Positions 1 through 64,000 of a stretch of 64,000 nucleotides of DNA are shown one piece after another (position 1 is the first letter of the stretch; every line of letters begins with the position of its first letter). The notes under the pieces were generated by a model. It was not told where the DNA came from, did no database searches, and worked only from the letters and a program-made list of their open reading frames with translations. The position numbers and the translations under genes were made by a program. The stretch covers positions 1-64,000 of the IMG/VR virus record IMGVR_UViG_3300027851_000016; one strand, given 5' to 3'. This DNA comes from a virus.

Positions 1-1
1 T

Positions 2-1453
2 GCCGAAGGTGGGCGGGCCCTTGTGCTCGCCCACCGCGGCGAACTCCTGACGCAGGCCGCCGACAAGCTCGCGAAGACGACCGGCCTGCGCTGTGCCACC
101 GAGAAGGCGGAAGAGAGCTGTCTCGACAGCTGGTACCGCGTCGTCGTGGGGAGCGTCCAGACGCTCATGCGTCCGTCACGCCTGGAGCAGTTCGATCCGT
201 CGCACTTCGATACCATCGTGGTCGACGAGGCGCACCACGTGCTCGCTGAGAGCTATCAGCGGGTGCTCGACCACTTCTACGACGCCCGGGTGCTCGGCGT
301 GACGGCCACGCCCGACCGTGGCGACATGCGCAACCTTGGCAGCTACTTCGACTCACTCGCCTACGAGTACACCCTGCCGCGCGCCATCAAGGACGGCTAC
401 CTGTGCCGCATCGAAGCGCAGACCATCCCGCTCAAGCTCGACCTCACCGGAGTGGCCATCCAAAACGGCGACTTCCGCGCGGCTGACGTTGGTACCGCGC
501 TCGACCCGTACCTGCACCAGATAGCTGACGAGATGCTCGCTGCCGGATGCATAGAGCGGCGCAGCGTCGTGTTCCTGCCGCTCATCAAGACCTCGCAGAA
601 GTTCACGCAGATACTCGCCGATCGCGGCTTCCGCGCAGCCGAGGTCAACGGTGAGAGCACCGACCGCGCCGAGGTGCTCGCAGACTTCGAGGCGGGTCGC
701 TACGACGTGCTCTGCAACTCGATGCTTCTGACCGAAGGATGGGACTGCCCAGCGGTCGATTGCATCGTGGTGCTCAGGCCGACGAAGATCAGGAGTCTGT
801 ACGCTCAGATGGTGGGCCGTGGCACGCGACCGGCGCCTGGCAAGGATTCGCTGTTGCTGCTGGACTTCCTGTGGCACACGGAGCGCCACGAGCTCTGCCA
901 CCCCGCGCACCTCATCGCCGAGAGCACGGACGTTGCCGCCAAGATGACCGAGATCATCGAAGAGGCCGGATGCCCGGTCGACATCGAGGTCGTGGAAGTC
1001 CAAGCCGAGAGCGATGTCGTGTCCGAGCGTGAGGAAGCACTCGCCAAGACGCTCGCCGAGATGAAGCACCGCAAGCGCAAGCTCGTCGACCCGCTCCACT
1101 TCGAGATGTCCATCCAGGCCGAGGACCTCGCCAACTACGTTCCCGCGTTCGGGTGGGAGATGGCGCCGCCGTCCGAGAAGCAGACGGCCACGCTCGAGAA
1201 GCTCGGCATCCTGCCGGACGCGATCGAGTGCGCTGGCAAGGCGTCGCTCCTGCTCGACAGGCTCGACAAGCGCCGCCATGAGGGACTCACCACACCCAAG
1301 CAGATCCGCTTCCTCGAGCAGAAGGGCTTCAACCACGTCGGCACATGGAGCTTCGACGCGGCATCCAAGATGGTCGCGCGGATCTCGGCCAACGGCTGGA
1401 AGACGCCGCTCGGTGTGGATCCCCAGACATACGTACCGGAGGTGCAGCAATGA
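2..1453 (+). CDS. SF2 DEAD/DEAH-type helicase, 5' end outside window
   Basis: The reading frame is open from the first base, so the N-terminus including Walker A lies upstream. GTG at 23 is only an internal codon. Visible SF2 motifs in order are Ia-like VLAHRGELL, motif II DEAHHV, motif III GVTATPDRGD and motif VI QMVGRGTRPAPGK. This is therefore an ATP-dependent nucleic-acid translocase. The last ~170 residues form an extra C-terminal domain (PPSEKQTATLEKLGI, TTPKQIRFLEQKGF) of a kind often seen in phage-encoded helicases. It probably acts in phage replication or recombination, since HNH, primase and RusA genes follow. The stop overlaps the next start (ATGA). Confidence 0.9.
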   Translation, partial: AEGGRALVLAHRGELLTQAADKLAKTTGLRCATEKAEESCLDSWYRVVVGSVQTLMRPSRLEQFDPSHFDTIVVDEAHHVLAESYQRVLDHFYDARVLGVTATPDRGDMRNLGSYFDSLAYEYTLPRAIKDGYLCRIEAQTIPLKLDLTGVAIQNGDFRAADVGTALDPYLHQIADEMLAAGCIERRSVVFLPLIKTSQKFTQILADRGFRAAEVNGESTDRAEVLADFEAGRYDVLCNSMLLTEGWDCPAVDCIVVLRPTKIRSLYAQMVGRGTRPAPGKDSLLLLDFLWHTERHELCHPAHLIAESTDVAAKMTEIIEEAGCPVDIEVVEVQAESDVVSEREEALAKTLAEMKHRKRKLVDPLHFEMSIQAEDLANYVPAFGWEMAPPSEKQTATLEKLGILPDAIECAGKASLLLDRLDKRRHEGLTTPKQIRFLEQKGFNHVGTWSFDAASKMVARISANGWKTPLGVDPQTYVPEVQQ

Positions 1454-1683
1454 CCATGAACAAGCTTTCAGACTTGAACAACCACCTGTTCGCTCAGCTT
1501 GAGCGGCTTGGAGATGAGGGACTGACCGGCGACGGGCTCACACAGGAGATAGAGCGCGCACGTGCCGTCTCGTCAGTGGCCACACAGGTGATCGCGAACG
1601 GCACGCTCGTACTCAAGGCGGCGGCGTTTCAAGACGAGCGCATGACAGCCAACAAGTCACTCCCACCGATGCTGGAGGGCTAG
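1450..1683 (+). CDS. small phage protein of unknown function (77 aa)
   Basis: The ATG at 1450 overlaps the helicase stop, indicating translational coupling. The protein is acidic and probably helical, beginning MTMNKLSDLNNHLFAQLERL. Similar short proteins commonly sit beside replication genes in phages (recollection of the family, not a search). It has no cysteines or membrane segment, and no function can be assigned. Confidence 0.75.
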   Translation: MTMNKLSDLNNHLFAQLERLGDEGLTGDGLTQEIERARAVSSVATQVIANGTLVLKAAAFQDERMTANKSLPPMLEG

Positions 1684-1686
1684 ACG

Positions 1687-2328
1687 ATGGCGCAGACCGG
1701 CAGGATACCAGGCAGCAAGAACACGCGGTTCCACATATGGACACCCGAGGAGAAGTCGTACCTCGCCGAGATCGTTCCAGGCCGGGGCCACGCCGAGATA
1801 TGCGCCATGATGCGCGATCGCTTCGACTCCGATCTGGCGGACACGCAGATCAAGGGAGCCATTACGAGATTCGGTCTGAACACCGGGCGCACGGGCTACT
1901 TCGAGAAGGGCACTGTGCCGCCCAACAAGGGCCGCAAGGGATACTGCCCGCCTGGATGTGAGAAGGGCTGGTTCCCGAAGGGGAACATCGCCGCGAACCG
2001 CGTGGAGATCGGCACGGAGAAGCTCCGACAGGACGGTTACGTATGGGTGAAGGTCGCCGACGGCCAGAAGAACCGCAACTGGATCTCCAAGCACGTGCTC
2101 GCGTGGGAAGCCGCCAACGGTCCCGTACCGCCCGGCCACTGCGTGATGATCAAAGACGGCGACCCGCACAACGATTCGCTTGAGAACCTGCTGCTTATCA
2201 GCAAGAAGGACATCGTGCGGTTCAACCAGCTCAGGATGCCACGAGGCAGTGGCGGAGTGACCGAATCGGGCGTGCTTGTAGCGCGAGTCGCCAACGCGAT
2301 CGCAGAGGCGAAGCGGAGGGCATCATGA
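1687..2328 (+). CDS. HNH endonuclease
   Basis: The 213-residue protein has an N-terminal helical, probably DNA-binding part (FHIWTPEEKSYLAEIVPGR), then an HNH core in the C-terminal half. Core motifs are ISKHVLAWEAANG, PPGHCVMIKDGD and HNDSLENLLLIS. HNH nucleases of this layout are usually free-standing homing or phage nucleases that cut dsDNA with one divalent metal. It lies three bases after the preceding gene and overlaps the following one by four bases. Whether it is mobile or has a phage role cannot be told. Confidence 0.85.
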   Translation: MAQTGRIPGSKNTRFHIWTPEEKSYLAEIVPGRGHAEICAMMRDRFDSDLADTQIKGAITRFGLNTGRTGYFEKGTVPPNKGRKGYCPPGCEKGWFPKGNIAANRVEIGTEKLRQDGYVWVKVADGQKNRNWISKHVLAWEAANGPVPPGHCVMIKDGDPHNDSLENLLLISKKDIVRFNQLRMPRGSGGVTESGVLVARVANAIAEAKRRAS

Positions 2329-2570
2329 AGTGCTCGTGGGACTGCTCGAAGTATCGTGAGCGCCCTGATGCGGCGTGCGTCGGTGACGAGCAGCTGTGCC
2401 TGGCCGCCATCTGCATCGACGAGCGTCACCCCGACCGGGGCGACATGCCGCGCTGCACGCTCGCTACCGAATCGCGCGAATGGTGGCCGCTCCTGCGCAC
2501 CGGTGCGCTCGTGCTCCGAGGCGCTGAGTGCACCGCGAACGCGAAACCGCGACTGTTCGACATCTACTAG
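2325..2570 (+). CDS. cysteine-rich hypothetical protein (81 aa)
   Basis: The ATG at 2325 overlaps the HNH stop. The protein has six or seven cysteines (MKCSWDCSKY near the start, then further Cys through the middle), compatible with metal binding. I do not recognise a family. It belongs to the same + strand run of coupled genes. Confidence 0.65.
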   Translation: MKCSWDCSKYRERPDAACVGDEQLCLAAICIDERHPDRGDMPRCTLATESREWWPLLRTGALVLRGAECTANAKPRLFDIY

Positions 2571-2584
2571 AGAGGGAGGAAGAA

Positions 2585-2980
2585 ATGACGGACCTCGGCT
2601 GGATCACCGACGATGAGGAAGAAGCAGAGAGTCTCGAATATGAGATCAACATTGAGATCGACATCGGCATCGCCACCTGCCGCGTGTGCGGGTGCACCGA
2701 GAACGACCCCTGTCCCGGTGGATGCCACTGGGTGCCTGATCCAGAAGGCGACCTCTGCAGCGAGTGTGCCACCGGGATGTGGGCCATGCCTGACGGCCGC
2801 GTGCTGCACGTCGACAAGGGCCTCGGCGGGACGTATATGACGTTCCCCGCGAACTCACGCCACCGTGTGAAGTCCCCGAAGCTCCCCATGCGCGACACGC
2901 GCGAGGAAGCCCAAGCCGACCTGGACGAGTACGCCATCGCCAAGGGCGGACGCCGGAGGCTGGCGGTGCGACGTGGCTAG
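2585..2980 (+). CDS. acidic zinc-finger-like hypothetical protein (131 aa)
   Basis: I chose ATG 2585 because a strong purine-rich ribosome site (gagagggaggaagaa) ends just before it. A longer in-frame start at 2528 would overlap the previous gene. An acidic N-terminus (DDEEEAESLEYE) precedes a Cys cluster CRVCGCTENDPCPGGC followed by LCSECATG, a likely zinc site. Comparable CRVCGCT proteins are frequent in phages, but their role is unknown. Confidence 0.7.
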   Translation: MTDLGWITDDEEEAESLEYEINIEIDIGIATCRVCGCTENDPCPGGCHWVPDPEGDLCSECATGMWAMPDGRVLHVDKGLGGTYMTFPANSRHRVKSPKLPMRDTREEAQADLDEYAIAKGGRRRLAVRRG

Positions 2981-3500
2981 ATTCACCGGCTCCACCGTCG
3001 AGCTTCGCTCCGTCGAACCGCACTTCTCGGCTGAACGCGATGGGCGCAAGCCCAACACGCTTCGGCAGATGACCGATGCTGAGTACGCCGCGACGCTCGT
3101 GTGTGAGCGTGTGCGCATCGTCGGCCCTGATAGCGCTACGTTCGAGCGCGAGATCACATCGGTGGTCGACGTGAACGACGTGTTCGAGCTGGAGACGTGT
3201 GACCGGCTCGTGGTGATCTCGTGGAAGCACGACCCAAAGGGCGAGCGCGAGCAGGTACTCAAGACATGCCCAGTGTGCGGCAAGCCGTTCGACGCGACAG
3301 AGCGTCCGCCATCCTCTCTGTACTGCTCAAAGCGCTGCGCAACAGTGCAAGCGAAGCGCGAGTACAGGAAGCGCAAGAATGTAGCAGCAGCGAAGCCAGC
3401 ACTCGACGCCGATTGTGCCGCGTGCATCAGCGTCGGAGTCGACTTCTCCGAGACCTGCATGGGCAAGCCATGTCCGCATTGGAGGAGCCGCAATGTCTGA
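2973..3500 (+). CDS. hypothetical protein with zinc-ribbon-like Cys pairs (175 aa)
   Basis: GTG 2973 overlaps the preceding stop. Residues ~90-125 carry CPVCGKPF and LYCSKRCATVQAKREYRKRK, which resembles a treble-clef zinc finger with a basic tail. A second Cys group (CAACISVGVDFSETC) is at the C-terminus. Nucleic-acid binding is plausible from the zinc finger and basic stretch but is inference. The gene sits directly upstream of the primase-helicase and overlaps its start. Confidence 0.7.
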   Translation: MARFTGSTVELRSVEPHFSAERDGRKPNTLRQMTDAEYAATLVCERVRIVGPDSATFEREITSVVDVNDVFELETCDRLVVISWKHDPKGEREQVLKTCPVCGKPFDATERPPSSLYCSKRCATVQAKREYRKRKNVAAAKPALDADCAACISVGVDFSETCMGKPCPHWRSRNV

Positions 3501-5793
3501 TCGCGAGACTGATCTGCTCGAGGTGCTCGACGCGATCGACCCGGCGTCATGCAGCTACGAGGAGTGGGCGCAGATCGGGATGGGCCTCAAGCACGAGGGC
3601 CACACCGCATCGGACTGGGACAGGTGGTCACAGCGTGACCACAAGCGATACCACGCCGGGGAGTGCTTCCGGAAGTGGGACACGTTCCGCGGCTCAGACA
3701 AGCCCGTGACCGGCGGCACCATCGTCGCGATCGCACGTGACCACGGCTGGAGGCCGCCTGCTCGTGACACCGGCTACGCACTGGATTGGGACAGCGTCAT
3801 CGGCCCCCGCGAGGACAAGCGCGCCATCGTCGCCGACGTAGCATGGGTCGAGGGCGAGGACATCCCGGAGCCGGACGACGCGGCGTGGGACGCCACCGGA
3901 GAGCTCATCCGGTATCTGGAGACGCTGTTCGAGGCCGGGGAGAACGTCGGCTACGTGACCGGCTCATGGGAGAAGGACGGCCGGTTCCTGCCGAAGAAGG
4001 GCAACTACGACAGGACCGCGGGCGAGCTCATCCACGAGCTTTCCAAGAGCCGGGACTTCGGCCGCGTGTTCGGCGACTTCGACGAGGCCGTGGGCGCGTG
4101 GATCCGCTTCAACCCGCTCGATGGTCGCGGCGTGAAGAACGAGAACGTGACAGAGTTCAGGTACGCGCTCGTCGAATCAGACGACATGCCAATCGCCAAG
4201 CAGAACGCCATCATCCGCGAGCTTGAGCTACCGGTAGCCGCACTCGTGCACTCGGGCGGCAAGAGCCTGCACGCCATCGTGCGGGTGGACGCCCCTGACT
4301 ACGACGAGTACCGCAAGCGCGTCGACTACCTGTACGACTTCTGCAAGAAGAACAAGCTCGAGCTCGACACCCAGAACAAGAACCCCTCCAGGCTATCCAG
4401 GATGCCCGGTGTGACGCGCAACGGACACAAACAGTTCCTGGTGGCCACGAACATCGGCAAGGCGAACTGGGCCGAGTGGCGTGCGTGGGTGGACGAAGCC
4501 GAGGACGTGCTGCCGGTCGATGTGACGGACTTCTCTGATGAGTGGGACGAGGATATCCCGACAGAGGCGTCGGTCATCGACGGCATGCTCGCTCAGAACG
4601 AGAAGATGATGCTGGCCGGTCCTTCCAAGGCGGGCAAAACGGTCGCGTTGCTGGAGCTCGCATGCGCGGTCGCGAGCGGCGGCACGTGGTTCGGGGCGAA
4701 GTGTGCGCAAGGCGACGCGCTCTTCGTGAACTTCGAACTCAAGCGCGAGAGCAGGATCCGCCGCGTGAAGCAGATATACGAGGCGTGCGGGTACTCGCGG
4801 GAAAGCGCCGGCCGCCTGCACTTCCTTGACCTGCGCGGGCACTCGGCGCCGCTTCAGCAGCTCATCTCCAAGATCGTGCGCCAGACGGTCAAGTACCAGT
4901 GCTCGCTTCTCGTACTCGACCCCATCTACAAGATCATGCAGGGCGACGAGAACAACGCCGAGGCCGTGGGCGCGTTCTGCAACCAGCTCGACAGCCTGGG
5001 CAGACAGCTCGGGTGCTCGATCGTATACTGCCACCACTACTCAAAGGGGCAGCAGGGCCAGAAGTCATCGATGGACCGTGCGAGCGGTAGCGGCGTGTTC
5101 GCTCGCGACGCCGACGCACTCCTGGCGATGACCGAGCTCGAGGTCACCAAGGAGATACTGGCGGCGTACGTGAACCACTCCGAGTGCGCGTTCATCCCGC
5201 GCTGGCTCGAGGAGCACGGGCATGCAGGCGTGCTCGACGATGTGCCGCAGGACACGCTGGTGGTCGCCACGGCGCTCCGTACGGCGCTCGTTGAGCTTCT
5301 CCCGAACAAGGCCATGAACGCGCTCATAGCGGCACTCGACGAGCTCAACGAGGCCGTCTCAAAGGCGAGCGCATACCGCATCGAATCCACGCTCAGGGAC
5401 TTCGCGCCTCACCCGCCTGTCAACGTCTGGTACAGGTTCCCGGTGCACGAGGTGGACACCGTTGGGATCCTCGCGGACGCACAGATCAAGGACCTCATCG
5501 ACCCGGTGAAGAAGGCGAAGGCGGTCCAGTCAAGCATACGGGCGAGCAGGAAAGAGGTCGCCGAGATGCGGGAGCTCGAATCCATCAGGAGCGCGATCGA
5601 CAACGCGAACCTTGGCGAGCCCCCGACAGTGCGTCAGGCGATGGAGTACCTCGGGCTCGACGCGTCCGATGAGGCGGCGAAGAAGAGGTTCAAGCGGAAG
5701 CTCCCGAGCATCGATCACGAGATCGTGTGCGTCGACACGTCACAGAATCTGTACGTCATCAAGCCGAAAGCAGGTGCACATCATGGTGGGTAG
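3493..5793 (+). CDS. primase / RepA-type hexameric helicase fusion
   Basis: Start ATG 3493 is preceded by ggaggag; the frame also has an upstream ATG at 3415 inside the previous gene. The 766-residue protein has three parts. Residues ~8-90 resemble the PriCT-2 primase-associated domain (SYEEWAQIGMGLKHEG). Residues ~140-330 look like an archaeo-eukaryotic-type primase (acidic ESDD near 228, HSGGKSLH near 253, then NPSRLSRMPGVTRNG). Residues ~360-620 form a RecA-fold ATPase of the RepA/AAA_25 type, with Walker A GPSKAGKT at 376-383 and Walker B LLVLDP around Asp476. It probably unwinds and primes an origin, and iteron-like repeats begin at its stop codon. Confidence 0.85.
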   Translation: MSDRETDLLEVLDAIDPASCSYEEWAQIGMGLKHEGHTASDWDRWSQRDHKRYHAGECFRKWDTFRGSDKPVTGGTIVAIARDHGWRPPARDTGYALDWDSVIGPREDKRAIVADVAWVEGEDIPEPDDAAWDATGELIRYLETLFEAGENVGYVTGSWEKDGRFLPKKGNYDRTAGELIHELSKSRDFGRVFGDFDEAVGAWIRFNPLDGRGVKNENVTEFRYALVESDDMPIAKQNAIIRELELPVAALVHSGGKSLHAIVRVDAPDYDEYRKRVDYLYDFCKKNKLELDTQNKNPSRLSRMPGVTRNGHKQFLVATNIGKANWAEWRAWVDEAEDVLPVDVTDFSDEWDEDIPTEASVIDGMLAQNEKMMLAGPSKAGKTVALLELACAVASGGTWFGAKCAQGDALFVNFELKRESRIRRVKQIYEACGYSRESAGRLHFLDLRGHSAPLQQLISKIVRQTVKYQCSLLVLDPIYKIMQGDENNAEAVGAFCNQLDSLGRQLGCSIVYCHHYSKGQQGQKSSMDRASGSGVFARDADALLAMTELEVTKEILAAYVNHSECAFIPRWLEEHGHAGVLDDVPQDTLVVATALRTALVELLPNKAMNALIAALDELNEAVSKASAYRIESTLRDFAPHPPVNVWYRFPVHEVDTVGILADAQIKDLIDPVKKAKAVQSSIRASRKEVAEMRELESIRSAIDNANLGEPPTVRQAMEYLGLDASDEAAKKRFKRKLPSIDHEIVCVDTSQNLYVIKPKAGAHHGG

Positions 5794-5870
5794 GACAGTG
5801 GGTAGGACAGTGTGTCGTACCCCGGGGGTAGGACAGGGTAGGACATACCCCGTCCGACGGGGGTCGGACA
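5788..5870 (+). repeat. iteron-like GGGTAGGACA repeats, candidate origin
   Basis: Four exact copies of GGGTAGGACA lie at 5788-5797, 5800-5809, 5826-5835 and 5836-5845. A one-mismatch copy (GGGTCGGACA) is at 5861-5870 and a one-mismatch inverted copy (TGTCGTACCC) at 5813-5822. The first overlaps the stop codon of the primase-helicase. Clustered short repeats next to a replication initiator are typical of iteron origins. The function is inferred. Confidence 0.65.
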
Positions 5871-6018
5871 ACCCCCCTACTACAAGTAGTAGGTGTGTCG
5901 TGCACACCCCCCCAGGGGTGGGGGTCGGGCCGGGCTGCGCCCGACACCTCCACCCCCAGGGAGGCGGTGCACTCCCGCGCCGCCTGTACGACCGTCGGTC
6001 AAAGCGAGGTGCAGACCG
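5871..6018. other. non-coding GC-rich hairpin region before rusA-like gene
   Basis: No gene is supported here. Visible inverted repeats are CTACTAC/GTAGTAG at 5877-5883 and 5886-5892, ACCCCC/GGGGGT arms around 5905-5925, and GTCGGGC/GCCCGAC at 5924-5930 and 5939-5945. With the repeats just upstream this may be part of an origin or a regulatory leader. No poly-T follows the hairpins, so a classical terminator is unlikely. Confidence 0.5.
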
Positions 6019-6426
6019 ATGACGATCGAGTTCTTCATGCCGATGGTGCCGCCGACGATGACGCATCAGGACAAGCAACTCGCGGTGAAGAAAGCCGGCC
6101 GGCCGGTGATGTTCGACTCGGCAGAGCTCAAGGCGGTCCGGGTGAAGCTCCGTGACCATCTGGGACCGCATGTCGGCGGCCTGAGACTCAGCGGAGCGTT
6201 GAGGCTGATGGCCAAGTGGTGTTGGCCGTGTGATGGCACCGGGCATGTGAACGGCGAGTACCACACCGACAAGCCCGACACGGACAACGTGGCCAAGACG
6301 CTCAAGGACGCGATGGAGGACGTGGGAGCGTTCGCGATAGGCGACCAGCAAGTGGCGAGCGACATCACCGAGAAGTTCTGGGCGGACGTGCCAGGGATCT
6401 ACGTGAGACTGGAGGAGCTGACATGA
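6019..6426 (+). CDS. RusA-family Holliday junction resolvase
   Basis: I chose ATG 6019, which gives 135 residues, the usual RusA size. The in-frame start at 5893 would translate the GC-rich hairpin tract into low-complexity Pro/Arg sequence. The C-terminal half has the family signature KPDTDNVAKTLKDAMEDVG, whose aspartates bind the catalytic metal, followed by IGDQQVASDITEKFW. RusA dimers cut four-way DNA junctions during recombination or before packaging. The stop overlaps the next ATG. Confidence 0.85.
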   Translation: MTIEFFMPMVPPTMTHQDKQLAVKKAGRPVMFDSAELKAVRVKLRDHLGPHVGGLRLSGALRLMAKWCWPCDGTGHVNGEYHTDKPDTDNVAKTLKDAMEDVGAFAIGDQQVASDITEKFWADVPGIYVRLEELT

Positions 6427-6614
6427 CGGGGCTGTTCCCGAGGACACCCGATGAGGCGCACGAGCATCTGGGGCGCGTGCTCGACAACGAGCGGAAGATG
6501 CGCAAGCTGATGCGCTCGCAGAAGCCGGACGAGTACGCATACTGGACGAAGCGGATCGCCGAGATGGACGAAGCGCTTGAGTGCCTCGAGGTGCTGAAGC
6601 CGGTGCAGCGATGA
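6423..6614 (+). CDS. small hypothetical protein (63 aa)
   Basis: ATG 6423 overlaps the RusA-like stop (ATGA). The highly charged, probably all-helical protein (ERKMRKLMRSQKPDEYAYW) has no recognised family. The gene belongs to the coupled cluster through 8.26 kb. Confidence 0.6.
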   Translation: MTGLFPRTPDEAHEHLGRVLDNERKMRKLMRSQKPDEYAYWTKRIAEMDEALECLEVLKPVQR

Positions 6615-6811
6615 GCGACGTGCTGCTGTGCCGCACGTGTCGATCGTGGAACAACTATCGAGCGGCATTTCCGGATGCGATTGACCCAGGCTGTAAGCGC
6701 ATCTGCGACAAAGGCCACGAGACGCACGCCGATAGCTGGAAGCCGTGCTGGATGCCTCGGACACCAAAGCAGCTTGCACAAGAAGCGAACGATGAGGGGA
6801 GGCTGTTCTGA
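6611..6811 (+). CDS. small Cys-containing hypothetical protein (66 aa)
   Basis: ATG 6611 overlaps the previous stop. Cysteines in LLCRTCRSW, GCKRICDKG and KPCWMP suggest a small zinc-binding fold. I recognise no family. It shares its first residues (MSDV) with the next gene, but no wider similarity is visible. Confidence 0.6.
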   Translation: MSDVLLCRTCRSWNNYRAAFPDAIDPGCKRICDKGHETHADSWKPCWMPRTPKQLAQEANDEGRLF

Positions 6812-7149
6812 TGAGCGACGTTTACGAGATGGCGAAGGTGCTTGCCGGAAACCGGAAGGTGAGTGCAACAGCGGCAGACTACGGCACGATGTCGACCGCC
6901 GAGTTCGTGGAGGGCGTGTTCTCAACGAACGACCGGGACACTGCGCGTGATGTGCTCGTGAAGGTGATCGACACCGAGCGCAAGCGTGGCGACTTCTTCC
7001 GTGACGCGCTCGACGCGCTCCACGAGTGTCCACCCGTACACCTGGATTACCCGTGCAAGGGCCGCAAGGGGAAGCCGTGTCCATACGAGGGCGACGATGG
7101 CATCGACTACGCCGCCTGTTGGGACGAAGTAGAGAGGCGGCAGCGATGA
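6811..7149 (+). CDS. hypothetical protein, paralogue copy A1 (112 aa)
   Basis: ATG 6811 overlaps the preceding stop. The C-terminal half (RGDFFRDALDALHECP, YPCKGRKGKPCPYEG, DYAACWDEVERRQR) is clearly paralogous to the gene at 7779-8111. Conserved cysteines may bind metal. The pair flanks another duplicated pair (7146 and 7451), giving the order A1-B1-B2-A2. Function is unknown. Confidence 0.65.
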   Translation: MSDVYEMAKVLAGNRKVSATAADYGTMSTAEFVEGVFSTNDRDTARDVLVKVIDTERKRGDFFRDALDALHECPPVHLDYPCKGRKGKPCPYEGDDGIDYAACWDEVERRQR

Positions 7150-7150
7150 G
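7104..7150 (+). repeat. 47-base exact repeat, copy 1
   Basis: These 47 bases are identical to 8066-8112. They cover the last codons of paralogue A1 and the start of the following gene, including the aggcgg ribosome-site region and the ATGAG junction. Identity at base level over a gene end suggests recent duplication or gene conversion. Confidence 0.85.
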
Positions 7151-7454
7151 CATCCTGACCGACCTGCGTGCGGCGTTGGAGGCGAAGCATGAGGCGATTA
7201 GACGCTGCCAGCAAGACCATTGCGAAGCTGCCCTTAGCGAGATGGCATACCTTGAGCTGTACTCAGCGCTCGGGACGTACCGCAAGCTTCGCACCGACGA
7301 CACCATCCGAGCCCTGCTCGACGTGGCAGAGGCGGCAGAGCGTGAGCCGAGATGCCCGTTCTGTAGCGCATTCCGCAACATGCGAGGGGTAGAGCGCAAG
7401 CCGCATCTAGCCGACTGCCCGCTCGCCCCACTTGTGAAGGAGCGTGGACTGTGA
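7146..7454 (+). CDS. hypothetical protein, paralogue copy B1 (102 aa)
   Basis: ATG 7146 overlaps the A1 stop. It begins MSILTDLRAALEA, has DDTIRALLDVAEAAE in the middle and ends LAPLVKERGL. All three segments have counterparts in the adjacent gene at 7451, so the two are tandem paralogues. A CPFCSAF motif is present only here. Function is unknown. Confidence 0.65.
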   Translation: MSILTDLRAALEAKHEAIRRCQQDHCEAALSEMAYLELYSALGTYRKLRTDDTIRALLDVAEAAEREPRCPFCSAFRNMRGVERKPHLADCPLAPLVKERGL

Positions 7455-7786
7455 GCATCCTACCCGACCTCGAAGCGGCGTTGGATGCTTGGCTCGAAGC
7501 GGAGGACGCCTATCTGACGTATGACCGTGCCGACATCGTTGAGCTGGCCCGTCGCCTCGATAGCAAGATGAGTGCGAGGTCAGTACTCGTGTCGCGTCTC
7601 CTCACCGACGACACCATCGCCGCACTCATAGCGGTGGCACGGGCGGCAGACGAACTGTCCTGCATCGTCATCGAGAAGTCGCTTAACCTCGACTGGGAGT
7701 ACCCGAGAGGGATGTGCAAGGGGTGTGAGCAAGAAGCACTCTGCGCCGCCCTCGAACCACTCGTGAAGGAGGCCGACGATGAGTGA
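7451..7786 (+). CDS. hypothetical protein, paralogue copy B2 (111 aa)
   Basis: GTG 7451 overlaps the B1 stop. MSILPDLEAALDAW, DDTIAALIAVARAAD and LEPLVKEADDE match corresponding parts of B1. A CKGCEQEALC motif replaces the CPFC of B1. Function is unknown; it is probably helical. Confidence 0.65.
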   Translation: MSILPDLEAALDAWLEAEDAYLTYDRADIVELARRLDSKMSARSVLVSRLLTDDTIAALIAVARAADELSCIVIEKSLNLDWEYPRGMCKGCEQEALCAALEPLVKEADDE

Positions 7787-8111
7787 CCGCATAGACGAGT
7801 TGGTGGAGACAGTGAGAACGGCGTGTGAGGTCATTGATGACGAGGGTTCGACCCCGTCGCGGCCTTGCACGGTGTACGGCGATGCTCTCACCGAACTCGC
7901 CACCATCGCACGCGAGAACGCTGCCGAAGCCGACATCCAGCGCAAGCGTGCCGACTTCTTCCGCGACCAGCTCGACGCGCTCAACGGGTGTCCGACCGGC
8001 GACGACTATCCGTGCAAGGACCGCAAGGGTGAGCCGTGTCCATACCTTACCGACGCGGGCATCCCCGACTACGCCGCCTGTTGGGACGAAGTAGAGAGGC
8101 GGCAGCGATGA
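7779..8111 (+). CDS. hypothetical protein, paralogue copy A2 (110 aa)
   Basis: ATG 7779 overlaps B2 by eight bases. The C-terminal half (RADFFRDQLDALNGCP, YPCKDRKGEPCPYLT, DYAACWDEVERRQR) matches A1, while the N-terminal halves differ. The last 47 bases including the gene junction are identical to A1. Function is unknown. Confidence 0.65.
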   Translation: MSDRIDELVETVRTACEVIDDEGSTPSRPCTVYGDALTELATIARENAAEADIQRKRADFFRDQLDALNGCPTGDDYPCKDRKGEPCPYLTDAGIPDYAACWDEVERRQR

Positions 8112-8112
8112 G
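8066..8112 (+). repeat. 47-base exact repeat, copy 2
   Basis: This is identical to 7104-7150; it ends at the ATGAG that starts the next gene. See copy 1. Confidence 0.85.
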
Positions 8113-8263
8113 TGAGCTACTGACCGAGATGCTGAAGGTTGGGCTGCTGCTCATCGAGGTGCTTGTAGTGGTGTGGCTGCTTGGCAGGAATGAGAAGACC
8201 ATCGTACGCGTGCTGGACTTCGTGACACGCAGCTTGTTCGGGGGAGGACAAGATGGGCGCTGA
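8108..8263 (+). CDS. small single-pass membrane protein (51 aa)
   Basis: ATG 8108 overlaps the A2 stop within the 47-base repeat. One hydrophobic segment (LLLIEVLVVVWLLG, residues ~12-26) is followed by a charged tail, predicting a single membrane span. No holin-type neighbours are present, so a lysis role is not supported. Confidence 0.6.
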   Translation: MSELLTEMLKVGLLLIEVLVVVWLLGRNEKTIVRVLDFVTRSLFGGGQDGR

Positions 8264-8660
8264 CCTGATTACGGCTGTGCTGGTCAAGCCGCACGGCAAG
8301 GAGTTGGACTGGGAGGCTGCGCATGCCGTAATCGACACGATGGTTGCGGATGACTTCGATGAGCAGTTCGTATGTGCGTTTGGGTTCGAAGACGCGATGG
8401 ATAGTGTGGCCATCGAAGACCTGCGGGACACGGCGCACCAGGCGTTTCTCGATGTCCAGAATGCTCATGAGAACAGTTATCGGCATCTGAACGTGTACGC
8501 GGACATGTACGGCATCGGTTTGGATGTGCTGGTTGTCGGGGGAACGTCGTGGGGTGATTCGCCAGACGGTCTGGATGCGTTCATCGGTGTTAGTGCATGT
8601 AGGGAGGCTGCAGAGGCGGCTGGTTTCCTGTTCGACCTGCGGGAATGGGGTCGTGACTAA
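8253..8660 (+). CDS. hypothetical protein (135 aa)
   Basis: ATG 8253 overlaps the previous gene by 11 bases, with gggggagg just upstream. The acidic protein (MVADDFDEQFVCAFGFEDAM) has a possible alpha/beta fold (GLDVLVVGGTSWGDSPDG) and no recognised family. Third-position base use becomes less C-rich from about here on, close to a possible module junction. Confidence 0.65.
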   Translation: MGADLITAVLVKPHGKELDWEAAHAVIDTMVADDFDEQFVCAFGFEDAMDSVAIEDLRDTAHQAFLDVQNAHENSYRHLNVYADMYGIGLDVLVVGGTSWGDSPDGLDAFIGVSACREAAEAAGFLFDLREWGRD

Positions 8661-8681
8661 GAAATCGTTATCTGGTAGAAT
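8653..8681 (+). promoter_or_regulatory. promoter, GTTAT family, for HNH gene
   Basis: GTGACT (-35) and TAGAAT (-10) are separated by 17 bases, with GTTATC three bases upstream of the -10 and a TG extended -10. The layout matches four other promoters in the window. The -10 ends only six bases before ATG 8688, so the transcript would be leaderless or nearly so. Confidence 0.55.
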
Positions 8682-8687
8682 GAAGAT

Positions 8688-9110
8688 ATGAAACTACATC
8701 CGATGGATAGATGCGTTGAACAGGACATGGGGTTTGTTACCCCGTGTTGGCTCTGGATGGGTGCTAAGAACTCCAAGGGTTATGGGATGCTGAAGTGGAA
8801 GGGTCGTGTGTTTCGTTCTCATAGGTGGTTCTATGAGCACTTCGTCGGTCCGATTCCAGCGGGTTTGCAGCTGGACCACCTCTGTAGACAGCGGGACTGC
8901 GTGAATCCACGGCACTTGGAACCTGTCACATGTGCGGAGAACATCGGGCGTGGTAAGCATGGTGCGTTGTCTGCTGCGGAAGTGCTAGAGATTAGAAGGC
9001 GGCTTAGGGTATGCCACTATGGTGAGCAGAAACGCATAGCTGCTGAGTTTGGTATTAGCCCAGTGACTGTTAGCCAGATAAAGCTGGGTAAGGTGTACAG
9101 GCGCGTGTAG
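8688..9110 (+). CDS. HNH homing-type endonuclease
   Basis: The 140-residue protein has the classic small HNH layout. WLWMGAKNSKGYGMLKW is followed by SHRWFYEHFVGPIPAGLQLD, then HLCRQRDCVNPRHLEPVT, where His, Asn and His are the catalytic/metal residues. Residues ~110-140 (EQKRIAAEFGISPVTVSQIK) form a helix-turn-helix DNA-binding tail. Such genes usually act as free-standing homing endonucleases. Base usage is more A/T-rich than in neighbours, and the gene has its own promoter with almost no leader, consistent with recent insertion. Confidence 0.9.
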   Translation: MKLHPMDRCVEQDMGFVTPCWLWMGAKNSKGYGMLKWKGRVFRSHRWFYEHFVGPIPAGLQLDHLCRQRDCVNPRHLEPVTCAENIGRGKHGALSAAEVLEIRRRLRVCHYGEQKRIAAEFGISPVTVSQIKLGKVYRRV

Positions 9111-9169
9111 GGACGACCATGGATTGGCGTCCAAACGGAAGGCCCACGGGGGCCGAGGAAGGAATGGAC

Positions 9170-9829
9170 ATGGGTGACTTTGCTGACCTGCTTGGCAAGA
9201 CCAAGGGGTACGACGCGTTCGCCAAGAAGGAGGAGGAGTACGAGGAACGGGCGAAGAGCTTCGTCAACCGTCTCTGGCTCCCCGCCGACTCGTCCACCCG
9301 CATCGTGTTCTTGGACGACGACCCGCCCATCATCGAAGAGCACCAGGTCAAGATTGATGGGGACTGGCGGCACTGGTTTACGTGCCTGCGTATCCTGGGC
9401 GAGGCATGCCCCATCTGTGACGGCACAGACAACAAGCCATCGACGGTCGGGTTCTACACGGTAATCGACCTGGCTGAGTGGACCGACAAGCGCGGGGGCA
9501 CGCACAAGAACGAAGTGAAGTTGTTCCCTGCCAAGTTCAAGACGCTCCAGGTGCTGAAGAAGCTCTCGTCCAAGCGTGGGTCGCTCGAAGGAGCGATGTT
9601 CGAAGTGACGCGTACATCGTCGGACGCACCGAACACGGGGGACGTGTTCGACTACGAGCAGAAGCTGACGAAGGCCGAGATTCTGGAACTGAACCCTGAT
9701 GCGAAGCCGTTCGACTACGCGGAGATTCTGAAGCCACGTTCCGCTGCTGACATCCTGTCGGCGCTCAAGAAGGCGACCCGTACGAGTGCCTTGTCCGATG
9801 ACGATAGTGGTGAGCGTATCAGCTGGTAG
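9170..9829 (+). CDS. ssDNA-binding-like phage protein
   Basis: The start is uncertain: ATG 9170 is best spaced from the gaggaagga ribosome site, while ATG 9164 and 9119 are in frame upstream. The ~219-residue protein has RIVFLDDDPPIIEEHQVKI, then a Cys pair ACPICDGTDN, a beta-rich middle and an acidic C-terminus (SDDDSGERISW). An acidic tail and zinc pair are usual for phage ssDNA-binding proteins of the gp32-like type. Its position just before the DNA polymerase supports that role, but the family call is by resemblance only. Confidence 0.6.
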   Translation: MGDFADLLGKTKGYDAFAKKEEEYEERAKSFVNRLWLPADSSTRIVFLDDDPPIIEEHQVKIDGDWRHWFTCLRILGEACPICDGTDNKPSTVGFYTVIDLAEWTDKRGGTHKNEVKLFPAKFKTLQVLKKLSSKRGSLEGAMFEVTRTSSDAPNTGDVFDYEQKLTKAEILELNPDAKPFDYAEILKPRSAADILSALKKATRTSALSDDDSGERISW

Positions 9830-9848
9830 TGGCCCGTATGCTTTTGCG

Positions 9849-9880
9849 GCCCTGGTAGGTGTCCAAGTACCTGCCAGGGC
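9849..9880 (+). other. 12-bp-stem hairpin upstream of DNA polymerase
   Basis: GCCCTGGTAGGT (9849-9860) pairs with ACCTGCCAGGGC (9869-9880) with one mismatch, leaving an eight-base loop. No T-run follows, so it is a weak terminator candidate at best. It may be a transcript-processing or stability element between the ssDNA-binding and polymerase genes. Confidence 0.5.
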
Positions 9881-9905
9881 TGCATCAGCTTAGAAGGGGT
9901 GGCAG

Positions 9906-11750
9906 ATGATTGTCAGGACAGAACAGGAACTTGCCGAGGTGTTCAATGCACTGCAGGGTTCGAAGCGGTACTGCGTAGATGTTGAAACCGTTGACCGAGG
10001 GTACCCAGATGTGAAGTTGACGGGTATCGGTATTGGTTGGAGCACGCAGGATGGCGCGTACATCCCGACTGGGCACGTCGATGGCTCGCAGCTGCCAGAG
10101 GAACTGGTGCTGGAGCGACTGCGTACGTTTGCTGCTGAGAACCAGGACAAGCTCGTTGTGATGCACAACGCCAAGTACGACATGAAGGTCCTGAAGCTGC
10201 TTGGTGGCGTGGAGTTCGGGCCATTGATATTCGACACGATGGTTGCCTCGTGGCTCATCGACACCGAGGGCGAGCATGGCCTGAAGGCACTCGTGCGCAG
10301 GTACATGAACTACGCGATGACCGAGCTGGACGAGATAACGCCGAAGGAGAAGCACCTGGTCACTGGTGATTCCGTGTACCGCACCGACCTGGTGCCCATT
10401 GAGACCCTTGGCGCGTACGCTGCGGACGATGTGACGAAACCGCTTGCACTGATGGACATGTTCTTGCCAAGACTCGAAGCGGATGACCTGATGAAGGTGT
10501 TCGCAGAGTTGGAGATGCCCAAGGTGTCCATCTTGATGGACATGGAGATGGCTGGTGTGCGACTCGATGTTGAGACCCTGGAGCGAAGGGCGGCTGAGGC
10601 ACCTGGTGTGCTTGCAGAGATAGAGAAGCGGATGTACTCGCTGCGCCCGAATGGGGAGCCGTTCAACGCGGGTAGCACCAAGCAACTGAACGAGATTCTG
10701 TTCGGTGAGTTGGGCATCAGCCCGATTGGTGAGCCTGGTAAGACAGGTCTGTACAGCACTAGCAAGGCGAACATGGAGAAGTGGGAGGGGAAGTATCCGC
10801 TCGTCGCTGCGATTCTTGAGTACCGTCAGGTGTCGAAGTTGATGGGCACGTACCTGAAGGGCTTGAAGTTGCGGGTTGGGCCAGATGGTCGTATCCGCAC
10901 GAGGTTCAACCCGATTCTGACGACAGGCAGGCTCAGTTCGAGTCAGCCGAACCTGCAGAACATCCCGAGGCCCGACAATGACAAGTTCGGGCTGCGCGAG
11001 ATGTTCGTCGCGTCCCCTGGCAAGAAGCTGGTGGTCACCGACTACAGCCAGATTGAACTGAGGGTGCTCGCACACATCAGTAAGGACCCGCGCCTGACCG
11101 AAGCGTTCAAGAATGCCGAGGACCTGCACTCGGTGACGGCGAAGTTGCTCTTCGACCTGCCTGAGCCTGTCAGTGAGGTCAAGCACCTGCATGCCCATGA
11201 GCGGTCGATTGCCAAGACGTTCAACTTCGCAGTCGTCTACGAGGCTGGCCCGAAGGTGCTGGCTGCTGGGGCGAAGGTCTCTGAGACGAAGGCACGGGAA
11301 CTGCGCGACAAGTTCATGCAGAAGTATGTCGGTGTGAACGCATACATCGAGGCGATGCACGCCTACGCAAACAAGCATGGGTACGTCACGACTGTCACGG
11401 GACGGAGGCGGCACCTGCCTGATGCACAGCTGAGCGGTCGGTCGAGTCGTGAGCACGCACTGAAGAGTTCAGCCGAGCGGCAGGCATCGAACAGTCCGAT
11501 TCAGGGCAGTGCTGCGGACGTGCTGTTCATCGGTATGCGGAACATCAGGCGACGGCTTGAGGCCGAGGGCATTCTGGAGCGGGTAACGCTGGTGCTGCAG
11601 GTCCACGACGAAGTTGTGTATGAGGTAGATGAGGACATTGCCGAGTATGCGGCGCAGTTGGTGACCGAGGAGTTGGAGAGCGCAGTGCAGTTGCGTGTGC
11701 CTCTTGTTGCTGACACGGCCATCGGTATGCGCTGGTCGGATTGCAAATGA
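9906..11750 (+). CDS. family A DNA polymerase with 3'-5' exonuclease
   Basis: ATG 9906 follows agaaggggtgg. The 614-residue protein has an N-terminal DnaQ-type proofreading domain with CVDVETVD (Asp25, Glu27), VVMHNAKYDMKVL and YAADD. The C-terminal polymerase domain has motif A DYSQIELRVLAH (Asp379), the O-helix RSIAKTFNFAVVYEAG (Arg433, Lys437, Phe441, Tyr445) and motif C QVHDEV (His567, Asp568). No 5'-3' exonuclease domain is present, as usual for phage enzymes. The two O-helix glycines common in Pol I are replaced by Ala and Glu. It is probably the phage replicative polymerase. Confidence 0.93.
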   Translation: MIVRTEQELAEVFNALQGSKRYCVDVETVDRGYPDVKLTGIGIGWSTQDGAYIPTGHVDGSQLPEELVLERLRTFAAENQDKLVVMHNAKYDMKVLKLLGGVEFGPLIFDTMVASWLIDTEGEHGLKALVRRYMNYAMTELDEITPKEKHLVTGDSVYRTDLVPIETLGAYAADDVTKPLALMDMFLPRLEADDLMKVFAELEMPKVSILMDMEMAGVRLDVETLERRAAEAPGVLAEIEKRMYSLRPNGEPFNAGSTKQLNEILFGELGISPIGEPGKTGLYSTSKANMEKWEGKYPLVAAILEYRQVSKLMGTYLKGLKLRVGPDGRIRTRFNPILTTGRLSSSQPNLQNIPRPDNDKFGLREMFVASPGKKLVVTDYSQIELRVLAHISKDPRLTEAFKNAEDLHSVTAKLLFDLPEPVSEVKHLHAHERSIAKTFNFAVVYEAGPKVLAAGAKVSETKARELRDKFMQKYVGVNAYIEAMHAYANKHGYVTTVTGRRRHLPDAQLSGRSSREHALKSSAERQASNSPIQGSAADVLFIGMRNIRRRLEAEGILERVTLVLQVHDEVVYEVDEDIAEYAAQLVTEELESAVQLRVPLVADTAIGMRWSDCK

Positions 11751-11759
11751 CACCCATCA

Positions 11760-11884
11760 ATCGTGGCAGTAAGGCACGCAACAAGGCCGCTCAAACGCGC
11801 TACAAGGTTGCCACGATAGGCTCACAACCCTGCCCCACATCCGCCGTGAATGCTTGACACAGACTACGTTATATGCCACGATAG
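11760..11884 (+). repeat. TGCCACGATAG repeats with inverted partner, candidate operator
   Basis: ATCGTGGCA (11760-11768) is the exact inverse of TGCCACGAT (11809-11817). TGCCACGATAG occurs directly at 11809-11819 and again at 11874-11884, where it covers the -10 of the next promoter. This could be a regulator site. The 190-base gap between the polymerase and the next gene holds nothing else apart from the promoter. Confidence 0.45.
11854..11882 (+). promoter_or_regulatory. promoter, GTTATA family
   Basis: The -35 is TTGACA (11854-11859), followed by 17 bases and the -10 CACGAT (11877-11882). GTTATA is at 11868-11873, three bases before the -10, and TG forms an extended -10. It drives the 11941 gene and the helicase. 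Confidence 0.7.
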
Positions 11885-11940
11885 TAGTAGGGAACCATCC
11901 TGTACTTGACTTGCAGTAGATGTGAAGGAGATGGGGAGCG

Positions 11941-12330
11941 ATGCAGACGGTGCTGATTCGGAGTGTCACAGGGACTGAGGTACTGCAAGGTTTGCTGCGC
12001 GACCAGGGTGTGATGGTGTGCCACCGCAATGAGGACGGGTTCCGCACGTTCTTGATTCCAGATGCGCTGGACTTCGAGGACACGTTCTACCGTGCGATGG
12101 ATGTGCTGCATGAGCACGGCGTGCGGGTGTCCGCCACAGAGGTGCGGGTCGAGTACAAGGCACCTGGTGCACGTCGCAGGGTCAAGAAGGTCGAGTCGTT
12201 CTGCAACTGGAAGACCACGCATCTGCAGGCACGCCAGATAGCAGAGGTGACGGTGCAGTTCTTCCGTTACGCACGAGACGAGCAGAGAAGAGGACAGCAT
12301 GCGGCTGGGGAGCTGGCTGGAAATCGCTGA
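11941..12330 (+). CDS. hypothetical protein upstream of helicase (129 aa)
   Basis: ATG 11941 follows the ribosome site gaaggagatgggg. The protein is alpha/beta in appearance with a basic patch (GARRRVKKVESFCNWK). Its end overlaps the helicase start by 32 bases, so the two are probably co-translated. I recognise no family. Confidence 0.65.
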   Translation: MQTVLIRSVTGTEVLQGLLRDQGVMVCHRNEDGFRTFLIPDALDFEDTFYRAMDVLHEHGVRVSATEVRVEYKAPGARRRVKKVESFCNWKTTHLQARQIAEVTVQFFRYARDEQRRGQHAAGELAGNR

Positions 12331-14716
12331 GTCTGACGACATCAGTTTCGAACGTCTGAAGGCTACGCTGGAGGTACCGAATCCCGAGTACCTGTCTGCA
12401 GTGCAGCAGGGGTTCAGCACGGCGGGTATGGCGCGGATGGACCCGTTGTACCAGGAGAGCCACAGGCAGGGCGAGCGGACACTGCTTGTCCCGCGTGCAC
12501 TTGTGAACCTGTACGGGCGTGGTAAGGACGTGGTGGACGAGCGGTCGGATGGATTCGACGCGGACATGCCGTTGAAGCTCGCACTGGGTCCCACTGACGA
12601 GCGTAAGGAAGACCAGACGGCGTTCGTGGATGCGGTCGTGAAAGCAGCGACTGCGCGTGCGGGTGCCATTGGGCAAGCGAGTCCTGGGTACGGGAAGCAG
12701 CAAGCCCTGGATTCGCTGCTTTGGACAGAGCAGGGTCTCTTGCTGATGGAAGACGTTCGGGTTGGAGACCGAATCTATGGTGCTGATGGCTTGCTGCACA
12801 CGGTCACAGGAGTGTTCCCGCAGGGGATGCAGAAGAGTTACCGCGTAACGTTCACAGATGGTTCCAGTGTTGAAGCGGGGATGGAGCATCTGTGGACTGT
12901 TCAGAGTGATAGGTCTCGTCGTCAGGGTGGGCGGTGGAAGACCAAGACGCTCCGAGACATCGTTGATTCGGGTCTAGTTAGTAGCGACGGGCATACGCGC
13001 TGGTATGTCCCGATGACACAGCCGATTCAGTTCCCGAAGCAGCTGTATGCGGTAGCTCCGTACGCGCTCGGGTGCTTGCTGGCGGACGGGTCGTTTGTTG
13101 GCGGGGTGTCCTGGTCTAACATGGAAGCTGATGTGCGTGAAAGGCTACAGGCTGCGCTACCTGATGGGTGCAGCCTAGGTGCACCAAGGCAGGGCAAAGA
13201 CCACTATGTTCGTGGGTTCATGCAGTATGCACGGATACTTGGGCTTGCAGGTGTACGGTCGTGGGAAAAGAGTGTGCCGAAGCAGTACTTGTACGGAGCT
13301 GTTGAGGACCGCCTTGCCTTGCTACGTGGTCTGTTCGATTGCGATGGGTCTGTGACCTGTGCAGGGAAGCAGCTGGAGTACACGACATCGTCGTGGCGGT
13401 TGGCGATGGACGTGCAGTTCCTCGTGGAGTCTCTAGGTGGGACTGCACGGAAGGCTAGGCGGACCACGAAGTACACGTACAAAGGTGAGAAGAAAGAAGG
13501 ACGGCCCAGCTATCGACTGACGTTGCTGCTGCCTGATGGATATGAGCCGTTCTCGTCTGAGAAGCACACTAGTAGGTACACGAAGACTGGAAGGTACCAG
13601 CCAAGGCGAGCAATCAAGTCAGTTGAGTACTCTGGGTTAAAGCCCATGCAGTGCATCAGTGTAGACGCACCTGACCAGTTGTACTTGACCGACCATTGCA
13701 TCGTGACGCACAACACGCTGTGTGCGCTCGCCGCTGCTGCCAAGCTGGGCAGGACGACAGCTGTGTTGGTACACAAGTCGTTCCTGATGAACCAGTGGGT
13801 CGAGCGCATTGAGCAAGCACTGGACATCGACCCGAGGGACATAGGGTTCGTCCAGCAGGACCGCTGTGAGTTCCGTGGGAAGAAGATAGTCCTGCTGATG
13901 GCTCAGTCGCTGCTCGCCCGTGAGTACGACCCTGACCTGTACACGTACTTCGGAACCGTGGTTGTGGACGAGGTGCACCGATTCGGTGCGGTCGAGTTCC
14001 GCAAGGTGATTACGAAGTTCCCAGCGAAGTACCGTATCGGCGTGACGGCGACCCCTGACAGACGTGACGGGCTGCAGGAGGTGTTCTTCAAGCACATCGG
14101 TGAGATTGCCCATGTCGGGTCAGTCCCGAGTCTGAAGGCCCGTGTGAAGTTCGTCACTGCGAAGATGGCCGTGACTGACTCGATGTTGCGTGGCATGACT
14201 TCACGGCGGCAGGGCGGGCGGCGGGTCTTCGACCTGAACAAGGTGACCCAGTACGTCGTGGACTGTGAGACGCGGAACCGCCAGATAGTGAAGTTGCTCT
14301 ACGATGCCTTGCGTGCTGGGCGGAAGGTCCTCGTCCTGTCGTCGCGCCGTGAGCATCTGACAGTGATTGCTGACCTGTTTGATGCAGAGATGCCCAAACA
14401 GCATGCGCGGTACTCGCACGGCTACTACGTTGGTGGGATGGCAGAGCGCGACCTGCGTATCACGGCAACACGTCCACTTATCCTGGCGACGTTCCAGATG
14501 GCACAGGAGGGGTTGGACATACCCGACCTTGACACGCTGTTCCTAGTGACCCCGAAGGGCGACATAGTGCAGGCAGTCGGACGTATCCTGCGTCAGCACT
14601 CCGAGAAGCGACCACCGCTGGTAATCGACTTCGTAGAGCCTCAGATTCCGATGTCCGCTAGTCTCATGCGAAAGCGGGCAGGGATGTATCGTGAGATGGG
14701 GTGTATCCTTGACTAG
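12299..14716 (+). CDS. SF2 DNA helicase containing a class 3-type intein
   Basis: The 805-residue precursor would splice to ~466 residues. Walker A is split: N-extein ends SPGYGK (Lys133) and C-extein resumes TLCALAAAAKL (Thr473), giving GYGKT after splicing. Downstream SF2 motifs are VVVDEVHRFG (II), GVTATPDRRDG (III), LATFQMAQEGLDIPD (V-like) and QAVGRILRQHS (VI). It resembles phage UvsW/DEAH-type helicases used in recombination and replication. ATG 12299 overlaps the preceding gene. Activity would require intein removal, because the P-loop is interrupted. Confidence 0.92.
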   Translation: MRLGSWLEIAESDDISFERLKATLEVPNPEYLSAVQQGFSTAGMARMDPLYQESHRQGERTLLVPRALVNLYGRGKDVVDERSDGFDADMPLKLALGPTDERKEDQTAFVDAVVKAATARAGAIGQASPGYGKQQALDSLLWTEQGLLLMEDVRVGDRIYGADGLLHTVTGVFPQGMQKSYRVTFTDGSSVEAGMEHLWTVQSDRSRRQGGRWKTKTLRDIVDSGLVSSDGHTRWYVPMTQPIQFPKQLYAVAPYALGCLLADGSFVGGVSWSNMEADVRERLQAALPDGCSLGAPRQGKDHYVRGFMQYARILGLAGVRSWEKSVPKQYLYGAVEDRLALLRGLFDCDGSVTCAGKQLEYTTSSWRLAMDVQFLVESLGGTARKARRTTKYTYKGEKKEGRPSYRLTLLLPDGYEPFSSEKHTSRYTKTGRYQPRRAIKSVEYSGLKPMQCISVDAPDQLYLTDHCIVTHNTLCALAAAAKLGRTTAVLVHKSFLMNQWVERIEQALDIDPRDIGFVQQDRCEFRGKKIVLLMAQSLLAREYDPDLYTYFGTVVVDEVHRFGAVEFRKVITKFPAKYRIGVTATPDRRDGLQEVFFKHIGEIAHVGSVPSLKARVKFVTAKMAVTDSMLRGMTSRRQGGRRVFDLNKVTQYVVDCETRNRQIVKLLYDALRAGRKVLVLSSRREHLTVIADLFDAEMPKQHARYSHGYYVGGMAERDLRITATRPLILATFQMAQEGLDIPDLDTLFLVTPKGDIVQAVGRILRQHSEKRPPLVIDFVEPQIPMSASLMRKRAGMYREMGCILD
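12698..13714 (+). other. intein (339 aa) with LAGLIDADG endonuclease, helicase P-loop
   Basis: The intein runs from Gln134 to Asn472. It starts with Gln, not Cys or Ser. It has Trp after the block B His (EHLWTV), Cys in block F (MQCISVD) and Thr in block G (IVTHN), the W-C-T signature of class 3 inteins that use the block F Cys as first nucleophile. The +1 residue is Thr. Two LAGLIDADG motifs are visible: LGCLLADG (13067-13090) and LLRGLFDCDG (13319-13348), both with the catalytic Asp, so the homing nuclease looks intact. Confidence 0.88.
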
Positions 14717-14721
14717 ACCAC

Positions 14722-14750
14722 TTGACAAAGATACTGTTATACGTCAGTAT
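14722..14750 (+). promoter_or_regulatory. promoter, GTTATA family
   Basis: TTGACA (14722-14727), a 17-base spacer with GTTATA at 14736-14741, and CAGTAT (14745-14750) fit the shared layout. A TATGAT at 14748-14753 is an alternative -10 with a 20-base spacer. The 115-base gap up to 14832 has no gene. The promoter serves the 14832-18081 cluster. Confidence 0.65.
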
Positions 14751-14831
14751 GATAGTAGGAACCTTGACAATCGGATACTGACCCTCACCCCGCCCTTGTA
14801 CTGAGGCACGCGCGGACAAGGAGATGGGGAT

Positions 14832-15125
14832 ATGGCAATCACGAACAGCGAGTTCACGCAGGAGCAGGTCGATGCAGCGGTCGGGTATGAAGCGGCTGAG
14901 GCAGAGTTCATCGAAGGAAAGAAGACCTGGCTCTACAAGGGAAAGCCGCAGGTGAAGAAGACCCAGAAAGAGGCGTACGCAATAGGTGAGGCGAAGCTAC
15001 GTGCCGCTGATGACCGATGCAGGGAGGTAGGCATCGACTGGATGGAGTACCTCGGAGACGGGAAGTACAGATGGGATTTCGCGGAGATTGTTCAGGCCGC
15101 GATTGAGGCTGGCAAGGTCACGTAG
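14832..15125 (+). CDS. hypothetical protein (97 aa)
   Basis: ATG 14832 follows aaggagatgggg. The small charged helical protein (FTQEQVDAAVGYEAAEAEF, QKEAYAIGEAKLRAADDR) belongs to no recognised family. It is the first gene of a transcription block. Confidence 0.65.
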   Translation: MAITNSEFTQEQVDAAVGYEAAEAEFIEGKKTWLYKGKPQVKKTQKEAYAIGEAKLRAADDRCREVGIDWMEYLGDGKYRWDFAEIVQAAIEAGKVT

Positions 15126-15181
15126 AGCAAGGTGGGTGAGGGTCGGTCCGATTGTCACTGATGTGTACTGAGGAGGATGAG

Positions 15182-15880
15182 ATGAGCAAGGTACAGGATG
15201 GTGCGTTGGAGATGGATGCCGAGGCTTGCAGCGCGATGGTGCTCATGAGCGCGTCGGCTTCGACAGTGGTGGAGCGAGCGGACATGCTGGCAACAGTGCT
15301 CGACCAGTTGCCTGCACTGCCCACGGAGGACCTGGTGTCTGGATTCGTCCAGGTGGAGCGGGCATCCAAGATGCTGTCCACGTTTACCGATGCGGTAAAG
15401 AAGGAACTCGTCACGAACGCCAAGAAGGACGTGCCCGCGAGCGGACGGTTCTTTGCGGAGGATGCCGAGGTGGACGAGAAGGGGCATCGGTATCTGATTG
15501 GTGCCAATGGTGAGCGACTGCAGGCACAGAAGCGGGTCAGTACGTCATTCGATGTCGAGAAGGCTGCTGCACTACTGCGGGAACTCGGTCTGTGGGAGCA
15601 GGGCACCGAGAAGGTAGAGCATGTGGCACCCATCGAGGAGGTCAAGCAGACCCACGATGAACTGCTGCGGCTCGTGGACGAGTCAGCGACGTTCGACTGT
15701 GCTGAGTCCCACAGGGAGTTCGAGCGCCTCGTCGGTTCGTTGATTCATGTCGCCCAGGGTCCGTCAGAGACGAAGGTCGAGGCGCTGGTGACACTTGGTC
15801 TGCTCCCAGTTGCACGGGTCAATGAACTGATGACCACGACCATCACGTACGCGGTGATTCCACCGAAGGCAAAGAAGTGA
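15182..15880 (+). CDS. hypothetical protein (232 aa)
   Basis: I chose ATG 15182 for the close aggagg site; an in-frame ATG at 15152 is upstream but lacks one. The largely helical, acidic protein has GRFFAEDAEVDEKGHRYLIG in the middle. Phages often have a protein of this general kind near ssDNA-binding and recombination genes, but I cannot name a family. Confidence 0.65.
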   Translation: MSKVQDGALEMDAEACSAMVLMSASASTVVERADMLATVLDQLPALPTEDLVSGFVQVERASKMLSTFTDAVKKELVTNAKKDVPASGRFFAEDAEVDEKGHRYLIGANGERLQAQKRVSTSFDVEKAAALLRELGLWEQGTEKVEHVAPIEEVKQTHDELLRLVDESATFDCAESHREFERLVGSLIHVAQGPSETKVEALVTLGLLPVARVNELMTTTITYAVIPPKAKK

Positions 15881-15913
15881 TGTGTGCAGGATGTTGGTGC
15901 TTGGAGGCATCTG

Positions 15914-16174
15914 ATGAGTCTGCTTGAGTTCTCGATAATCGGCTCGGACGTGCGGCATGCTGACCGCTACAGTGGGGGGTCGTTGCACTCGTCGCTATGC
16001 TCTGTCGCACACGTGGCTGCGTCTAGCAAGCAGCTGGACACGCAGGAGCACACGGAGGCCAAGCGGCCATGCAAGAACTGCCTAGCAGTGCTGCGTGCGG
16101 AGTACAACAGACAGTTCGACGTTCTCACAGAGGTCGGCCTCGACTTCCAGAAGTTCCGAAGGGGTGACATCTGA
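15914..16174 (+). CDS. small hypothetical protein with C-x2-C (86 aa)
   Basis: ATG 15914 is preferred over GTG 15884 because ttggagg lies eight bases upstream. The middle contains HTEAKRPCKNCLAVLRAEYN, a short motif suggesting metal binding. I recognise no family. The stop overlaps the next ATG. Confidence 0.6.
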   Translation: MSLLEFSIIGSDVRHADRYSGGSLHSSLCSVAHVAASSKQLDTQEHTEAKRPCKNCLAVLRAEYNRQFDVLTEVGLDFQKFRRGDI

Positions 16175-16380
16175 TGAAGCCTGCCGTTGAGGACATGTTG
16201 CGCAAGGCGACCAAGGAACAGTTGACCGACGCGCTCCTGTCAGCGTGCCAGGAACTAGCTGTGCAGCTTGAGGAGTACGACATGCTCTACGGAGACGGAG
16301 AGAAGTACATCGCTGCAGGCAGTTTGAACAATCAGGTACTGAAGCATCTGAAGTACCCCGATACAGTAGTGGGGGGCTGA
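16174..16380 (+). CDS. small hypothetical protein (68 aa)
   Basis: ATG 16174 overlaps the previous stop. The protein is helical (MLRKATKEQLTDALLSACQE) and acidic. No family is recognised. Confidence 0.6.
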   Translation: MKPAVEDMLRKATKEQLTDALLSACQELAVQLEEYDMLYGDGEKYIAAGSLNNQVLKHLKYPDTVVGG

Positions 16381-16381
16381 G

Positions 16382-16831
16382 ATGGCACGTAGGAAAGCAC
16401 CGAGTGCAGCCGAGGGGAAGCGGTTCGGTACAACGACCATCACGCCTGAGAAGTCACAGTTCGACATCCAGGGCGTGCTCACGAAATACGGCGTGGAGGC
16501 GAGTCAGTGGACCATGCTGGCTGACCGCTGGGTGCTGCGGTTCCGACTGAACGAGCGGAACTACCTGTTCACGATTCGGAAGGACGAGAACGACCCACAG
16601 GAGGTCCGCCGCCTGTTCCGTGTACTGTTCTGGTACTTGGACACGCTGTTGGCAGCGTTTGACTCCGACCTGTTCACACCTGAGAAGGTGCTGTTGGCCT
16701 TCGCAGAGGTTGCCCCTGATGTGACGATGCACGAGGCGATGGAGAGTTCGAACGGGTACGCAGGGCTGCGCACTGCTCTCGGTGGTGCACCGTTGATGTT
16801 GGAGGCTGGGAATGCGCGAGTTTCCGATTAG
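16382..16831 (+). CDS. hypothetical protein (149 aa)
   Basis: ATG 16382 follows the preceding stop by one base. A basic N-terminus (MARRKAPSAAEGKRFG) precedes an alpha/beta part with WVLRFRLNERNYLFTI and a long helix rich in Leu and Trp. Similar proteins occur in phage replication regions, but no function is known to me. Confidence 0.65.
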   Translation: MARRKAPSAAEGKRFGTTTITPEKSQFDIQGVLTKYGVEASQWTMLADRWVLRFRLNERNYLFTIRKDENDPQEVRRLFRVLFWYLDTLLAAFDSDLFTPEKVLLAFAEVAPDVTMHEAMESSNGYAGLRTALGGAPLMLEAGNARVSD

Positions 16832-17003
16832 CGACTTCGACAGGCAGAACGTCAAAGCGATTCTGAACGGGCATGGCGACTGGTTCGGTGCCGACCTGCT
16901 GCGGCTCATTGCCCGAGCAGACTCAGAGAATCGTGAGCGGCTGCGGTTGGCGTTCCCCTCACATGTCGAGGCGTATGAGGCGTGGATGCGCGGGCCGGAG
17001 TAG
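16812..17003 (+). CDS. small hypothetical protein (63 aa)
   Basis: ATG 16812 lies inside the end of the previous gene (20-base overlap), with ggaggctgg as ribosome site. The protein is a charged helix-rich peptide (DLLRLIARADSENRERLRLA). No family is recognised. Confidence 0.55.
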   Translation: MREFPISDFDRQNVKAILNGHGDWFGADLLRLIARADSENRERLRLAFPSHVEAYEAWMRGPE

Positions 17004-17009
17004 GTTCGC

Positions 17010-17255
17010 ATGATAGTGCTGCAGGTAGACAGGTACATCGAGGCGGTGGAAGAGCGGCTGCTCAGCACTGGGTACTTCGCACGAAGGTGTGTGCCCCCAC
17101 CGCCAGAGGGTTTCGGTGTTGTTGAGCCTGCACCGAGGCACGTGTGTAAGTGTGGTACTCCGTCGGTGCACACACGATGCAACCCCTGCAATCGTGCGTA
17201 CCAGAAGGAGTACAGGAGGCGGAAGAAGGAGCAAGATGGCAGACGAGGCGACTGA
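17010..17255 (+). CDS. small Cys-rich basic protein (81 aa)
   Basis: ATG 17010 has only a weak ribosome site. The C-terminal half has CKCGTPSVHTRCNPC, a zinc-finger-like pattern, followed by the basic tail RAYQKEYRRRKKEQDG. DNA or RNA binding is plausible. It overlaps the next gene, which also has a basic N-terminal helix and zinc motifs. Confidence 0.6.
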   Translation: MIVLQVDRYIEAVEERLLSTGYFARRCVPPPPEGFGVVEPAPRHVCKCGTPSVHTRCNPCNRAYQKEYRRRKKEQDGRRGD

Positions 17256-18081
17256 GAGTAAGTCCACGTTCGATTACAAGGCGTGGTATGAGGCGAACAA
17301 GGCGGAAGTTGCCGAGCGCAGGAACAAGAAGTATGCGGATGATGCCGAGTACCGAGAGAAGCGCAAGGAAGAGGCTGTGCGGTACTACTGGCTGCATCAG
17401 CGCCGTGCGTCGAAGTTGGAGGCACCCCTGCCGTACGAGCGCCTGGAGCTGGTGCCCGACAGCAGTGTCAGGGTCGAGGTAGAGAATGCGCAGGACGTGC
17501 GGCACGGCATGGAGTTCGAAGTGCCCGTGTTCCTCCCGCGCACGGTGGCGGGCGTGCTTGGTCGGAGCACCCAGACGATGCGTCTGTGGTTCCTGCATGG
17601 CTACCTGGCTGATGTGTTCATGCGGAATGCTCGGAATGCCCGTCTGTACACGGAGGACCAGGTGCGCGTGTTTGTCGAGCATCGGCACTGGCTCGGGTTC
17701 AGTGTGCAGGACTTCTCGAAGCACCCGTTCTTCACGCTTGTGAACGAGCGATGCGCTCAGATGCCCGATGCGATTGAGCCGATGTCGCGTGATGAGTGGC
17801 GGCTGGTACCCGATGCCTGTCCGTTCTGCGGGGCGGAACCTGCACTGCAGCGGCTCGTTGATGGGGAGTGGAGAGACGTGAACTGCTTCAAGTGTCTGCA
17901 CCCGCTGAACTGGCGTGACCGACAGAGGATGCGGGTGTTCCTTGTTGAGGGTGCCTGTGGAGCCTGTGGGTACCTGAATGAGGTCGAAGCAGAGGCGGTG
18001 GACGCCTCGAAGGTGCGTGTCATGTGCGAGAAGTGTGGGCGTCCGCTGAGTGGTTTCACAACGACGGAGGTATCGAGCTAG
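17236..18081 (+). CDS. MerR-like HTH and zinc-finger protein (281 aa)
   Basis: ATG 17236 follows agaaggagcaag; upstream in-frame codons lie inside other genes. The N-terminus is a charged helix (YKAWYEANKAEVAERRNKKY). Residues ~95-150 resemble a MerR-type winged helix (TVAGVLGRSTQTMRLWFLHG, ARLYTEDQVRVFVEH). The C-terminal third has CPFCGAEP, CFKCLHPLNW, CGACGYL and CEKCGRPLSG, enough for two zinc ribbons. This combination suggests a phage transcription regulator. That is inference. Confidence 0.65.
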   Translation: MADEATESKSTFDYKAWYEANKAEVAERRNKKYADDAEYREKRKEEAVRYYWLHQRRASKLEAPLPYERLELVPDSSVRVEVENAQDVRHGMEFEVPVFLPRTVAGVLGRSTQTMRLWFLHGYLADVFMRNARNARLYTEDQVRVFVEHRHWLGFSVQDFSKHPFFTLVNERCAQMPDAIEPMSRDEWRLVPDACPFCGAEPALQRLVDGEWRDVNCFKCLHPLNWRDRQRMRVFLVEGACGACGYLNEVEAEAVDASKVRVMCEKCGRPLSGFTTTEVSS

Positions 18082-18086
18082 AGGGC

Positions 18087-18115
18087 TTGATACAGACTTC
18101 GTTATATGCTACGAT
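18087..18115 (+). promoter_or_regulatory. promoter, GTTATA family
   Basis: TTGATA (18087-18092), a 17-base spacer and TACGAT (18110-18115) with GTTATA at 18101-18106 and an extended TG. It is the closest to consensus together with the 26477 promoter. It drives the block containing recA. Confidence 0.72.
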
Positions 18116-18156
18116 GATGGTAGGTCCAATCCAGACGTGTACGAGAGGAGTGCGTG

Positions 18157-18465
18157 ATGGCGGAAGCGAAGCACAATGGAAAGATGTGGGTGGCGGCCCA
18201 GTTCCTGAAGTATGGGAAGCCAGTCGGGGAGGAGATGCACGACGAGGAGATGATTCTCGTTGACGCACTCGACACAGACCCCGCGACGGCAACGACGAAG
18301 GTCGGGTTCACGAAGAACCTGGGGAACTTCGAATCGCTGCGCGTGGATGCGGGCGTGACCGTCCCCTGCTACAAGGAAGAGCTGGATGGCGCGATGGAGT
18401 TCGGTTTCAAGATGGCCGAGCGGCTCGTGTTCGACAAGGTGAAGGAACTGGCGGGGGGTATGTAG
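18157..18465 (+). CDS. conserved-looking phage protein (102 aa)
   Basis: ATG 18157 follows gagaggag; GTG 18154 is an alternative. The sequence TKNLGNFESLRVDAGVTVPC resembles a small beta-barrel-like protein common in phage recombination regions, but I cannot name it with certainty. It is the first gene after a promoter and upstream of recA. Confidence 0.6.
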   Translation: MAEAKHNGKMWVAAQFLKYGKPVGEEMHDEEMILVDALDTDPATATTKVGFTKNLGNFESLRVDAGVTVPCYKEELDGAMEFGFKMAERLVFDKVKELAGGM

Positions 18466-18467
18466 CC

Positions 18468-18656
18468 GTGGATGCTGCGCAGTGGCGCGAACTGGCGGCA
18501 CGTGTGGTGCAGATGCGTCGGCTTCTGAACGCCGTAGCTGATGGTGCACTCGACAGAGATGGGTTTGTGCCCCTGGATTTGCTTGCAGCACGTAGCGAGT
18601 TGGAGCAGGTGTCTGTGGTGCTAGCAGAGGCGCGTGAAGCATGCCTGTCGTCTTGA
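18468..18656 (+). CDS. small hypothetical protein (62 aa)
   Basis: GTG 18468 follows ggggggta. It is a helical protein with a heptad-like middle (RVVQMRRLLNAVADGAL). Its end overlaps the next gene. No family is recognised. Confidence 0.55.
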   Translation: MDAAQWRELAARVVQMRRLLNAVADGALDRDGFVPLDLLAARSELEQVSVVLAEAREACLSS

Positions 18657-18985
18657 TTCAGTATGAGGATGGCACGGAACGGCGTGTTGGTGTGCTCGAA
18701 GGGGACACGCTCACGTGCGCTCGCACAGTCAGCAAGCATCTGTACCGCATGGGCCGCGAGACGGTCGAACAGGCACGGGCGGAGGGCGCGTCGGCCTGGG
18801 GTCTCGATTGCAAGGTCTGTGACGGGCTGCTTGAGAACGGGTGCAAGTGGCTCGTGCTCAAGGTTGGAGGGCACCGCTACCGCTGTGCTCTTGCCGACAT
18901 GAAGCGGGATGGAATAGTCCTGCACATCAAGCCGCACCGTGCGCAGTACTTCTTGTCTGAGAAGCGATTCGAAAAGGTGGACTGA
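18641..18985 (+). CDS. hypothetical protein (114 aa)
   Basis: ATG 18641 lies within the end of the previous gene. The first part is beta-rich (VVLIQYEDGTERRVGVLEGD), and a CKVCDGLLENGC segment could bind metal. No family is recognised. Confidence 0.6.
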   Translation: MPVVLIQYEDGTERRVGVLEGDTLTCARTVSKHLYRMGRETVEQARAEGASAWGLDCKVCDGLLENGCKWLVLKVGGHRYRCALADMKRDGIVLHIKPHRAQYFLSEKRFEKVD

Positions 18986-19164
18986 TGACTGACAAGCAGG
19001 TCTATGACCCGAACGACGTGGAGGCGTACTACGTGTGCGGCACCAAGTTGCTTGGGATGCGTGATGACGTTCCAGCAGAGTGCAGGGACTGTACGCACCT
19101 GACACGGTTGTGGCGGGTCAACCAGTTTGCTGTGCCCGTCTGTGGGATGCGAGTGCCCAGATGA
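18985..19164 (+). CDS. small Cys-rich protein (59 aa)
   Basis: ATG 18985 overlaps the previous stop and the stop overlaps the next ATG, so the 60-codon frame fits the operon exactly. Cysteines occur at YVCGTK, ECRDCTH and VPVCGMR, which together could form one zinc site. Function is unknown. Confidence 0.6.
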   Translation: MTDKQVYDPNDVEAYYVCGTKLLGMRDDVPAECRDCTHLTRLWRVNQFAVPVCGMRVPR

Positions 19165-19442
19165 GGTCACGCAGTGTTCCGATGTCGGGGATTGCAGCGA
19201 ACCCGACTACAAGCCTCAGTCCTGTCGCATACATGAAGGACAGGGTCGCATTCGAGGGTGATGCTATCGCCCTGTACGACGAGGAGGGCATCGAAATCGT
19301 CAGGTGGGTCAAGGACGAGTGGGTCGAGGACCCTGACGTTGTGCTCTCGATAGTCAACGCTGTGCGGTTGTTCTACCAAGATGGGCCGAGGGCGGTCAAG
19401 CGTGTGATTGGCCTGTGCGACGACGTAGACGAGGTGAAGTAG
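19161..19442 (+). CDS. hypothetical protein upstream of recA (93 aa)
   Basis: ATG 19161 overlaps the preceding stop (ATGA); the in-frame upstream ATG at 19080 lies inside the previous gene. It has a beta-rich centre (VAFEGDAIALYDEEGIEIVR) and no recognised family. The stop is immediately followed by the recA start. Confidence 0.6.
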   Translation: MRSRSVPMSGIAANPTTSLSPVAYMKDRVAFEGDAIALYDEEGIEIVRWVKDEWVEDPDVVLSIVNAVRLFYQDGPRAVKRVIGLCDDVDEVK

Positions 19443-20579
19443 ATGGGTAGTGAGCGGCTCGACGTGATTATGAAGCAGGTGGACAAGAAGTACGGCGAGG
19501 GCACGATTATCCGTGGTAGCCAGTACCCGAAGTTGGCACGGCTCTCGACGGGTGTGTTCTCACTGGATGCGGCCATGGGTGGCGGTCTGCCACTCGGACG
19601 CGTGGTGATATTCGTCGGGAACGAGAGCACGGGTAAGACGACCGTCGCCATGAGAGCGGCGGCAACGGCTCAGCAGACCTGCAGGCACTGTGGAGACCAC
19701 CTCGGGCATGATGCGAATGGTGTGGTCGTGTGTCCGCAGTGTGGTGAGAGCGGCGAGCCGAAGCGGGTGTTCTACGCTGACATCGAGGGTACGTTCGACC
19801 CGCCATGGTTCGCGGACCTCGGTGGGGACAACGATGCTCTGTACCTGACCCAGCCCGAGTTCGCGGAGCAGGCTGCTGACATCGTGGAGGCGGTGATTCG
19901 CACGGGTGAGGTTGACCTCGTGGTCATTGACTCGATTGCGATGATGTCGCCTGCCATCGAGATTGAGAAGTCGGCGGAGGACGCGATGGTCGGGAACCAC
20001 GCCAAGTTGGTGAACCGCTTCATGCGTGCCATCCAGTCGGGGTTCAACAGCCTGGGCATGTCCAAGGCACAGAAGCCATCTGTGATTCTGGTGAACCAGA
20101 TTCGCGAGAAGATTGGTGTCATGTACGGGTCCCCCGACACGATGCCAGGGGGACGGGGCCAGGGGTTCGCGGCCAGTATCACGGTCAAGTTCTTCGCACG
20201 CCCGTCCGAGGGGATTACCGAGGGCACGGGGGACAAAGCCGTGTCCGTCGGCCAGCAGTTGCGCTTCGAGTGCGTGAAGAACAAGACGTTCCCACCGCAC
20301 AAGAAGGGCTACTTCGACCTGTACACGGAGAATGCAGCGGAGTCTGGGTGCCCGAAGGGGTACATCGACAATACGAAGAGCGTGTTCGAGTACGCCGTCA
20401 AGAAGGGCCTGGTCGAGAAGGCAGGTGCCTGGTACAGCTACACGTCCGAGACCTTCGGTGAGTTGCGGGCGCAGGGCGGTAATGCCTTTGTCACCGAACT
20501 CGATGCCCAGCCTGAGCTGTTCGCGGAGCTGGCTGCGCTGACGATGAGTACGGTGCTCGATGGCTACACGAAGGAGTAA
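19443..20579 (+). CDS. recA: RecA recombinase with inserted zinc finger
   Basis: The 378-residue protein has the RecA core: Walker A GNESTGKT (59-66), Walker B-like LVVIDSIAMMSP, and loop region VNQIREKIGVMYG plus PGGRGQGFAAS. It forms ATP-dependent filaments on ssDNA and catalyses strand exchange. Between the P-loop helix and the next strand is an insertion with Cys80, Cys83, Cys97 and Cys100 (CRHC...CPQC), a zinc-ribbon pattern absent from standard bacterial RecA. The bacterial C-terminal acidic domain is not seen. The downstream PD-(D/E)XK gene starts inside its last codons. Confidence 0.92.
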   Translation: MGSERLDVIMKQVDKKYGEGTIIRGSQYPKLARLSTGVFSLDAAMGGGLPLGRVVIFVGNESTGKTTVAMRAAATAQQTCRHCGDHLGHDANGVVVCPQCGESGEPKRVFYADIEGTFDPPWFADLGGDNDALYLTQPEFAEQAADIVEAVIRTGEVDLVVIDSIAMMSPAIEIEKSAEDAMVGNHAKLVNRFMRAIQSGFNSLGMSKAQKPSVILVNQIREKIGVMYGSPDTMPGGRGQGFAASITVKFFARPSEGITEGTGDKAVSVGQQLRFECVKNKTFPPHKKGYFDLYTENAAESGCPKGYIDNTKSVFEYAVKKGLVEKAGAWYSYTSETFGELRAQGGNAFVTELDAQPELFAELAALTMSTVLDGYTKE

Positions 20580-20973
20580 GCCCAAGCGGGAGGGTAGTCC
20601 CGTACCTGGTGCGCTTGATGCTCCAACGTCGAATAGCATCGGCAAGGCGGGTGAGAAGCGTACGCAGCGGGTACTCGGTGCTGTGCTCACGTCTGGAAGT
20701 GGGAGTGGTGCCACGAAGGGTGACCTGATGCACGGAAGGACGCGTACAGGACGGGTCACGCCCCGAGGCTACCGTCGCATGATTGAAAAGAAGACCACAG
20801 GCGCGATGAGTATGAAGCTCGACAGCAAGTGGCTGGACAAGTTGGTCGAGCAGGCGTTCGACATGGGCAAGGAGCCTGTGCTCGTAATCGAGATGGCCGA
20901 TGGGAAGCCGTGGGCGATGGTCCCCATCGAGAAGATGAAGGAGTACTGGGAGCTGGAGGACGCACATGAGTAA
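20560..20973 (+). CDS. PD-(D/E)XK Holliday junction resolvase-like nuclease
   Basis: ATG 20560 overlaps recA by 20 bases. The 137-residue protein shows GKAGEKRTQRVL, then SGATKGDL and IEKKTTGAMS (Asp and Glu-x-Lys active site), followed by a helix and EPVLVIEMADG. This order matches small archaeal/phage Hjc-like resolvases that cut recombination junctions. Coupling to recA supports a recombination role. Confidence 0.75.
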   Translation: MATRRSKPKREGSPVPGALDAPTSNSIGKAGEKRTQRVLGAVLTSGSGSGATKGDLMHGRTRTGRVTPRGYRRMIEKKTTGAMSMKLDSKWLDKLVEQAFDMGKEPVLVIEMADGKPWAMVPIEKMKEYWELEDAHE

Positions 20974-21268
20974 GCAGCGGGTTGTCTTCAAGTACCAGCT
21001 GATGGCCATGCAGACGCAGTCGTTGCAGCTGCCCCTGGGTGCAGAACTGCTGGATGTGCAGATGCAGGATGACCACATGATGCTGTGGGTGCTGCAGGAC
21101 CCCCACGGGTACGAGACAGAGGAGCGACGTATCCACGTGATTGGGACTGGCTGGATGCTGCCCCAAGTCGGGCTGCGACATGTGGGCACGGTGCAGCAGT
21201 TCACGGGGCTTGTGTGGCATGTATTTGAGGAGGTGCAGGATGGCAGTGACCAGGCAGAAGGTTCGTGA
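20966..21268 (+). CDS. DUF7352-like phage protein (100 aa)
   Basis: ATG 20966 overlaps the previous gene. FKYQLMAMQTQSLQLPLGAE and LLDVQMQDDHMMLWVLQD match the pattern I recall for a small beta-sandwich family common in actinophages (DUF7352); the name is from memory. Function is unknown. Confidence 0.6.
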   Translation: MSKQRVVFKYQLMAMQTQSLQLPLGAELLDVQMQDDHMMLWVLQDPHGYETEERRIHVIGTGWMLPQVGLRHVGTVQQFTGLVWHVFEEVQDGSDQAEGS

Positions 21269-21440
21269 CTGGGTCGTCTACACGTACATGACGCTCCCCG
21301 TGAGTGTGAACGTCACGAAGAGTCGTGTGGACGTGGTTATACCCGCTGCTGATGTGCGGCGGTTTGGGTTGGACCTGGAGCGCATGTCGCAGACGCTGGC
21401 GGCGTTCGTAGGTCGAGACGCGGAAGTGAAGAGCACGTAG
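21240..21440 (+). CDS. small hypothetical protein (66 aa)
   Basis: ATG 21240 has the ribosome site gaggaggtgcagg within the end of the previous gene. It has a beta-rich centre (VNVTKSRVDVVIPAADVRRF). No family is recognised. Confidence 0.6.
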   Translation: MAVTRQKVRDWVVYTYMTLPVSVNVTKSRVDVVIPAADVRRFGLDLERMSQTLAAFVGRDAEVKST

Positions 21441-21460
21441 ACGAGAGAAGGAGATGTGCA

Positions 21461-22546
21461 ATGGCTGAGGAGCGTTCGGTAGAGTACCTGCAGTTGATGG
21501 AGGGGTTCGACACGTCCCTGACGCGCAAGCCGCTCGGGAGTGGGGTCGCGTTGTCGGAGACTGACCTGTGGAATGACGCGTGGTCGATGCAGAACGGCAT
21601 CAAGGACCAGCATGTGCTGGCGAAGGACCTGTTCGTCAGCACGGCTGTGGACCCGCTTGGGCAGGTTGTGCCCGTCCTTGAGGTGGCGGGCAAGCCGTAC
21701 CTGTTCACCAGCACGGCGTTCGCGCAGTTGGCCGAGAAGTCGGGCGCGGGTGTCACGTCGTACCTGAAGAAGTGCATCACGAACAAGCTGACGCACCTGG
21801 TGTCACTGAACCTGAATGCGTGGCTTGCGAAGCAGGGTGACACCCCACTGATGCTCCGTCTGCACGAGGGTAGCGTCATTGCCGTGCTGTCCAGCAAGTA
21901 TGGTGTCTTCGACCACGGAGACGCGCTCGATAGCCTTGCTGACGCGCTCGACCGTTTCGACGGCGGGACGTACGACATAGAGGCGTACTCGCTGACGCTG
22001 GACAACATGAACGTCCGCCTGGTGGACACCGAAGGCGTGGTCCTCACCGACGGCAGCTACGGGCGGGACACGACGACCGCTGGCCTGATATTCCGCAACG
22101 GACAGACTGGTAGGTCGTACGCGAGTATCGAGTTCCTGCTGTTCACGTTCGCCTGCACGAACGGCCTCATCGTTTCGCAGGACCGAGGGATGGTGTACCG
22201 ACGGAGGCACATCAGCATTGGCAAGGCGGACTTCCGTGACGCGGTGCTGAACGCTCTGGAGCAGTTCCCTGGGTACGTGACAGCTGCACGAGAGAGCATT
22301 GACAAGGCACGCGAGGTACGACTCGCACCGTCGCAGAAGGACTTGCTCATGACGCAGGTGCAGCGCGACCTCGTTCTGAGCGACGAGACGGTGCAGGATG
22401 TGTTCCTGACCATGGAGAACAAGTGGGACTCGAACGCGTGGGGTCTCGCTGGTGCCATCACCGAGGTCGCCCAGCAGTTCTCGGCAGAGCGGCAGTACCA
22501 GTTCGAGAAGTATGCAGGAGAACTGATGGAGAGGCTTGCAGCCTAA
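21461..22546 (+). CDS. DUF932 phage/plasmid protein
   Basis: ATG 21461 follows agaaggagatgtgca. The 361-residue protein shows the DUF932 (TIGR03299-like) pattern: a central SSKYGVFDHGDALDSLADAL segment and later GLIFRNGQTGRSYASIEFL and CTNGLIVSQD. The family is widespread in phages and plasmids, often near recombination genes, and has been suggested to be linked to anti-restriction. Its biochemistry is not established. Confidence 0.75.
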   Translation: MAEERSVEYLQLMEGFDTSLTRKPLGSGVALSETDLWNDAWSMQNGIKDQHVLAKDLFVSTAVDPLGQVVPVLEVAGKPYLFTSTAFAQLAEKSGAGVTSYLKKCITNKLTHLVSLNLNAWLAKQGDTPLMLRLHEGSVIAVLSSKYGVFDHGDALDSLADALDRFDGGTYDIEAYSLTLDNMNVRLVDTEGVVLTDGSYGRDTTTAGLIFRNGQTGRSYASIEFLLFTFACTNGLIVSQDRGMVYRRRHISIGKADFRDAVLNALEQFPGYVTAARESIDKAREVRLAPSQKDLLMTQVQRDLVLSDETVQDVFLTMENKWDSNAWGLAGAITEVAQQFSAERQYQFEKYAGELMERLAA

Positions 22547-22557
22547 AGGAGGTCAGG

Positions 22558-22848
22558 ATGGCACTCAGTTTTGATGTGACGCGTGAGGACCGCAAGAAGA
22601 TTGACCGTACGGTCGAACTAGGGCTGCAGCTCTGCAAGGACTATGGAGTCGCTTACAACGGGTTGGACATGGAGATGGACCTGGTGGCCTGCCATGCCAG
22701 CGGTACGCCGTTGGACTTTGACCGATTGGTAGAGTTCGATGACGGGAGTTTCGCGCATGACCTGCTCGGCATACGTAAGTACCTGGATAGGCAGACGGGC
22801 GAGTTGACAGACAACTTTCTGCCCCGCTGTGCGAAGCGGGAGGCGTGA
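22558..22848 (+). CDS. hypothetical protein (96 aa)
   Basis: ATG 22558 is preceded by a near-perfect Shine-Dalgarno (aaaggaggt), one of the strongest in the window. The protein is acidic (NGLDMEMDLVACHASG). No family is recognised. Its stop overlaps the next ATG. Confidence 0.65.
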   Translation: MALSFDVTREDRKKIDRTVELGLQLCKDYGVAYNGLDMEMDLVACHASGTPLDFDRLVEFDDGSFAHDLLGIRKYLDRQTGELTDNFLPRCAKREA

Positions 22849-23810
22849 TGCTCAAAGACCTGATTCGCGCCCAAGAGCGGGGTGGTCTTGTCGTTCCGAT
22901 TCTGGAAGAACAAGCCCTGCTTGCAGGCAAGCTAGACTCGATGAAGCGGCGGAGGGATGTGTTCCACCCGTCAGAGGTAGCGGGAGATTCGTTCTGCCCA
23001 CGGGCATGGGTGCTGGGTGTGCGAGAGCCTGACCTGTATCAGAACAGGGAGGTGGGTGCACGGCTGCAGTGGGTGTTCGACACTGGGACGGCACTGCACT
23101 CGTTGGTGCAGGAGCGGCTTGGCGCGTCGGGTATGTTGTTTGGGCAGTGGACGTGCACGCGCTGGTGCCTCGATGAGCGATGCACATTCTTCGGGTTCAA
23201 GCCAGCATGCGAGTCGTGTCCTGGTGGTACACCGCACAAGATGAAGGTCGTGTACCAAGAGGTCCGTGTGGCGGATGAGGACCTGAACCTGGAGGGCCGT
23301 ACTGACGGTGTGTTGGTGCTGCCAAAGGGCAAGTACGGGTTCGAGTTCAAGACCATGAACAGTCGGGCGTACGCGACCCTTGCTGAGCCGATGGATGCAC
23401 ACAAGGAGCAGGCTGTCTTGTACATCGACACGTTGGAGCGTCGTGACCAGGTGTTGGTGGATGAGTTGGTCCGCAGCGGCATGCCGAAGGACCATGAGGT
23501 GTTGAAGGTGCTGCGCATGCCGTATGCGGGCACCATCATCACGTACATGAACAAGGACACGCAGGAGTTCAGGGAGTTCCTTGTTCCCGCACACACCCCG
23601 CTTCGCTTGCCGTCTGGCATCACGATACGGGGTGACGGCTGGGTCGAGGACGATGATTGGATAGCAGACAAGAAGTCCGTACTGCTGAGTACGTTGGCAC
23701 ACAGGGATGCTGGCACGCTGCCAGAGCGTTTGGATGTGTGCACGTCAAAGACCTGTACGAGGGCTAAGAAGTGCTTTGCACGCACTGCGTGCTTCGATGA
23801 GAAGGAGTGA
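22848..23810 (+). CDS. Cas4/RecB-like PD-(D/E)XK exonuclease with Cys cluster
   Basis: ATG 22848 (GTG 22845 also possible) has gggagg upstream. The ~320-residue protein has HPSEVAGDSFCPRAW at the N-terminus, the nuclease core LEGRTDGVLVL and GFEFKTMN (Asp and Glu-x-Lys), and a C-terminal CTSKTCTRAKKC...C cluster. One N-terminal Cys plus a C-terminal Cys group is the iron-sulphur arrangement of Cas4 and AddB-type nucleases. A further Cys group CTRWCLDERC lies in between. It probably processes DNA ends with RecA; there is no CRISPR context. Confidence 0.8.
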   Translation: MLKDLIRAQERGGLVVPILEEQALLAGKLDSMKRRRDVFHPSEVAGDSFCPRAWVLGVREPDLYQNREVGARLQWVFDTGTALHSLVQERLGASGMLFGQWTCTRWCLDERCTFFGFKPACESCPGGTPHKMKVVYQEVRVADEDLNLEGRTDGVLVLPKGKYGFEFKTMNSRAYATLAEPMDAHKEQAVLYIDTLERRDQVLVDELVRSGMPKDHEVLKVLRMPYAGTIITYMNKDTQEFREFLVPAHTPLRLPSGITIRGDGWVEDDDWIADKKSVLLSTLAHRDAGTLPERLDVCTSKTCTRAKKCFARTACFDEKE

Positions 23811-23812
23811 CC

Positions 23813-24007
23813 ATGAGCAAGGCGTTCATCCAGATTGGCAAGACCATCGTGAAGAAGCAGTCAGTTGTGTACGTGAAGCCTGCTGACATGAAGTCCCCTG
23901 ATGGTGGGGAGCAGGTCATGGTGCGCATTGCTGGGCGGCAGGCGCACCTGTACGTGCCGACGCAGCAGACCATCGAGGCAATCGAGCGGCTGCTGAACGC
24001 AGAGTAG
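23813..24007 (+). CDS. small hypothetical protein (64 aa)
   Basis: ATG 23813 follows gaaggagtgacc. The basic beta-rich protein (MSKAFIQIGKTIVKK) ends in a helix. No family is recognised. Confidence 0.6.
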   Translation: MSKAFIQIGKTIVKKQSVVYVKPADMKSPDGGEQVMVRIAGRQAHLYVPTQQTIEAIERLLNAE

Positions 24008-24020
24008 GAGGCTGGATAGC

Positions 24021-24590
24021 ATGCCACGCGAAGAAGAGAGCGCAACTCTGAAGGATGCTATGAGTTTCGTGGTCGGTCGTAAGTTTCCGCTGCCCAGGCA
24101 GTGGAGCGGTGAGGACCTGGACAAGCTGGAGTTTCCGAGTGACCTCACCAGGCTAACGTCGTCGCAGCTTGGTGAACTGCTGGGTGTGTGGGCTTCGGTC
24201 ATGGCGTACGCACAGTATGAGGCGGCACGCACGGACATCGAGCGAACGGCGCGATGGAACCGTTACGACATGGAGCGGAAGACGGTGTATCTGCAGATTG
24301 TCGCTGAGAAGGGGTTCACCGAGGAAGGTCGGAAGGCCAAGGTACATGTCAAGACGGCGGTGTTGCTCAAGCAGTACGAGCAGGCGAAGGCTGAGTACAC
24401 GCTTACGAATGCACTGCTTGGTGTGTACAGCAAGTACTACCAGGCACTGTCCCGTGAGTTGTCTCGACGTGGTCTCGATGGCAATGAGCCTGCGCCGAGC
24501 GGGGGTCCTGTGGAGGATGACCTCGTCGGTCAGGGCAAGGTCGAGACTTCTGAGAGGTTGACGAAGGAGTGGGCGAAAGATGGCTCCTGA
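24021..24590 (+). CDS. hypothetical helical protein (189 aa)
   Basis: ATG 24021 follows taggagg at good spacing. The middle is a long helical bundle (GVWASVMAYAQYEAARTDIE and QYEQAKAEYTLTNALLG) and the C-terminus is Gly/Pro-rich and acidic. No family is recognised; a DNA-metabolism role is suggested only by neighbours. Confidence 0.6.
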   Translation: MPREEESATLKDAMSFVVGRKFPLPRQWSGEDLDKLEFPSDLTRLTSSQLGELLGVWASVMAYAQYEAARTDIERTARWNRYDMERKTVYLQIVAEKGFTEEGRKAKVHVKTAVLLKQYEQAKAEYTLTNALLGVYSKYYQALSRELSRRGLDGNEPAPSGGPVEDDLVGQGKVETSERLTKEWAKDGS

Positions 24591-24798
24591 TGTGAAGGTC
24601 GGGCAGGTCTGGAAGTCGTGTGACTGGCGGGACACGAACAGCTTCAAGAAGGTGCTGTCTATCGACGCGGATGGCAAGGCAACTGTGATTGCATCCAACT
24701 CGAAGGGGACACGTACGTTCGCTCGTAAGTCTCGCATTCGCTTGGATAGGTTCAAGCCTGGGAGCACTGGCTACGAACTTGTGAAGGATGTGGAGTGA
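24580..24798 (+). CDS. small DUF6354-like protein (72 aa)
   Basis: ATG 24580 overlaps the previous gene. VGQVWKSCDWRD and RIRLDRFKPGSTGYELV resemble a short SH3-like phage family (DUF6354, name from memory). Function is unknown. Confidence 0.55.
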   Translation: MAPDVKVGQVWKSCDWRDTNSFKKVLSIDADGKATVIASNSKGTRTFARKSRIRLDRFKPGSTGYELVKDVE

Positions 24799-24995
24799 TG
24801 GAGAAGAACGCGACCATAATCGGAGCAGAAGTGACTCGGTTATTGCAGGCAGACGGGTCCACGCCCGAGCCTATTGCTATGCGAGTAACAGCACAGATGG
24901 ACCACGGTGTAGTGGTCACTGTCGAGGACACACCGTACAAGAAGGTCCGTCTCGGAGACCGTGTGGCTGTGTGGGTCCTGTACGAGGAGGAGTGA
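24798..24995 (+). CDS. small hypothetical protein (65 aa)
   Basis: ATG 24798 overlaps the preceding stop; GTG 24795 is an alternative. It is a beta-rich small protein (VVTVEDTPYKKVRLGDRVAV). No family is recognised. Confidence 0.6.
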   Translation: MEKNATIIGAEVTRLLQADGSTPEPIAMRVTAQMDHGVVVTVEDTPYKKVRLGDRVAVWVLYEEE

Positions 24996-25001
24996 CCCTG
25001 T

Positions 25002-25487
25002 ATGTTCAGAGCACCGTTGACCATGGATGCGCAGGAGTTCATGCCATGGGGTGAAGAGGGCGAGTTCTACTGTGTGCAGGGATGGATTCCGACGTACATG
25101 ATGCTGGAGGGTGTCATGGCCGCGATGGAGGACATGGATGGCATCGGCATGATTGCTGAGTCGCTGGAGTACCACACGGGCATGACCATCGTCCCATGGT
25201 TCGAGGATGATGAGGACAAGCCCGACGAGGTCTACGAGGCTGAGCTGCGAGCTGCGTTCTACGAAGTGCACGAGAAGGGTGTCGGGTATGGATGGGCGCG
25301 GTTCTGGGATGACTCGTTTGAGCACCGCCAGTGCGAAGAGAATCCGTACAGGTACCTTGAGGGTGGTGTCGAGTTGTTCCGTGAGGAGAGGCACGGGAGT
25401 CTTGTTCACAAGGGTGTTCCTGATATGCGTATCGGTTTTGGCTCTGCCCCACCGTGGGTTCGTGTTACGTTTCTGAAGGAGCACTAG
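25002..25487 (+). CDS. hypothetical protein (161 aa)
   Basis: ATG 25002 follows gaggaggagtgacc. The acidic protein has many Met, Trp and Tyr (TMDAQEFMPWGEEGEFYCVQ). No family is recognised. It stops directly before the next ATG. Confidence 0.6.
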   Translation: MFRAPLTMDAQEFMPWGEEGEFYCVQGWIPTYMMLEGVMAAMEDMDGIGMIAESLEYHTGMTIVPWFEDDEDKPDEVYEAELRAAFYEVHEKGVGYGWARFWDDSFEHRQCEENPYRYLEGGVELFREERHGSLVHKGVPDMRIGFGSAPPWVRVTFLKEH

Positions 25488-25646
25488 ATGAATACGAACA
25501 CGCTGCTGAGGTTCTTGCGGGTGCTGGTAGTGGTGCTGTGGGAGATGGCTGCGAATGCCAACGTATACAGCAAGGTGCTCCACGGGAAGATGAACGAGCT
25601 TGAGCAGGTACTGCTTGAGCTAGAGAGCGAGGCCGAGCATGGCTGA
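25488..25646 (+). CDS. very small hypothetical protein (52 aa)
   Basis: ATG 25488 follows the preceding stop and gaaggagcac, and its stop overlaps the next gene. A short hydrophobic stretch (LLRFLRVLVVVLWEM) is followed by an acidic helix (KMNELEQVLLELESEAE). It may associate with the membrane. No family is recognised. Confidence 0.5.
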   Translation: MNTNTLLRFLRVLVVVLWEMAANANVYSKVLHGKMNELEQVLLELESEAEHG

Positions 25647-26166
25647 TTCGACCTTTGAACCAGAAGTGAAACGAGGACTCTCGTGGCTGCAGGGGATGTG
25701 CGGCGGGAACATGCCGTCGTTAGCCGTCGAGTGCAAGAAGACGCAGAGTGCAACGCTCTCGTTCAGTGAGGTCAAGGACCACCAGATTGAGGGGCTGCTG
25801 GACTTCGAGAAGCAGGGCTTTGTCCACAAGATGGTCGTCAGCCAGGGCTTCGGGTCACAGCAACGGTTCATGACGAAGACCCCGTTCGACTTTGTGGTAG
25901 CGGGCGTTGGTCGCGGCTGGGTGCTGGTGAACTTCAGATTCACGAAGGCCGCACCGCGCAAGGACATCAAGAAGGGTACGAATCGGTGCTTTGCTGTCGG
26001 GATTCATGAGTACATCGCTGCCAAAGATGAGGCGATTGCTGCGGGCAGGGCGAGTTTGTCGTACGATTGGTTCGTTGAGAATGCAATCGAGTGCCAGCGG
26101 TTGCGAATCAAGAAGGAGAATGGCACCACTGAGAGTGCGTGGGACCTGCAGAAGTTGCTTGCGTGA
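25639..26166 (+). CDS. RecU-like PD-(D/E)XK nuclease
   Basis: ATG 25639 overlaps the preceding gene. The 175-residue protein has LAVECKKTQSATLSFSEVKD followed by HQIEGLLDFEKQG, the Glu-x-Lys and Ser...HQ pattern of RecU-type Holliday junction resolvases, then FDFVVAG and a strand-rich WVLVNFRFTK. The first catalytic Asp is not obvious, so activity is less certain than fold. It is the third resolvase-like gene in the window. Confidence 0.65.
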   Translation: MADSTFEPEVKRGLSWLQGMCGGNMPSLAVECKKTQSATLSFSEVKDHQIEGLLDFEKQGFVHKMVVSQGFGSQQRFMTKTPFDFVVAGVGRGWVLVNFRFTKAAPRKDIKKGTNRCFAVGIHEYIAAKDEAIAAGRASLSYDWFVENAIECQRLRIKKENGTTESAWDLQKLLA

Positions 26167-26181
26167 CGATGGGAGTACTGG

Positions 26182-26475
26182 ATGTACGCAAAGACGGATG
26201 AAGCTGTGGAGTTGAAGGTGTCTGGCAAGACCACGCCACAGAAACTTGGCGGTGCCATCGCGAAGTACCTGAAGGAAGTACCGAGTGTGTATCTGACTGC
26301 GATGGGTGAGGCTGCAGTGAATGCAGCTGTGAAAGGCATCATCGTTGCACAGTCGTATCTGGCACTGGAGGCGCACGAACTCGACATCAAGTTGGGGTTC
26401 GATATGCGTAACGACGAGCAGCTGGGCAAGGAAGTGACCATCGTCGTGTTCTACGTCAAGTATGCTACTAGATGA
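26182..26475 (+). CDS. SpoVS-like (Alba-fold) protein
   Basis: ATG 26182 has a moderate upstream gggag site. The 97-residue protein has ELKVSGKTTPQKLGGAIAKY, then AAVNAAVKGIIVAQSYL and a final strand EVTIVVFYVKYA, matching the small SpoVS family in order and length. SpoVS proteins are dimers of Alba-like fold that affect sporulation in their hosts; nucleic-acid binding is suspected. A phage copy could modulate host development or bind nucleic acid. It is the last gene before a promoter. Confidence 0.7.
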   Translation: MYAKTDEAVELKVSGKTTPQKLGGAIAKYLKEVPSVYLTAMGEAAVNAAVKGIIVAQSYLALEAHELDIKLGFDMRNDEQLGKEVTIVVFYVKYATR

Positions 26476-26476
26476 C

Positions 26477-26505
26477 TTGATGAAAGTGCCGTTATACGGT
26501 ATGAT
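26477..26505 (+). promoter_or_regulatory. promoter, GTTATA family
   Basis: TTGATG (26477-26482), a 17-base spacer with GTTATA at 26491-26496, and a strong TATGAT (26500-26505). The sequence gtaagtagg follows. It drives the 26543 gene and, by tight gene overlap, the downstream sugar cassette. Confidence 0.72.
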
Positions 26506-26542
26506 GTAAGTAGGACACTAGACGTGGATGGTGGTGCACTAG

Positions 26543-27682
26543 ATGGCGGACCTGCTCGACTTGCTCATGGAGATGCGAAATGAAGTGCCAGACCATGTAG
26601 CATCGCAGACAGACGCGATGAAGTTTGGTTTGATGGTCAATACGTACGACCCGTTCATGGTCACGTCAGCGCTGCACAAGGAGCTGCGACGTGGCGACTT
26701 CGACCAGGCTGTGTACTGGGCGCTCGTGCTTGAGAAGCTGCGCGGGCGCTTCTTCGTTATGCGGTACGTATCGAACGTGTCGATGGAGGAGAGCCACGCA
26801 CCTGGATTGAAGACGTTCCTGGGGGAGCTGTTCATCGGGTACAAGAACACGACGTTGCTCGATGTTATGCGTGCCGTCGAAGCGTTCTGCAACTGTAGGT
26901 ACGCGAAGTACATGACAGAGGCGGAGGACTACACGTGGCAGGCTGACAGCACGATATGGGGTGGTGTGCGAGAGCATGCCAAGGAGGGTCGTAGGCTGTT
27001 CGAGCCGAAGCCTGAACTGCTAGCCAAGTGGTCGAAGAAGCTGCCGAAGACTGCCAGAGTGCCTGTGCGTGATGGGCTGTACCAGTCTGAGGAGGTCATG
27101 GCACTGCTTGAGCAGTTCATCGAGGAGAAGGATTACACGTCTGCCTTGTACATCGTGCACCTGTGCAACGTGTGGCCTGCGGTGCACAAGTACACGAAGG
27201 ACCTGCTTGTATGCTCTGACGACACCGAGGAGATGCACAGGGTTCTGAATGACAAGTTGATGAAGGAGCACTCGTTTTGGGGGTTTGACTACGAGACGCT
27301 GCTCATGCACCGCATGGATGCTGTCGGGGACATGTCTGACTGGAATGCTGGACCGACGCGCACGGATGACGAGCTGCGCGAGGTGCTGGCTGGTGTGTAT
27401 GCCGAAGTCGCAGGGAAACAGCTACGACCGATTCCGTTCTACGCAGTCGATGCGCATACGCGAGAGGGAAAGCGTGTGTGGTTGACGCAGCGCAAGCAGA
27501 TTCGACCGAATGCTCCGTGTACGGTGGCTGACCTGCGGTATGCGGCGAACTGGGTGTCGATGCTCTGGCGCAGGGAGGCATGGAAGCAGTTCGGGACGAT
27601 TCATGTTGCCTGGGAGGATGTCGTGTTGCCAGAAGACAGGTATTACAAGGCGCTCTGGAAGGGAGTGTACCCGCATGAGTAG
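26543..27682 (+). CDS. hypothetical protein, possible clamp-loader-like C-terminal domain
   Basis: ATG 26543 has a weak ribosome site. The 379-residue helical protein has HKELRRGDFDQAVYWALVLE near residue 48, reminiscent of the helical C-terminal domain of MgsA/clamp-loader subunits (..LRGSDPDAALYWLARM..). No Walker motifs are present, so it is not an ATPase. The resemblance is weak. Its end overlaps the flavoprotein start by eight bases, tying it to the cassette. Confidence 0.6.
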   Translation: MADLLDLLMEMRNEVPDHVASQTDAMKFGLMVNTYDPFMVTSALHKELRRGDFDQAVYWALVLEKLRGRFFVMRYVSNVSMEESHAPGLKTFLGELFIGYKNTTLLDVMRAVEAFCNCRYAKYMTEAEDYTWQADSTIWGGVREHAKEGRRLFEPKPELLAKWSKKLPKTARVPVRDGLYQSEEVMALLEQFIEEKDYTSALYIVHLCNVWPAVHKYTKDLLVCSDDTEEMHRVLNDKLMKEHSFWGFDYETLLMHRMDAVGDMSDWNAGPTRTDDELREVLAGVYAEVAGKQLRPIPFYAVDAHTREGKRVWLTQRKQIRPNAPCTVADLRYAANWVSMLWRREAWKQFGTIHVAWEDVVLPEDRYYKALWKGVYPHE

Positions 27683-28871
27683 GGTTCTTGTCCTCGGTGG
27701 CGGGCTTGCTGGGATGACCGTGGCAAAGGCTCTTGCAGGCAGCCACGACGTGCGGGTGCTTGAGCAGGAGGACCGACTGGGTGGCCTGCTGCGTACGTTC
27801 CGTGGCACCGTAGACGGGGTCGGTGAGTTCCGCTTCGACATCGGTGGGCATTGGCTGCATCGGGACGGGTTCTCAGGTGTGGCCGACCTGTTCTCAGGAC
27901 TGGTCGAGCACGAGCGCCATGCCTTCGTGTACGTGAACGGGAAGCATGGGCGGTTCCCGATTCAGGCGTTCTACGATGACGTGTTTGATGGGGAGACAGC
28001 CGTAAGCATCTGTGAGGAGTTGGCAAACAGGACAGACGACCAGCCCAGGTCATACGCTGACATGCTGCAGAAGAGCTATGGGGAGACGCTGTTCGACAGG
28101 TTCTTCGAGCCGTACAACCGCAAGCTGTTCGGTGTGCCAGACCTGACACCCATCAGCTTCGGTGAGTTGGAGTTGGTGCGGAACGTTAGAGTCGGAGACA
28201 AGGCGGGGTACAACAGCACGTTCCTGTATCCCGACGGGCAGGGCATCGAGTCGCTGATTGAGGACCTGAAGGATGACCGCGTCGAGTACATCCTTGATGA
28301 GATGGCAGTGCACGTCGATACGCAGGCGCACATCGTGACCTGTGCAGACGGTACCCCGTACACGTATGACGTACTCGTATCGACAGTCCCGCTCGACATG
28401 CTCACTGCGATGGTAGGCGAGCCGCTATACCTGCTGGGGTCTCAGGGACTTGTGATGAACATGGGGGTCAAGAAGAACCCGAATCACGTCGGAAAGAACT
28501 GGGTGTACTACCCAGATGATGGTCTGCCGTTCTACCGTGTCGGTCTGTATAGCGAAGCCGACCCGACTGCTGCTCCTGAAGGGTACGTGGCAATGTACGT
28601 CGAGGTGTCCACACTGCGCCCGTGGACCAACGCAGAGGTAATGCTGGGCCTGCAGAAGGTCGGGATGATTGAGAGTCCGACCGATGTGGTGCTGCAGCAG
28701 GCCGCGTACCTGCCGACGAACTACTGCTTCGCTGACCCGCGTGTTCCAGGGGTCTTGCAAGCATTCCGTTTGGCTGGTGTGCACTCGATTGGACGGTATG
28801 GGAGCTGGCACTGGTCGTCCATGCACGAGGATGTGAAGCAGGCGCTCGAACTGGCGGAGAGGATTCGGTAA
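27675..28871 (+). CDS. FAD-dependent UDP-galactopyranose-mutase-like protein
   Basis: ATG 27675 overlaps the preceding gene. The 398-residue protein starts with a dinucleotide fold LVLGGGLAGMTVAKAL (GxGxxG at ~8-13), then EQEDRLGGLLRT and DIGGHWLH, characteristic of UDP-galactopyranose mutase and related amine-oxidase-like flavoproteins. Later TVPLDML and SIGRYGSWHWSSMHED fit the FAD-binding C-terminus. It may convert or oxidise a nucleotide sugar. Mutase versus oxidoreductase activity cannot be decided from sequence alone. It opens the cassette. Confidence 0.8.
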   Translation: MSRVLVLGGGLAGMTVAKALAGSHDVRVLEQEDRLGGLLRTFRGTVDGVGEFRFDIGGHWLHRDGFSGVADLFSGLVEHERHAFVYVNGKHGRFPIQAFYDDVFDGETAVSICEELANRTDDQPRSYADMLQKSYGETLFDRFFEPYNRKLFGVPDLTPISFGELELVRNVRVGDKAGYNSTFLYPDGQGIESLIEDLKDDRVEYILDEMAVHVDTQAHIVTCADGTPYTYDVLVSTVPLDMLTAMVGEPLYLLGSQGLVMNMGVKKNPNHVGKNWVYYPDDGLPFYRVGLYSEADPTAAPEGYVAMYVEVSTLRPWTNAEVMLGLQKVGMIESPTDVVLQQAAYLPTNYCFADPRVPGVLQAFRLAGVHSIGRYGSWHWSSMHEDVKQALELAERIR

Positions 28872-29290
28872 TGATGTACGTTCGGTATCTGTGGACGGTC
28901 CTCAAGCACAAGTGGTTCGTCTTCGTTGAGTGCGCCAAAGAGGGAATCGCGTGGCGTGGGTTGATTCATGACATGAGCAAGTTCCTGCCAAGTGAGTGCA
29001 TTGCGTATGCAGAGTATTTCGAGGGTGACCCAGATGATAACGTGGCGTTCAATGCTGCGTGGGCATTGCACGTGAGGCGGAACGACCATCACTGGCTCCA
29101 TTGGCTTGTGGATGGTGAGGCGCAAGAGATGCCGTTTGAGGCTGTAGTCGAGATGGTCTGTGACTGGGTTGGGGCGGCGCGGGCGTACAAGGGTGATGGA
29201 ATTGTACCGTGGTACACCCAGAACGGTCCGAACATGGTGCTACATGCTAAGACCCGTGAACTGGTTGAGGAACTTGTGAGTGTGCGATGA
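28871..29290 (+). CDS. DUF5662 family protein (139 aa)
   Basis: ATG 28871 (or 28874) overlaps the flavoprotein stop. GLIHDMSKFLPSECIAYAEY and HVRRNDHHWLHWLVD match the His-rich pattern of DUF5662. The HD and clustered histidines suggest a metal-binding, HD-like hydrolase fold, but activity of the family is unknown. Its place between sugar genes may be incidental. Confidence 0.75.
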   Translation: MMYVRYLWTVLKHKWFVFVECAKEGIAWRGLIHDMSKFLPSECIAYAEYFEGDPDDNVAFNAAWALHVRRNDHHWLHWLVDGEAQEMPFEAVVEMVCDWVGAARAYKGDGIVPWYTQNGPNMVLHAKTRELVEELVSVR

Positions 29291-30744
29291 GACTCCTGTA
29301 CCTGCCGCTGTACACGAACAAGAACCTGAATGGGGACAGCAGCTACAACGTCGCGTCGAAGTTCATCGCGAGTGCGGTCGAGCGTGGGTGGTTCGTACAC
29401 TGGGTACTGCCCCAGGTGGGTGGTGGTAGCCGCTTCCACTATGAGGGGTCGAGGGCTGCGATTGAGAACCACCCGCAGGTCCTCGTGCATCGTGTGCCCT
29501 CCATCGAGGACCAGTACATGCAGACAGGCGTGGTGCCTGCAGACGTGTTGTTCAGGCTGTTCAGTCAGCACCAGGGCAGGTATCACATCGACGCTGTGCT
29601 CACGGAGAAGCCTGCGAGTGCGGCGTATGTGCGTAAGTTGCTCCAGCACCCGTTCACACGTCCTGCGAAGGGCAAGAACAGGTGGCTCGGTAAGACTCCT
29701 GCACTGCCCATGTTCGTTCGCGACCCGTTCACGAAGTCCCAGGAACTGCACATCATCAGCGATGTCGAGGAGGTCGAGCAGTCTGTCGGGTACCTGACCA
29801 GCTACAGCATCTTCATGTGCCAGACGGACTTCGATATGGCCTCGAAGGTCGCGAAGCGGTACCTGAACTACGGGCAGGTCAAGAAGATGCAGGCTCGGTC
29901 GGTGGTGCTCCCGCCAGGTACGGCGACGGCAGAGTTGTTGCCCGTCAGGGAGGCGGCGGTCAAGCGGGACAGGTTCACTGTACTGATTGCCGAGCGTTTG
30001 AAGAACGGTGCGCTCATGGATTCGCTCGATGCAGTGGACTACATGTTCAAGCGTGGGTACCAGATGGATGTCGTAATCAGCTCGCAGTCGGAACTGAACC
30101 GCAAGACGCTCATGAACTACCCGACTGTCTTCGAGCACGCAGAACTGCACCCAGCGAACCCGAGAGACCAGTATCTGCCGCTGGCTGCGGCGTGCCACGC
30201 AACGATTACGATGCCCTCGACGCACAGCTACCCACAGGGTCTGATGGAGCGGCTGTACTTGGGACTCGTTGCGGTGCTGCCCGACTACCCATGGGTGCAC
30301 ACGTTGTTGCCCGACTATCCGTTCGTGGTGAAGCGGAACGTGAAGTCGATGGTGGCGATGCTCAAGTGGATTGAGGAGAACTACGAGGAGGCCAAGCAGA
30401 AGGTCGCCTGGGTGCCTGGGTACATCGAGGAGCACTACGATGCCCAGTTGCTGGCGGAGAAGACGATGCGGCATATCGAGGAGACGACGGCGCTGGTTCG
30501 CGCGAGTTCGGCACCATCGAGCGGGTTCTTGGAGTTGATTGACCAGTTCGACTTCGATGAGGCAGACGAAGAGACGCTGTTTGAGTACATGAAAGCGCAT
30601 TCGACCACGGGACTGTCGTTCAACAATGAGGGGAAGACTGCTGCGTTCGGCAGCTACAAGTCGCAGTTGTTCCAAGCGATGCGGCATCGTGGGTGGGAAG
30701 ACACGTGCGAGGGTCCGTTCGTGACGATGAGGAGGAAGAGCTGA
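29287..30744 (+). CDS. GT-B fold glycosyltransferase (first copy)
   Basis: ATG 29287 overlaps the previous stop. The 485-residue protein has an N-terminal Rossmann-like start (MRLLYLPLYTNKNLNGDSSY) and a C-terminal nucleotide-sugar domain with FTVLIAERLKNGALMDSLDA and MERLYLGLVAVLPDYPW, the equivalent of the E-x7-E region of GT4-type enzymes. It most likely transfers a sugar from a nucleotide-sugar donor. Acceptor is unknown. It is only distantly similar to the second copy at 33956. Confidence 0.72.
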   Translation: MRLLYLPLYTNKNLNGDSSYNVASKFIASAVERGWFVHWVLPQVGGGSRFHYEGSRAAIENHPQVLVHRVPSIEDQYMQTGVVPADVLFRLFSQHQGRYHIDAVLTEKPASAAYVRKLLQHPFTRPAKGKNRWLGKTPALPMFVRDPFTKSQELHIISDVEEVEQSVGYLTSYSIFMCQTDFDMASKVAKRYLNYGQVKKMQARSVVLPPGTATAELLPVREAAVKRDRFTVLIAERLKNGALMDSLDAVDYMFKRGYQMDVVISSQSELNRKTLMNYPTVFEHAELHPANPRDQYLPLAAACHATITMPSTHSYPQGLMERLYLGLVAVLPDYPWVHTLLPDYPFVVKRNVKSMVAMLKWIEENYEEAKQKVAWVPGYIEEHYDAQLLAEKTMRHIEETTALVRASSAPSSGFLELIDQFDFDEADEETLFEYMKAHSTTGLSFNNEGKTAAFGSYKSQLFQAMRHRGWEDTCEGPFVTMRRKS

Positions 30745-31406
30745 TGTCGTTGTACGACAAGGACAAGATAGTTGGATGCTTCGAGAGCGAGGAGCAGTGG
30801 CGTGATGAGGCCGACGAGATAATCGCCATGCAGATGAGCTACCGCTCACACGCTTTGATGATGGGCAAGGTTGTTGACACGTTCTTCGATGTGGTCGAGC
30901 GGAACCATGGTGCAGCGACGGTTCTCGATGTCGGCTGTGGCACGGCCATGTTCCTCGACTACGTTCGTGAACAGTACGGTCTGCACCGTGTGGAGCGGTA
31001 CGTTGGGTACGAGTTGGTCACACGATTCGGGGAGAAGGCAGCGCAGAAGCTCGAAGACTATGGTGTCCGTGGAGCGATTGTGGGTGCCGACTTCTTCGAC
31101 CTGGGGACCACCGCAGCACCAGCTGACCTGGTGATTGCCTCGCAGTGTCTGAACACGGTGTTCAGCGATGACCCGCTGGCCTTCATCGCGATGGCAGTGG
31201 ACCAGCTGTGGTCGATGACGCGGCACTCGCTCGTGTTCGACCTGAAGGATGTGGCTGCTCCGAGGATTCTCGACCCGCACCTGCGGACGTACTACGACCC
31301 TGTGTACGTGTACAAGGTGTGCCGTGACCACACGGTGAACGTCACAGTCAGCCAGACCACGAAGGCGAACTTCACGGTGGTCATGTCGCGGGAGGAGCTG
31401 TACTGA
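30744..31406 (+). CDS. class I SAM-dependent methyltransferase
   Basis: ATG 30744 follows aggaggaagagctg and overlaps the glycosyltransferase stop. The 220-residue protein has SAM motif I VLDVGCGTAMFLDYV at ~60-74, an acidic strand end (GYELVTRF) and motif IV-like ADLVIASQCLN. Size and lack of a target-recognition domain favour a small-molecule or sugar methyltransferase rather than a DNA methylase. Its coupling to sugar genes supports this. Confidence 0.8.
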   Translation: MSLYDKDKIVGCFESEEQWRDEADEIIAMQMSYRSHALMMGKVVDTFFDVVERNHGAATVLDVGCGTAMFLDYVREQYGLHRVERYVGYELVTRFGEKAAQKLEDYGVRGAIVGADFFDLGTTAAPADLVIASQCLNTVFSDDPLAFIAMAVDQLWSMTRHSLVFDLKDVAAPRILDPHLRTYYDPVYVYKVCRDHTVNVTVSQTTKANFTVVMSREELY

Positions 31407-32551
31407 TGATTCTGCTTCTCGGCAAGGGGGAGGGTCTGCAGGCTCTGACCGATGTGTTTGCTGGTGAGGATGCGGTTGCACTCACTGATGCGGGCAGGAC
31501 ACCTGACGAACTGTGTGCGGATGTCCGAAGTGTCCTAGAAGTCCACGAGTTCGAGTTCGCCGTGGCTAATGGACTGTCTTGTGCGAAGGCCCTGGACGTA
31601 CTCGATGGTGTGGGTGTGCCCACGGTCGGCGCGACGACACAGGATTGGCATATCGAGATGGACAAGCCGTTCGGCAAGAAGTTGTGCGCCGAAGTCGGTG
31701 TAGGCACGAGCGAGTGGTGGACGGTGGACTTGGCTGACCTGGATGAAACGGAGTGGGAGTTTCCGTGCTACGTGAAGCATCGCAAGGCCATCGGCGGGAC
31801 GACCTCGTTCAAGGTGCACTCGAAGAAGCAGATACGAAACCTGATTCGTGCGTATGGCTACGAGCGCGGGTTCATCGTGGAGCTGCCACTTGCAGGCATC
31901 GAGTTCAGCATGAATGCGCTGATTGGTGCTGAGAACTGGCAGGTGATTGGTTGCAACTACGACATGAAGGGGCCGACAGGCAAGGTGGTCGGGAATGCCT
32001 ATGGTGCGGCTGGTGAGCATACAGCTTGGATTGAGGGGCAGCTTGCTCCGTTGTTCCAGGCGGTATGTGGGATGGGTTACCGAGGAGTGCTCGCCGTGAC
32101 GGTGTTCATGACCGACGAGGGACTTCGCATGATTGAGCTGAATGTACGTGTTGGGACAGGGTCGGGGTACACGTACCTGAACAACGTCTCGAACATGGCG
32201 GACATGCTGCGAGCCTGTGCGCTCGGGCAGAGCATCCCTGCACCGCAGTTCAAGCATCTGTACGGGCTGTCGGTCACGGTGGACTCAGGCTTGAGGCGAG
32301 AAGCGTATGACCTTGAGGTCGGGCTTCTTGAGCCGCTGGGTGATGGTGTGGTGCTGGTCGAGAACAATGTGTACGACGGGATGAGCAACGGTGCCGCCCC
32401 GTACCTACTGGTCGGGTTCGGTGACTCGTCATTGCAGAGTGTTGGAGAGACCCTGATGGAGAACTTGAGGTGTTTGGATGTCCCACTGATGTCTAAGCCT
32501 GAACTAGACCTTGACCGTTTCGATAGACTGGCGGAGGTGCTGCCACGATGA
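31406..32551 (+). CDS. ATP-grasp ligase
   Basis: ATG 31406 follows ggaggagctg. The 381-residue protein has a PurD/carbamoyl-phosphate-synthase-like order: N-terminal preATP-grasp domain, VPTVGATTQDWHIEMDKPFG, a lysine strand FPCYVKHRKAIGG, and the metal-binding MIELNVRVGTG near residue 245. ATP-grasp enzymes activate a carboxylate as acyl phosphate and join it to an amine or thiol. In this cassette an amino-sugar acceptor is plausible because a PIG-L deacetylase is next but one. The substrate is unknown. Confidence 0.82.
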   Translation: MILLLGKGEGLQALTDVFAGEDAVALTDAGRTPDELCADVRSVLEVHEFEFAVANGLSCAKALDVLDGVGVPTVGATTQDWHIEMDKPFGKKLCAEVGVGTSEWWTVDLADLDETEWEFPCYVKHRKAIGGTTSFKVHSKKQIRNLIRAYGYERGFIVELPLAGIEFSMNALIGAENWQVIGCNYDMKGPTGKVVGNAYGAAGEHTAWIEGQLAPLFQAVCGMGYRGVLAVTVFMTDEGLRMIELNVRVGTGSGYTYLNNVSNMADMLRACALGQSIPAPQFKHLYGLSVTVDSGLRREAYDLEVGLLEPLGDGVVLVENNVYDGMSNGAAPYLLVGFGDSSLQSVGETLMENLRCLDVPLMSKPELDLDRFDRLAEVLPR

Positions 32552-33213
32552 AGATTGTCGTGCACCAGCCTGTGTTCCTGCCGTACCTTGGAGTGGTGGG
32601 CAAGATTGCACACGCGGACGGGCTTGTCCTGCTCGATGACGTGCAGTATGTCCGTCGTGGGTTCATGAATCGGAACCGCATCCTGACGAAGGATGGTGAG
32701 CACTGGCTGACCGTGCCCGTTCGAAAGGCTCCGCAGGATACGCAGGTCAAGGACATCGAAATCAGCTACGAGACCGACTGGCAGCGGCAGATGAAGCGTA
32801 CGCTGGAGATGGCGTATGGGAAGGCTCCGCACTTCGAGGCAACGATGGCGGCATTGCAGCCCTTGTGGGTAGCGAAGCCCAATCACCTGATGGACCTGAA
32901 TGTTCTGCTGCTTGAGCGAGTGTTGAAGTTCTTCGGGGTCAGTGTGCCTGTGTGGTGGAGCAGTGACTTCCCCCCTGTCGAGGACCCGACGCAGCGTTTG
33001 CTGGATAGGGTCGAGCGTGTTGGTGGCACTGTCTACGTGGCTGGTGCGAACGGGAAGGCGTACATGGAACTGACGGGGGACGAACGTGTGAAAGTACAGT
33101 TCGAGGAGTATGCTTGTCCCGAGTACGCGCAGTTCAACAGCACCGAGTTCGTACCGTACCTCTCGGTGGTGGACTACATGATGAACGTCGGGGCGGTGCG
33201 GAAAGCACTGTAG
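32548..33213 (+). CDS. WbqC-family protein
   Basis: ATG 32548 overlaps the ATP-grasp stop. The 221-residue protein has the family hallmark HQPVFLPYLGVVGKIAHAD at the N-terminus, then LLDDVQYVRRGFMNRNRI and WLTVPV. WbqC-like genes recur in bacterial polysaccharide clusters and have been proposed to act in acylation of amino sugars; the reaction is not settled. This gene links the cassette firmly to glycan assembly. Confidence 0.85.
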   Translation: MKIVVHQPVFLPYLGVVGKIAHADGLVLLDDVQYVRRGFMNRNRILTKDGEHWLTVPVRKAPQDTQVKDIEISYETDWQRQMKRTLEMAYGKAPHFEATMAALQPLWVAKPNHLMDLNVLLLERVLKFFGVSVPVWWSSDFPPVEDPTQRLLDRVERVGGTVYVAGANGKAYMELTGDERVKVQFEEYACPEYAQFNSTEFVPYLSVVDYMMNVGAVRKAL

Positions 33214-33239
33214 GATTGAACAGGACAGAGGAGGCAAGG

Positions 33240-33956
33240 ATGCTCGGATTCAGTGACCAGTGCGTTCTCGTTATCAGCCCGCACCAGGATGACCTCGAAA
33301 TCGGATGCGGTGGCATCGTTCAGAAGTTCCTCGCTGCTGGGAGCGACGTGCATGTCGTGCACGGTACGCTCGTAGACCTCGCAGGCACGTATCGCAAGTA
33401 TGACAAGGCGACTGATACGTACACGACGTACACGGGTGCCCAGCGGTTCGAGGAGACTCGCAGTGCGTTGGCGGTGCTTGGTGGTGCGAGTCCTGACGCG
33501 TGGCGCGGGATAGTGGTGCACGACCCGCTGTTCAGCAGTGACAAGCACCATCGAATCGACACGGTACCGCTGTCGGAGCGTATCGAGGTGCTGGAGTCGG
33601 TTATCAGTGCGGTGAAGCCTACCGTGCTCTTGTACGCAGCTGAGTCCTCGAACCAAGACCACGAAGCGCTTGCGCGCACCGTTCGCAGTGTCATGCGCCC
33701 GCATTTCTACAGTGGCATGGTCATCGAGTACGAGATTGGTGACGAGGTGGCGTTCGTCCCGAACTTGTTCGTGCCCATGACCGACCAGGAGTTGCGCAGG
33801 AAGCTCGATGCGTTCGAGGCGTACGAGACCCAGCAGAGTGGGGACCTGCACGTCGTCAGCGAGTGCGGTATCCAGTACAAGGCACAGTACCGAGGGAAGC
33901 AGTGCTACCACCCGTATGCGGAAGCGTTCCGAGTGCTGAGGATGGTGGCGGGGTGA
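33240..33956 (+). CDS. PIG-L family N-acetylglucosaminyl deacetylase
   Basis: ATG 33240 follows gaggaggcaagg. The 238-residue protein has VISPHQDDLEIGCGG (His15, Asp17, Asp18) and SSNQDHEALA with the third zinc ligand His141. These correspond to the zinc site of MshB, BshB and LpxC-unrelated PIG-L deacetylases. Such enzymes remove acetyl from GlcNAc-linked compounds and leave a free amine. With the nearby ligase and acetyltransferase, a deacetylate-then-ligate scheme is possible. It is probably catalytically intact. Confidence 0.88.
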   Translation: MLGFSDQCVLVISPHQDDLEIGCGGIVQKFLAAGSDVHVVHGTLVDLAGTYRKYDKATDTYTTYTGAQRFEETRSALAVLGGASPDAWRGIVVHDPLFSSDKHHRIDTVPLSERIEVLESVISAVKPTVLLYAAESSNQDHEALARTVRSVMRPHFYSGMVIEYEIGDEVAFVPNLFVPMTDQELRRKLDAFEAYETQQSGDLHVVSECGIQYKAQYRGKQCYHPYAEAFRVLRMVAG

Positions 33957-35419
33957 TGCGAGTCCTGCTACCAGTCGGTGCTGTACGCGAGGGGTTCTAC
34001 GACGACGGTGTCATGCGCGTCGGGAACACGGGTATGCCAAGCATCTGGAAGGTGATTCGTGACTTCGGCAAGCTGAACAGCGACCGTGGCTGGTTCTACT
34101 ATGGGGCTGTGATGTACAGCAACAAGAACGCTGTCGAAGTGCTGCCACTGAAGGACATCAACGGCTCGCTCGTGCTGATGCACACGACCGACCGTACCTG
34201 GATTGAGGTCGGCACGTTCTACCTGACCAAGATGCTGATTCAGAAGTTCTCGTACAACGGCACGTGTCCTGTTGACTGTGTGCTCATGGGTGGCACGGTG
34301 GACGCGGCAGCATACCGCTACTACATGGCATACCGACATGGGCTGCAGCAGCGTCCGTTGCTGTTCTACCGCACGCACAATGGCGTGACCGAGAGTCCGT
34401 CGAGCAAGGAGTTGTGGTTCTCAGCGGCGAAGGACAACGCACAGGTGGTGAACAGCCTGGTGAACTTCGACCGTCTGTATCTGAGTGCTCCTCATCTGCT
34501 GGATGCGTACGTGAAGATAGCCAAGGGCTACCTGTCGTTCAGCGCGGTGAAGGACTTGATGGAACGGTTCGTGTACGCGCCGCAGGGGTCCCCTGCATTC
34601 GAGGGCGAACTGAACCTGGACAGGGGGAAGGTCGTCGGGTACTTCGGGCGGCTGAACGACACGCACAAGAATACCGACATGGTGTTCAGGGAGTTCGACA
34701 AGTTGTACAAGGCTGGTGCTGTGTCAGAGGTGCTGGTGACCAGTCCGATGGCCTCGGACAAGGACAAGCCGACGCTTGACCTGATTCCGTATGTGGACCT
34801 GAAGGTTCTTGGCATGGAGTACCTGAAGGAAGTCGAGCGTACGCGAGCGACGGTCGCGGCCTACGAGTCCATCGCCTGCCCCGTTGCGATGCTAGAGCAG
34901 ATGGCCCATGGGGTCGTGCCTGTCGTACCGAAGGACAGGATGTGGTCTCGGTCGTTCTTTGGGCATGAGTTCCCCGAGTATCCGTTCATGTACAGCAGTA
35001 AGTCGGAGATTGGGCCGATGCTGCGGCTGCTCATGGACAACGACGAGATGTACAAGATGTGGGCACAGAAGCTGTCGGACAGGGTACGTCAGCGGTACGA
35101 GTATCGAACGCTGAAGCGGTCCTTGTACGACGACATGCAGCAGCGGGTCGATGTGTACCCGAAGCCCAAGTACATGGACTTCGACCTGGAAGCGTTCCGT
35201 ACGTATAGGTTCGTGGCGGAGGCCGAAGAGTTGGCCGAGCGGCTGGGGGATGAGTTCACGTTCGACAGGTTCATGAAGGAGGCACAGCGTCTGCCCATGC
35301 GGGGTAGGGGTGGGGTGCCAGTGTTGAGCAACAAGGGTGTGCTCCGCCTGCTTGAGGCGATGGGGTACACCGACACGATGGATAGTGCAGACATTCGACT
35401 GAGGAGGACCCGTGCCTGA
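33956..35419 (+). CDS. GT-B fold glycosyltransferase (second copy)
   Basis: ATG 33956 overlaps the deacetylase stop; the in-frame start at 33863 lies inside that gene. The 487-residue protein has a C-terminal GT4-like domain: GKVVGYFGRLNDTHKNTDMV, then AMLEQMAHGVVPVVP as the donor-binding segment. This is a clearer GT4 pattern than in the first copy. Acceptor and sugar are unknown. It is followed without gap by a ParB-like gene. Confidence 0.8.
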   Translation: MRVLLPVGAVREGFYDDGVMRVGNTGMPSIWKVIRDFGKLNSDRGWFYYGAVMYSNKNAVEVLPLKDINGSLVLMHTTDRTWIEVGTFYLTKMLIQKFSYNGTCPVDCVLMGGTVDAAAYRYYMAYRHGLQQRPLLFYRTHNGVTESPSSKELWFSAAKDNAQVVNSLVNFDRLYLSAPHLLDAYVKIAKGYLSFSAVKDLMERFVYAPQGSPAFEGELNLDRGKVVGYFGRLNDTHKNTDMVFREFDKLYKAGAVSEVLVTSPMASDKDKPTLDLIPYVDLKVLGMEYLKEVERTRATVAAYESIACPVAMLEQMAHGVVPVVPKDRMWSRSFFGHEFPEYPFMYSSKSEIGPMLRLLMDNDEMYKMWAQKLSDRVRQRYEYRTLKRSLYDDMQQRVDVYPKPKYMDFDLEAFRTYRFVAEAEELAERLGDEFTFDRFMKEAQRLPMRGRGGVPVLSNKGVLRLLEAMGYTDTMDSADIRLRRTRA

Positions 35420-36230
35420 CGAGAAGCGTATCGAGATAACGTACATCAGTGTCGATGACCTGGTGCCGATGGAAGAGAACCCGAACTTCCAGTCGGATGC
35501 AGTGTTCAACAACCTGGTGGACAACATCAGCAAGATTGGGATGGTCGAACCCATCATGGTCGCCCCGCTGCGGGACGAGGATGGCGCGATTATCGAGGGC
35601 AAGTACAAGATTGTCTCTGGTGAGCATCGGTACTTTGCCTGCAAGATGCTTGACTATGAAGAGGTGCCGACCATCGTCCAGATGGACTTCGATGACGACG
35701 CGGCGCGGTTCCAGCTGGTCCGCATGAACATGCTCAAGGGCAAGCTCGACCCCGTGAAGTTCACGAAGCTGTACAACCAGATGGCAGAGAAGTACGGCGA
35801 GGAACTGACCAAGGAACTGATGGGTCTGGTCGAGGAGGCGGCGTTCAAGAACCTGTACCTGCAGGTGAAGAAGGAACTGTCGCCAGAGATGCAGGAGAAG
35901 CTCGAAGAGTCGAAGGATGACATCAAGACGGTCGATGACCTGAGTCGCGTGCTGAACGAGATGTTCAGCAAGTATGGTGACACGCTGCATCAGCACTTCA
36001 TGGTGTTCCAGTACGGCGGCAAGACCCACCTGTGGGTGCAGATGTCGAAGGACTTGAAGAAGCGGATGATTGACCAGTACGTGGAGAAGCTGAAGGCGGG
36101 GAACTTCGACATGAACGAGTTCTTCGACAAGCTCATCCTGCAGTACGGAGACGCGGTCATGGAGACCATGGAGCCGATTGCCGTAGACGAGGATGAGGGC
36201 ATCTTCGTGGATTCCGAGGGCGTGCTCTGA
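35412..36230 (+). CDS. ParB/sulfiredoxin-fold N-terminal domain protein
   Basis: The 272-residue protein has a ParB-type N-terminus: ISVDDLVPMEENPN, NISKIGMVEPIMVAP and KIVSGEHRYFACKMLDYEEV. The GEHR segment corresponds to the ParB nucleotide-binding GERR box. The middle and C-terminus are helical and acidic with no obvious DNA-binding HTH of chromosomal ParB type. No ParA gene is near, so plasmid-style partition is not supported. It may be a nucleotide-binding regulator or nuclease. GTG 35412 overlaps the previous gene. Confidence 0.75.
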   Translation: MPDEKRIEITYISVDDLVPMEENPNFQSDAVFNNLVDNISKIGMVEPIMVAPLRDEDGAIIEGKYKIVSGEHRYFACKMLDYEEVPTIVQMDFDDDAARFQLVRMNMLKGKLDPVKFTKLYNQMAEKYGEELTKELMGLVEEAAFKNLYLQVKKELSPEMQEKLEESKDDIKTVDDLSRVLNEMFSKYGDTLHQHFMVFQYGGKTHLWVQMSKDLKKRMIDQYVEKLKAGNFDMNEFFDKLILQYGDAVMETMEPIAVDEDEGIFVDSEGVL

Positions 36231-36751
36231 TGAAGTTGGTGCGCCCGTCTGTGGAGTACAAGGATAGCTACCTCGTAGGACTGCACGAGTTTCGTATCGA
36301 CGGCATCTGTGTGGACTACGATGAGGCTGCGATTGCTGAGGACTTCGAAGGGTTCGTGCAACGACAGCTTGACGACTACGACGAGTCCAAGATTCCAGTC
36401 GGGCATGTCCCGTACCTGCGGCTGTGGGCCGTGCACGACGGAGAGTTCGTAGGGCACGTCACGATTCGATGCGGGATGAACGAGGACGTGTGGAAGAAGG
36501 GTAACGTCGGGTACGCTGTGGTGCCGTCGCGTCGGAGCCAAGGGTTCGGTAGGATGATGCTCGTTGAGGCGCTTGCACGGATAGAGCGGATGTGTGGAGA
36601 AGGACACTGGCACTGGATGGTGTTGGTGGTGTGCGGTGTGGCGAACACGTGGTCACGAAAGATAGCTGAGTCGTGTGGTGGTCGCTGGGTCGGGACGCAT
36701 GAACCAGATGGAAGCAAGGTCGTGTACCTCATGCCGATAGGTGGGTGCTGA
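36230..36751 (+). CDS. GNAT family N-acetyltransferase
   Basis: ATG 36230 overlaps the ParB-like stop. The 173-residue protein has the acetyl-CoA binding signature VGYAVVPSRRSQGFGRMML (R-x-x-G-x-G) and later NTWSRKIAESCGGRWVG, typical GNAT motifs A and B. It could acetylate an amine on the cassette product, as MshD does in mycothiol synthesis, or modify another target. It is the last enzyme of the cassette. Confidence 0.85.
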   Translation: MKLVRPSVEYKDSYLVGLHEFRIDGICVDYDEAAIAEDFEGFVQRQLDDYDESKIPVGHVPYLRLWAVHDGEFVGHVTIRCGMNEDVWKKGNVGYAVVPSRRSQGFGRMMLVEALARIERMCGEGHWHWMVLVVCGVANTWSRKIAESCGGRWVGTHEPDGSKVVYLMPIGGC

Positions 36752-37233
36752 TGGATAAGCAGTACAGCGCGGAAGAGCACCAGCTGCTGGAGGCTGGACT
36801 CAAGTTCGTGCAGACGAGTGGTGTTCCCATGACGAAGGTGGCGTGGGGGCTGGCAAGCATCATCGGGAGACAGGACAACGCTGTGTACCATCGCATGCAG
36901 TCGATGGCCAGTGGCTCGTTCGACCCGACAGCTGAGCTGGACGAGGATGTGACCGACGAGGATGAACGACTCGACCGCAGGGTCGGTGAGGTCGTTGCTG
37001 CAAGAGTGGCGAGTATCAAGTCGTATGGAGCGCTCTGCGTGGTGGAGGGTACGACGCGGGCGCTGCTGCTACATGTCAGCGAGATAGCCGACGAGTACAT
37101 AGACGACGTGAACGAGTACCTGGCTGTCGGGGATGTCGTCCAGGCGATTCTCGTAGTGAGCACGAAAGAGGACAGGCTCGCCTTGTCAACGAAGCGCATT
37201 GGGACTGTCAAGCGGAAGACCCCGAAGGCGTGA
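36751..37233 (+). CDS. S1 RNA-binding domain protein
   Basis: ATG 36751 overlaps the previous stop. Residues ~75-150 fit an S1 domain: VGEVVAARVASIKSYGALCV, LLHVSEIADEYIDDV and VVQAILVVSTKEDRLALSTK. The N-terminal 60 residues are helical with VAWGLASIIGRQDNAVYHRM, possibly a small HTH. S1 domains bind RNA in ribosomal protein S1, PNPase and others. A free phage S1 protein may influence mRNA translation or decay. That is inference. Confidence 0.75.
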   Translation: MDKQYSAEEHQLLEAGLKFVQTSGVPMTKVAWGLASIIGRQDNAVYHRMQSMASGSFDPTAELDEDVTDEDERLDRRVGEVVAARVASIKSYGALCVVEGTTRALLLHVSEIADEYIDDVNEYLAVGDVVQAILVVSTKEDRLALSTKRIGTVKRKTPKA

Positions 37234-37532
37234 GCGGGTACGAAGAAGGCTTCGATGCCGCACAGACAGAAGATGTGACCTCGATTCGAGTGCAGGTAGG
37301 CCCATGGCTCGACATGGTGGCGACTGGTCCACGAGTGGCGGTGGCACTGGAGACGTTCCTGAAGGTGCACGGAGGGAAGTTGCGGGAGGAGGGGGAAGTC
37401 AGCTTCCTGTACCTCTGCCGTGATTGGTTCAGGATGCGGGAGTTCGACGCGCACATCGAACCGTGCAGCGACCTGAACAGGTTCCAGAAGATGTTCTTGA
37501 ACCGACTGCTCAAGATAGACGGGAAGCCATAG
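37230..37532 (+). CDS. hypothetical protein (100 aa)
   Basis: GTG 37230 overlaps the S1-protein stop. It is mixed alpha/beta with an aromatic C-terminal half (VSFLYLCRDWFRMREFDAH). No family is recognised. A 255-base gap follows. Confidence 0.6.
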   Translation: MSGYEEGFDAAQTEDVTSIRVQVGPWLDMVATGPRVAVALETFLKVHGGKLREEGEVSFLYLCRDWFRMREFDAHIEPCSDLNRFQKMFLNRLLKIDGKP

Positions 37533-37542
37533 CTGTCACGAC

Positions 37543-37665
37543 TTGTCAGCAGAATAGCTCGAAACGGACCCTCGTTCGCTCGAAAGGCGGCGGGGGTCTT
37601 GTCATGAGTGGTTGTGTTGTCAGTAGAGGGGGATGTAGAGTTGTCAGCAAGGTGTTAGTTGTCAG
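37543..37665 (+). repeat. TTGTCAG repeat array in the intergenic region
   Basis: TTGTCAG begins at 37543, 37617, 37641 and 37659, with a variant TTGTCAT at 37599. The last four are spaced 18, 24 and 18 bases apart. The 37533-37787 gap separates the cassette from the virion genes. It also holds two GCTCGAAA copies near 37556 and 37579 and a loose GACCC/GGGTC stem. No promoter of the GTTATA family is seen here. The array may be binding sites for a late regulator. Confidence 0.55.
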
Positions 37666-37787
37666 TCGGAATCGAAGGCGGCGGCGGGCACCGAAAAAGC
37701 GGGGAAACGTATGGTGTATGCTCGGAAGATAGTAAGAGCAGGCAACGTACGCCGAACAGTACAAGACACGCAGGGAGTGACAGGACA

Positions 37788-38000
37788 GTGGCACAGGCAG
37801 AGGCATGCGGTCAGCGAGGTCCCGCTACAGACCCGCGCAGGGACGACAGTCCAGTCCTCGTCAGGGTGACGCCCTCGTTCTTGGAGACGGTGATTGCCCA
37901 GTCAAGTCCGCCAGGATTCGCACGGTTCGTCACGTGGCGTGAGCCTGATGCGAACGGTGTGTACACGCCGATGGTCACGCAGGTGAAGTGCGATGGCTGA
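37788..38000 (+). CDS. small hypothetical protein (70 aa)
   Basis: GTG 37788 is the best start, with ggagtgacaggac upstream; earlier in-frame codons lie in the repeat region. It has VRVTPSFLETVIAQSSPPGF and is proline-rich. No family is recognised. Its end overlaps the small-terminase candidate. Confidence 0.5.
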   Translation: MAQAEACGQRGPATDPRRDDSPVLVRVTPSFLETVIAQSSPPGFARFVTWREPDANGVYTPMVTQVKCDG

Positions 38001-38634
38001 GAAGAAGGCCGCTCGTAGGCAACGCTCAGACGCGTTCTCCGACCTGAAGGCCATGTACTGCTACGGTGACATGGACAAGAAGGTCAAGGCAGGTATTGCC
38101 GTCGAGGAGATTGCCCGCTGGCTACAGGAGGACTGTTTCCAGTTGCTGGGAATCAAGAGGGACAGTCTGGTACGGAAGCTGTACAGGTACAAGGCCCAGC
38201 TGCCCGCTGCCGACCTGGTGAAGAACCCGCCCCTGTACCTGGAGAGGGCGATTGAGAAGCTCAGGCGCGGAGTGAACGAGGTCGAGGAGCTAGAGAAGCT
38301 GTACCTGCTCCAGTTGAAGCGCATCAGCATGGATGCCGAGACCGAGGAACGCATCACGAAACTGTTCAGCGGGACGAACGCTGAGATTCGGACGGCAGCA
38401 GACCTGCTCGCTAAGATGATGCAGATGAAGCAGGAACTCGGTATCGTCCAGAAGGTGCCTGACCGCATCGACCTCGGTGGTGGGGTCAACGTCGGTCACC
38501 TGGTAGACGAGGATACCGACGAGGGTACGAAGGCCAAGTTGGGACTACTGGCTGGCAAGTTGCTCGATGCGATGGGAAAGTCGGTAGCAGAGGCGGAGAA
38601 GACGCAGGACGAGGAGGATTCTGATGTTGGCTGA
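37993..38634 (+). CDS. putative terminase small subunit
   Basis: The 213-residue, mostly helical protein has an N-terminal HTH-like part (AGIAVEEIARWLQEDC and KRDSLVRKLYRYKAQLP), a coiled-coil-like centre (EVEELEKLYLLQLKRI) and KQELGIVQKVPDRIDLGGGV at the C-terminal third. Small terminases have this HTH, coiled-coil, C-tail plan and usually precede the large subunit, which follows 1.3 kb later. The call rests on position and architecture only. Confidence 0.55.
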   Translation: MAEKKAARRQRSDAFSDLKAMYCYGDMDKKVKAGIAVEEIARWLQEDCFQLLGIKRDSLVRKLYRYKAQLPAADLVKNPPLYLERAIEKLRRGVNEVEELEKLYLLQLKRISMDAETEERITKLFSGTNAEIRTAADLLAKMMQMKQELGIVQKVPDRIDLGGGVNVGHLVDEDTDEGTKAKLGLLAGKLLDAMGKSVAEAEKTQDEEDSDVG

Positions 38635-38794
38635 GGTGTTCGTGCTGATTGCCGTCAGTGCCATCGCTAGTGCGCTGGTCCTGTTCCTGCCTCGGAAGGA
38701 AGACCGTGTGAAGAGCTTGTCGCTGCCCGAGAATCCGAGTACTGGGCAGAATCCGTTCGATGTTGACCTGGGGTCTGGAGAGGAACAGTCATGA
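38624..38794 (+). CDS. small single-pass membrane protein (56 aa)
   Basis: ATG 38624 overlaps the preceding gene, with gaggaggatt as ribosome site, and the stop overlaps the next ATG. An N-terminal hydrophobic segment (VFVLIAVSAIASALVLFL) predicts one membrane span or uncleaved signal anchor. The remainder is polar. No family is recognised. Confidence 0.6.
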   Translation: MLAEVFVLIAVSAIASALVLFLPRKEDRVKSLSLPENPSTGQNPFDVDLGSGEEQS

Positions 38795-39054
38795 AGGTGC
38801 AGGTAGTGGTGAGTATGAGCGGCCAGTTCACGCTCGAAGTCGAGGGGGTGGACAAGGTCACCGCTGATGACATCATCGCGAAGGCCACTGAGATGTGGGG
38901 AGTCTCGCCCGATGAGCTGTTCCAGCCGTTCGTCGTGGCGGCGAGCATGAGTAGTGGTGGGCATCGTCTGCTCGAAGGGACGGACAATGTCCTGGAGGGC
39001 CTTGGCGACGGCAGCATGCTCCGTGTGGCAATGCCCCTCCGAGCGAAGGACTGA
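38791..39054 (+). CDS. hypothetical protein (87 aa)
   Basis: ATG 38791 overlaps the preceding stop. It has an N-terminal strand pair (KVQVVVSMSGQFTLEVEGVD) followed by helix and GLGDGSMLRVAMPL. No family is recognised. Confidence 0.55.
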   Translation: MKVQVVVSMSGQFTLEVEGVDKVTADDIIAKATEMWGVSPDELFQPFVVAASMSSGGHRLLEGTDNVLEGLGDGSMLRVAMPLRAKD

Positions 39055-39057
39055 CCG

Positions 39058-39381
39058 ATGCTGAGACCAAGTCTGGTGCGGGCCATCGGCGTGGAGATGC
39101 GGGCGGCTCAGGACAAGCATGGAGACCAGTACGTCGAGAACCTGACGATGCGTTCCTCGATTGACCTGCACCTCGTGCATTCGATGGTGTCTGCTGGTGC
39201 GATGGCGCGGTCGATGTGCGACGAGGGGTACCCGACTCAGCTGGCCGTCCTCATGGAAGAGGTCGGTGAGGTGGTCGAGGCGGTGCTTGCTGGGAGCGAC
39301 CCGACAGAGGAACTGATTCAGGTGGCGGCGATGGCAGCGGCCATGGCCCAGAAGCAGATGGGGGAGGTTGACGAGGGGTGA
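39058..39381 (+). CDS. MazG-like NTP pyrophosphohydrolase fold protein
   Basis: The 107-residue helical protein has LAVLMEEVGEVVEAVLAG and EELIQVAAMAAAMAQ, the E-E-x-x-E and following acidic helix of all-alpha NTP pyrophosphatases. Such phage enzymes cleave NTPs or (p)ppGpp-like alarmones to keep the host metabolically active. The Asp usually found in the last helix (ELxDV) appears as Gln here, so activity is uncertain. Confidence 0.65.
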   Translation: MLRPSLVRAIGVEMRAAQDKHGDQYVENLTMRSSIDLHLVHSMVSAGAMARSMCDEGYPTQLAVLMEEVGEVVEAVLAGSDPTEELIQVAAMAAAMAQKQMGEVDEG

Positions 39382-39689
39382 GTGAGTTGACCACTGACCC
39401 GAAGGACCCGAGACTCGGTCATGGGGTGGACACCGAACCAGTACCACAGAATGAGGCGTACCTCGTCCTGTCGGAGGAGGAGCGTGCGCAGGGATTCGTC
39501 CGTCCTGTTCGCAGGGCATACGTGCACAAGACGTGCGGGTCCCTGACGATGATGAGTCGGGCAATAGCTGAGACCTACGCTCGTGACCCGAAGTTCTACG
39601 GAGCGACGTACTGCTGCGCATGCCAGAAGCACCTGCCAGTCAGCGAGTTCGCCTGGGATGACGGTGTCGGAACGCCCGTCGGTTCCTGA
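39378..39689 (+). CDS. phage zinc-binding protein (103 aa)
   Basis: GTG 39378 overlaps the MazG-like stop. KTCGSLTMMSRAIAETYARD is followed by YGATYCCACQKHLPVSEFAW, a CxxC zinc pair next to a short helix. Similar proteins with the KHLPVxEFxW ending are widespread in phages, from memory. Function is unknown. Confidence 0.65.
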   Translation: MSELTTDPKDPRLGHGVDTEPVPQNEAYLVLSEEERAQGFVRPVRRAYVHKTCGSLTMMSRAIAETYARDPKFYGATYCCACQKHLPVSEFAWDDGVGTPVGS

Positions 39690-39701
39690 AAAGGAGTGGC
39701 T

Positions 39702-39851
39702 GTGGCAAAGCATCGCAAGAAGGCCAACCGAACGGCACGGGCGGGCTGTCACTACTGCAAGCCCTGGAAGTTGCGTTTGAGGGGCCGCACCTCGCCAGAC
39801 TTCGAATCGTTCTCGGCGCACCGTAGGCGCGTGACTATAGGAGAGGACTAG
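39702..39851 (+). CDS. very small basic protein with C-x2-C (49 aa)
   Basis: GTG 39702 has aaaggagtgg upstream. It starts MAKHRKKANRTARAGCHYCK and is Arg/Lys-rich throughout, a likely nucleic-acid-binding micro-protein. It lies in a run of very short genes before the terminase. Confidence 0.5.
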   Translation: MAKHRKKANRTARAGCHYCKPWKLRLRGRTSPDFESFSAHRRRVTIGED

Positions 39852-39853
39852 AC

Positions 39854-39985
39854 ATGAGTCTCGTACCACCGTCGAAGTTCGACCAGGGCAGGTTCGCTCT
39901 TGCATACCTGACGATTGTCATGACGGTCGCAGGGGCGTGCGGAGTCACATGGTTGGTGGCCAAGCTGTTTGGCATGCTTCCGTGA
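39854..39985 (+). CDS. very small membrane protein (43 aa)
   Basis: ATG 39854 follows aggagaggac. One hydrophobic segment (LTIVMTVAGACGVTWLVAKL) covers most of the C-terminal half. The stop overlaps the terminase GTG. No family is recognised. Confidence 0.5.
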   Translation: MSLVPPSKFDQGRFALAYLTIVMTVAGACGVTWLVAKLFGMLP

Positions 39986-42951
39986 TAGACCTGAACGACC
40001 TCCGACTGAAGCCGATGCTCGATGAGTTGACGCGTGGGTTCACGCAGTCGGACATCGAACTGCTGAAGGCCGTGCTCAAGCAGAATCCTGGCAGCGAGAT
40101 AGAGGTGCTGCAGGACCTGATGGGGTACACGTATAGGCACACGCCCGTACCGACCCGCCAGTTCATCGAGGACCCGTACTACCTGGGGCTGCAGGGTCAG
40201 GTGTTCCCGAAGCTGCTGGATGACATCGAGGAGTTGTTCGAGGGGGAGTATGTCGAGGCGGTACTCACTGGCGCGATTGGGTGGGGTAAGGCGTGCAGCC
40301 TTGACACGCGGGTACCGACACGTCATGGGTGGACGACCTTTGGTGAAGTCACGGTCGGGGACGAACTGTTCGATGAGCAGGGTAGGCTCTGTAAGGTAAC
40401 CAAGAAGACAGAAGTCATGTACGACAGGCCCTGCTTCGAAGTCACGTTCTCAGATGGGACGAAGCTGGTTGCAGATGCGGAGCATCAGTGGCTTGCATCC
40501 GAGTGGTCTGAGCGAGCTAATGCTGCGCGGAGTGGGGGAGAGCTGCATGAGCGTGTGGTCACGACTGCGGAGATGGCAGCCAGCCTGAAGCACGGTCGAA
40601 TGAACAACTGGGCTGTGCGGGTTGCAGAGGCACTGGACCTGCCAAAGCAGGTGCTACCAGTAGACCCATACGTGCTCGGTGTGTGGCTCGGAGACGGGAA
40701 CTCAGCAGACGGTGCGTTCACGTGTTTCGACCCAGAGATTGTCGAGGAGATTCGCAGGCGAGGCTACGAGGTTCGTGAGCAGCACGCTTCGCAAGGAAGG
40801 TACACGATAGTAGGGCTGAAGGTGCAGTTGCGGGAGCTGGGCGTGCTTGGGAACAAGCATGTGCCTGCCCTGTACTTTAGAGGTAGCATCGACCAGCGCA
40901 CGGACTTGCTCAAGGGTTTGATGGATACGGATGGTTCGATTGAGACTTGTGGTCGTGCAGAGTTCGTCGGTGTGAGCAAAGCACTCGTAGAGTCCGTACG
41001 CGAACTCGCTGCAAGCCTCGGGCACAAGCCTGTGTGGTCAGAAGGAACAGCACGTGTTGATGGCAAGGATTGTGGAGCAAAGTACCGAGTCCGATTCACG
41101 CCAGACACGCCTGTGTTCTGTTTGACTAGGAAGTTGGAGCGGCAACGCGTGGCGGGGAAGCAGGGACTGCGGAACAAGCGCAGGTACGTGACTGCTGTGG
41201 TTCCAGTAGAGAGTGTTCCAGTCAGGTGCATCGAAGTGGATTCACCATCGCACTTGTTCCTGGTAGGTGACTGCTTCGTCCCGACGCACAACAGCACGTT
41301 CGCTGAGATAGCCCAGTGCCGCATGCTCTACGAAATCAGCTGCCTGAGAGACCCGCAGAGGGTGTACGGACTGATGCGTGGGTCGGTCATCGTCCTGCTG
41401 AACGTCGGTGTGACGCGGACCAACGCCGAGAAGATTGTCTTCCAGGGGGTCAAGAACAAGCTGCACGCTGCCCCGTACTTCGTGGAGAAGTTCCCGTACG
41501 GGCCGTGGATGAACGAACTGAGGTTCCCGAACAACATCTGGCTGTTCCCCGCAACGCCGAGCGACAGTGGTGTCATCGGGTACAACGTCTTCGGCGGGGT
41601 CATGGACGAAGTGAACTTCATGAGCATCGTGGAGAAGTCGAACTCGTCTCGGGGTGGGACGGGTCGGTTCGACCAGGCGGAGACCCTGCACAAGTCTCTG
41701 ATTCGACGGATGAAGTCCCGATTCATGAAGAAGGGCAAGCTCCCTGGCATCCTGCTGCAGATTTCGTCTAGTCGGTACCCCGAGGACTTCACCGAGCGCC
41801 GCATCAAGGAGGCTGAGGATGACCCGACGGTCTTCGTGCGTCGGTACAGCCAGTGGGACACGTTCCCCGAGGACAGATGGACTGGGAAGCGGTTCTGGAT
41901 AAGCCTCGGAGACGGCACGGAACAGCCACGGGTGATACACGGCCCCGAGGAGCTGAAGGCGGCGGAGGACAAGGGCCTGCCCCTGTTGGATGTGCCCGAG
42001 GAGTTCGAGCGTGACTTCGAGGCTGACATCGACGCTGCGATTCGAGACCTGGCTGGTCGGCCTACGCTCACGATTCGCCCGTACATCCGCTACCGACACA
42101 AGGTGGCGGAGGCGCTGGCGCGGGGCGAGACCGAGTTGGGTCTGGTGCACCCGTTCTCGAAGACGGAGTCCACGCTGAAGGATGGCGGCTCGTTCGTACT
42201 GGAGAAGCTCGCCATCCCGAGGCTCAAGCAGCAGATTGCGAGTGGCACACTGGGGGACGTGGAACTGGCAGCAGCCAAGGACGAGCTTGCGTTCCTGAAG
42301 AGCAAGCCCCGCTTCGTCCATGCTGACCTCTCGGTCACGGGGGACAGCACGGGTATCGCGATGGGTTACGTCCGTGGGTACCGTGAGGTGGTCAGACGGA
42401 ACGAGGCGGGGGAGCAGTACACGACGCGTATGCCCATCGTCGTGATTGAGTTCATGCTCAGGGTGAACCCACCGCAGAACGGCGAGATTGAGTTCGCTGA
42501 CGTGCGGTCGCTCGTACTGGAGCTGCGGAGCTACGGGTACCCGATTCGAAGCGTCACGTTCGACTCGTTCCAGTCCCGTGACTCGATGCAGGCGTTCAAG
42601 CGGGTAGGAATCGACTCGTCGCACCTGTCGGCGGACACGAACCTTGAGGTGTATGCTGCGTACAAGGATGCGCTCTACGAGGACAGGTTCATCACGTACC
42701 AGTACGACAAGCTGTTCGAGGAGACCATCCGACTGGAGAAGAACGAGAAGACGGGAAGGGTGGACCACCCTGCGAACGGTTCGAAGGACGTGGCAGATGC
42801 GGTCGCTTGCGTATGCTACGGCTGCGTCAAGGACGGCATCAGGTCCCCCGCTCCGCCTCCGTCGTACGGCGACATGTCCACGCCACGACAGTCGTCAGCG
42901 GTGCCCACGATGGGGGAAGTGGAACCGAGAGTTCCCGAGATAGTCACGTAG
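39982..42951 (+). CDS. terL: terminase large subunit containing a class 3-type intein
   Basis: GTG 39982 overlaps the preceding stop; a longer in-frame start (39937) would run through that gene. The 989-residue precursor splices to ~655. Walker A is rebuilt from GAIGWGK (to Lys103) and STFAEIA (from Ser438). Walker B is VFGGVMDEVNF and the nuclease domain has VHADLSVTGDS, TFDSFQSRDSMQ and SKDVADAVA, with Asp residues for two metals. It packages DNA into the prohead through the portal and cuts concatemers. The start of the virion module follows. Confidence 0.93.
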   Translation: MIDLNDLRLKPMLDELTRGFTQSDIELLKAVLKQNPGSEIEVLQDLMGYTYRHTPVPTRQFIEDPYYLGLQGQVFPKLLDDIEELFEGEYVEAVLTGAIGWGKACSLDTRVPTRHGWTTFGEVTVGDELFDEQGRLCKVTKKTEVMYDRPCFEVTFSDGTKLVADAEHQWLASEWSERANAARSGGELHERVVTTAEMAASLKHGRMNNWAVRVAEALDLPKQVLPVDPYVLGVWLGDGNSADGAFTCFDPEIVEEIRRRGYEVREQHASQGRYTIVGLKVQLRELGVLGNKHVPALYFRGSIDQRTDLLKGLMDTDGSIETCGRAEFVGVSKALVESVRELAASLGHKPVWSEGTARVDGKDCGAKYRVRFTPDTPVFCLTRKLERQRVAGKQGLRNKRRYVTAVVPVESVPVRCIEVDSPSHLFLVGDCFVPTHNSTFAEIAQCRMLYEISCLRDPQRVYGLMRGSVIVLLNVGVTRTNAEKIVFQGVKNKLHAAPYFVEKFPYGPWMNELRFPNNIWLFPATPSDSGVIGYNVFGGVMDEVNFMSIVEKSNSSRGGTGRFDQAETLHKSLIRRMKSRFMKKGKLPGILLQISSSRYPEDFTERRIKEAEDDPTVFVRRYSQWDTFPEDRWTGKRFWISLGDGTEQPRVIHGPEELKAAEDKGLPLLDVPEEFERDFEADIDAAIRDLAGRPTLTIRPYIRYRHKVAEALARGETELGLVHPFSKTESTLKDGGSFVLEKLAIPRLKQQIASGTLGDVELAAAKDELAFLKSKPRFVHADLSVTGDSTGIAMGYVRGYREVVRRNEAGEQYTTRMPIVVIEFMLRVNPPQNGEIEFADVRSLVLELRSYGYPIRSVTFDSFQSRDSMQAFKRVGIDSSHLSADTNLEVYAAYKDALYEDRFITYQYDKLFEETIRLEKNEKTGRVDHPANGSKDVADAVACVCYGCVKDGIRSPAPPPSYGDMSTPRQSSAVPTMGEVEPRVPEIVT
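40291..41292 (+). other. intein (334 aa) with LAGLIDADG endonuclease, terminase P-loop
   Basis: The intein runs from Ala104 to Asn437; starting at Ala rather than Cys105 restores GWGKST exactly. Block B has Trp after His (AEHQWLAS), block F has Cys (VRCIEVDSP) and block G ends VPTHN, giving the class 3 W-C-T set; +1 is Ser. LAGLIDADG motifs are LGVWLGDG (40675-40698) and LLKGLMDTDG (40906-40935). Because a Cys is at position 2, a class 1 reading starting there is possible but leaves an Ala in the P-loop. Confidence 0.85.
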
Positions 42952-42984
42952 GTAGTAGACTGTGCGAGAAGGGAGGCGAGGTCC

Positions 42985-44688
42985 TTGGCTACGTTGCGCG
43001 AAGAGATAGTCCAGCGGCTCACCGACCTGTTCCGCAGGAGTCCAGCTGGAGAGCCTGTACCTGACACCGACTCGTCCATCGAGACGCGGAAGAGCGGGGA
43101 GAATGGCGCACAGCAGAGCACTGGTGCGTGGGACTGGTACAGTGATGAGGTGGCCCTTGAGGGTAAGCGCAAGGGCAAGTACGAAGAGTATGCCCGCATG
43201 GATACTGAGTCGGTGGAGATTGCCTCGGCGCTTGACATCTATGCTGACAACGCCACGAGTGGCGAGCGGGATGAGGATAGCATCATCGAAATCGTCTCCG
43301 ACTCGGAGAAGGTCATCGAGGTGCTGGATGAGATGGTCGAACGGCTCGACCTCGACGCGGACCTGTGGAGCATCGCCCGTGAGATGGTCAAGTACGGGGA
43401 CTGCTTCGAAGAGGTCGTCGCGTACCCCGATGGCGAGGTACACCGCCTGAAGCACCTGGACCCCGAGGGGATTCGGGTCAAGCAAGACCAGTGGGGACGG
43501 CCCGACCCTGAGTTCCCGTTCGTCCAGGCGGACTCGACGGGTGAAGAGAAGGCCAAGTTCAGGGAGTGGCAGATACTGCACTTCCGCATGATGAAGGACC
43601 GCGAGTCCAAGTACGGGGTGGATGGTTCGCTCCTGTACCCGATTCGCAAGGTGTTCAAGCAACTGGCCATGATTGAGGACAGCATGGTCATCGCCCGTCT
43701 GACCCGTGCCCAGCAGCGGTTCGGGTTCCGTATCGACGTGACGGGCATCGAACCTGGCCAGCCGACCGTGGACTACCTGAACGAGGTCAAGGGGACGCTC
43801 AAGAAGAAGCGGACCATCGACCCTGTGACGGGCCAGATGGACATGAAGTACAACCCGCTGTCAGTCGAGGAGGACATCTTCTTGCCTGTACGTGAGGGTG
43901 GCGGTTCGGATGTGAAGGTCCTGCAGGGTGCGTCGAACCTCGGTCAGTTGGCGGATGTCGAGTACTTCAGCAAGAAGCTCTTCGCTGGCCTGAAGGTCCC
44001 GAGAGCCTGGATGGGCTTCGAGGGTGACACGAAGGCACGGGCGGTCATCACCGAACTGGATGTGCAGTTCGCCAGGACGATTCGGCGTGTCCAGCAGAGC
44101 CTTGGGCGGGAGTTGCGGAAGCTCTTCGACCTTGTCTTGCTGTCGCGGGGAATCGACCCTGCAGTGAATGAGTACTCGATTCGGCTCCCAGTCCTGTCCA
44201 CGGTGGATGAACTGCGTGAGTGGCAACTGAAGCTCGTCAAGACGAACGTGGCGAAGGCGTACAAGAACGACCTCGCTGTCAGCACGGTCTGGGTGTACAA
44301 GAACCTGCTCGACATGACCGACGAGGACATCGAGGAGATGCTGGACGCGCTGGAGGACCCAGAGAGCCTGGACAACCGTCTGGCGAACGCACGGACTCCC
44401 GATGCGCTCAAGCCAGATGACCCAGCCAAGCCTGGTGCGAAGGCACCGAAGACGGGAGCGACCGAGCCTGGTCCTGAAGGGGACACTGGCACGGCACCGC
44501 AGGGTGGGGTCAAGACCAGCACCATCGTCCAGCCCGAGCCTGATGGCGCGGCAGGGACTGCGGAGTCATTGTCACGGCGTGAGATTCGGATTCTGAGGAA
44601 CAAGCTCAAGAGTGACCTGAGAGCACTCGATGAGTTGACAGAGTGGGCGTATGAGGGCAGGACAGGTAAGGTACTGACGCATAGGTAG
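42985..44688 (+). CDS. T4 gp20-like portal protein
   Basis: The start is TTG 42985, supported by gaagggaggcgagg and by the lack of a better codon. The 567-residue protein has YEEYARMDTESVEIASALD, EMVKYGDCFEEVV and ALDIYADNATSG near the N-terminus, as in gp20-type portals. LKVPRAWMGFEGDTKARA and YKNDLAVSTVWVYKNLL fit the stem/wing region. The C-terminal ~110 residues are Pro/Gly/Ala-rich then basic. Twelve copies form the DNA entry channel at the capsid vertex. Confidence 0.88.
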   Translation: MATLREEIVQRLTDLFRRSPAGEPVPDTDSSIETRKSGENGAQQSTGAWDWYSDEVALEGKRKGKYEEYARMDTESVEIASALDIYADNATSGERDEDSIIEIVSDSEKVIEVLDEMVERLDLDADLWSIAREMVKYGDCFEEVVAYPDGEVHRLKHLDPEGIRVKQDQWGRPDPEFPFVQADSTGEEKAKFREWQILHFRMMKDRESKYGVDGSLLYPIRKVFKQLAMIEDSMVIARLTRAQQRFGFRIDVTGIEPGQPTVDYLNEVKGTLKKKRTIDPVTGQMDMKYNPLSVEEDIFLPVREGGGSDVKVLQGASNLGQLADVEYFSKKLFAGLKVPRAWMGFEGDTKARAVITELDVQFARTIRRVQQSLGRELRKLFDLVLLSRGIDPAVNEYSIRLPVLSTVDELREWQLKLVKTNVAKAYKNDLAVSTVWVYKNLLDMTDEDIEEMLDALEDPESLDNRLANARTPDALKPDDPAKPGAKAPKTGATEPGPEGDTGTAPQGGVKTSTIVQPEPDGAAGTAESLSRREIRILRNKLKSDLRALDELTEWAYEGRTGKVLTHR

Positions 44689-44715
44689 CAACTGGACGAA
44701 GTAAGGGAGGGCAAG

Positions 44716-45945
44716 ATGACTGCGCACATTGCAGGGCGGGACAGCACGGGGGTCTTCGGACCGTTCCTGCGCGAGAGGGTCACGAGTGGTTTCCCCGTAA
44801 TCACGACTGACCACGCGCTGATTCACGAGGGGATTGCGTTCACGCAGGCTGGTGTCCTGACTGTGGCGAACGGCAAGGACGCATCGGTGAGGGTCACCGC
44901 TCCTGGTCGGACTGGTGTGAAGGCCAGTACGGTCGTGGACATGACCAACGCCAACGCTGACCTGACCTACGAAGCGGTTGAGGCGGGGCCAGAAGGAAAC
45001 GACCTGACGGTTACGCATGTTGACCCAGGTGTGAGCGGGTCCCCGATTGCGGTGTCAGTTAGCGGGGAGGCCATCACGGTCTCGCTGGAGACGGCACCTG
45101 ATGTGCCCGCGACCCTGGATGCGGCTGGCATGCTGTTCACGGCAGTGCCCGTCGGTGTGCTTGGCAACGCGGTGAGTGTCGTGCTCGCGGCTGCGGTACC
45201 GAACCAGGCGTTCTCGGTCGCGGTGGTTGGGCAGAAAGTCACGGTGAACCTCGCCACGAACGCCTCGACTGTCATCACGTCCACGAAGGAGGATGTCGCG
45301 GTAGGAATCGCTGCGACTCCCGCTGCGGCTGCTCTCGTTGTAGCCTCTGACGGCACTGGACTGCTGATGGCTCTGGCAGAGACTTCGCTCGCTGGTGGGT
45401 CTGATGGTGGAGCTATCGTCTCGACTGCCAATGACGTGAAGGCTGCGGTCGAAGTGGACTTGGTCTCGATGGGCATGGTCAGTGTCACGGTAGAGGGCAC
45501 TGGTCTTGGTGTGGTAAATGCCAAGGCGGTCCAGTCGCTGAGTGGCGGCACGTCTCCAGTGTACGTGCACCTCAAGCCCATAGGTGTCCAGGCGACTGGT
45601 CAGGCAATCGTGACCCTGTACGAGGAGGCGACGGTCACTGGCACTGAGACCGCAGTCGAGCCTCGCAACAGGAACCGCTTCGTCGCGGGTGTGGAGGGCG
45701 ACGACAGCAGCGTCCAGGTACGTACCTGCGTGGATGCCACGTTCGGTGCGACAACGATTGACCTCGATTCGGTCATCGTCCCTGGTGGCGGGCAGGGTGC
45801 CACGAGAATCGGTGGCGCTGTGGACCAGGCTGAGGAGTGGGTGCTCGACCCTGGCAAGGACTACGTCATGAAGCTGGACAACACGGCGGGTGCTGAGAAC
45901 AAGATTGCGTACTCGCTGCTCTGGTATGAAGAGGAAAGCGCGTAG
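44716..45945 (+). CDS. repeat-rich structural protein, probable decoration
   Basis: ATG 44716 follows gggagggcaag. The 409-residue protein has a short N-terminal part, two to three beta-rich repeats (GPEGNDLTVTHVDPG..., GVLGNAVSVVLAAAVPNQAF, each leading to ITVSL/VTVNL strands) ending SLAGGSDG and QSLSGGTSP, and a C-terminal domain finishing AYSLLWYEEES. The repeats recall beta-sandwich insertions in phage sheath and head proteins. Position after the portal favours a head protein, but the role is inferred. Confidence 0.6.
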   Translation: MTAHIAGRDSTGVFGPFLRERVTSGFPVITTDHALIHEGIAFTQAGVLTVANGKDASVRVTAPGRTGVKASTVVDMTNANADLTYEAVEAGPEGNDLTVTHVDPGVSGSPIAVSVSGEAITVSLETAPDVPATLDAAGMLFTAVPVGVLGNAVSVVLAAAVPNQAFSVAVVGQKVTVNLATNASTVITSTKEDVAVGIAATPAAAALVVASDGTGLLMALAETSLAGGSDGGAIVSTANDVKAAVEVDLVSMGMVSVTVEGTGLGVVNAKAVQSLSGGTSPVYVHLKPIGVQATGQAIVTLYEEATVTGTETAVEPRNRNRFVAGVEGDDSSVQVRTCVDATFGATTIDLDSVIVPGGGQGATRIGGAVDQAEEWVLDPGKDYVMKLDNTAGAENKIAYSLLWYEEESA

Positions 45946-45969
45946 GCTGAGTAGCGGAGAGGACCTGAC

Positions 45970-46134
45970 ATGGCGTTCGAAGTGAAGGCAAAGCCCAAGA
46001 CCGTGGTGATGGCAAAGGTCATCCATGCAGATGGAAGCGTCACGGACTTGGGGGTCCTGAAGAAGAGGAATCCGCTCAGCCGCTTTGTGCACAAGGTGGC
46101 GATGGCTCTAAGGAGGAGCAATGCCAACGAGTGA
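45970..46134 (+). CDS. very small basic protein (54 aa)
   Basis: ATG 45970 follows gcggagaggacctgac. The protein begins MAFEVKAKPKTVVMAKVIHA and ends with the basic helix VHKVAMALRRSN. Its last 14 bases overlap the next gene, whose ribosome site (aaggaggag) lies inside it. No family is recognised. Confidence 0.55.
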   Translation: MAFEVKAKPKTVVMAKVIHADGSVTDLGVLKKRNPLSRFVHKVAMALRRSNANE

Positions 46135-46477
46135 TGCCTATACGTCAGCAGGCGAGGCCAAGGTCATCGACCTGATGGATACCGTCACGTGGTACGCAGG
46201 AGTAGGAATCGGGACGACCGCTGCAGCCAAGACCGACACCGCCCTCGGTAACACGACGGGATGCCCCGCACGGGTAGCGACCACAGACACGCAGCCGACC
46301 GAGGACAAGCTCCAGATGGTGGCGCTGTTCTCGTTCACGTCCGCTCTGGCAATCACGGAGCTGGGCATCTTCGACACGGCCTCGAATGGTACGCTGCTCC
46401 AGCGGCACGTCTTCGACCCCATCAACACGGTCAACGGTGACAGCATCCAGTTCACGACTCTGCACGAACAGGCGTAG
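46121..46477 (+). CDS. phage structural protein, tail-fibre-like domain (118 aa)
   Basis: ATG 46121 has a strong aaggaggag site. LFSFTSALAITELGIFDTAS and the final FDPINTVNGDSIQFTTLHE fit small beta-structured phage proteins of the fibre or baseplate-wedge type. Here it sits between portal and capsid genes with other adhesin-like proteins, so it may decorate the head. Function is inferred. Confidence 0.6.
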   Translation: MPTSDAYTSAGEAKVIDLMDTVTWYAGVGIGTTAAAKTDTALGNTTGCPARVATTDTQPTEDKLQMVALFSFTSALAITELGIFDTASNGTLLQRHVFDPINTVNGDSIQFTTLHEQA

Positions 46478-46483
46478 CCCACG

Positions 46484-47809
46484 ATGGGCGTGGCACCGAA
46501 CAGCCCCGTAGCGGACTGGGTGGTCCAGCCGCGAGGAGACCACTACGGTACGTTCGTGAACCAGGTCGGTGGCGGGGATGCCACCGTCACACGAACGACC
46601 CCGAAGACCATCTACGACCCGACAGATGGTCTGATTCATGACGTTCCCGCTGGCTCGTTGGCGGTGAACCCGTGGAGTGCGTACCAGACGGGCGGCGTGG
46701 GCTACGCAGCAGTCATCGAGGAAGCACGCACCAACTACCTGACGAACAGCTACGGGGCAGCGAACGCTAGCAACATGTGGACTGGCTGGGTGTGGTCTGG
46801 CGTGTCCCCAGTCACGCGGAGCATTGTTGCTGGTGTGTACGGGAGCACGGCGCAACGCATTGTGTACGACGGAGTTGCTGCTGCGTCTGCCGCGACACTC
46901 CAGTTCCAACAGACGACGGCTGCTGGCACGTTCGCAGCAGCTGAAACTGCGATGGGTACGATGTGGCTGAAAGGTTCACGGGTAGGTTGTACCGCAGAAC
47001 TGCATCTCATCGCATGGAACTCTGGAGGTTCGTACCTCGGCGGAGCACAGGTGGCTGTGGTGCCTACCGTTGGGTGGTCACGGTTCTCGCTGGCTTACGC
47101 AAGCCTGCCAGCGAACACCTCGCATGTATTGTTCATGCTGAAGCTCAGTGGTATCGACACGGGCGACACGTATGACTTAGCCTTCGACGCTTGCCAGCTC
47201 GAAAAGAGCAGCGCACAATATCCAGGTGCTACTTCGTACATTCCGACGACGACGGTTACAGCTACAAGAGACCTGGATAGAGTGCTAGTTCCGACCGCTG
47301 GGTGGTCGAATGGTACTGGTATGACCTTGCTGGTAGTCTCTGATGGGACTAGACCAGGCACTTTCTATGGGAACCTGCTTGAACCGTCGTACAATACAGA
47401 CAACCGTCTGCGGGTGTCACGTAGTGCTAGCGCGGTGTCTGCGGGTGCCCAGGTGGGCGGGGTGGGGTACATAGCCGCAATAGCGAAGGCTGGTGCCTGT
47501 GTAGCAGTAGGACGGTTCCAGGTGGGTGCCCCTGTCTCTGTCTTTGCGGATGGTGCGCGCGCCGACTCAGCAGCTTCACTTGCGTCTATGCCACCTATGG
47601 CGATATCAGCGTCTTTGGGCGGTGGCTCTATGTCGTTTGTTCCGCTTGGTGGTCCTGTAGCACGTGCTACCGTCTACGACACCGCGCTCACCGACGAGCA
47701 ACTCGCAGCCGTTGACATGACCACCGACCTGTTGAACGGGAATGCGAGTATCGTGTACGAGAAGAGCGTTGGTGTGGTCTCGTCCGTCAAGTTCATGCCG
47801 AGAGGATAG
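46484..47809 (+). CDS. lectin-like structural protein, paralogue 1
   Basis: The 441-residue protein has an N-terminal domain PVADWVVQPRGDHYGTFVNQ...TPKTIYDPTDG...EEARTNYL, then a jelly-roll-like carbohydrate-binding domain (LAYASLPANTSHVLFMLKLS, QLEKSSAQYPGATSYIPTTT) and a LamG-like C-terminus (VYDTALTDEQLAAVDMTTDL). It is paralogous over most of its length to the gene at 48265. Such domains occur in phage adhesins. Placement in the head gene block suggests capsid fibres that bind glycans; that is inference. Confidence 0.7.
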   Translation: MGVAPNSPVADWVVQPRGDHYGTFVNQVGGGDATVTRTTPKTIYDPTDGLIHDVPAGSLAVNPWSAYQTGGVGYAAVIEEARTNYLTNSYGAANASNMWTGWVWSGVSPVTRSIVAGVYGSTAQRIVYDGVAAASAATLQFQQTTAAGTFAAAETAMGTMWLKGSRVGCTAELHLIAWNSGGSYLGGAQVAVVPTVGWSRFSLAYASLPANTSHVLFMLKLSGIDTGDTYDLAFDACQLEKSSAQYPGATSYIPTTTVTATRDLDRVLVPTAGWSNGTGMTLLVVSDGTRPGTFYGNLLEPSYNTDNRLRVSRSASAVSAGAQVGGVGYIAAIAKAGACVAVGRFQVGAPVSVFADGARADSAASLASMPPMAISASLGGGSMSFVPLGGPVARATVYDTALTDEQLAAVDMTTDLLNGNASIVYEKSVGVVSSVKFMPRG

Positions 47810-47812
47810 AAG

Positions 47813-48127
47813 ATGCGCAGATACGTGTTCCTTGCAGAGTTCGCCTCGCCGCAGGAGGGGCCTGACTGCACTCCGATTGCACCGTTCGACAAGGTCGAGG
47901 TCGTGCAAGGAGAGGGCAGTGTGTACCCGCCTGCGCCTGCGAACATGTGCCTGGTCTCGGTGGAGTGCCAGGAGCACACGATTCTGCAGGACCTCGTGGT
48001 GAACGATGACCCGATGTGGCCCACGCAGAGGGCACTGCTCCTCGCACCGCTAGAAGAGGCGATGGAAGCGGCACGAGTCCAGATGGCTGAGTTGTATCCG
48101 TTTGTGGGGGTGGAGGACTATGCCTAA
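47813..48127 (+). CDS. hypothetical virion-region protein (104 aa)
   Basis: ATG 47813 follows gagaggatagaag. The protein is mixed with VVNDDPMWPTQRALLLAPLE and an acidic helical end. It separates the two lectin-like paralogues. No family is recognised. Confidence 0.6.
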   Translation: MRRYVFLAEFASPQEGPDCTPIAPFDKVEVVQGEGSVYPPAPANMCLVSVECQEHTILQDLVVNDDPMWPTQRALLLAPLEEAMEAARVQMAELYPFVGVEDYA

Positions 48128-48272
48128 GAAGGTTCCTGATAGCCTGCCCAAGAAGGCCAAGAGCGATACCGACTCCGCGTACATCGACAAGGTGTTCAAG
48201 TCCTTGTACAAGGGCCAGAACCGTAGGAAGTTGAAGGCACCGAAGCCACCGAAGGCAGAGGACCGTGGGTAG
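48120..48272 (+). CDS. very small Lys-rich protein (50 aa)
   Basis: ATG 48120 overlaps the preceding gene and the stop overlaps the next GTG. It is strongly basic (MPKKVPDSLPKKAKSDTDSA, then NRRKLKAPKPPKAED). Function is unknown; a minor virion or DNA-binding peptide is possible. Confidence 0.5.
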   Translation: MPKKVPDSLPKKAKSDTDSAYIDKVFKSLYKGQNRRKLKAPKPPKAEDRG

Positions 48273-50049
48273 CCCAGCACCATATGCTCCTGTAGCCGAC
48301 TGGGTCGTCCGTCAGACGGGGGACCACTGTGGCGACTACGTAGACCTCGTCACGGGGCAGACGTGCACGATTACGAGGACGACCCCGAAGACGATATACG
48401 ACCCAGCAACGGGGCGGATTCACGATGTCCCCGCTGGGAAGCTGGCCGTGAACCCGTGGTCTGCGTACAAGAGCGGTGGGATTGGCTACGCAGCGATTCC
48501 TGAAGAGGCCAGAACGAACTACCTGTTGCATAGCTGGTTCGATGTGGACAGCAACGGGGATGGGCGTGCTGACAGCTGGAGTGTCATGCACAACGCGGGG
48601 ACTGGTACGTACGCACAGGCCCTGGTCGAGGGCGTGTACCGTAACGGGCAGTCGATTAGGTTGCTGACGGGGTCTGGGTACCAGATTGGATTGTCTCAGT
48701 CCAGTGCAGTAGGCACCTTCGCGGCGGGGGAGACAGCAACGTTCTCCGCGTATATTGGTGGCACGATAGCGGGTGCGTCTGCGCTGCTCCAGTTGCGTGC
48801 GTTCAGCAGCACAGCTGTCCAGCTGGGTGTTGTGAACGGAAACACGCTCGCTGTGACTGCAACGCCAACGCTGTTCTCGCAGGCGTATGCAAGTCTGCCA
48901 GCAGGAACGTCCTATGTCCTGGTAGCTGTGGTGCTGACCAACTTCAACACTGGAGATGTTACTGATGTCGTCGTGTCGGCAGCCCAGCTGGAGAAGGGTG
49001 CGTTCTCGACTTCGTACATTCCGACGACGACTGCGGCTGTGGCTAGGGCTGCTGACAACGTAACGATACCGACTACGGGGTGGACCCCGTCCACGGGTAC
49101 GATGATGGGTGTTGTTGGTGCGGGAGTCATGCCAACAGCGAACTACGTTCTGATGTGGAGAAAAGACTCAAGCAACTTCGTCGGACTTCAGACTACGTAT
49201 GCGTACGCTGGCGGTGGTACACGAATCGTGTATTACGGCGCTGGCAACGTAGCAGCATCTGGGTACAAGATTCTCGCAAACCCGTCACCGTGGGTGCTCG
49301 CAGGTAAGTGGACGGCAGGTTCACCCGCCTACGGGTACTTGAATGGCTCGGTGAGTACAGGCTCAGTGAACACGTATCTGTCGGATGTTGTGGGGGTGTC
49401 CGCACGTGTAGGCAGCTACGATGGTGGTGTGTACCACTTCCACGGGCCGATAGAACGACTCGTTGTCTATGACAAAGCGCTCTCTGATGCTCAGCTGGCA
49501 ACGACTGCACTGACGACTGACCTCCTGAATGGAATCGAGTATCGACCGAGCGTACAGTTCCAGATGACCACGACCAGAAGCAAGGTGGCGGCTGCGGTCC
49601 CCTCGGTAACGAAGCATACCAGGCGGCTCGTGTCCCGTACGGGAACGGGAACACCGTCAGTCACGAAGCAGACGAGACGGACAGTCGGAGTCGTAACCGC
49701 AGCGCAGTTGTCTGTTGCCCGAAAGACCTTCCGTACTGTTAGGATTGCATCAGCAGCGGTCGTCGGTGTGGCTCAGCGGAGCATGACGCGGCTGCTGGGT
49801 ATCGTTTCGAGTACGGTCGTGTCCAAGAATGCGCAAACGTCACGGGCACTCGGTGTGGTCGGGACTGGCACAGCAAGCAAGGGTGCCACGGTCGTGCACA
49901 GGACGCTTCAGGCGGTCGCGCACGGGTTGGCAAGCATGAGGTTCATCCTGCCGAACACGTACAGGTGGCTCGTCGGACTCGCTGTGGTCTCTGGCCTCAA
50001 GCGCACTGACGTGGATGAAAGCCGTAAGGAGGTCGATGTCGAGTGCTGA
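48265..50049 (+). CDS. lectin-like structural protein, paralogue 2
   Basis: GTG 48265 overlaps the preceding gene. The 594-residue protein repeats the plan of the 46484 gene: PVADWVVRQTGDHCGDYVDL, TPKTIYDPATG, EEARTNYLLHS, QLEKGAFSTSYIPTTT and YDKALSDAQLATTALTTDL. It adds a ~150-residue basic C-terminus of short repeats (PSVTKHTRRLVSR, PSVTKQTRRTVGV, RKTFRTVRIA). The extra tail may anchor it in the virion. Domains diverge most in the centre, where specificity may lie. Confidence 0.7.
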   Translation: MGSPAPYAPVADWVVRQTGDHCGDYVDLVTGQTCTITRTTPKTIYDPATGRIHDVPAGKLAVNPWSAYKSGGIGYAAIPEEARTNYLLHSWFDVDSNGDGRADSWSVMHNAGTGTYAQALVEGVYRNGQSIRLLTGSGYQIGLSQSSAVGTFAAGETATFSAYIGGTIAGASALLQLRAFSSTAVQLGVVNGNTLAVTATPTLFSQAYASLPAGTSYVLVAVVLTNFNTGDVTDVVVSAAQLEKGAFSTSYIPTTTAAVARAADNVTIPTTGWTPSTGTMMGVVGAGVMPTANYVLMWRKDSSNFVGLQTTYAYAGGGTRIVYYGAGNVAASGYKILANPSPWVLAGKWTAGSPAYGYLNGSVSTGSVNTYLSDVVGVSARVGSYDGGVYHFHGPIERLVVYDKALSDAQLATTALTTDLLNGIEYRPSVQFQMTTTRSKVAAAVPSVTKHTRRLVSRTGTGTPSVTKQTRRTVGVVTAAQLSVARKTFRTVRIASAAVVGVAQRSMTRLLGIVSSTVVSKNAQTSRALGVVGTGTASKGATVVHRTLQAVAHGLASMRFILPNTYRWLVGLAVVSGLKRTDVDESRKEVDVEC

Positions 50050-50375
50050 ACAGTGAGTTCTTCATAGGGCAGGGGGACACGAAGGACCCGATTCGTGTGA
50101 CCGTGTACCACGAGTACACGAACACGCCCGTGAACCTGGCGGGATTGACTGTCACGTTCTCGATGGTCACCGACCTCGGTGCTGTCATCGTTGACGACCA
50201 GCCAGCTGTCATCGACGGTCTCACGTCGGATGGCAAGGTGTACTACGAGTGGCAGGATGGGGATACGGACATCGCGGGGGATTTCAGAGGACGGTTCAAG
50301 TTCACGGACCAGTTCGGCAAGGTGTTCTCGGCCCCGAACGAGGGCTACATCGCGGTGCACGTCACGAAGTTCTGA
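50043..50375 (+). CDS. phage beta-sandwich protein, BppU-like (110 aa)
   Basis: ATG 50043 overlaps the preceding gene, with aaggaggtcgatg upstream. TKDPIRVTVYHEYTNTPVNL, GKVYYEWQDGDTDIAG and the ending APNEGYIAVHVTKF fit the small beta-sandwich found at the N-terminus of BppU-type baseplate proteins and in other head/tail proteins. It may link adjacent virion proteins. Confidence 0.65.
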   Translation: MLNSEFFIGQGDTKDPIRVTVYHEYTNTPVNLAGLTVTFSMVTDLGAVIVDDQPAVIDGLTSDGKVYYEWQDGDTDIAGDFRGRFKFTDQFGKVFSAPNEGYIAVHVTKF

Positions 50376-50386
50376 GAGGACAGCAC

Positions 50387-51598
50387 ATGTACATGAAGGT
50401 CGGAGCACACTGGTACGAGGTCCTGGTCGAGAAGACCGTGGATGACCTTGACCCTGAGTACGTCAAGAAGGTGCTTGGACAGAAGCGGTTCGACCCGCTT
50501 GGTTCGAGGGTGAACCCGAAGAGCCGTGGCAGTCGTGCGCAGGTCTCCGCTGAGAAACAGGTCGTGGCTGCATACACGAAGGGGATGCGTCCGCTATCAC
50601 CGAAGGCCGAGTACGACAAGGCCCGTGCAGCGTGGGTAGCGTACAAGAAAGGATTGAACAGTCAGCTGCAGGACTTGGTTGTTGCGCTGCAGGGTGGTAC
50701 CCTCACGGAGAAGGGGTTTCTGAGTAAAGCACAGGCGCTCCTTCGAGCGGGGTATGAGAGGGCGTATAGACTTGGAACCGACGCGGGTGGGATGGGGGCG
50801 TTCAAGCTCCCCGCAGAGGACCTGGCGTGGCTCGCGAGAGCAAGACGTGCAGAGTATCGGTTCCTTGACAAGTTCGCCCGTGACATCGTCCAGGGCAAAG
50901 GGTCGATGTCGTATCGAGACCGAGCATCCATGTACGTCGATTCGATGGACGGGATGTTCGACGCGGGCAGGATAGACGCGTACCCGTCGGAGGGGACCCT
51001 CATCTACTGGGAGTTGTCGGCGGCGGAGAGTTGCGGGGACTGCATCGACCTGGCGATAAACAGCCCGTACACGCCTGATGAGCTTCCGACGACCCCGAGG
51101 GCTGGCGGGACAGCGTGTCTGAGCCACTGCCAGTGCTCGCTTCGTGTGCGGTACGTCCCACCGACGAAGATGGACCTCGAAATCAGAAGGGTCAGTCCAG
51201 ACGCGGCGCGTAAGTTGGGACTCGCTTTCGTAACAGCAACTTCCCTCGCGTTGCTGCTGAAACCGAAGGATATGGCTCCGAGCAAAGGGGGTGACCCGAG
51301 TTCTGCTAGCGGACTGGACATGGATTACGATGGCGAAGAGTCTGTCGCCGTGCTCGACTGGAACAAGCTGGATGAGATGTTGTCAGCGTTGGCCAAGTTG
51401 AGGATGCTGGAGCGGTATGAACCGTCCGAGCATCGGCTCCACGAGGAGCTGCATGAGAACGACAGGTTCGCTGAGGCAAGTAAGTCGCTGCCTACGTGGT
51501 TGGACCCGTTCAGTCGGGAGGTCTACGTGTGGCACGCCATCGGTACACGTGTGCTGGAGCATGTAGGCCAAGAGATGCCCGAGGAGGTGAAGATGTAG
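50387..51598 (+). CDS. phage minor head protein
   Basis: ATG 50387 is preceded by gagaggacagc; the frame is open further upstream inside the previous gene. The 403-residue protein has a helical centre and the motif ESCGDCIDLAINSPYTPDEL...GGTACLSHCQCSLR, resembling the Cys-rich end of Mu gpF/SPP1 gp7-type head morphogenesis proteins. Those bind the portal and are carried in the capsid. The C-terminal ~100 residues are acidic and unassigned. Confidence 0.7.
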   Translation: MYMKVGAHWYEVLVEKTVDDLDPEYVKKVLGQKRFDPLGSRVNPKSRGSRAQVSAEKQVVAAYTKGMRPLSPKAEYDKARAAWVAYKKGLNSQLQDLVVALQGGTLTEKGFLSKAQALLRAGYERAYRLGTDAGGMGAFKLPAEDLAWLARARRAEYRFLDKFARDIVQGKGSMSYRDRASMYVDSMDGMFDAGRIDAYPSEGTLIYWELSAAESCGDCIDLAINSPYTPDELPTTPRAGGTACLSHCQCSLRVRYVPPTKMDLEIRRVSPDAARKLGLAFVTATSLALLLKPKDMAPSKGGDPSSASGLDMDYDGEESVAVLDWNKLDEMLSALAKLRMLERYEPSEHRLHEELHENDRFAEASKSLPTWLDPFSREVYVWHAIGTRVLEHVGQEMPEEVKM

Positions 51599-51601
51599 CC
51601 A

Positions 51602-52819
51602 ATGGGAACCAGTAAGAGTACAGCACTCATCGAACAGCCGCTGTTCGAGGCTCTGCAGCTTGTCGAAGCGTCCGAGGAGGACCTGTACAAGCTGTTGACC
51701 ATCCGTGGTACCGCCAGCAAGGGCGGGCACGTGAACCAGAACGGCAGGCTGTACCCGACCTCGGTGTTGGCCAAGGTCGTGGAGAAGGCACAGAGTGACA
51801 TCGCCAAGGGCAAGCTCTTGGGTGAGCTGGACCACCCGCCCGACAAGGGGACGCTCAGCAGAGCGGCGGTCAAGTTCACGGCCCTCTGGATGGAGGGTGA
51901 CGACATGCTCTTCGAGGGGCATGTCCTGCCGACACCCGATGGGGAGCGTCTCGCGATGCTTCTTCGTGCAGGGGTCGGAGTCGGGATTTCCACGCGCGGC
52001 TACGGGTCGTTGCGGCCTGTGGACTATCCTGATGGTACAGTGTATGAAGTACAGCCCGACTACGAGATGAAGGGCATCGACTGTGTACTTGAGCAGTCGA
52101 ACGAGTTCGGTACCGTAGCGAGCTTCGAGCACATCGAAGGAGGTAGTGAGGACATGGACCTGGACACCCTGAAGAAGGACCACCCCGAGCTTGTCGAAGC
52201 GCTCCGTAAGGAGATTGAGGACACGCTCAAGGAGTCCACGGAAGACCAGCAGAAGGAGTTCGAGCTGAAGGTCTCCCAGGCAATCGAGGAGAAGAAGGAA
52301 GAGTTCATGGCCGAGGCGAAGAGCCTTGTCATGGAGTCGGACGAGGTCAAGGGACCGAAGGCCATCATCGAGGCCATCATCGAGGCCCTGAAGCCCATGC
52401 TCCCCGAGGCCAAGTCGGTCGAGGAGCTTGACGCGGACCTGCGCAAGGAGAACGAGGGCCTTGTGGCACAGGTCGAGTCGCTTCAGACCCAGAACCAGGC
52501 GCTCACCGAGGCTGCGGCAAAGGCTGAGGCTGAGGTAGAGCGTCAGGCCATCGCAGAAGCCGTCGCCGCCAAGGTGGACGAGCTTGTCGAGGGTCATCGC
52601 TTCGCGGACAAGCTCCGCACCCGCCTTGTTGACTGCACGTCGGTCGAGGCGGTCGAAGAGGCGTTCAAGCGCGAGGCAGAGTTCATCGCTTCGCTGGTCG
52701 AGGACACCAAGCCGCCTGCGGGCGAGGGCACGGTTCTCGATGAGGACGAGGACGGACAGAACAAGGGCAAGGCACTGACCGAGGCCGAGCAGCGCCAGCG
52801 GGCGCTCGCAGGCATCTAG
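51602..52819 (+). CDS. prohead protease-scaffold fusion (gp21-like)
   Basis: The 405-residue protein combines two functions. Residues ~30-180 form a T4 gp21-type serine protease: NQNGRLYP, KLLGELDHPP with His78, and GVGISTRGYGS with Ser130. Residues ~185-400 are a highly charged coiled coil (KEIEDTLKESTEDQQKEFEL, LRKENEGLVAQVESLQTQN), the expected scaffold. The protease would free itself and digest the scaffold during capsid maturation. ATG 51602 lies four bases after the preceding stop. Confidence 0.88.
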   Translation: MGTSKSTALIEQPLFEALQLVEASEEDLYKLLTIRGTASKGGHVNQNGRLYPTSVLAKVVEKAQSDIAKGKLLGELDHPPDKGTLSRAAVKFTALWMEGDDMLFEGHVLPTPDGERLAMLLRAGVGVGISTRGYGSLRPVDYPDGTVYEVQPDYEMKGIDCVLEQSNEFGTVASFEHIEGGSEDMDLDTLKKDHPELVEALRKEIEDTLKESTEDQQKEFELKVSQAIEEKKEEFMAEAKSLVMESDEVKGPKAIIEAIIEALKPMLPEAKSVEELDADLRKENEGLVAQVESLQTQNQALTEAAAKAEAEVERQAIAEAVAAKVDELVEGHRFADKLRTRLVDCTSVEAVEEAFKREAEFIASLVEDTKPPAGEGTVLDEDEDGQNKGKALTEAEQRQRALAGI

Positions 52820-52842
52820 TCCCTGAAGGAGGGAAGCAGCAA

Positions 52843-54186
52843 ATGGACCTCAGAGAGATGATGACCAAGCAGGAGCCGTCCTTCCTGGTCGAGGACAAGC
52901 AGCGGCGTGGCCGTTGGGCGAACCTGACCGAGGGTCTGGACGACTACAAGCGGCTTCAGCTGGAGACCATGTTCGAGAACGCTGCTCGTCAGGTCCTGTC
53001 GGAGGCATCCGATACGTCCGACGTGCAGGCGTTCACGACCTTCGGATTCCCGCTCATCCGCCGTGTGTTCCCGAACCTCATCGCCCAGGAGCTGGTCTCG
53101 GTTCAGCCAATGACCATGCCGACGGCGCTGGTGTTCTTCCTCGACTTCGTCTATGGCACCACGATTCGTGGTACCTCGGCGGGGACGAGCATCGCGGACT
53201 CGATTCAGGCGGGCACGTACAACCCGTTCTACGCTGGCGGTCTCGTCCGTGGCGTGTACGTCGGTACTGGCGATGGCAACGATGTCACGTTCAACCTGCC
53301 GACTGGCACGTACCCCATCGCGGCGAACAGCCAGACCATCTATGTTGATGGTGTGGCCAAGGTCGAGACGACCGACTACAGCATCAACGACACGACTGGT
53401 GCCATCGACTTCACCGCTGGCGGCGCGCCTGCTGCTGGTGCGGTCATCACCGCCGACGCATCGCTCACGACTCCGACCGAGGGTGGGGACAACATCCCCG
53501 AGCTGGACTTCACCATGACCTCCGAGTCGGTCACCGCTGAGACCAAGAAGCTCAAGGCCAAGTGGACCCTGGAGTCGCAGCAGGACCTGCTCGCGTACCA
53601 CGGTGTCAACGCCGAGACCGAGCTTCTCGCTGTGCTCGCTGACGAGATTCGTCGCGAGATTGACCGTCAGATTGTGAACGACCTGTTCACCATCGCGTCG
53701 GCTGGCAACGTGAACTGGTCGAAGACCATTCCCGCTGGCTACGACGGTTCGCAGCGCGAGTGGGACATGAGCATCTTCGAGGCGCTCATCGACGCGAACA
53801 CGCTCATCTACAAGCGTCGGTTCCGCAACGCGACCTTCTGCGTGGCTGACCCTGACGTGTGTGCTCGCTTCGAGAAGCTCGATGGTTTCGTGGAAGTTCC
53901 GCGTGACTGGTCGGGCAATGCGGGCCAGGGCATCGAGAAGTTCGGTGTCATCAAGAACCGCTTCACGGTGTACAAGGACCCGATGGCCCCTGCGAACAAG
54001 ATTCTCATGGGTCACAAGGGTGCGTCCATGTTCGAGACGGGCTATGTCTACGCCCCGTACGTCCCGCTGTACACGACTCCCGTGTTCATGGACCCGAACG
54101 ACATGACCCCGCGCCGCTCGGTCATGAGCCGCTACGCACGCAAGCCGCTCATCACCGACATGTACTCGACCATCACCCTGACCTAG
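52843..54186 (+). CDS. major capsid protein (T4 gp23-like HK97 fold)
   Basis: ATG 52843 follows gaaggagggaagcagc. The 447-residue protein has the gp23-type core segment TKKLKAKWTLESQQDLLAYH followed by ETELLAVLADEIRREIDRQI. FPLIRRVFPNLIAQELVSVQ and PTALVFFLDFVYGTT are near the N-terminus. Residues ~140-215 look like an inserted beta domain (GDGNDVTFNLPTGTYPIAA...TIYVDGVAKVETTDY). The N-terminal region is probably cleaved by the prohead protease. Codon use is the most uniform in the window, as expected for a highly expressed gene. Confidence 0.92.
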   Translation: MDLREMMTKQEPSFLVEDKQRRGRWANLTEGLDDYKRLQLETMFENAARQVLSEASDTSDVQAFTTFGFPLIRRVFPNLIAQELVSVQPMTMPTALVFFLDFVYGTTIRGTSAGTSIADSIQAGTYNPFYAGGLVRGVYVGTGDGNDVTFNLPTGTYPIAANSQTIYVDGVAKVETTDYSINDTTGAIDFTAGGAPAAGAVITADASLTTPTEGGDNIPELDFTMTSESVTAETKKLKAKWTLESQQDLLAYHGVNAETELLAVLADEIRREIDRQIVNDLFTIASAGNVNWSKTIPAGYDGSQREWDMSIFEALIDANTLIYKRRFRNATFCVADPDVCARFEKLDGFVEVPRDWSGNAGQGIEKFGVIKNRFTVYKDPMAPANKILMGHKGASMFETGYVYAPYVPLYTTPVFMDPNDMTPRRSVMSRYARKPLITDMYSTITLT

Positions 54187-54284
54187 AGCCAGGGCAAGTA
54201 AGACCAGCACCCGTTTGTAGTAGTCGGGGGCGGATTGCAGCGTGAAGGGTGCCACGCCGAGTCCGCTCCAAGAGAGGAGTCCAG

Positions 54285-54719
54285 ATGGGACGGTTCTACC
54301 GTGATAAGGTCGTTGCTGCGGATGTAGAGTTGGGCGACCGTTCAGCAGGTACGCGTGTACCAGCAACGAAGGTCGTTCGAGCGACCCTCGCAGAACTGAA
54401 CGCTGGGAAGGTCATCGTTCCTGGTGTGGCTGGCAGGCAGATTGTCGTGACCGATGCCAAGATGCGTGCCATTGGTGGCGCGCTTGGTGCCGTCACGCTC
54501 ATCCGCCTTGTCGAGTCCACGTCGAGCGGTGTCGTGCTCTCGAACACGCAGGCGACTGCTACGCAGGACACGTGGCTGAACGCGAACACTGCCAACGCGG
54601 TCTCGACCAAGATGGCTGTCGCGCTCACCGCTGGTGAGGGCGTGAAGCTGGACAAGACGGGCAACGCGGGTACCGTCGCCACGCACATCGACGTGGTTGT
54701 GACGTACTACCTGGCGTAG
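54285..54719 (+). CDS. small virion protein, candidate decoration (144 aa)
   Basis: ATG 54285 has agagaggag upstream; in-frame 54249 lies in the gap. The protein is beta-rich with Ala/Val/Thr (KVIVPGVAGRQIVVTDAKMR, GVVLSNTQATATQDTW) and ends VVVTYYLA. Position right after the capsid gene suggests a head decoration protein. The 98-base gap before it shows no gene. Confidence 0.6.
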   Translation: MGRFYRDKVVAADVELGDRSAGTRVPATKVVRATLAELNAGKVIVPGVAGRQIVVTDAKMRAIGGALGAVTLIRLVESTSSGVVLSNTQATATQDTWLNANTANAVSTKMAVALTAGEGVKLDKTGNAGTVATHIDVVVTYYLA

Positions 54720-54763
54720 TCATGAAGGCAGTGAACAGTACACAGACTGGGAGGTAGAGAAGC

Positions 54764-54928
54764 ATGGCTGGTGAAGTTCGGTACAAGAACAAGTCCGACG
54801 TACTGCAGGTGCTCTACGATGAGCGTGGCACGAAGCGCGAGGTCATCCCTGGTGGGACCATCAAGCTGACCAAGGCGCACGCCTCGCGGTTCAGGTTCCT
54901 GGTGCCTGTGGTGCAGGAGAAGTCCTAG
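54764..54928 (+). CDS. very small virion-region protein (54 aa)
   Basis: ATG 54764 has gggaggtagagaag upstream. MAGEVRYKNKSDVLQVLYDE and the strand-rich remainder suggest a small beta domain. Short proteins of this kind often lie after capsid genes. Function is unknown. Confidence 0.55.
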   Translation: MAGEVRYKNKSDVLQVLYDERGTKREVIPGGTIKLTKAHASRFRFLVPVVQEKS

Positions 54929-54949
54929 TCGGGACTGGAGGTGTGAACG

Positions 54950-55645
54950 ATGGCGGACCCCACTGAGGCTGATGTTCGAGCTACTCTGAGGAACAAGCTG
55001 GTGGTGCTGCTCGGCAGCAATGGGACTGGTGTGACGACCACGCTGCTGGACTCAGCCATCGACACAGCACTGGACGACATGTCACGCCTGAAGCCGAAGG
55101 TGTCCTACGTAGTCATGGACATGGTGGCTGGTCAGGCGGTGTACACGGTCCCCACTGGAACGTACAAGGTGCTCGACGTTGTGTTCCCTGACCTTGGTGG
55201 ACTCGCGGAGTCGGAGCTGGCCTACATCCAGTCGTACTCGCCTGGTGCGACCGCCCCGATGAATCACTCGTTGGCCATCATCGAGGCGCAGATGTGGGAG
55301 CAGTTCCAGAACCTGTACGGATTCGACTGGGAGTACAACGCGGACGCTGGTACTGTCACCGTCATGCCGACACCGACCACGTCTGGCAAGATGGCTCTGA
55401 AGGTATCTGTACTGCGCACCCTGCTAGACCTGCCCGTTAGCATGAGCAAGGCTGCTGAAAGTCTTGCTCTTGCTGCGGTGCTCTCCGACATGACTGCCTC
55501 AGTAGGCGGAGGTATAACGTCCGTGCCAATCGGCATCGGCAGTGTGTCGTTCGACCCGTCACGTCTTGTGGTACAAGCCGAGCGCCTGCGTAAGGAAGCG
55601 TATTCGAAGCTCGGGTTGGGTGGCGGGCAGGTGATAGTAGGATGA
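54950..55645 (+). CDS. head-tail connector-like protein (231 aa)
   Basis: ATG 54950 follows ggaggtgtgaac. It has an N-terminal helical part (TEADVRATLRNKLVVLLGSN, DDMSRLKPKVSYV) and a central YTVPTGTYKVLDVVFPDLGG. Initial short helices and a beta core are typical of phage neck adaptor proteins. Its place between capsid and tail genes agrees. Confidence 0.65.
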   Translation: MADPTEADVRATLRNKLVVLLGSNGTGVTTTLLDSAIDTALDDMSRLKPKVSYVVMDMVAGQAVYTVPTGTYKVLDVVFPDLGGLAESELAYIQSYSPGATAPMNHSLAIIEAQMWEQFQNLYGFDWEYNADAGTVTVMPTPTTSGKMALKVSVLRTLLDLPVSMSKAAESLALAAVLSDMTASVGGGITSVPIGIGSVSFDPSRLVVQAERLRKEAYSKLGLGGGQVIVG

Positions 55646-55899
55646 GTGATGAAGGTATCTTCAGTGGTCCGCTTCCGAAGGGCATGCAACTACCCGTCCC
55701 CGAGGTGGATGTGTTCGACCAAGCCGCTGAATCGGTGCTGTCGAGTTCCGATGTCAACTACGCGAAGTTGATTCGTGACGCACTTGGCTCCGTCACTGAG
55801 GTAGACCTGGTGGTCAGCGGTCTCGGCACGAGTGAGGCTCTTGGTGCGCACCCTGTTGTGCAGCTTGAAGTCATCGTCATGCCGAGGGCCGAATCGTGA
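55642..55899 (+). CDS. virion-region protein (85 aa)
   Basis: ATG 55642 overlaps the preceding stop. The C-terminal half is EVDLVVSGLGTSEALGAHPV followed by strands. It may be part of the neck. No family is recognised. Confidence 0.55.
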   Translation: MSDEGIFSGPLPKGMQLPVPEVDVFDQAAESVLSSSDVNYAKLIRDALGSVTEVDLVVSGLGTSEALGAHPVVQLEVIVMPRAES

Positions 55900-56282
55900 G
55901 CATCAGTCAGAAGCAGAAGTATGCGGTAGACGTAGCCATCGCAGCCAATCCGACGGTTGTCGAGATTGTGCGCACGGAGTACCGAGAGGCTGATGGTGCG
56001 CGTGCGAAGACGGTGACCAGCATCCCGCCGCAGACGTTCCTGCTGTTCCCAGCATCTGCTAGCTCCTCGCGTGTAGGTTCTGGCGACAATGCGTCTCCGA
56101 AGGGTGATGTGTCTGCCTGGGGAGCACTTGCACCGAGTACCGCGAACGTCATGTGGGGTGCATTCGTCACAGATGTGCTCACGGCTGCTGGTCTTGGTTC
56201 ATTCGAGGTCGTCAGTGGAAGACCGCTGATGGTCGGCACAGACATCAACGGGTATCAGCTCGTCCTGAAGAGGGTGGGCTGA
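55896..56282 (+). CDS. virion-region protein (128 aa)
   Basis: GTG 55896 overlaps the preceding stop. It has IPPQTFLLFPASASSSRVGS and PLMVGTDINGYQLVLKRVG. A small beta-rich neck or tail-completion protein is likely from position. No family is recognised. Confidence 0.6.
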   Translation: MSISQKQKYAVDVAIAANPTVVEIVRTEYREADGARAKTVTSIPPQTFLLFPASASSSRVGSGDNASPKGDVSAWGALAPSTANVMWGAFVTDVLTAAGLGSFEVVSGRPLMVGTDINGYQLVLKRVG

Positions 56283-56629
56283 TGTCTGGTCTGCACGGGA
56301 CACAGCAGGTACTGGCAGCGCTTGAGCGCTGGCACGTCGGGCGCGTCGCCAAGGCTTCGGCTGTGTGTAAGACAGTCATCGAGCCGATGATTGAGAAGAG
56401 GGCCAAGGCGAATGCACCTTGGACGGACAGGACGGGGGATGCGCGGCGGCTGTTGCACGCTGAGACCCTCGTATCCGCATCTGAAGTGGTCGTTCGTCTG
56501 CACCACGGTGTGTACTACGGCCTGTTCCTTGAGGTCAGTCACGCTGGTAGGTTCGCGATTCTCAAGCCGACCCTGGATGACAGTCGTTCGGACATCATGA
56601 ATGCCCTGCGTGTCGGGCTGAGAAGCTAG
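56282..56629 (+). CDS. HK97 gp10-like neck protein (115 aa)
   Basis: ATG 56282 overlaps the previous stop; a longer in-frame start at 56153 lies inside that gene. The signature RLHHGVYYGLFLEVSHAGRF followed by AILKPTLDDSR matches the HK97 gp10/neck family, which completes the tail end that binds the head. Length fits the family. Confidence 0.8.
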   Translation: MSGLHGTQQVLAALERWHVGRVAKASAVCKTVIEPMIEKRAKANAPWTDRTGDARRLLHAETLVSASEVVVRLHHGVYYGLFLEVSHAGRFAILKPTLDDSRSDIMNALRVGLRS

Positions 56630-56639
56630 GTGGTAGCCG

Positions 56640-57023
56640 ATGCGTTCTGCGATTCGACAGCGTCTGCTGAACAGGCTGACCGAGGTTGGGACTCGTGTAT
56701 ACGAGCCACACATGGGTGGGCCGAGTGTCCAGAAGCCCTTCGCTATCGTCAAGATGGGCGGAGAGACCAAGAGTAGCAGCATGAAGTATGGCTACGACCT
56801 GCCCGTCGAGGTCTGGGTGTACACGGACATCACGAGCCATGGCGTAGGTGATGCCCTCGTCAGCGAGGTCGTGAACGCGCTGGGTGGTATCGAGTTGACG
56901 AGCAGTCTGGGACAGAAGTTCACGCTGCGGTATGCTGGTAGCAGTGGTGACTTCGAAGACGAGGACTGGGAAGCGCTTACACGCAGAATCGACTTCACCA
57001 CGGCACGAGTCAGGGAGGGTTAG
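56640..57023 (+). CDS. tail-completion-like protein (127 aa)
   Basis: ATG 56640 follows a short gap. RQRLLNRLTEVGTRVYEPHM, then FAIVKMGGETKSSSMKYGYD, and a C-terminal tail LTRRIDFTTARVREG resemble lambda gpU/tail-terminator-type proteins. Order after gp10-like protein and before tail tube supports this. Confidence 0.65.
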   Translation: MRSAIRQRLLNRLTEVGTRVYEPHMGGPSVQKPFAIVKMGGETKSSSMKYGYDLPVEVWVYTDITSHGVGDALVSEVVNALGGIELTSSLGQKFTLRYAGSSGDFEDEDWEALTRRIDFTTARVREG

Positions 57024-57026
57024 AGC

Positions 57027-57281
57027 ATGAAGGCTCAGAAGAATCGAATCGTGCGGTACGAGGGTGCTGAGTACCGCTTCAAGGCAGGAAAGACAGTACC
57101 TGACGACTTCCCGAAGGAAGTCATGGCTGTTGCAGCGCGTGAGGGTGTCATAGAGCCGAAGAAGCTGACTCGTGCACCCAAGCAGGGCAAGTCCGTGGAG
57201 GTCGATAAGACCCCTGCGGTGAAGGACAGCAAGACCTCGGACGAGTCCGTGTCCGATGAGACCTCTGGAGAGGAGGAGTAG
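57027..57281 (+). CDS. small virion-region protein (84 aa)
   Basis: ATG 57027 follows the previous stop by three bases. The first half is basic with YEGAEYRFKAGKTVPDDFPK, the second half is Lys/Glu/Ser-rich and disordered. Function is unknown. Confidence 0.6.
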   Translation: MKAQKNRIVRYEGAEYRFKAGKTVPDDFPKEVMAVAAREGVIEPKKLTRAPKQGKSVEVDKTPAVKDSKTSDESVSDETSGEEE

Positions 57282-57283
57282 TC

Positions 57284-58105
57284 ATGGCAAGTCAGACCAA
57301 GAAGGGCTATCTGCGTGGATGCCGGGGTATCCTCATCACTGAGTTGAACGCAGATGGCAGCATGCCTGCGTCCCCGACCAAGCTGTGGGTGGACACGGCG
57401 CAAGAAGCGTCCATCGAGGCCGAAGTCGTTGAGGGCGAAACCAGTGACCTGCGCGGCGGGGACCACCTGCTCGTCCAGGTGACGGAGAACGATGTCACCG
57501 TGGGTGTGAACGTGGACTTCACCGACGCGAAGTTCGACGCGGCGTTGCTGGAGATGATTCTCGGTGGTTCCCTGGTGCTCGATGGCGCTGAAATCATCGG
57601 GTGGGAGGCTCCGCTGGTCGCTGACCAGACAGCTGCTATCCCGTTCCAGGCCGAACTGTATGTGCAGTCGTTCAACTCCGAGGGTGGTCGGGAAGCGTAC
57701 CTGAAGTACAAGTTCCCGTACTGCGTCGGACGTATGAACGGTATCGAGCACAGCGACCAGGACTGGGGGACACCTGAGTTCTCGCTGAAGGCGCGTGAGA
57801 ATCCGTCCACTGGTGCGGCTTCGTACCGCCGTGAGTTCGTCACGGGTCTGCCGCCGAGCATCACGCTGGTCAAGGCTGGTGGTACGTTCACGCTGGCAAC
57901 GTCGCCCACGGGTATCGTTTCCGCTGGCTCGACTGTCACCGTGCTCATCGACAACCTGGAGAATGGCGGAGCGTTCACGTCCATCGCAGTCGAGGACGCT
58001 GCTGGTACGCCAGTCTCGACCACTACAGTCACGCTTGGCGAAGAGTACACGTTCGTCATGCCCGCGACCGATGCGACCGTCACGGTCACCATCACCGTCA
58101 CGTAG
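57284..58105 (+). CDS. major tail (tube) protein with Ig-like C-terminus
   Basis: ATG 57284 lies two bases after the previous stop, with gagaggaggag upstream. The 273-residue protein has a tail-tube-like core (KLWVDTAQEASIEAEVVEGE, NDVTVGVNVDFTDAKFDAAL, GGREAYLKYKFPYCVGRM). From residue ~190 an Ig-like domain follows (TLATSPTGIVSAGSTVTVLI, YTFVMPATDATVTVTITVT), as often decorates siphovirus tail tubes. Position before the chaperones and tape measure supports the call. Confidence 0.78.
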   Translation: MASQTKKGYLRGCRGILITELNADGSMPASPTKLWVDTAQEASIEAEVVEGETSDLRGGDHLLVQVTENDVTVGVNVDFTDAKFDAALLEMILGGSLVLDGAEIIGWEAPLVADQTAAIPFQAELYVQSFNSEGGREAYLKYKFPYCVGRMNGIEHSDQDWGTPEFSLKARENPSTGAASYRREFVTGLPPSITLVKAGGTFTLATSPTGIVSAGSTVTVLIDNLENGGAFTSIAVEDAAGTPVSTTTVTLGEEYTFVMPATDATVTVTITVT

Positions 58106-58150
58106 CACCAGGCTGGTTCCGTTCGCTGATAGGACATGTGAGGAGTTGCT

Positions 58151-58468
58151 ATGGCTCAGCTGATTCACTGCGACAACTGTGGAGTGACCTTCAGTCTGGA
58201 GGGTGTGCGGCTGGTCGAGGAACGCCTCGTTGCAAATAGGACAGGGACGTACTTTGCCTGCCCCGTGTGTGGCCACAAGTACCCAGTCGGGAGTGTCACC
58301 GACAAGGGTGCCGAGTTGCGGACAAAGCTGCAGGAGACGCGCAGCAGGTTCGGCAAGGCCCGCCCAGGGGCAGGCAAGGTAGCCCTGCAGAAACAGTTCG
58401 ACCGACTGCTGGTCGAGTACCAGCGCGAGGTCACAGGACCGTACACAGAAGGAGAGGTACTGCAATGA
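58151..58468 (+). CDS. zinc-ribbon protein in tail module (105 aa)
   Basis: ATG 58151 follows gtgaggagttgct. LIHCDNCGVTFSLEG and YFACPVCGHKYPVGS form a C2-C2 zinc ribbon at the N-terminus, followed by a basic helix (LRTKLQETRSRFGKA). This is unusual between a tail tube and the chaperones. It may be a specialised first chaperone component or an unrelated passenger. Confidence 0.65.
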   Translation: MAQLIHCDNCGVTFSLEGVRLVEERLVANRTGTYFACPVCGHKYPVGSVTDKGAELRTKLQETRSRFGKARPGAGKVALQKQFDRLLVEYQREVTGPYTEGEVLQ

Positions 58469-58977
58469 GTGACGAGCACACGCTGACACCTGTCGGCGGT
58501 TACCAGCCTGCTGGCGACCCGCTGCCAGTCAATCCCCCGCAGGGCAAGAAGATGCCCGCTGAGGTAATCAGCGTCGCAGAGCTTCAGGAGAGGGCTGCGG
58601 GTACGCCCATCGAGATTCCCGACTGGTTGCCACACAAGACCATCTGGGTGCGTGTGCGACCCATCGACATGACCCCGCACATGCTCAAGCTGAATGCCCT
58701 GCCCAACACGCTGAAGGCAGCGGCAACTGAGGTGTTCCATGGCGAGGCCAGTGATTCGAAGACCGCTGCGAAGAGGGCACTGGAGGAGACTGGCAGTGAC
58801 AACATCGAGCTGATGCTTCCGATTCTTGATGGCATCGCTGCGGATGTACTGGTGCAGCCCTCGTACACGGAGATTCAGGCGCTGCTCCCACTCACCCTGA
58901 ACCAGAAGATGGCCCTGTTCAAGTTTGCAATGGGGGGACTCGACAGCCTTGAGTCCTTTCGTTCGGGACTCGGATAG
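58465..58977 (+). CDS. tail assembly chaperone, short form (170 aa)
   Basis: ATG 58465 overlaps the preceding gene. The N-terminus is disordered; the rest is helical (HMLKLNALPNTLKAAATEVF, LTLNQKMALFKFAMGG). Its position directly before the tape measure and its small partner ORF suggest the gpG-type chaperone that coats the tape measure during tail assembly. Near its end is a run of six G (58932-58937) where ribosomes may change frame into the 59158 ORF. Confidence 0.7.
   Translation: MSDEHTLTPVGGYQPAGDPLPVNPPQGKKMPAEVISVAELQERAAGTPIEIPDWLPHKTIWVRVRPIDMTPHMLKLNALPNTLKAAATEVFHGEASDSKTAAKRALEETGSDNIELMLPILDGIAADVLVQPSYTEIQALLPLTLNQKMALFKFAMGGLDSLESFRSGLG
58932..58937 (+). promoter_or_regulatory. 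candidate programmed frameshift site
   Basis: A run of six G precedes the chaperone stop by 38 bases. The downstream frame (+1, equivalent to -2) is open from 58901 to 59158. Slippage of two bases on the G run, or a +1 shift anywhere in 58901-58977, would fuse the two products. Site and direction are inferred. Confidence 0.4.
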
Positions 58978-58978
58978 G

Positions 58979-59158
58979 ATGACCGAACTGGTCGGGATTG
59001 CCCGCCTGTTCAATGTAAGACCTAGCTCGCTGATACACGGTCTGTCCTCGTGGGAAGCGTACTGCTTCGACACGGCAGCAGCCGTTTATGTGATAGAACT
59101 GGACAAGGGTAGCAAGCCGATAAGGAGCGCGGAAGACGCAAGCACCTGGCTACTCTAG
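58979..59158 (+). CDS. tail assembly chaperone, T segment
   Basis: ATG 58979 would give 59 residues, but the frame is open from 58901, allowing expression as a frameshift extension of the chaperone. The sequence RMTELVGIARLFNVRPSSLI and SSWEAYCFDTAAAVYVIEL is the type seen in gpT parts of siphovirus chaperones. In such systems the short and long forms are made at a fixed ratio. It ends 15 bases before the tape measure. Confidence 0.65.
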   Translation: MTELVGIARLFNVRPSSLIHGLSSWEAYCFDTAAAVYVIELDKGSKPIRSAEDASTWLL

Positions 59159-59173
59159 GAGAGGAGGCACGGC

Positions 59174-62107
59174 ATGCCGACTGCAGCAGGCTCTCTCGGT
59201 ACGCTGTACGCCGAGCTTCGTCTCATGCTCGATAAGTTCAATGCTGATGTCGCTGAGGCCCGACTCAAGATGCAGGGCTTCAGCGACGATGCTGTAAGTG
59301 ACATCGGGCGCATCAGTCAGGTCGGTGGGTCGCTTCAGAAGGTCGGCACGGCAATGACACTCGGCCTGACGGTACCCATCGTCGCCATCGGTACGGCTGC
59401 GGTGAAGACGGGTATGGAGTTCGACGCGGCCATGTCCCTCGTCCGTGCGGTGTCCGACGTGACTGGTGCGGAGTTCCAGCAACTGCGTGACCTGGCTATC
59501 GAGATGGGCAAGGAGACGAAGTTCTCGGCCCTCGAAGCTGCAGAGGCTATGGGTGAGCTGGGCAAGCTGGGCTTCACCGCGTCAGAACAGATGTCTGCGC
59601 TCCCTGCCACCCTTGCTCTTGCTGCTGCGGGGTCCACAGAACTGAGTGTGGCTGCTGAGATAGTGGCCAAGACCATGAACGCCTTCGGTGAGTCGGCTGA
59701 CCAGACGACACGGTACGCCGATGTGTTCGCCAAGGCTGCGGCCATCGGTGCTCTTGATGTGACCACGATGGGTGAGGCACTGTCCTACGCGGCCCCAGCT
59801 GCGGCTGCGATGGGGTACACGCTCGAAGACACGACTGCCATCCTTGCTGTGTTTGCTGACGCGGGGCAGGACAGCACACGTGCGGGTACCCTGATGGAAG
59901 CGATGATGCGTGACCTGAAGGCATCCGCCATCGAAGCTGGTGGCACACTTGATGTGTTGAGTGCTTCAGGAGAGCTAGTCAAGGTGGCCATGTACGATGC
60001 GGCTGGTGAGACAAGGCCGTTCGTGGACATTCTGGCTGACCTTGAAGTGGCTACTGCGGGCATGTCGGACGCGCAGCGGGACGCGGCACTGTCTCAGATT
60101 GCGAACACGAAGAGTCTCCGTGGTTTGAACATCCTGCTTGGGAAGGGGTCCGAGTACCTGGCGAACTACACGGATGCCATCTATGACAGCGAGGGTGCTG
60201 GCGATGCCATGGCGAAGACCATGATGGACAACCTCGCTGGTGCGGTGGAGGAGTTCAAGGGGTCTGTAGAGACTGCCGCCATCGTACTGTCCGACCAACT
60301 GACTCCGTTCATCCGTGAAGCAACAGAGTGGTTGAAGAAGTTCTTCGACTGGTTCATCGAACTGGACGATGGGACGAAGAAGGCCATCGTGGGAGTCTTG
60401 CTGTTCATTGCTGCTCTCGGTCCGCTGCTTGTCATTGTCGGTACGTTCCTGAAGTCGGTCGCGCCAGTCATCACGCTTGTGAATGGTGTGGGTACGGCCC
60501 TGGCAGCGATAGGGCCGACAATCGGCGCTGTCGTGGCTGCGTTCCAGGCTGGTGGACTCGGCGCGGGTCTCGCTTCGATAAGTGCGGCCCTCGGCCCAAT
60601 CGGGTGGGTGGTCCTGGCGCTGGCGGCTCTTGCAGCTGTGGCTGTGGTCGTCTGGAAGAACTGGGACAAGGTGAAGGCCGCGTTTGAGGTCGTTGCACAG
60701 TGGATGGCACCAGTCATCGCCATGTTCAAGAAGACGGTTGAGACCATGGGTACACAGATGGGACCCGTAGTCGAACAACTGAAGAGTGCGTGGGATGCCC
60801 TGAAGGACGCGGTCGAGCCGCTCATGCCTGTATTCGAGTTCCTGGGCAAGTTCATAGGCGGTGTGCTGGTAGTCGCACTCGGCATCCTCATCGGCGTAGT
60901 GAATGGCGTGCTGAGTGCGCTGGCACCGCTCGCCAAGGTATTCGCTGGTCTGGTAGAGGTGATTGCCAATGTCGTGAAGGGCGTGGTTGGACTCGTCAAG
61001 GGACTGCTCACTGGCGACTGGAGTATGGTCGCTGAGGCGTGGGAGGGCATCAAGACTGGCATCGTCAACATCTTCAGTGGTCTGTGGGAGACTGTGAAGG
61101 CATTGCTCGGTGGGTTCTGGACGGGCATCGTGACGTTCTTCAAGTCGTTGGTCCCCGAACTGACGAACTCGATTGGACTGTTCTTCACGGTGACTGTGCC
61201 GCAGTGGTTTGCTGACATGTGGACTAAGGTGACTACGTGGGTGAGCACGGGTATAGCGAACGTCGTGCTGTTCTTCAGCGAGCTGCCTGCAAAGGTTGGG
61301 GTGTTTCTGCTTGACCTGTTCACCGTCCAGATTCCGTACCTGATTGGGTATGGCATAGGCTGGATGATTCGGACCATCGCTGATGGTATTGTCGCGGTCG
61401 TCACATTCTTCATGGAACTGCCCGCGAAGGTTGCGACATGGCTCACAGTCGCAATCACGAACATCACGACCTGGGCGAAGAATGCACACGATACGCTAGT
61501 GACCTGGGTGGGCAATGCCATTGACGCAGTGGTGACGTTCTTCATGAACCTGCCTGGTCGTGTATGGACCTGGCTGCAGGCAACGATAAGCAAGATTGCT
61601 GCTTGGGTGTCCCAGCTTCCTGGGAAGGCACAGGAGGCGGGCACCAGTCTTGTCGATGGGTTCGTTAACTTCGTGGAGACGCTCCCAGGCAAGATGGTCG
61701 GCATCGGCACTGCGGTTGCAAACAAGATAGCTGAGTGGGGAACCGCCTTGTTCAATAAGGCGAAGTCAGTAGCGTCGAGCATCTGGGAGGGGTTCAAGGA
61801 CGGGCTTGGTATCCACTCGCCGTCGTATATCGAAGAGGCGATGGACCGCATACTCTCGGAGTCTGCGGGGATGCTCGGTGATATGAAGGGCATCTTTGGG
61901 CAGATGGGCGACCTGAGCGTACAGCCGAACATCGGACTTGCTAGCGCAGCATTCGGTCCTGGTGGTTCAAGCAGTGGGGTGTCCAGCAGTTCAGTGGTGG
62001 GTGATACGTTCCACATCGTACTCGATGCGTCGAAGATGCCGAGTGCGGACTTCGAGGGCCTGTTGGCGAGCCTGCAGATGGCAAAGCAGATGGTTGGGAG
62101 TACGTAA
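59174..62107 (+). CDS. tape measure protein (TP901 type)
   Basis: ATG 59174 follows gagaggaggcacgg. The 977-residue protein has an N-terminal TP901-type tape measure core (MEFDAAMSLVRAVSDVTGAE, AMGELGKLGFTASEQM, RYADVFAKAAAIGALDVTTM). Hydrophobic segments follow between ~390 and 600, then amphipathic Trp-rich repeats (ELPAKVATWLTVAITNITTW). The C-terminus has GIHSPSYIEEAMDRIL. At about 1.5 angstrom per residue it would set a tail of roughly 145 nm. The next gene starts on its stop codon. Confidence 0.92.
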   Translation: MPTAAGSLGTLYAELRLMLDKFNADVAEARLKMQGFSDDAVSDIGRISQVGGSLQKVGTAMTLGLTVPIVAIGTAAVKTGMEFDAAMSLVRAVSDVTGAEFQQLRDLAIEMGKETKFSALEAAEAMGELGKLGFTASEQMSALPATLALAAAGSTELSVAAEIVAKTMNAFGESADQTTRYADVFAKAAAIGALDVTTMGEALSYAAPAAAAMGYTLEDTTAILAVFADAGQDSTRAGTLMEAMMRDLKASAIEAGGTLDVLSASGELVKVAMYDAAGETRPFVDILADLEVATAGMSDAQRDAALSQIANTKSLRGLNILLGKGSEYLANYTDAIYDSEGAGDAMAKTMMDNLAGAVEEFKGSVETAAIVLSDQLTPFIREATEWLKKFFDWFIELDDGTKKAIVGVLLFIAALGPLLVIVGTFLKSVAPVITLVNGVGTALAAIGPTIGAVVAAFQAGGLGAGLASISAALGPIGWVVLALAALAAVAVVVWKNWDKVKAAFEVVAQWMAPVIAMFKKTVETMGTQMGPVVEQLKSAWDALKDAVEPLMPVFEFLGKFIGGVLVVALGILIGVVNGVLSALAPLAKVFAGLVEVIANVVKGVVGLVKGLLTGDWSMVAEAWEGIKTGIVNIFSGLWETVKALLGGFWTGIVTFFKSLVPELTNSIGLFFTVTVPQWFADMWTKVTTWVSTGIANVVLFFSELPAKVGVFLLDLFTVQIPYLIGYGIGWMIRTIADGIVAVVTFFMELPAKVATWLTVAITNITTWAKNAHDTLVTWVGNAIDAVVTFFMNLPGRVWTWLQATISKIAAWVSQLPGKAQEAGTSLVDGFVNFVETLPGKMVGIGTAVANKIAEWGTALFNKAKSVASSIWEGFKDGLGIHSPSYIEEAMDRILSESAGMLGDMKGIFGQMGDLSVQPNIGLASAAFGPGGSSSGVSSSSVVGDTFHIVLDASKMPSADFEGLLASLQMAKQMVGST

Positions 62108-64000
62108 TGGCTACCTGGGGCGCATGGTCACCGAACTCGACCACGACCAAGCGGATGCGTTTGGGCATGGACTTCTGGTACACGGGGGACCCCGCTGCTG
62201 GCTATGTGACAGTCCACAAGATTCTGTATGCGGAGTGCTACTACCGCATCAGTGACACGTCGAACAGTTCAAGCATCAGCGGGACGGCGGGGTCACACTC
62301 TGGGTCGCTGTCGTACGTGTTTCCTGCCGACTACACGACGATTACCGTTTGGGCCGAGCACACTGAGAATGTAGCGGTAGCCTACGGTAGCACGACGTAC
62401 GTCTCGGCTGCTGCGTCCGTGAGTGGTATCGACTACATCGGCTCGTCGTACACCGTTAGCGTGTCCGTCGGCTTGACGCTCCCTGCACGTCCGTACTCAG
62501 CGCCCACTGCCCCGACTATCGGGACGAACACGCGTAACAGTGACGTGTCGAACACGATTGGGTGGACGAACAACGCGACGACAGCAGCCCCGTACACGAA
62601 CCTGTATGTCGAGCGAAGCACCGATGGCGGGTCATACTCACAGGTAGCCTCGCTTGCTGGGAGTGCGACCTCGTACAACGACACGACGACGACGAGCAAC
62701 CACTCGTACAAGTACCGTGTGCGGGCATCGAACTCGGCTGGGTACAGTTCGTACTCGTCCGAATCTGGGGTCACGTACAACACGCCTGCCGCCCCGACGA
62801 ACTGTGTTGCGACCAAGACAGGGGATACGCAGGTGTCCGTGACCTGCACGGACAACTCGAACACGGAGACTGGGTTCACGTGGGAGCACACGACGAACGG
62901 CGGGGCCTCGTGGAGCAGCACTGGCACGACAGGTGCAGGTGTCACCACGATAGTCCACGACCCCGCACCGAGCGGGACTGTCGCGTACCGCGTCAAGGCC
63001 ACCCGTAGTACGCTTGTGTCTGCATGGTCGGCCACGTCGAACAGTGTGACCACGACACAGGCACCTGCTGCACCGACCGTCGCAGCATGGAGTGCGTATT
63101 CGCACACGGGAACGACGAAGCGGGTCAGCTGGACGCACAACTCGCTCGATGGCTCCAGCCAGACGGCAGCGACCATCGTGTACACGCGGGACGGCGTGGA
63201 GACGACGTATGCCCTGAGCGGCTCGCAGGCGTACTACGACATCCCGATTACTGGCTACGCTGCTGCCAAGGTGATAACCGCGAAGGTGCGTACGAAGGGC
63301 CTGCATGCTGATTATGGTCCGTACTCAGCCGTGCAGTCCACGACACTGGCTGACGAGCCGCAAGCGACGATTACGACTCCAGCAGTCGATGCTACTGTCG
63401 TGACCGACGTGCCGCTGGTGGTGGCATGGACGTACACAGATGCGTTGCCACAGTCGTCGTTCGCACTGGCTCTGTACCGTGACGGTCTGCTCGTCCACAC
63501 GTGGACGGGGACCTCTGGTACTGCGCAGTCGATACCTGTGCAATACCTGACAAATGACTCGTCGTTCAGTGTCAGTCTGATGGTCAGGAATGCTGCTGGA
63601 TTCGAGGCGACCGTGGTGCGGACGTTCTCGACCGACTACGTTGCACCGACCGTACCTGAAGTGTATGCGACGTGGGATGTGGATATGCTTGCAGCGCAGG
63701 TAGTCGGGTACGAGGGTGAGCTGGGTGCACTCCCGATGACAGACCACCTCGCGCTATGGCGGCTGGACACAGCAGATGATGGCACCGTCGAGACAGAGGT
63801 GCTCGCGGACCCGTATACGAATGCGAGCACGTTCATCGACTACGTACCTCGATTGAACCAATCGGTGACGTACCGCTGCGTTGCTTTTGCGGCGAACGGT
63901 GCGTACTCGTATGCAGACGTTGCGGTGACGACTACGGCGAATGGGTACTTCGCAGTGAACTTCGGTGATGGGGATGGAGACCTGCTGCGGTTGAAGTGGA
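62107..64000 (+). CDS. tail protein with fibronectin type III-like domains, 3' end outside window
   Basis: ATG 62107 overlaps the tape measure stop (taatg). The frame is open to the window end, at least 631 residues. A beta N-terminal domain is followed by at least two to three fibronectin III-like modules, for example APTAPTIGTNTRNSDVSNTI, NLYVERSTDGGSYSQVA and YKYRVRASNSAGYSSYSSES. Such proteins form the distal tail or tail tip and may touch host glycans. Length and C-terminal function cannot be judged because it is cut off. Confidence 0.8.
   Translation, partial: MATWGAWSPNSTTTKRMRLGMDFWYTGDPAAGYVTVHKILYAECYYRISDTSNSSSISGTAGSHSGSLSYVFPADYTTITVWAEHTENVAVAYGSTTYVSAAASVSGIDYIGSSYTVSVSVGLTLPARPYSAPTAPTIGTNTRNSDVSNTIGWTNNATTAAPYTNLYVERSTDGGSYSQVASLAGSATSYNDTTTTSNHSYKYRVRASNSAGYSSYSSESGVTYNTPAAPTNCVATKTGDTQVSVTCTDNSNTETGFTWEHTTNGGASWSSTGTTGAGVTTIVHDPAPSGTVAYRVKATRSTLVSAWSATSNSVTTTQAPAAPTVAAWSAYSHTGTTKRVSWTHNSLDGSSQTAATIVYTRDGVETTYALSGSQAYYDIPITGYAAAKVITAKVRTKGLHADYGPYSAVQSTTLADEPQATITTPAVDATVVTDVPLVVAWTYTDALPQSSFALALYRDGLLVHTWTGTSGTAQSIPVQYLTNDSSFSVSLMVRNAAGFEATVVRTFSTDYVAPTVPEVYATWDVDMLAAQVVGYEGELGALPMTDHLALWRLDTADDGTVETEVLADPYTNASTFIDYVPRLNQSVTYRCVAFAANGAYSYADVAVTTTANGYFAVNFGDGDGDLLRLKW

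What the first reader, a model, noticed from the sequence alone, without database searches (positions are those of the whole stretch)
12698..13714. Class 3-type intein starting with Gln in the P-loop of a phage SF2 helicase
Seen: the intein begins Gln-Gln-Ala-Leu-Asp, so it lacks the usual Cys/Ser first residue. It has Trp two residues after the block B His, Cys in block F and Thr before the final His-Asn. Known: this W-C-T set defines class 3 inteins (mycobacteriophage Bethlehem DnaB intein type), where the block F Cys attacks the N-terminal junction. A helicase host with Gln1 adds to the small range of class 3 positions. The P-loop is split exactly between Lys and Thr, so helicase activity depends on splicing.
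Basis: partly seen in the sequence, partly recalled or inferred. Interest (0 to 1): 0.72.

Follow-up and report, generated by a model that had tools for sequence, protein, structure and literature searches.

The report
Class 3 intein in phage helicase
A phage DNA helicase gene carries a self-splicing protein insert of a known type (class 3 intein with a homing endonuclease) exactly in its ATP-binding loop; the reading is sound, but this arrangement is common and already known.

Summary
ORF 12299-14716 encodes an SF2 (ResIII/XPB-like) helicase interrupted in frame by a 339-aa intein at 12698-13714. Removing it restores ASPGYGK|TLC, which lines up with four intein-free phage helicases, so Gln1 belongs to the intein. 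His64/Trp66 (block B), Cys319 (block F) and Thr337-His338-Asn339 form the full class 3 WCT set. AlphaFold gives a confident HINT-plus-LAGLIDADG fold (pLDDT 96), matching PI-SceI and class 3 DnaB inteins. A splicing-domain tree puts it on the class 3 side of a well-supported split from class 1 controls.

The claimed rarity does not hold. Of 93 distinct relatives, 89 follow a P-loop GK and all have Thr or Ser at +1. First residues vary widely. Three other Gln1 members also sit in SF2/SNF2-type helicase P-loops. Phage EL ORF40 has the same layout. Class 3 inteins also interrupt RecG in actinomycetes. A 2020 paper counted 1701 class 3 inteins, 82.5% with LAGLIDADG motifs.

The same phage carries a second class 3 intein, from another lineage, in its terminase P-loop (40291-41292). 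Verdict: a new member of a known kind, with low novelty. Splicing itself is inferred, not shown.

The parts
12299..14716 (+). Precursor ORF, 805 aa: SF2 (ResIII/DEAD-like, phrog_16) phage DNA helicase containing the intein
12299..12697 (+). N-extein, 133 aa, ending in the first half of the P-loop (ASPGYGK)
12698..13714 (+). Class 3 intein, 339 aa, Gln1 to Asn339
12887..12895 (+). Block B His64-Leu65-Trp66 (the W of WCT)
13049..13351 (+). Core of the LAGLIDADG (DOD) homing endonuclease domain: block C ALGCLLADG, block D K191, block E LLRGLFDCDG; all acidic and Lys positions kept
13652..13654 (+). Block F Cys319 codon (the C of WCT, predicted branch-point nucleophile)
13706..13714 (+). Block G Thr337-His338-Asn339 (the T of WCT, penultimate His, cyclising Asn)
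13715..13717 (+). Thr+1: second nucleophile and also the P-loop Thr of the spliced helicase
13715..14713 (+). C-extein, 333 aa, rest of the helicase motor (DEVH box, helicase C domain)
40291..41292 (+). Second class 3 intein of the same phage (334 aa, Ala1, THN|S) in the P-loop of the terminase large subunit ORF 39937-42951; different class 3 lineage

Best explanation
This is a mobile class 3 intein with a LAGLIDADG homing endonuclease, inserted in the P-loop of a phage SF2 helicase. After translation, block F Cys319, held with His64 and Thr337, attacks the Lys(-1)-Gln1 peptide bond. The N-extein passes to Thr+1, Asn339 cyclises, and the exteins join to give GYGKT, restoring the ATP site. The endonuclease would copy the element into intein-free P-loop alleles. 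Shown here: sequence, boundaries, class signature, predicted fold, relatives and position in the family tree. Inferred: that it splices, that the chemistry follows class 3, that the endonuclease cuts, and that the unspliced precursor is inactive.
For: The joined exteins align with intein-free helicases RcZahn, V-YDF132, DLP5 and RHph_Y1_11 across GKT with no gap. WCT plus H64, H338 and N339 are present and invariant or nearly so among 14, 56 and 93 relatives. A profile of its family scores the solved class 3 DnaB inteins (6RIX, 6BS8) highest, above class 1 gp41-1. AlphaFold pLDDT is 96.3 and pTM 0.93; the fold matches PI-SceI over the full length (TM up to 0.80) and the class 3 Msm/Mch DnaB inteins (TM to target up to 0.85). 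Class 1 controls and class 3 separate with 99/94 support and this intein is on the class 3 side. The class definition and mechanism are from PMC3196547, PMC5222942 and PMC6195587.
Against: No splicing data exist for this protein. Block B has Gly61 where the characterised Msm DnaBi1 has Asp (DxxH); Gly is common here, in 22 of 93 relatives. The record is a metagenomic virus contig with no cultured phage, so expression is not known.
Confidence: 0.93

Rival explanations
1. It splices without the block F Cys, as a class 2 intein does: Thr+1 attacks the N-terminal junction directly and Cys319 is only structural.
For: It lacks a nucleophile at position 1, which class 2 inteins share; a +1 nucleophile is present.
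Against: The complete WCT set and the tree position with class 3. PMC3196547 says class 2 inteins were found only in KlbA.
Confidence: 0.03
2. It is a dead or cleavage-only intein, like the Arthrobacter FB24 Arth_1007 class 3 pseudogene, so the helicase gene is inactive.
For: The Gly at block B position 7 differs from the characterised DnaB inteins. Inactive class 3 inteins are known (PMC3196547).
Against: All splicing residues and the endonuclease acidic residues are intact, the frame is open, and the exteins keep helicase motifs aligned with intein-free homologues. The pseudogene lacked the block F Cys; this one has it.
Confidence: 0.04
3. It is a chance reading of an unusual helicase insertion domain, not an intein.
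For: Pfam's own hit in the insert is only LAGLIDADG_3; no splicing-domain model is listed.
Against: Full-length homology to inteins in unrelated hosts such as terminase, RecG and T4SS ATPase; the HINT fold; the exact restoration of the P-loop.
Confidence: 0.005

Closest known systems
Pseudomonas phage EL (phiEL) ORF40 helicase intein, CAG27134 (L209)
   Same: Phage SF2-type helicase, insertion GFGK|...THN|T in the P-loop, His-x-Trp, block F Cys, THN.
   Different: First residue Met, much shorter endonuclease region.
Gln1 class 3 inteins in IMG/VR helicases L058, L062, L093
   Same: Gln-Gln start, SF2/SNF2-type helicase P-loop, complete WCT.
   Different: They fall on separate branches of the tree; L062 has Ser+1. 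No splicing data are known to me.
RecG class 3 inteins of Lentzea, Saccharothrix, Streptomyces and a Rhodococcus plasmid (L115, L124, L133, L017)
   Same: Nearest neighbours in the tree (94/80), GSGK|AQPLD...THN|T in a helicase P-loop (L017 THN|T with K at +2).
   Different: Bacterial or plasmid RecG host; first residue Ala; up to 53% identity over the 127 splicing-domain columns for L124.
Mycobacterium smegmatis DnaBi1 (6BS8) and M. chimaera DnaB1 (6RIX) inteins
   Same: Characterised class 3, P-loop insertion, WCT triplet, HINT fold.
   Different: Mini-inteins with no endonuclease; block B DxxH instead of GxxH; +1 is Ser.
Deinococcus radiodurans Snf2 intein and Mycobacteriophage Bethlehem DnaB intein
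   Same: Founding class 3 inteins shown to splice efficiently; Snf2 is a helicase-family host (literature).

Membership tests
Class 3 inteins | No Ser, Thr or Cys nucleophile at intein position 1 | tested here: met
   Gln1; boundary fixed by intein-free homologues.
Class 3 inteins | WCT triplet: Trp at B:12, Cys at F:4, Thr at G:5 | tested here: met
   W66, C319, T337 aligned in 93 relatives.
Class 3 inteins | Groups with class 3 inteins and apart from class 1 inteins | tested here: met
   Split 99/94 between 10 class 1 and 39 class 3 or window rows. The 127-column alignment is short and the bootstrap had not fully settled.
Class 3 inteins | Block F branched intermediate, splicing dependent on Cys F:4 | not testable with these tools
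   Needs expression and mass spectrometry.
Class 3 inteins | HINT fold with splicing blocks A, B, F, G | tested here: met
   AlphaFold pLDDT 96.3; Foldseek to 6BS8 and 6RIX with TM to target up to 0.85.
Class 1 inteins | Cys, Ser or Thr at position 1 starts the reaction | tested here: not met
   Position 1 is Gln.
DOD (LAGLIDADG) homing endonuclease inteins | Two LAGLIDADG motifs with acidic catalytic residues | tested here: met
   LAGLIDADG_3 E=1.3e-11; D130 and D216 present; match to PI-SceI. Cutting activity not tested.
SF2 helicase (host protein) | Walker A GxGKT, DExH box and helicase C domain after splicing | tested here: met
   ResIII 4.6e-15; Helicase_C 9.1e-05, just under Pfam's cut-off; phrog_16 DNA helicase 6.8e-42; alignment with four phage helicases.

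The most novel reading that the evidence does not exclude
The phage carries class 3 inteins in the Walker A loops of two ATPases, a replication helicase and the packaging motor. Both might act as Cys-dependent, for example redox-sensitive, switches that delay ATPase activity during infection, as proposed for M. smegmatis DnaBi1.
Probability: 0.06. Interest if true: 0.55.

Novelty: new member of a known kind. Interest (0 to 1): 0.13.

Why it matters
On its own it adds one more member to a large family. It shows that position 1 of class 3 inteins is close to free: of 93 relatives, Ala 43, Gly 13, Phe 9, Ser 7, Gln 4 and others. That fits a nucleophile that has moved to block F. It also shows that the P-loop K|T/S site is the usual home in the relatives sampled here. 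The helicase plus terminase pair offers two class 3 inteins of different lineages in one phage.

Tried and rejected
A search of the C-extein alone in viral contigs and of the intein alone in bacterial genomes found nothing, because the single-sequence patterns were too specific; alignment queries worked. Mycobacteriophage Bethlehem was not held under the accessions tried, and the founding class 3 papers are not held, so class 3 features rest on later open papers. I considered whether Gln1 could be a retained host residue (GKQ|Q); intein-free homologues rule this out. I considered Gln1 as a special feature; three other Gln1 members on separate branches argue against it. Active-site distances could not be measured because the model file is not exposed.

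Full report
Observation. The window is bases 1-64000 of a 91,152-base IMG/VR virus record. ORF 12299-14716 (805 aa) encodes a helicase whose matches are ResIII, Helicase_C (just under Pfam's cut-off) and phage DNA helicase phrog_16. Bases 12698-13714 are an in-frame stretch of 339 codons that begins QQALDSLLWTEQG and ends DHCIVTHN.

Boundaries. I joined the two flanks and aligned the product with intein-free helicases of Rhodobacter phage RcZahn, Vibrio phage V-YDF132, Stenotrophomonas phage DLP5 and Rhizobium phage RHph_Y1_11. The alignment runs through ASPGYGKTLC against SAYTGWGKTFL, EAPTGFGKTVV, QAPTGWGKTYG and VAQTGFGKTIL with no gap at the junction. This places the split between P-loop Lys and Thr, and shows that Gln1 belongs to the intein rather than the host.

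Class. Class 3 inteins are defined by the absence of a position 1 nucleophile and by Trp at B:12, Cys at F:4 and Thr at G:5 (PMC3196547). All are present: H64-L65-W66, C319 and T337-H338-N339. In 93 distinct relatives H64, C319, T337, H338 and N339 are invariant and Trp is kept in 91. A profile of the family scores the solved class 3 DnaB inteins first, above class 1 gp41-1. In a splicing-domain tree with ten class 1 inteins as controls, class 1 and class 3 separate with 99/94 support; this intein lies nearest to class 3 inteins of actinomycete RecG helicases (94/80). The tree rests on 127 columns and its bootstrap had not settled, so fine placement is tentative.

Fold. AlphaFold with 56 rows gives mean pLDDT 96.3 and pTM 0.93. 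Foldseek finds PI-SceI over the full length (TM to query up to 0.80), class 3 Msm and Mch DnaB inteins (TM to target up to 0.85) and the LAGLIDADG enzyme I-DmoI. Both LAGLIDADG acidic residues and the block D Lys are present, so the homing endonuclease looks intact.

Mechanism, inferred. By the class 3 pathway (PMC5222942, PMC7664689, PMC6195587), Cys319 would attack the Lys-Gln1 bond with help from His64 and Thr337, hand the N-extein to Thr+1, and Asn339 would cyclise. The +1 Thr is also the P-loop Thr, so the precursor should lack a working ATP site. None of these steps was tested.

How unusual is it? Not very. In the survey, 89 of 93 relatives follow a P-loop GK, and +1 is Thr in 88 and Ser in 5. 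The survey was gathered by similarity to this intein, and junctions were snapped to a nearby GK, so the fraction is biased upward. First residues are Ala 43, Gly 13, Phe 9, Ser 7, Gln 4 and others. The three other Gln1 inteins (L058, L062, L093) also sit in SF2/SNF2-type helicase P-loops and on separate branches. Phage EL ORF40 has the same layout with Met1. The K|T P-loop site was called a classic insertion in mycobacteriophage terminases (PMC5050341). A 2020 study counted 1701 class 3 inteins, 82.5% with LAGLIDADG motifs (PMC7891396).

A second intein. ORF 39937-42951, the terminase large subunit, holds another class 3 intein at 40291-41292 (GAIGWGK|ACSLDT...VPTHN|STF). It is about 30% identical to the first and groups with Msm/Mch DnaB inteins (98/88), not with the helicase intein, which points to separate acquisition. 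Phage EL also has two, in adjacent helicase genes ORF39 and ORF40, so this too has precedent.

Verdict. The reading is right in anatomy and class; the suggestion of rarity is wrong. This is a new member of a known kind.

Noticed in passing
window 40291-41292 (+), in ORF 39937-42951: Second class 3 intein of the same phage, in the terminase large subunit P-loop (K|A1...THN|S), with a LAGLIDADG domain; it groups with mycobacterial DnaB class 3 inteins rather than with the helicase intein.
   Followed up: yes
L048 3489-4592 and L070 2723-3835: Inteins with the full WCT set that nevertheless start with Cys (GLGK|CLINNT, GLGK|CLSINE). They carry both the class 1 and the class 3 nucleophile and could test how the classes interconvert.
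   Followed up: no
window 27510-33213: Run of genes matching a flavin amine oxidoreductase, DUF5662, a methyltransferase, a weak ATP-grasp and a WbqC-like protein; an unusual small-molecule or sugar-modification set for a phage.
   Followed up: partly
phage records H22, H23, H34, H38, H87, H125, H128, H161-H164: Proteins with class 3 intein matches are often labelled 'DarB-like antirestriction' in phage records, including terminases, probably an annotation error carried by the intein.
   Followed up: no
L115, L119, L123, L133, L137 and many Streptomyces loci: RecG-type helicase P-loop class 3 inteins with LAGLIDADG domains look widespread in Streptomyces and related actinomycetes; RecG identity was tested by profile only for L115 and the Rhodococcus plasmid L017.
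   Followed up: partly
window 23-1453: A second SF2 helicase gene (ResIII, Helicase_C) at the edge of the contig; its N-terminal part, including the P-loop, seems to be cut off.
   Followed up: no
L164, L175, L182: Class 3 inteins outside a P-loop, at RGR|A...THN|T of what looks like a PhoH-type protein (host identified by eye only).
   Followed up: no

What the first reader, a model, noticed from the sequence alone, without database searches (positions are those of the whole stretch)
27675..36751. Phage-borne amino-sugar or glycoconjugate assembly cassette
Seen: ten genes without gaps larger than 26 bases encode a mutase-like flavoprotein, DUF5662, two GT-B glycosyltransferases, a methyltransferase, ATP-grasp ligase, WbqC protein, PIG-L deacetylase, ParB-like protein and GNAT acetyltransferase. 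Known: WbqC, PIG-L, glycosyltransferase and ATP-grasp genes occur in glycan and glycoside pathways; some mycobacteriophages glycosylate virion proteins. Inference: the set could build and attach a methylated, acylated amino sugar to capsid proteins, phage DNA, or a host surface component. I know of no described phage pathway with this combination.
Basis: partly seen in the sequence, partly recalled or inferred. Interest (0 to 1): 0.82.

Follow-up and report, generated by a model that had tools for sequence, protein, structure and literature searches.

The report
Phage sugar cassette likely modifying DNA
A virus of bacteria carries a tight block of ten genes that makes and attaches an unusual amino sugar, and comparison with dozens of other phages suggests the sugar goes onto the virus's own DNA just before packaging, although the chemical attachment point is unknown and nobody has measured it.

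Summary
Ten co-directional ORFs (27675-36751, largest gap 26 bases) encode the named enzymes, and the operon runs further on both sides. The window is part of a 91-kb virus record. The novelty claim is too strong: Vibrio phage VH2_2019 has PIG-L, methyltransferase, WbqC, glycosyltransferase and ParB in one run. I found a conserved unit of GT4-like glycosyltransferase, ParB-like protein, small terminase and large terminase. The glycosyltransferase lies within 3 kb upstream of this ParB in 49 of 67 testable loci. The ParB subfamily is nearly phage-restricted (3 hits in 84,980 species genomes). Phage relatives of the PIG-L protein lie in such cassettes or in TET + TET-associated-glycosyltransferase cassettes. 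The modelled glycosyltransferase carries an extra C-terminal domain with winged-helix topology. Against it: no known base handle (hydroxymethylase, TET, C5-methyltransferase) in this record; these phages avoid 6-bp palindromes, unlike T4; and much of the published restriction resistance of the relative DLP3 reflects absent sites. Virion-protein glycosylation and a mycothiol-like small glycoside remain open. Nothing here was measured chemically.

The parts
26543..27682 (+). 379-aa protein related to the C-terminal (tetramerisation/collar) domain of MgsA/RarA, without the AAA+ part; same family as the ~370-aa gene heading the cassettes of phages RcZahn, KarBoss and RHph_Y1_11
   Evidence: profile of that family finds this ORF, E 2.5e-5, two co-linear blocks; hhalign E 1.5e-4, probability 52%; shared motifs SAxxKxxRRG and DxHTxxG(K/R); one relative weakly matches MgsA_C
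27675..28871 (+). FAD-dependent mutase/oxidoreductase, UDP-galactopyranose-mutase-like
   Evidence: Pfam Amino_oxidase 2e-12; PDB 4dsg UDP-galactopyranose mutase E 1.6e-24 over 3-386
28871..29290 (+). DUF5662 protein, probably a passenger
   Evidence: Pfam E 5e-35; most relatives in other phages are not in this cassette
29287..30744 (+). GT1: retaining GT4-like GT-B glycosyltransferase with an added C-terminal domain (residues ~410-485) of winged-helix topology
   Evidence: phrog_30253 8e-22; AlphaFold2 pLDDT 87.6, pTM 0.89; Foldseek PglA, PimA, BshA, E to 3e-12; isolated C-terminal domain has no significant hit but the top-ranked hits are mostly winged-helix domains
30744..31406 (+). class I SAM methyltransferase, substrate unknown
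   Evidence: Methyltransf_25 1e-8
31406..32551 (+). ATP-grasp ligase (PurD / D-Ala-D-Ala-ligase-like), presumed carboxylate-amine ligase
   Evidence: NCBIfam purD 6.5e-8, below cut-off; PDB VanA 4e-4 and PurD 7e-4; Pfam ATP-grasp 8e-5
32548..33213 (+). WbqC-family protein
   Evidence: Pfam 3.5e-59; relatives in VH2_2019 and DanielleIgnace close to the GT
33240..33956 (+). PIG-L-family N-deacetylase with intact PHxDD motif and a downstream His
   Evidence: Pfam 3.6e-15; motifs PHQDD at residue 14 and NQDH at 138
33956..35419 (+). GT2: second glycosyltransferase of the same family, directly upstream of ParB
   Evidence: phrog_30253 1.9e-8; aligns with GT1 and the ParB-linked GTs of other phages
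35412..36230 (+). ParB-like protein of phage-restricted subfamily phrog_26387
   Evidence: phrog 3.8e-67, also matches ParB domains fused to phage DNA methyltransferases, phrog_498 6e-15, PADLOC MTase_II 3.6e-9
36230..36751 (+). GNAT N-acetyltransferase
   Evidence: Acetyltransf_3 2.3e-5, Acetyltransf_1 9.8e-5
36751..37233 (+). S1-domain protein, same operon, role unknown
   Evidence: Pfam S1 1.5e-5; overlaps GNAT gene by 1 base
37993..38634 (+). putative small terminase / adaptor, conserved downstream of ParB in the related cassettes
   Evidence: phmmer 3e-11 to JP1; family profile 1.7e-52
39982..42951 (+). large terminase subunit, apparently interrupted by an intein at the Walker A motif
   Evidence: phmmer 2e-106 to Summit TerL; family profile 3.3e-193; intein judged by eye

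Best explanation
The operon builds and installs a tailored amino sugar on phage DNA. Proposed order (inferred unless marked): the mutase-like flavoprotein reshapes a host UDP-sugar; a GT4-type glycosyltransferase (fold modelled here) with a winged-helix-like tail transfers an N-acetyl-hexosamine to a base in phage DNA, with the ParB-like protein as DNA-engaging partner; PIG-L removes the N-acetyl group; the amine and hydroxyls are then dressed by the ATP-grasp ligase (aminoacyl or similar), WbqC, methyltransferase and GNAT; the second GT may add a second sugar. It sits just upstream of the terminase so that DNA is modified before packaging. The base handle is unknown. Shown here: gene content, conserved synteny, phage restriction, model of GT1. 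Inferred: acceptor, order of steps, chemistry.
For: GT-ParB-small terminase-TerL order recurs in Rhodobacter, Agrobacterium, Stenotrophomonas and Rhizobium phages; Vibrio VH2_2019 and KarBoss have GT, ParB, one gene, TerL (by annotation or profile); the Arthrobacter phages have GT and ParB adjacent near the record end, so TerL linkage was not shown there. In the combined set of metagenomic virus contigs and phages the GT is within 3 kb upstream of this ParB in 49/67 loci and TerL within 3.5 kb downstream in 42/68; 27 phage loci chosen through DUF5662 gave no GT. All 11 phage records hit by GT1 are among the 22 hit by ParB. The 17 phage records hit by the PIG-L protein are Stenotrophomonas and Vibrio phages with GT-ParB cassettes (8) and Acadian-type mycobacteriophages (9), whose one opened member has a ParB-annotated gene, Tet_JBP (E 1.4e-4, sub-threshold), TAGT (6.5e-38), PIG-L, kinase, TerL. 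ParB domains of this kind are fused to DNA methyltransferases, lie beside DNA methyltransferase genes in L092 and L114 (with Pfam tally), and accompany other phage DNA-hypermodification enzymes (PMC12783734). GT1 has an extra C-terminal winged-helix-like domain. Related phages DLP3 and DLP5 have restriction-resistant DNA: 0/15 and 4/36 enzymes cut (PMC7326821; PMC5834331). All cassette proteins look soluble.
Against: No thymidylate-synthase-type hydroxymethylase, TET/JBP, C5-methyltransferase or ThyX in this record, and none is common to the family, so no acceptor hydroxyl on DNA is accounted for. This phage and eleven relatives avoid 6-bp palindromes (observed/expected 0.36-0.82; T4 0.96), so a T4-like full cloak is unlikely; the TET/TAGT phage also avoids them (0.48), so the test does not exclude partial modification. 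DLP3 has no site for 10 of the 15 enzymes used; only EcoRI 7, XbaI 1, NdeI 4, ClaI 18 and SmaI 68 sites are informative. The C-terminal domain match is not statistically significant (best E 0.56) and GT charge is not consistently basic. The MgsA-like gene is not always adjacent.
Confidence: 0.55

Rival explanations
1. Virion-protein glycosylation: the GTs decorate capsid or tail proteins with the amino sugar, as reported for some mycobacteriophages.
For: Cytosolic GT4 enzymes can glycosylate proteins; two GTs and sugar tailoring enzymes would suit a surface glycan that varies between phages; terminase and structural genes lie directly downstream.
Against: GT1 tblastn finds no mycobacteriophage GT. 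The constant partners are ParB and terminase, not a particular virion gene. PIG-L relatives sit in TET/TAGT DNA cassettes.
Confidence: 0.18
2. A mycothiol/bacillithiol-like small glycoside: GT4 makes a GlcNAc-glycoside, PIG-L deacetylates it, the ATP-grasp ligase adds an amino acid and GNAT acetylates it, giving a protective or signalling small molecule.
For: The logic GT4 + PIG-L + ligase + GNAT is that of MshA-D and BshA-C; BshA and MshA are among the Foldseek hits; BshB1 is the nearest NCBIfam model for PIG-L (E 1.4e-9).
Against: BshB1 score 38 against a cut-off of 182.5; no cysteine ligase (MshC/BshC) model was hit in the cassette proteins; ligase and GNAT have no detected relatives in related cassettes while ParB and terminase linkage is constant; GT1 carries an extra domain absent from the ~360-380-residue reference enzymes.
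Confidence: 0.1
3. Host-surface or glycolipid modification (seroconversion or superinfection exclusion).
For: WbqC, UGM-like and epimerase/aminotransferase genes occur in O-antigen loci; the DLP3 and DLP5 authors suggested LPS or membrane modification.
Against: No membrane segment in any cassette protein, no polyprenyl GT, flippase or polymerase among the family hits; the ParB subfamily was found in only 3 of 84,980 species genomes, unlike lysogenic-conversion cassettes; tight terminase linkage.
Confidence: 0.07
4. Two unrelated things side by side: a DNA-acting GT-ParB core and a loose collection of moron genes (mutase, DUF5662, ATP-grasp, GNAT) without one common product.
For: Window UGM, ATP-grasp, methyltransferase and GNAT have no detectable relatives in the related loci; DUF5662 behaves as a passenger.
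Against: One compact operon with 1-8 base overlaps; related cassettes carry analogous but different sugar enzymes: SDR, aminotransferase, UDP-GlcNAc 2-epimerase, UDP-sugar dehydrogenase.
Confidence: 0.1

Closest known systems
Vibrio phage VH2_2019 locus (also PG28, V-YDF132)
   Same: PIG-L, WbqC, methyltransferase, second WbqC, GT of this family, ParB, then TerL
   Different: No mutase, ATP-grasp, DUF5662 or GNAT identified there; function unpublished in the library searched; ParB only ~28% identical
Delepquintavirus DLP3/DLP5/Summit, RcZahn, KarBoss cassettes
   Same: PIG-L and methyltransferase, GT, ParB, small terminase, TerL in a row; an MgsA-C-like gene upstream in several; DLP3/DLP5 DNA reported restriction-resistant
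   Different: Epimerase/dehydratase and aminotransferase in place of mutase, WbqC, ATP-grasp and GNAT
TET/JBP + TAGT phage DNA hypermodification (Acadian-type mycobacteriophages)
   Same: PIG-L, glycosyltransferase and a ParB-annotated gene immediately upstream of TerL
   Different: There the handle is a TET dioxygenase and the GT is TAGT (PF20691); neither is found here, and its ParB is not detected by our ParB profile
Phage T4 glucosyl-hydroxymethylcytosine system
   Same: GT-B glycosyltransferases acting in DNA modification (works-like comparison only)
   Different: No dCMP hydroxymethylase; the GT profile finds nothing in the T4 stretch holding both GTs; no palindrome avoidance in T4
Mycothiol / bacillithiol biosynthesis
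   Same: GT4 + PIG-L + ligase + GNAT logic
   Different: No cysteine ligase; equivalog cut-offs not met; phage terminase synteny

Membership tests
GT-ParB-terminase cassette family (defined here) | GT of phrog_30253 family directly upstream of ParB of phrog_26387 family | tested here: met
   GT2 overlaps ParB by 8 bases
GT-ParB-terminase cassette family (defined here) | small terminase and TerL just downstream on the same strand | tested here: met
   37993-38634 and 39982-42951
TET/TAGT DNA hypermodification | TET/JBP dioxygenase | tested here: not met
   PF12851 absent from the record
TET/TAGT DNA hypermodification | C5 cytosine methyltransferase | tested here: not met
   PF00145 absent from the record
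TET/TAGT DNA hypermodification | TAGT glycosyltransferase (PF20691) | tested here: not met
   no Pfam TAGT match to either GT; TAGT seed finds nothing else among the loci
TET/TAGT DNA hypermodification | PIG-L deacetylase and ParB-like gene beside TerL | tested here: met
T4-type hydroxymethyl-base glycosylation | thymidylate-synthase-family hydroxymethylase | tested here: not met
   PF00303 absent from the record
T4-type hydroxymethyl-base glycosylation | modified bases in virion DNA | not testable with these tools
   needs LC-MS; palindrome avoidance argues against full protection
CmoX/CmoY carboxymethylcytosine system | CmoX, a C5-cytosine-methyltransferase homologue | tested here: not met
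   PF00145 absent; system described in PMC12783734
Mycothiol/bacillithiol biosynthesis | MshB/BshB equivalog deacetylase | tested here: not met
   BshB1 38 bits against cut-off 182.5
Mycothiol/bacillithiol biosynthesis | cysteine ligase MshC or BshC | tested here: not met
   no such match among the ten proteins
Virion-glycosylating phages | glycan on capsid or tail protein | not testable with these tools
   needs proteomics
Canonical ParB partitioning protein | full ParB (TIGR00180) score above cut-off | tested here: not met
   36.1 bits against 58.45
UDP-galactopyranose mutase | similarity over the full FAD-enzyme length | tested here: met
   4dsg E 1.6e-24 over residues 3-386; activity not tested

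The most novel reading that the evidence does not exclude
A widespread, undescribed phage DNA-glycosylation system (GT4 + ParB-like partner) that works without any known base handle: either a new enzyme makes the acceptor, or the sugar is transferred directly to a canonical base, with a phage-specific set of enzymes tailoring the sugar.
Probability: 0.35. Interest if true: 0.85.

Novelty: new variant of a known kind. Interest (0 to 1): 0.62.

Why it matters
If the cassette modifies DNA, it defines a family seen in tens of phages from at least six host genera (Rhodobacter, Agrobacterium, Rhizobium, Stenotrophomonas, Vibrio, Arthrobacter) whose base handle is not any known one. It would help explain the restriction-resistant DNA of Delepquintavirus phages and give the ParB-like proteins beside phage DNA-modifying enzymes a testable role. 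Cultured members exist, so the question can be settled with one nucleoside mass-spectrometry experiment.

Tried and rejected
DNA-level search for relatives in phages: none. Single-protein scans of viral contigs with WbqC, GT1 and ATP-grasp: nothing. A scan with the GT alignment failed for lack of conserved blocks. ThyX as a common handle: only 11/45 records, a divergent copy just after TerL in Summit, with relatives only in L063 and L066; rejected as a universal handle. DUF5662 as a handle: widespread without the cassette. GT isoelectric point as a DNA-binding clue: inconsistent. Palindrome avoidance as a test of modification: not decisive, because the TET/TAGT phage avoids palindromes too. 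DLP3_141, annotated 'thymidylate synthase', matches phosphatase models instead. P-loop kinase of the TET cassette: not in this record or the related phages. Solved relatives of WbqC and the methyltransferase: none. Two key papers on phage TET and on computational DNA-modification systems are not in the library. A file of the whole record was not available.
Full report
Observation. The window is bases 1-64000 of a 91,152-base virus record. Ten ORFs at 27675-36751 lie on one strand with the largest gap 26 bases. The ATP-grasp and GNAT matches are weak. The operon extends upstream to 26543 and downstream to at least 37532.

Who else has it. No DNA-level relative exists in 50,697 phage records. 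By protein, GT1 finds 11 records and ParB 22; the first set is contained in the second. Annotated neighbourhoods show glycosyltransferase, ParB, a ~200-aa protein and TerL in Rhodobacter RcTiptonus, Agrobacterium JP1, Stenotrophomonas Summit and Rhizobium RHph_Y1_11/TM16; RcZahn has the same across the ends of its record. Vibrio KarBoss, whose genes are unannotated, shows the same order by profile. Vibrio VH2_2019 has PIG-L, methyltransferase, WbqC, GT, ParB, one gene, then TerL. In the Arthrobacter phages GT and ParB are adjacent at the end of the record, so linkage to TerL was not shown.

Scale. A scan of 2.9 million virus contigs with the ParB alignment gave 65 loci. With profiles built from the window and phage seeds, over these and the phage loci, the GT is within 3 kb upstream of ParB in 49 of 67 loci that are long enough, and TerL within 3.5 kb downstream in 42 of 68; PIG-L occurs in 20 loci, WbqC in 9, SDR in 25 and an aminotransferase in 15. 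A few loci are near-duplicates. As a rough background, 27 phage loci chosen through DUF5662 contain no GT of this family, and PIG-L only in the contig already known. In 84,980 species genomes the ParB subfamily appears 3 times, all in metagenome-assembled contigs: it is essentially a phage gene. Other neighbours include UDP-GlcNAc 2-epimerase and UDP-sugar dehydrogenase, and in single loci DNA methyltransferases. So the sugar enzymes vary and the GT-ParB-terminase core is constant.

Why DNA. First, position: the core lies between replication genes and terminase. Second, PIG-L: the 17 phage records hit by the window PIG-L are 8 Stenotrophomonas and Vibrio phages with these cassettes and 9 Acadian-type mycobacteriophages. 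In the one mycobacteriophage I opened, PRodriguez, the row is a ParB-annotated gene, a protein matching Tet_JBP below the curated cut-off, a TET-associated glycosyltransferase (PF20691, 6.5e-38), PIG-L, a P-loop kinase, then TerL. Third, ParB: the window ParB matches ParB domains fused to DNA methyltransferases, its relatives lie beside DNA methyltransferase genes in L092 and L114 (Pfam tally), and ParBc genes accompany the CmoX/CmoY DNA-hypermodification genes (PMC12783734). Fourth, GT1: the model (pLDDT 87.6) is a GT4-like GT-B enzyme with an added C-terminal domain of the order helix-strand-helix-helix-strand-strand, the winged-helix order. Modelled alone (pLDDT 70.8) it keeps that order; Foldseek gives no significant match, but the top hits are mostly winged-helix domains. 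I treat this as suggestive. Fifth, DLP3 and DLP5, which carry a cassette of this family, are reported with DNA resistant to 15/15 and 32/36 restriction enzymes (PMC7326821; PMC5834331).

What weakens it. The record has no thymidylate-synthase-type enzyme, TET/JBP, C5-methyltransferase or ThyX, and no such enzyme is common to the family. I checked DLP3's sequence: ten of the fifteen enzymes used have no site in its genome; only EcoRI 7, XbaI 1, NdeI 4, ClaI 18 and SmaI 68 sites are informative, so the published inference rests on five enzymes. The window phage and eleven relatives avoid 6-bp palindromes (observed/expected 0.36-0.82 against about 1.0 for other 6-mers). T4 does not (0.96), lambda does (0.65), and the TET/TAGT phage does (0.48). 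A complete T4-like cloak is therefore unlikely; site-specific or partial modification is not excluded.

The upstream gene. The 379-aa protein at 26543 belongs to the family of ~370-aa proteins that head the RcZahn, KarBoss and Rhizobium cassettes (profile E 2.5e-5; hhalign; alignment). Its motifs resemble the C-terminal domain of the replication-associated ATPase MgsA/RarA (weak Pfam match for one relative; otherwise my reading of the motif). A replication link would suit a post-replicative DNA modification.

Mechanism and rivals. The proposed pathway is in the best explanation; its chemistry is inferred from family functions. The same enzymes (GT4, PIG-L, ligase, GNAT) would also suit a mycothiol-like small glycoside, which is why that rival is kept. 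Virion-protein glycosylation is the main rival; nothing here excludes it. A host-surface role is least likely: no membrane segment, no lipid-linked pathway genes, almost no prophages.

Verdict. Observation confirmed; interpretation partly supported. As a kind it is a new variant of phage DNA hypermodification if the DNA reading is right (0.55). No paper in the library searched describes the GT-ParB-terminase unit; the library lacks most subscription journals, so I cannot claim it is undescribed everywhere.

Noticed in passing
window 39982-42951 and 12299-14716: Both the TerL and a superfamily II helicase appear to carry inteins at the Walker A motif (GWGK|ACSLDTRVPT..., GYGK|QQALDSLLW...); the helicase ORF has LAGLIDADG and Hint matches.
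   Followed up: partly
L014 813-1688 and 1707-2438 (Mycobacterium phage PRodriguez gp2, gp3): Annotated 'DpdA-like tRNA-guanine transglycosylase' and 'galactosyltransferase' match Tet_JBP (sub-threshold) and TET-associated glycosyltransferase; the annotation of this phage group may be wrong.
   Followed up: partly
L152, L153, L151 (Stenotrophomonas phage DLP3): DLP3 lacks all sites for 10 of the 15 restriction enzymes used to infer modified DNA; the resistance is partly site avoidance.
   Followed up: yes
L028-L033 (Rhodobacter phage RcZahn): 42 of 64 six-base palindromes are entirely absent from the 101.6-kb genome, very strong avoidance.
   Followed up: partly
L151 7296-7976 (DLP3_099 'Erm'): The gene called an erythromycin-resistance methylase lies inside the sugar cassette; methyltransferases in the same place occur in Summit, RcZahn and KarBoss, and it has no Pfam match; it may be a sugar methyltransferase.
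   Followed up: partly
L037 15918-16973 (Summit, just after TerL): A divergent ThyX-like protein (E 7e-7 for the DLP3 copy) directly downstream of the cassette in Delepquintavirus; a possible base-handle enzyme for that group.
   Followed up: partly
window 46484-47809 and 48265-50049: Two paralogous structural-looking proteins share the N-terminal sequence VADWVVxxxGDHxGxxV, probably virion or receptor-binding proteins.
   Followed up: no
window 35412-36230: The ParB-like protein also matches the ParB-fold serine kinases SerK and SbnI, so a kinase role is conceivable.
   Followed up: no
L114 6002-9364: A ParB of this subfamily is flanked by two DNA-methyltransferase-like genes instead of a GT.
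   Followed up: partly
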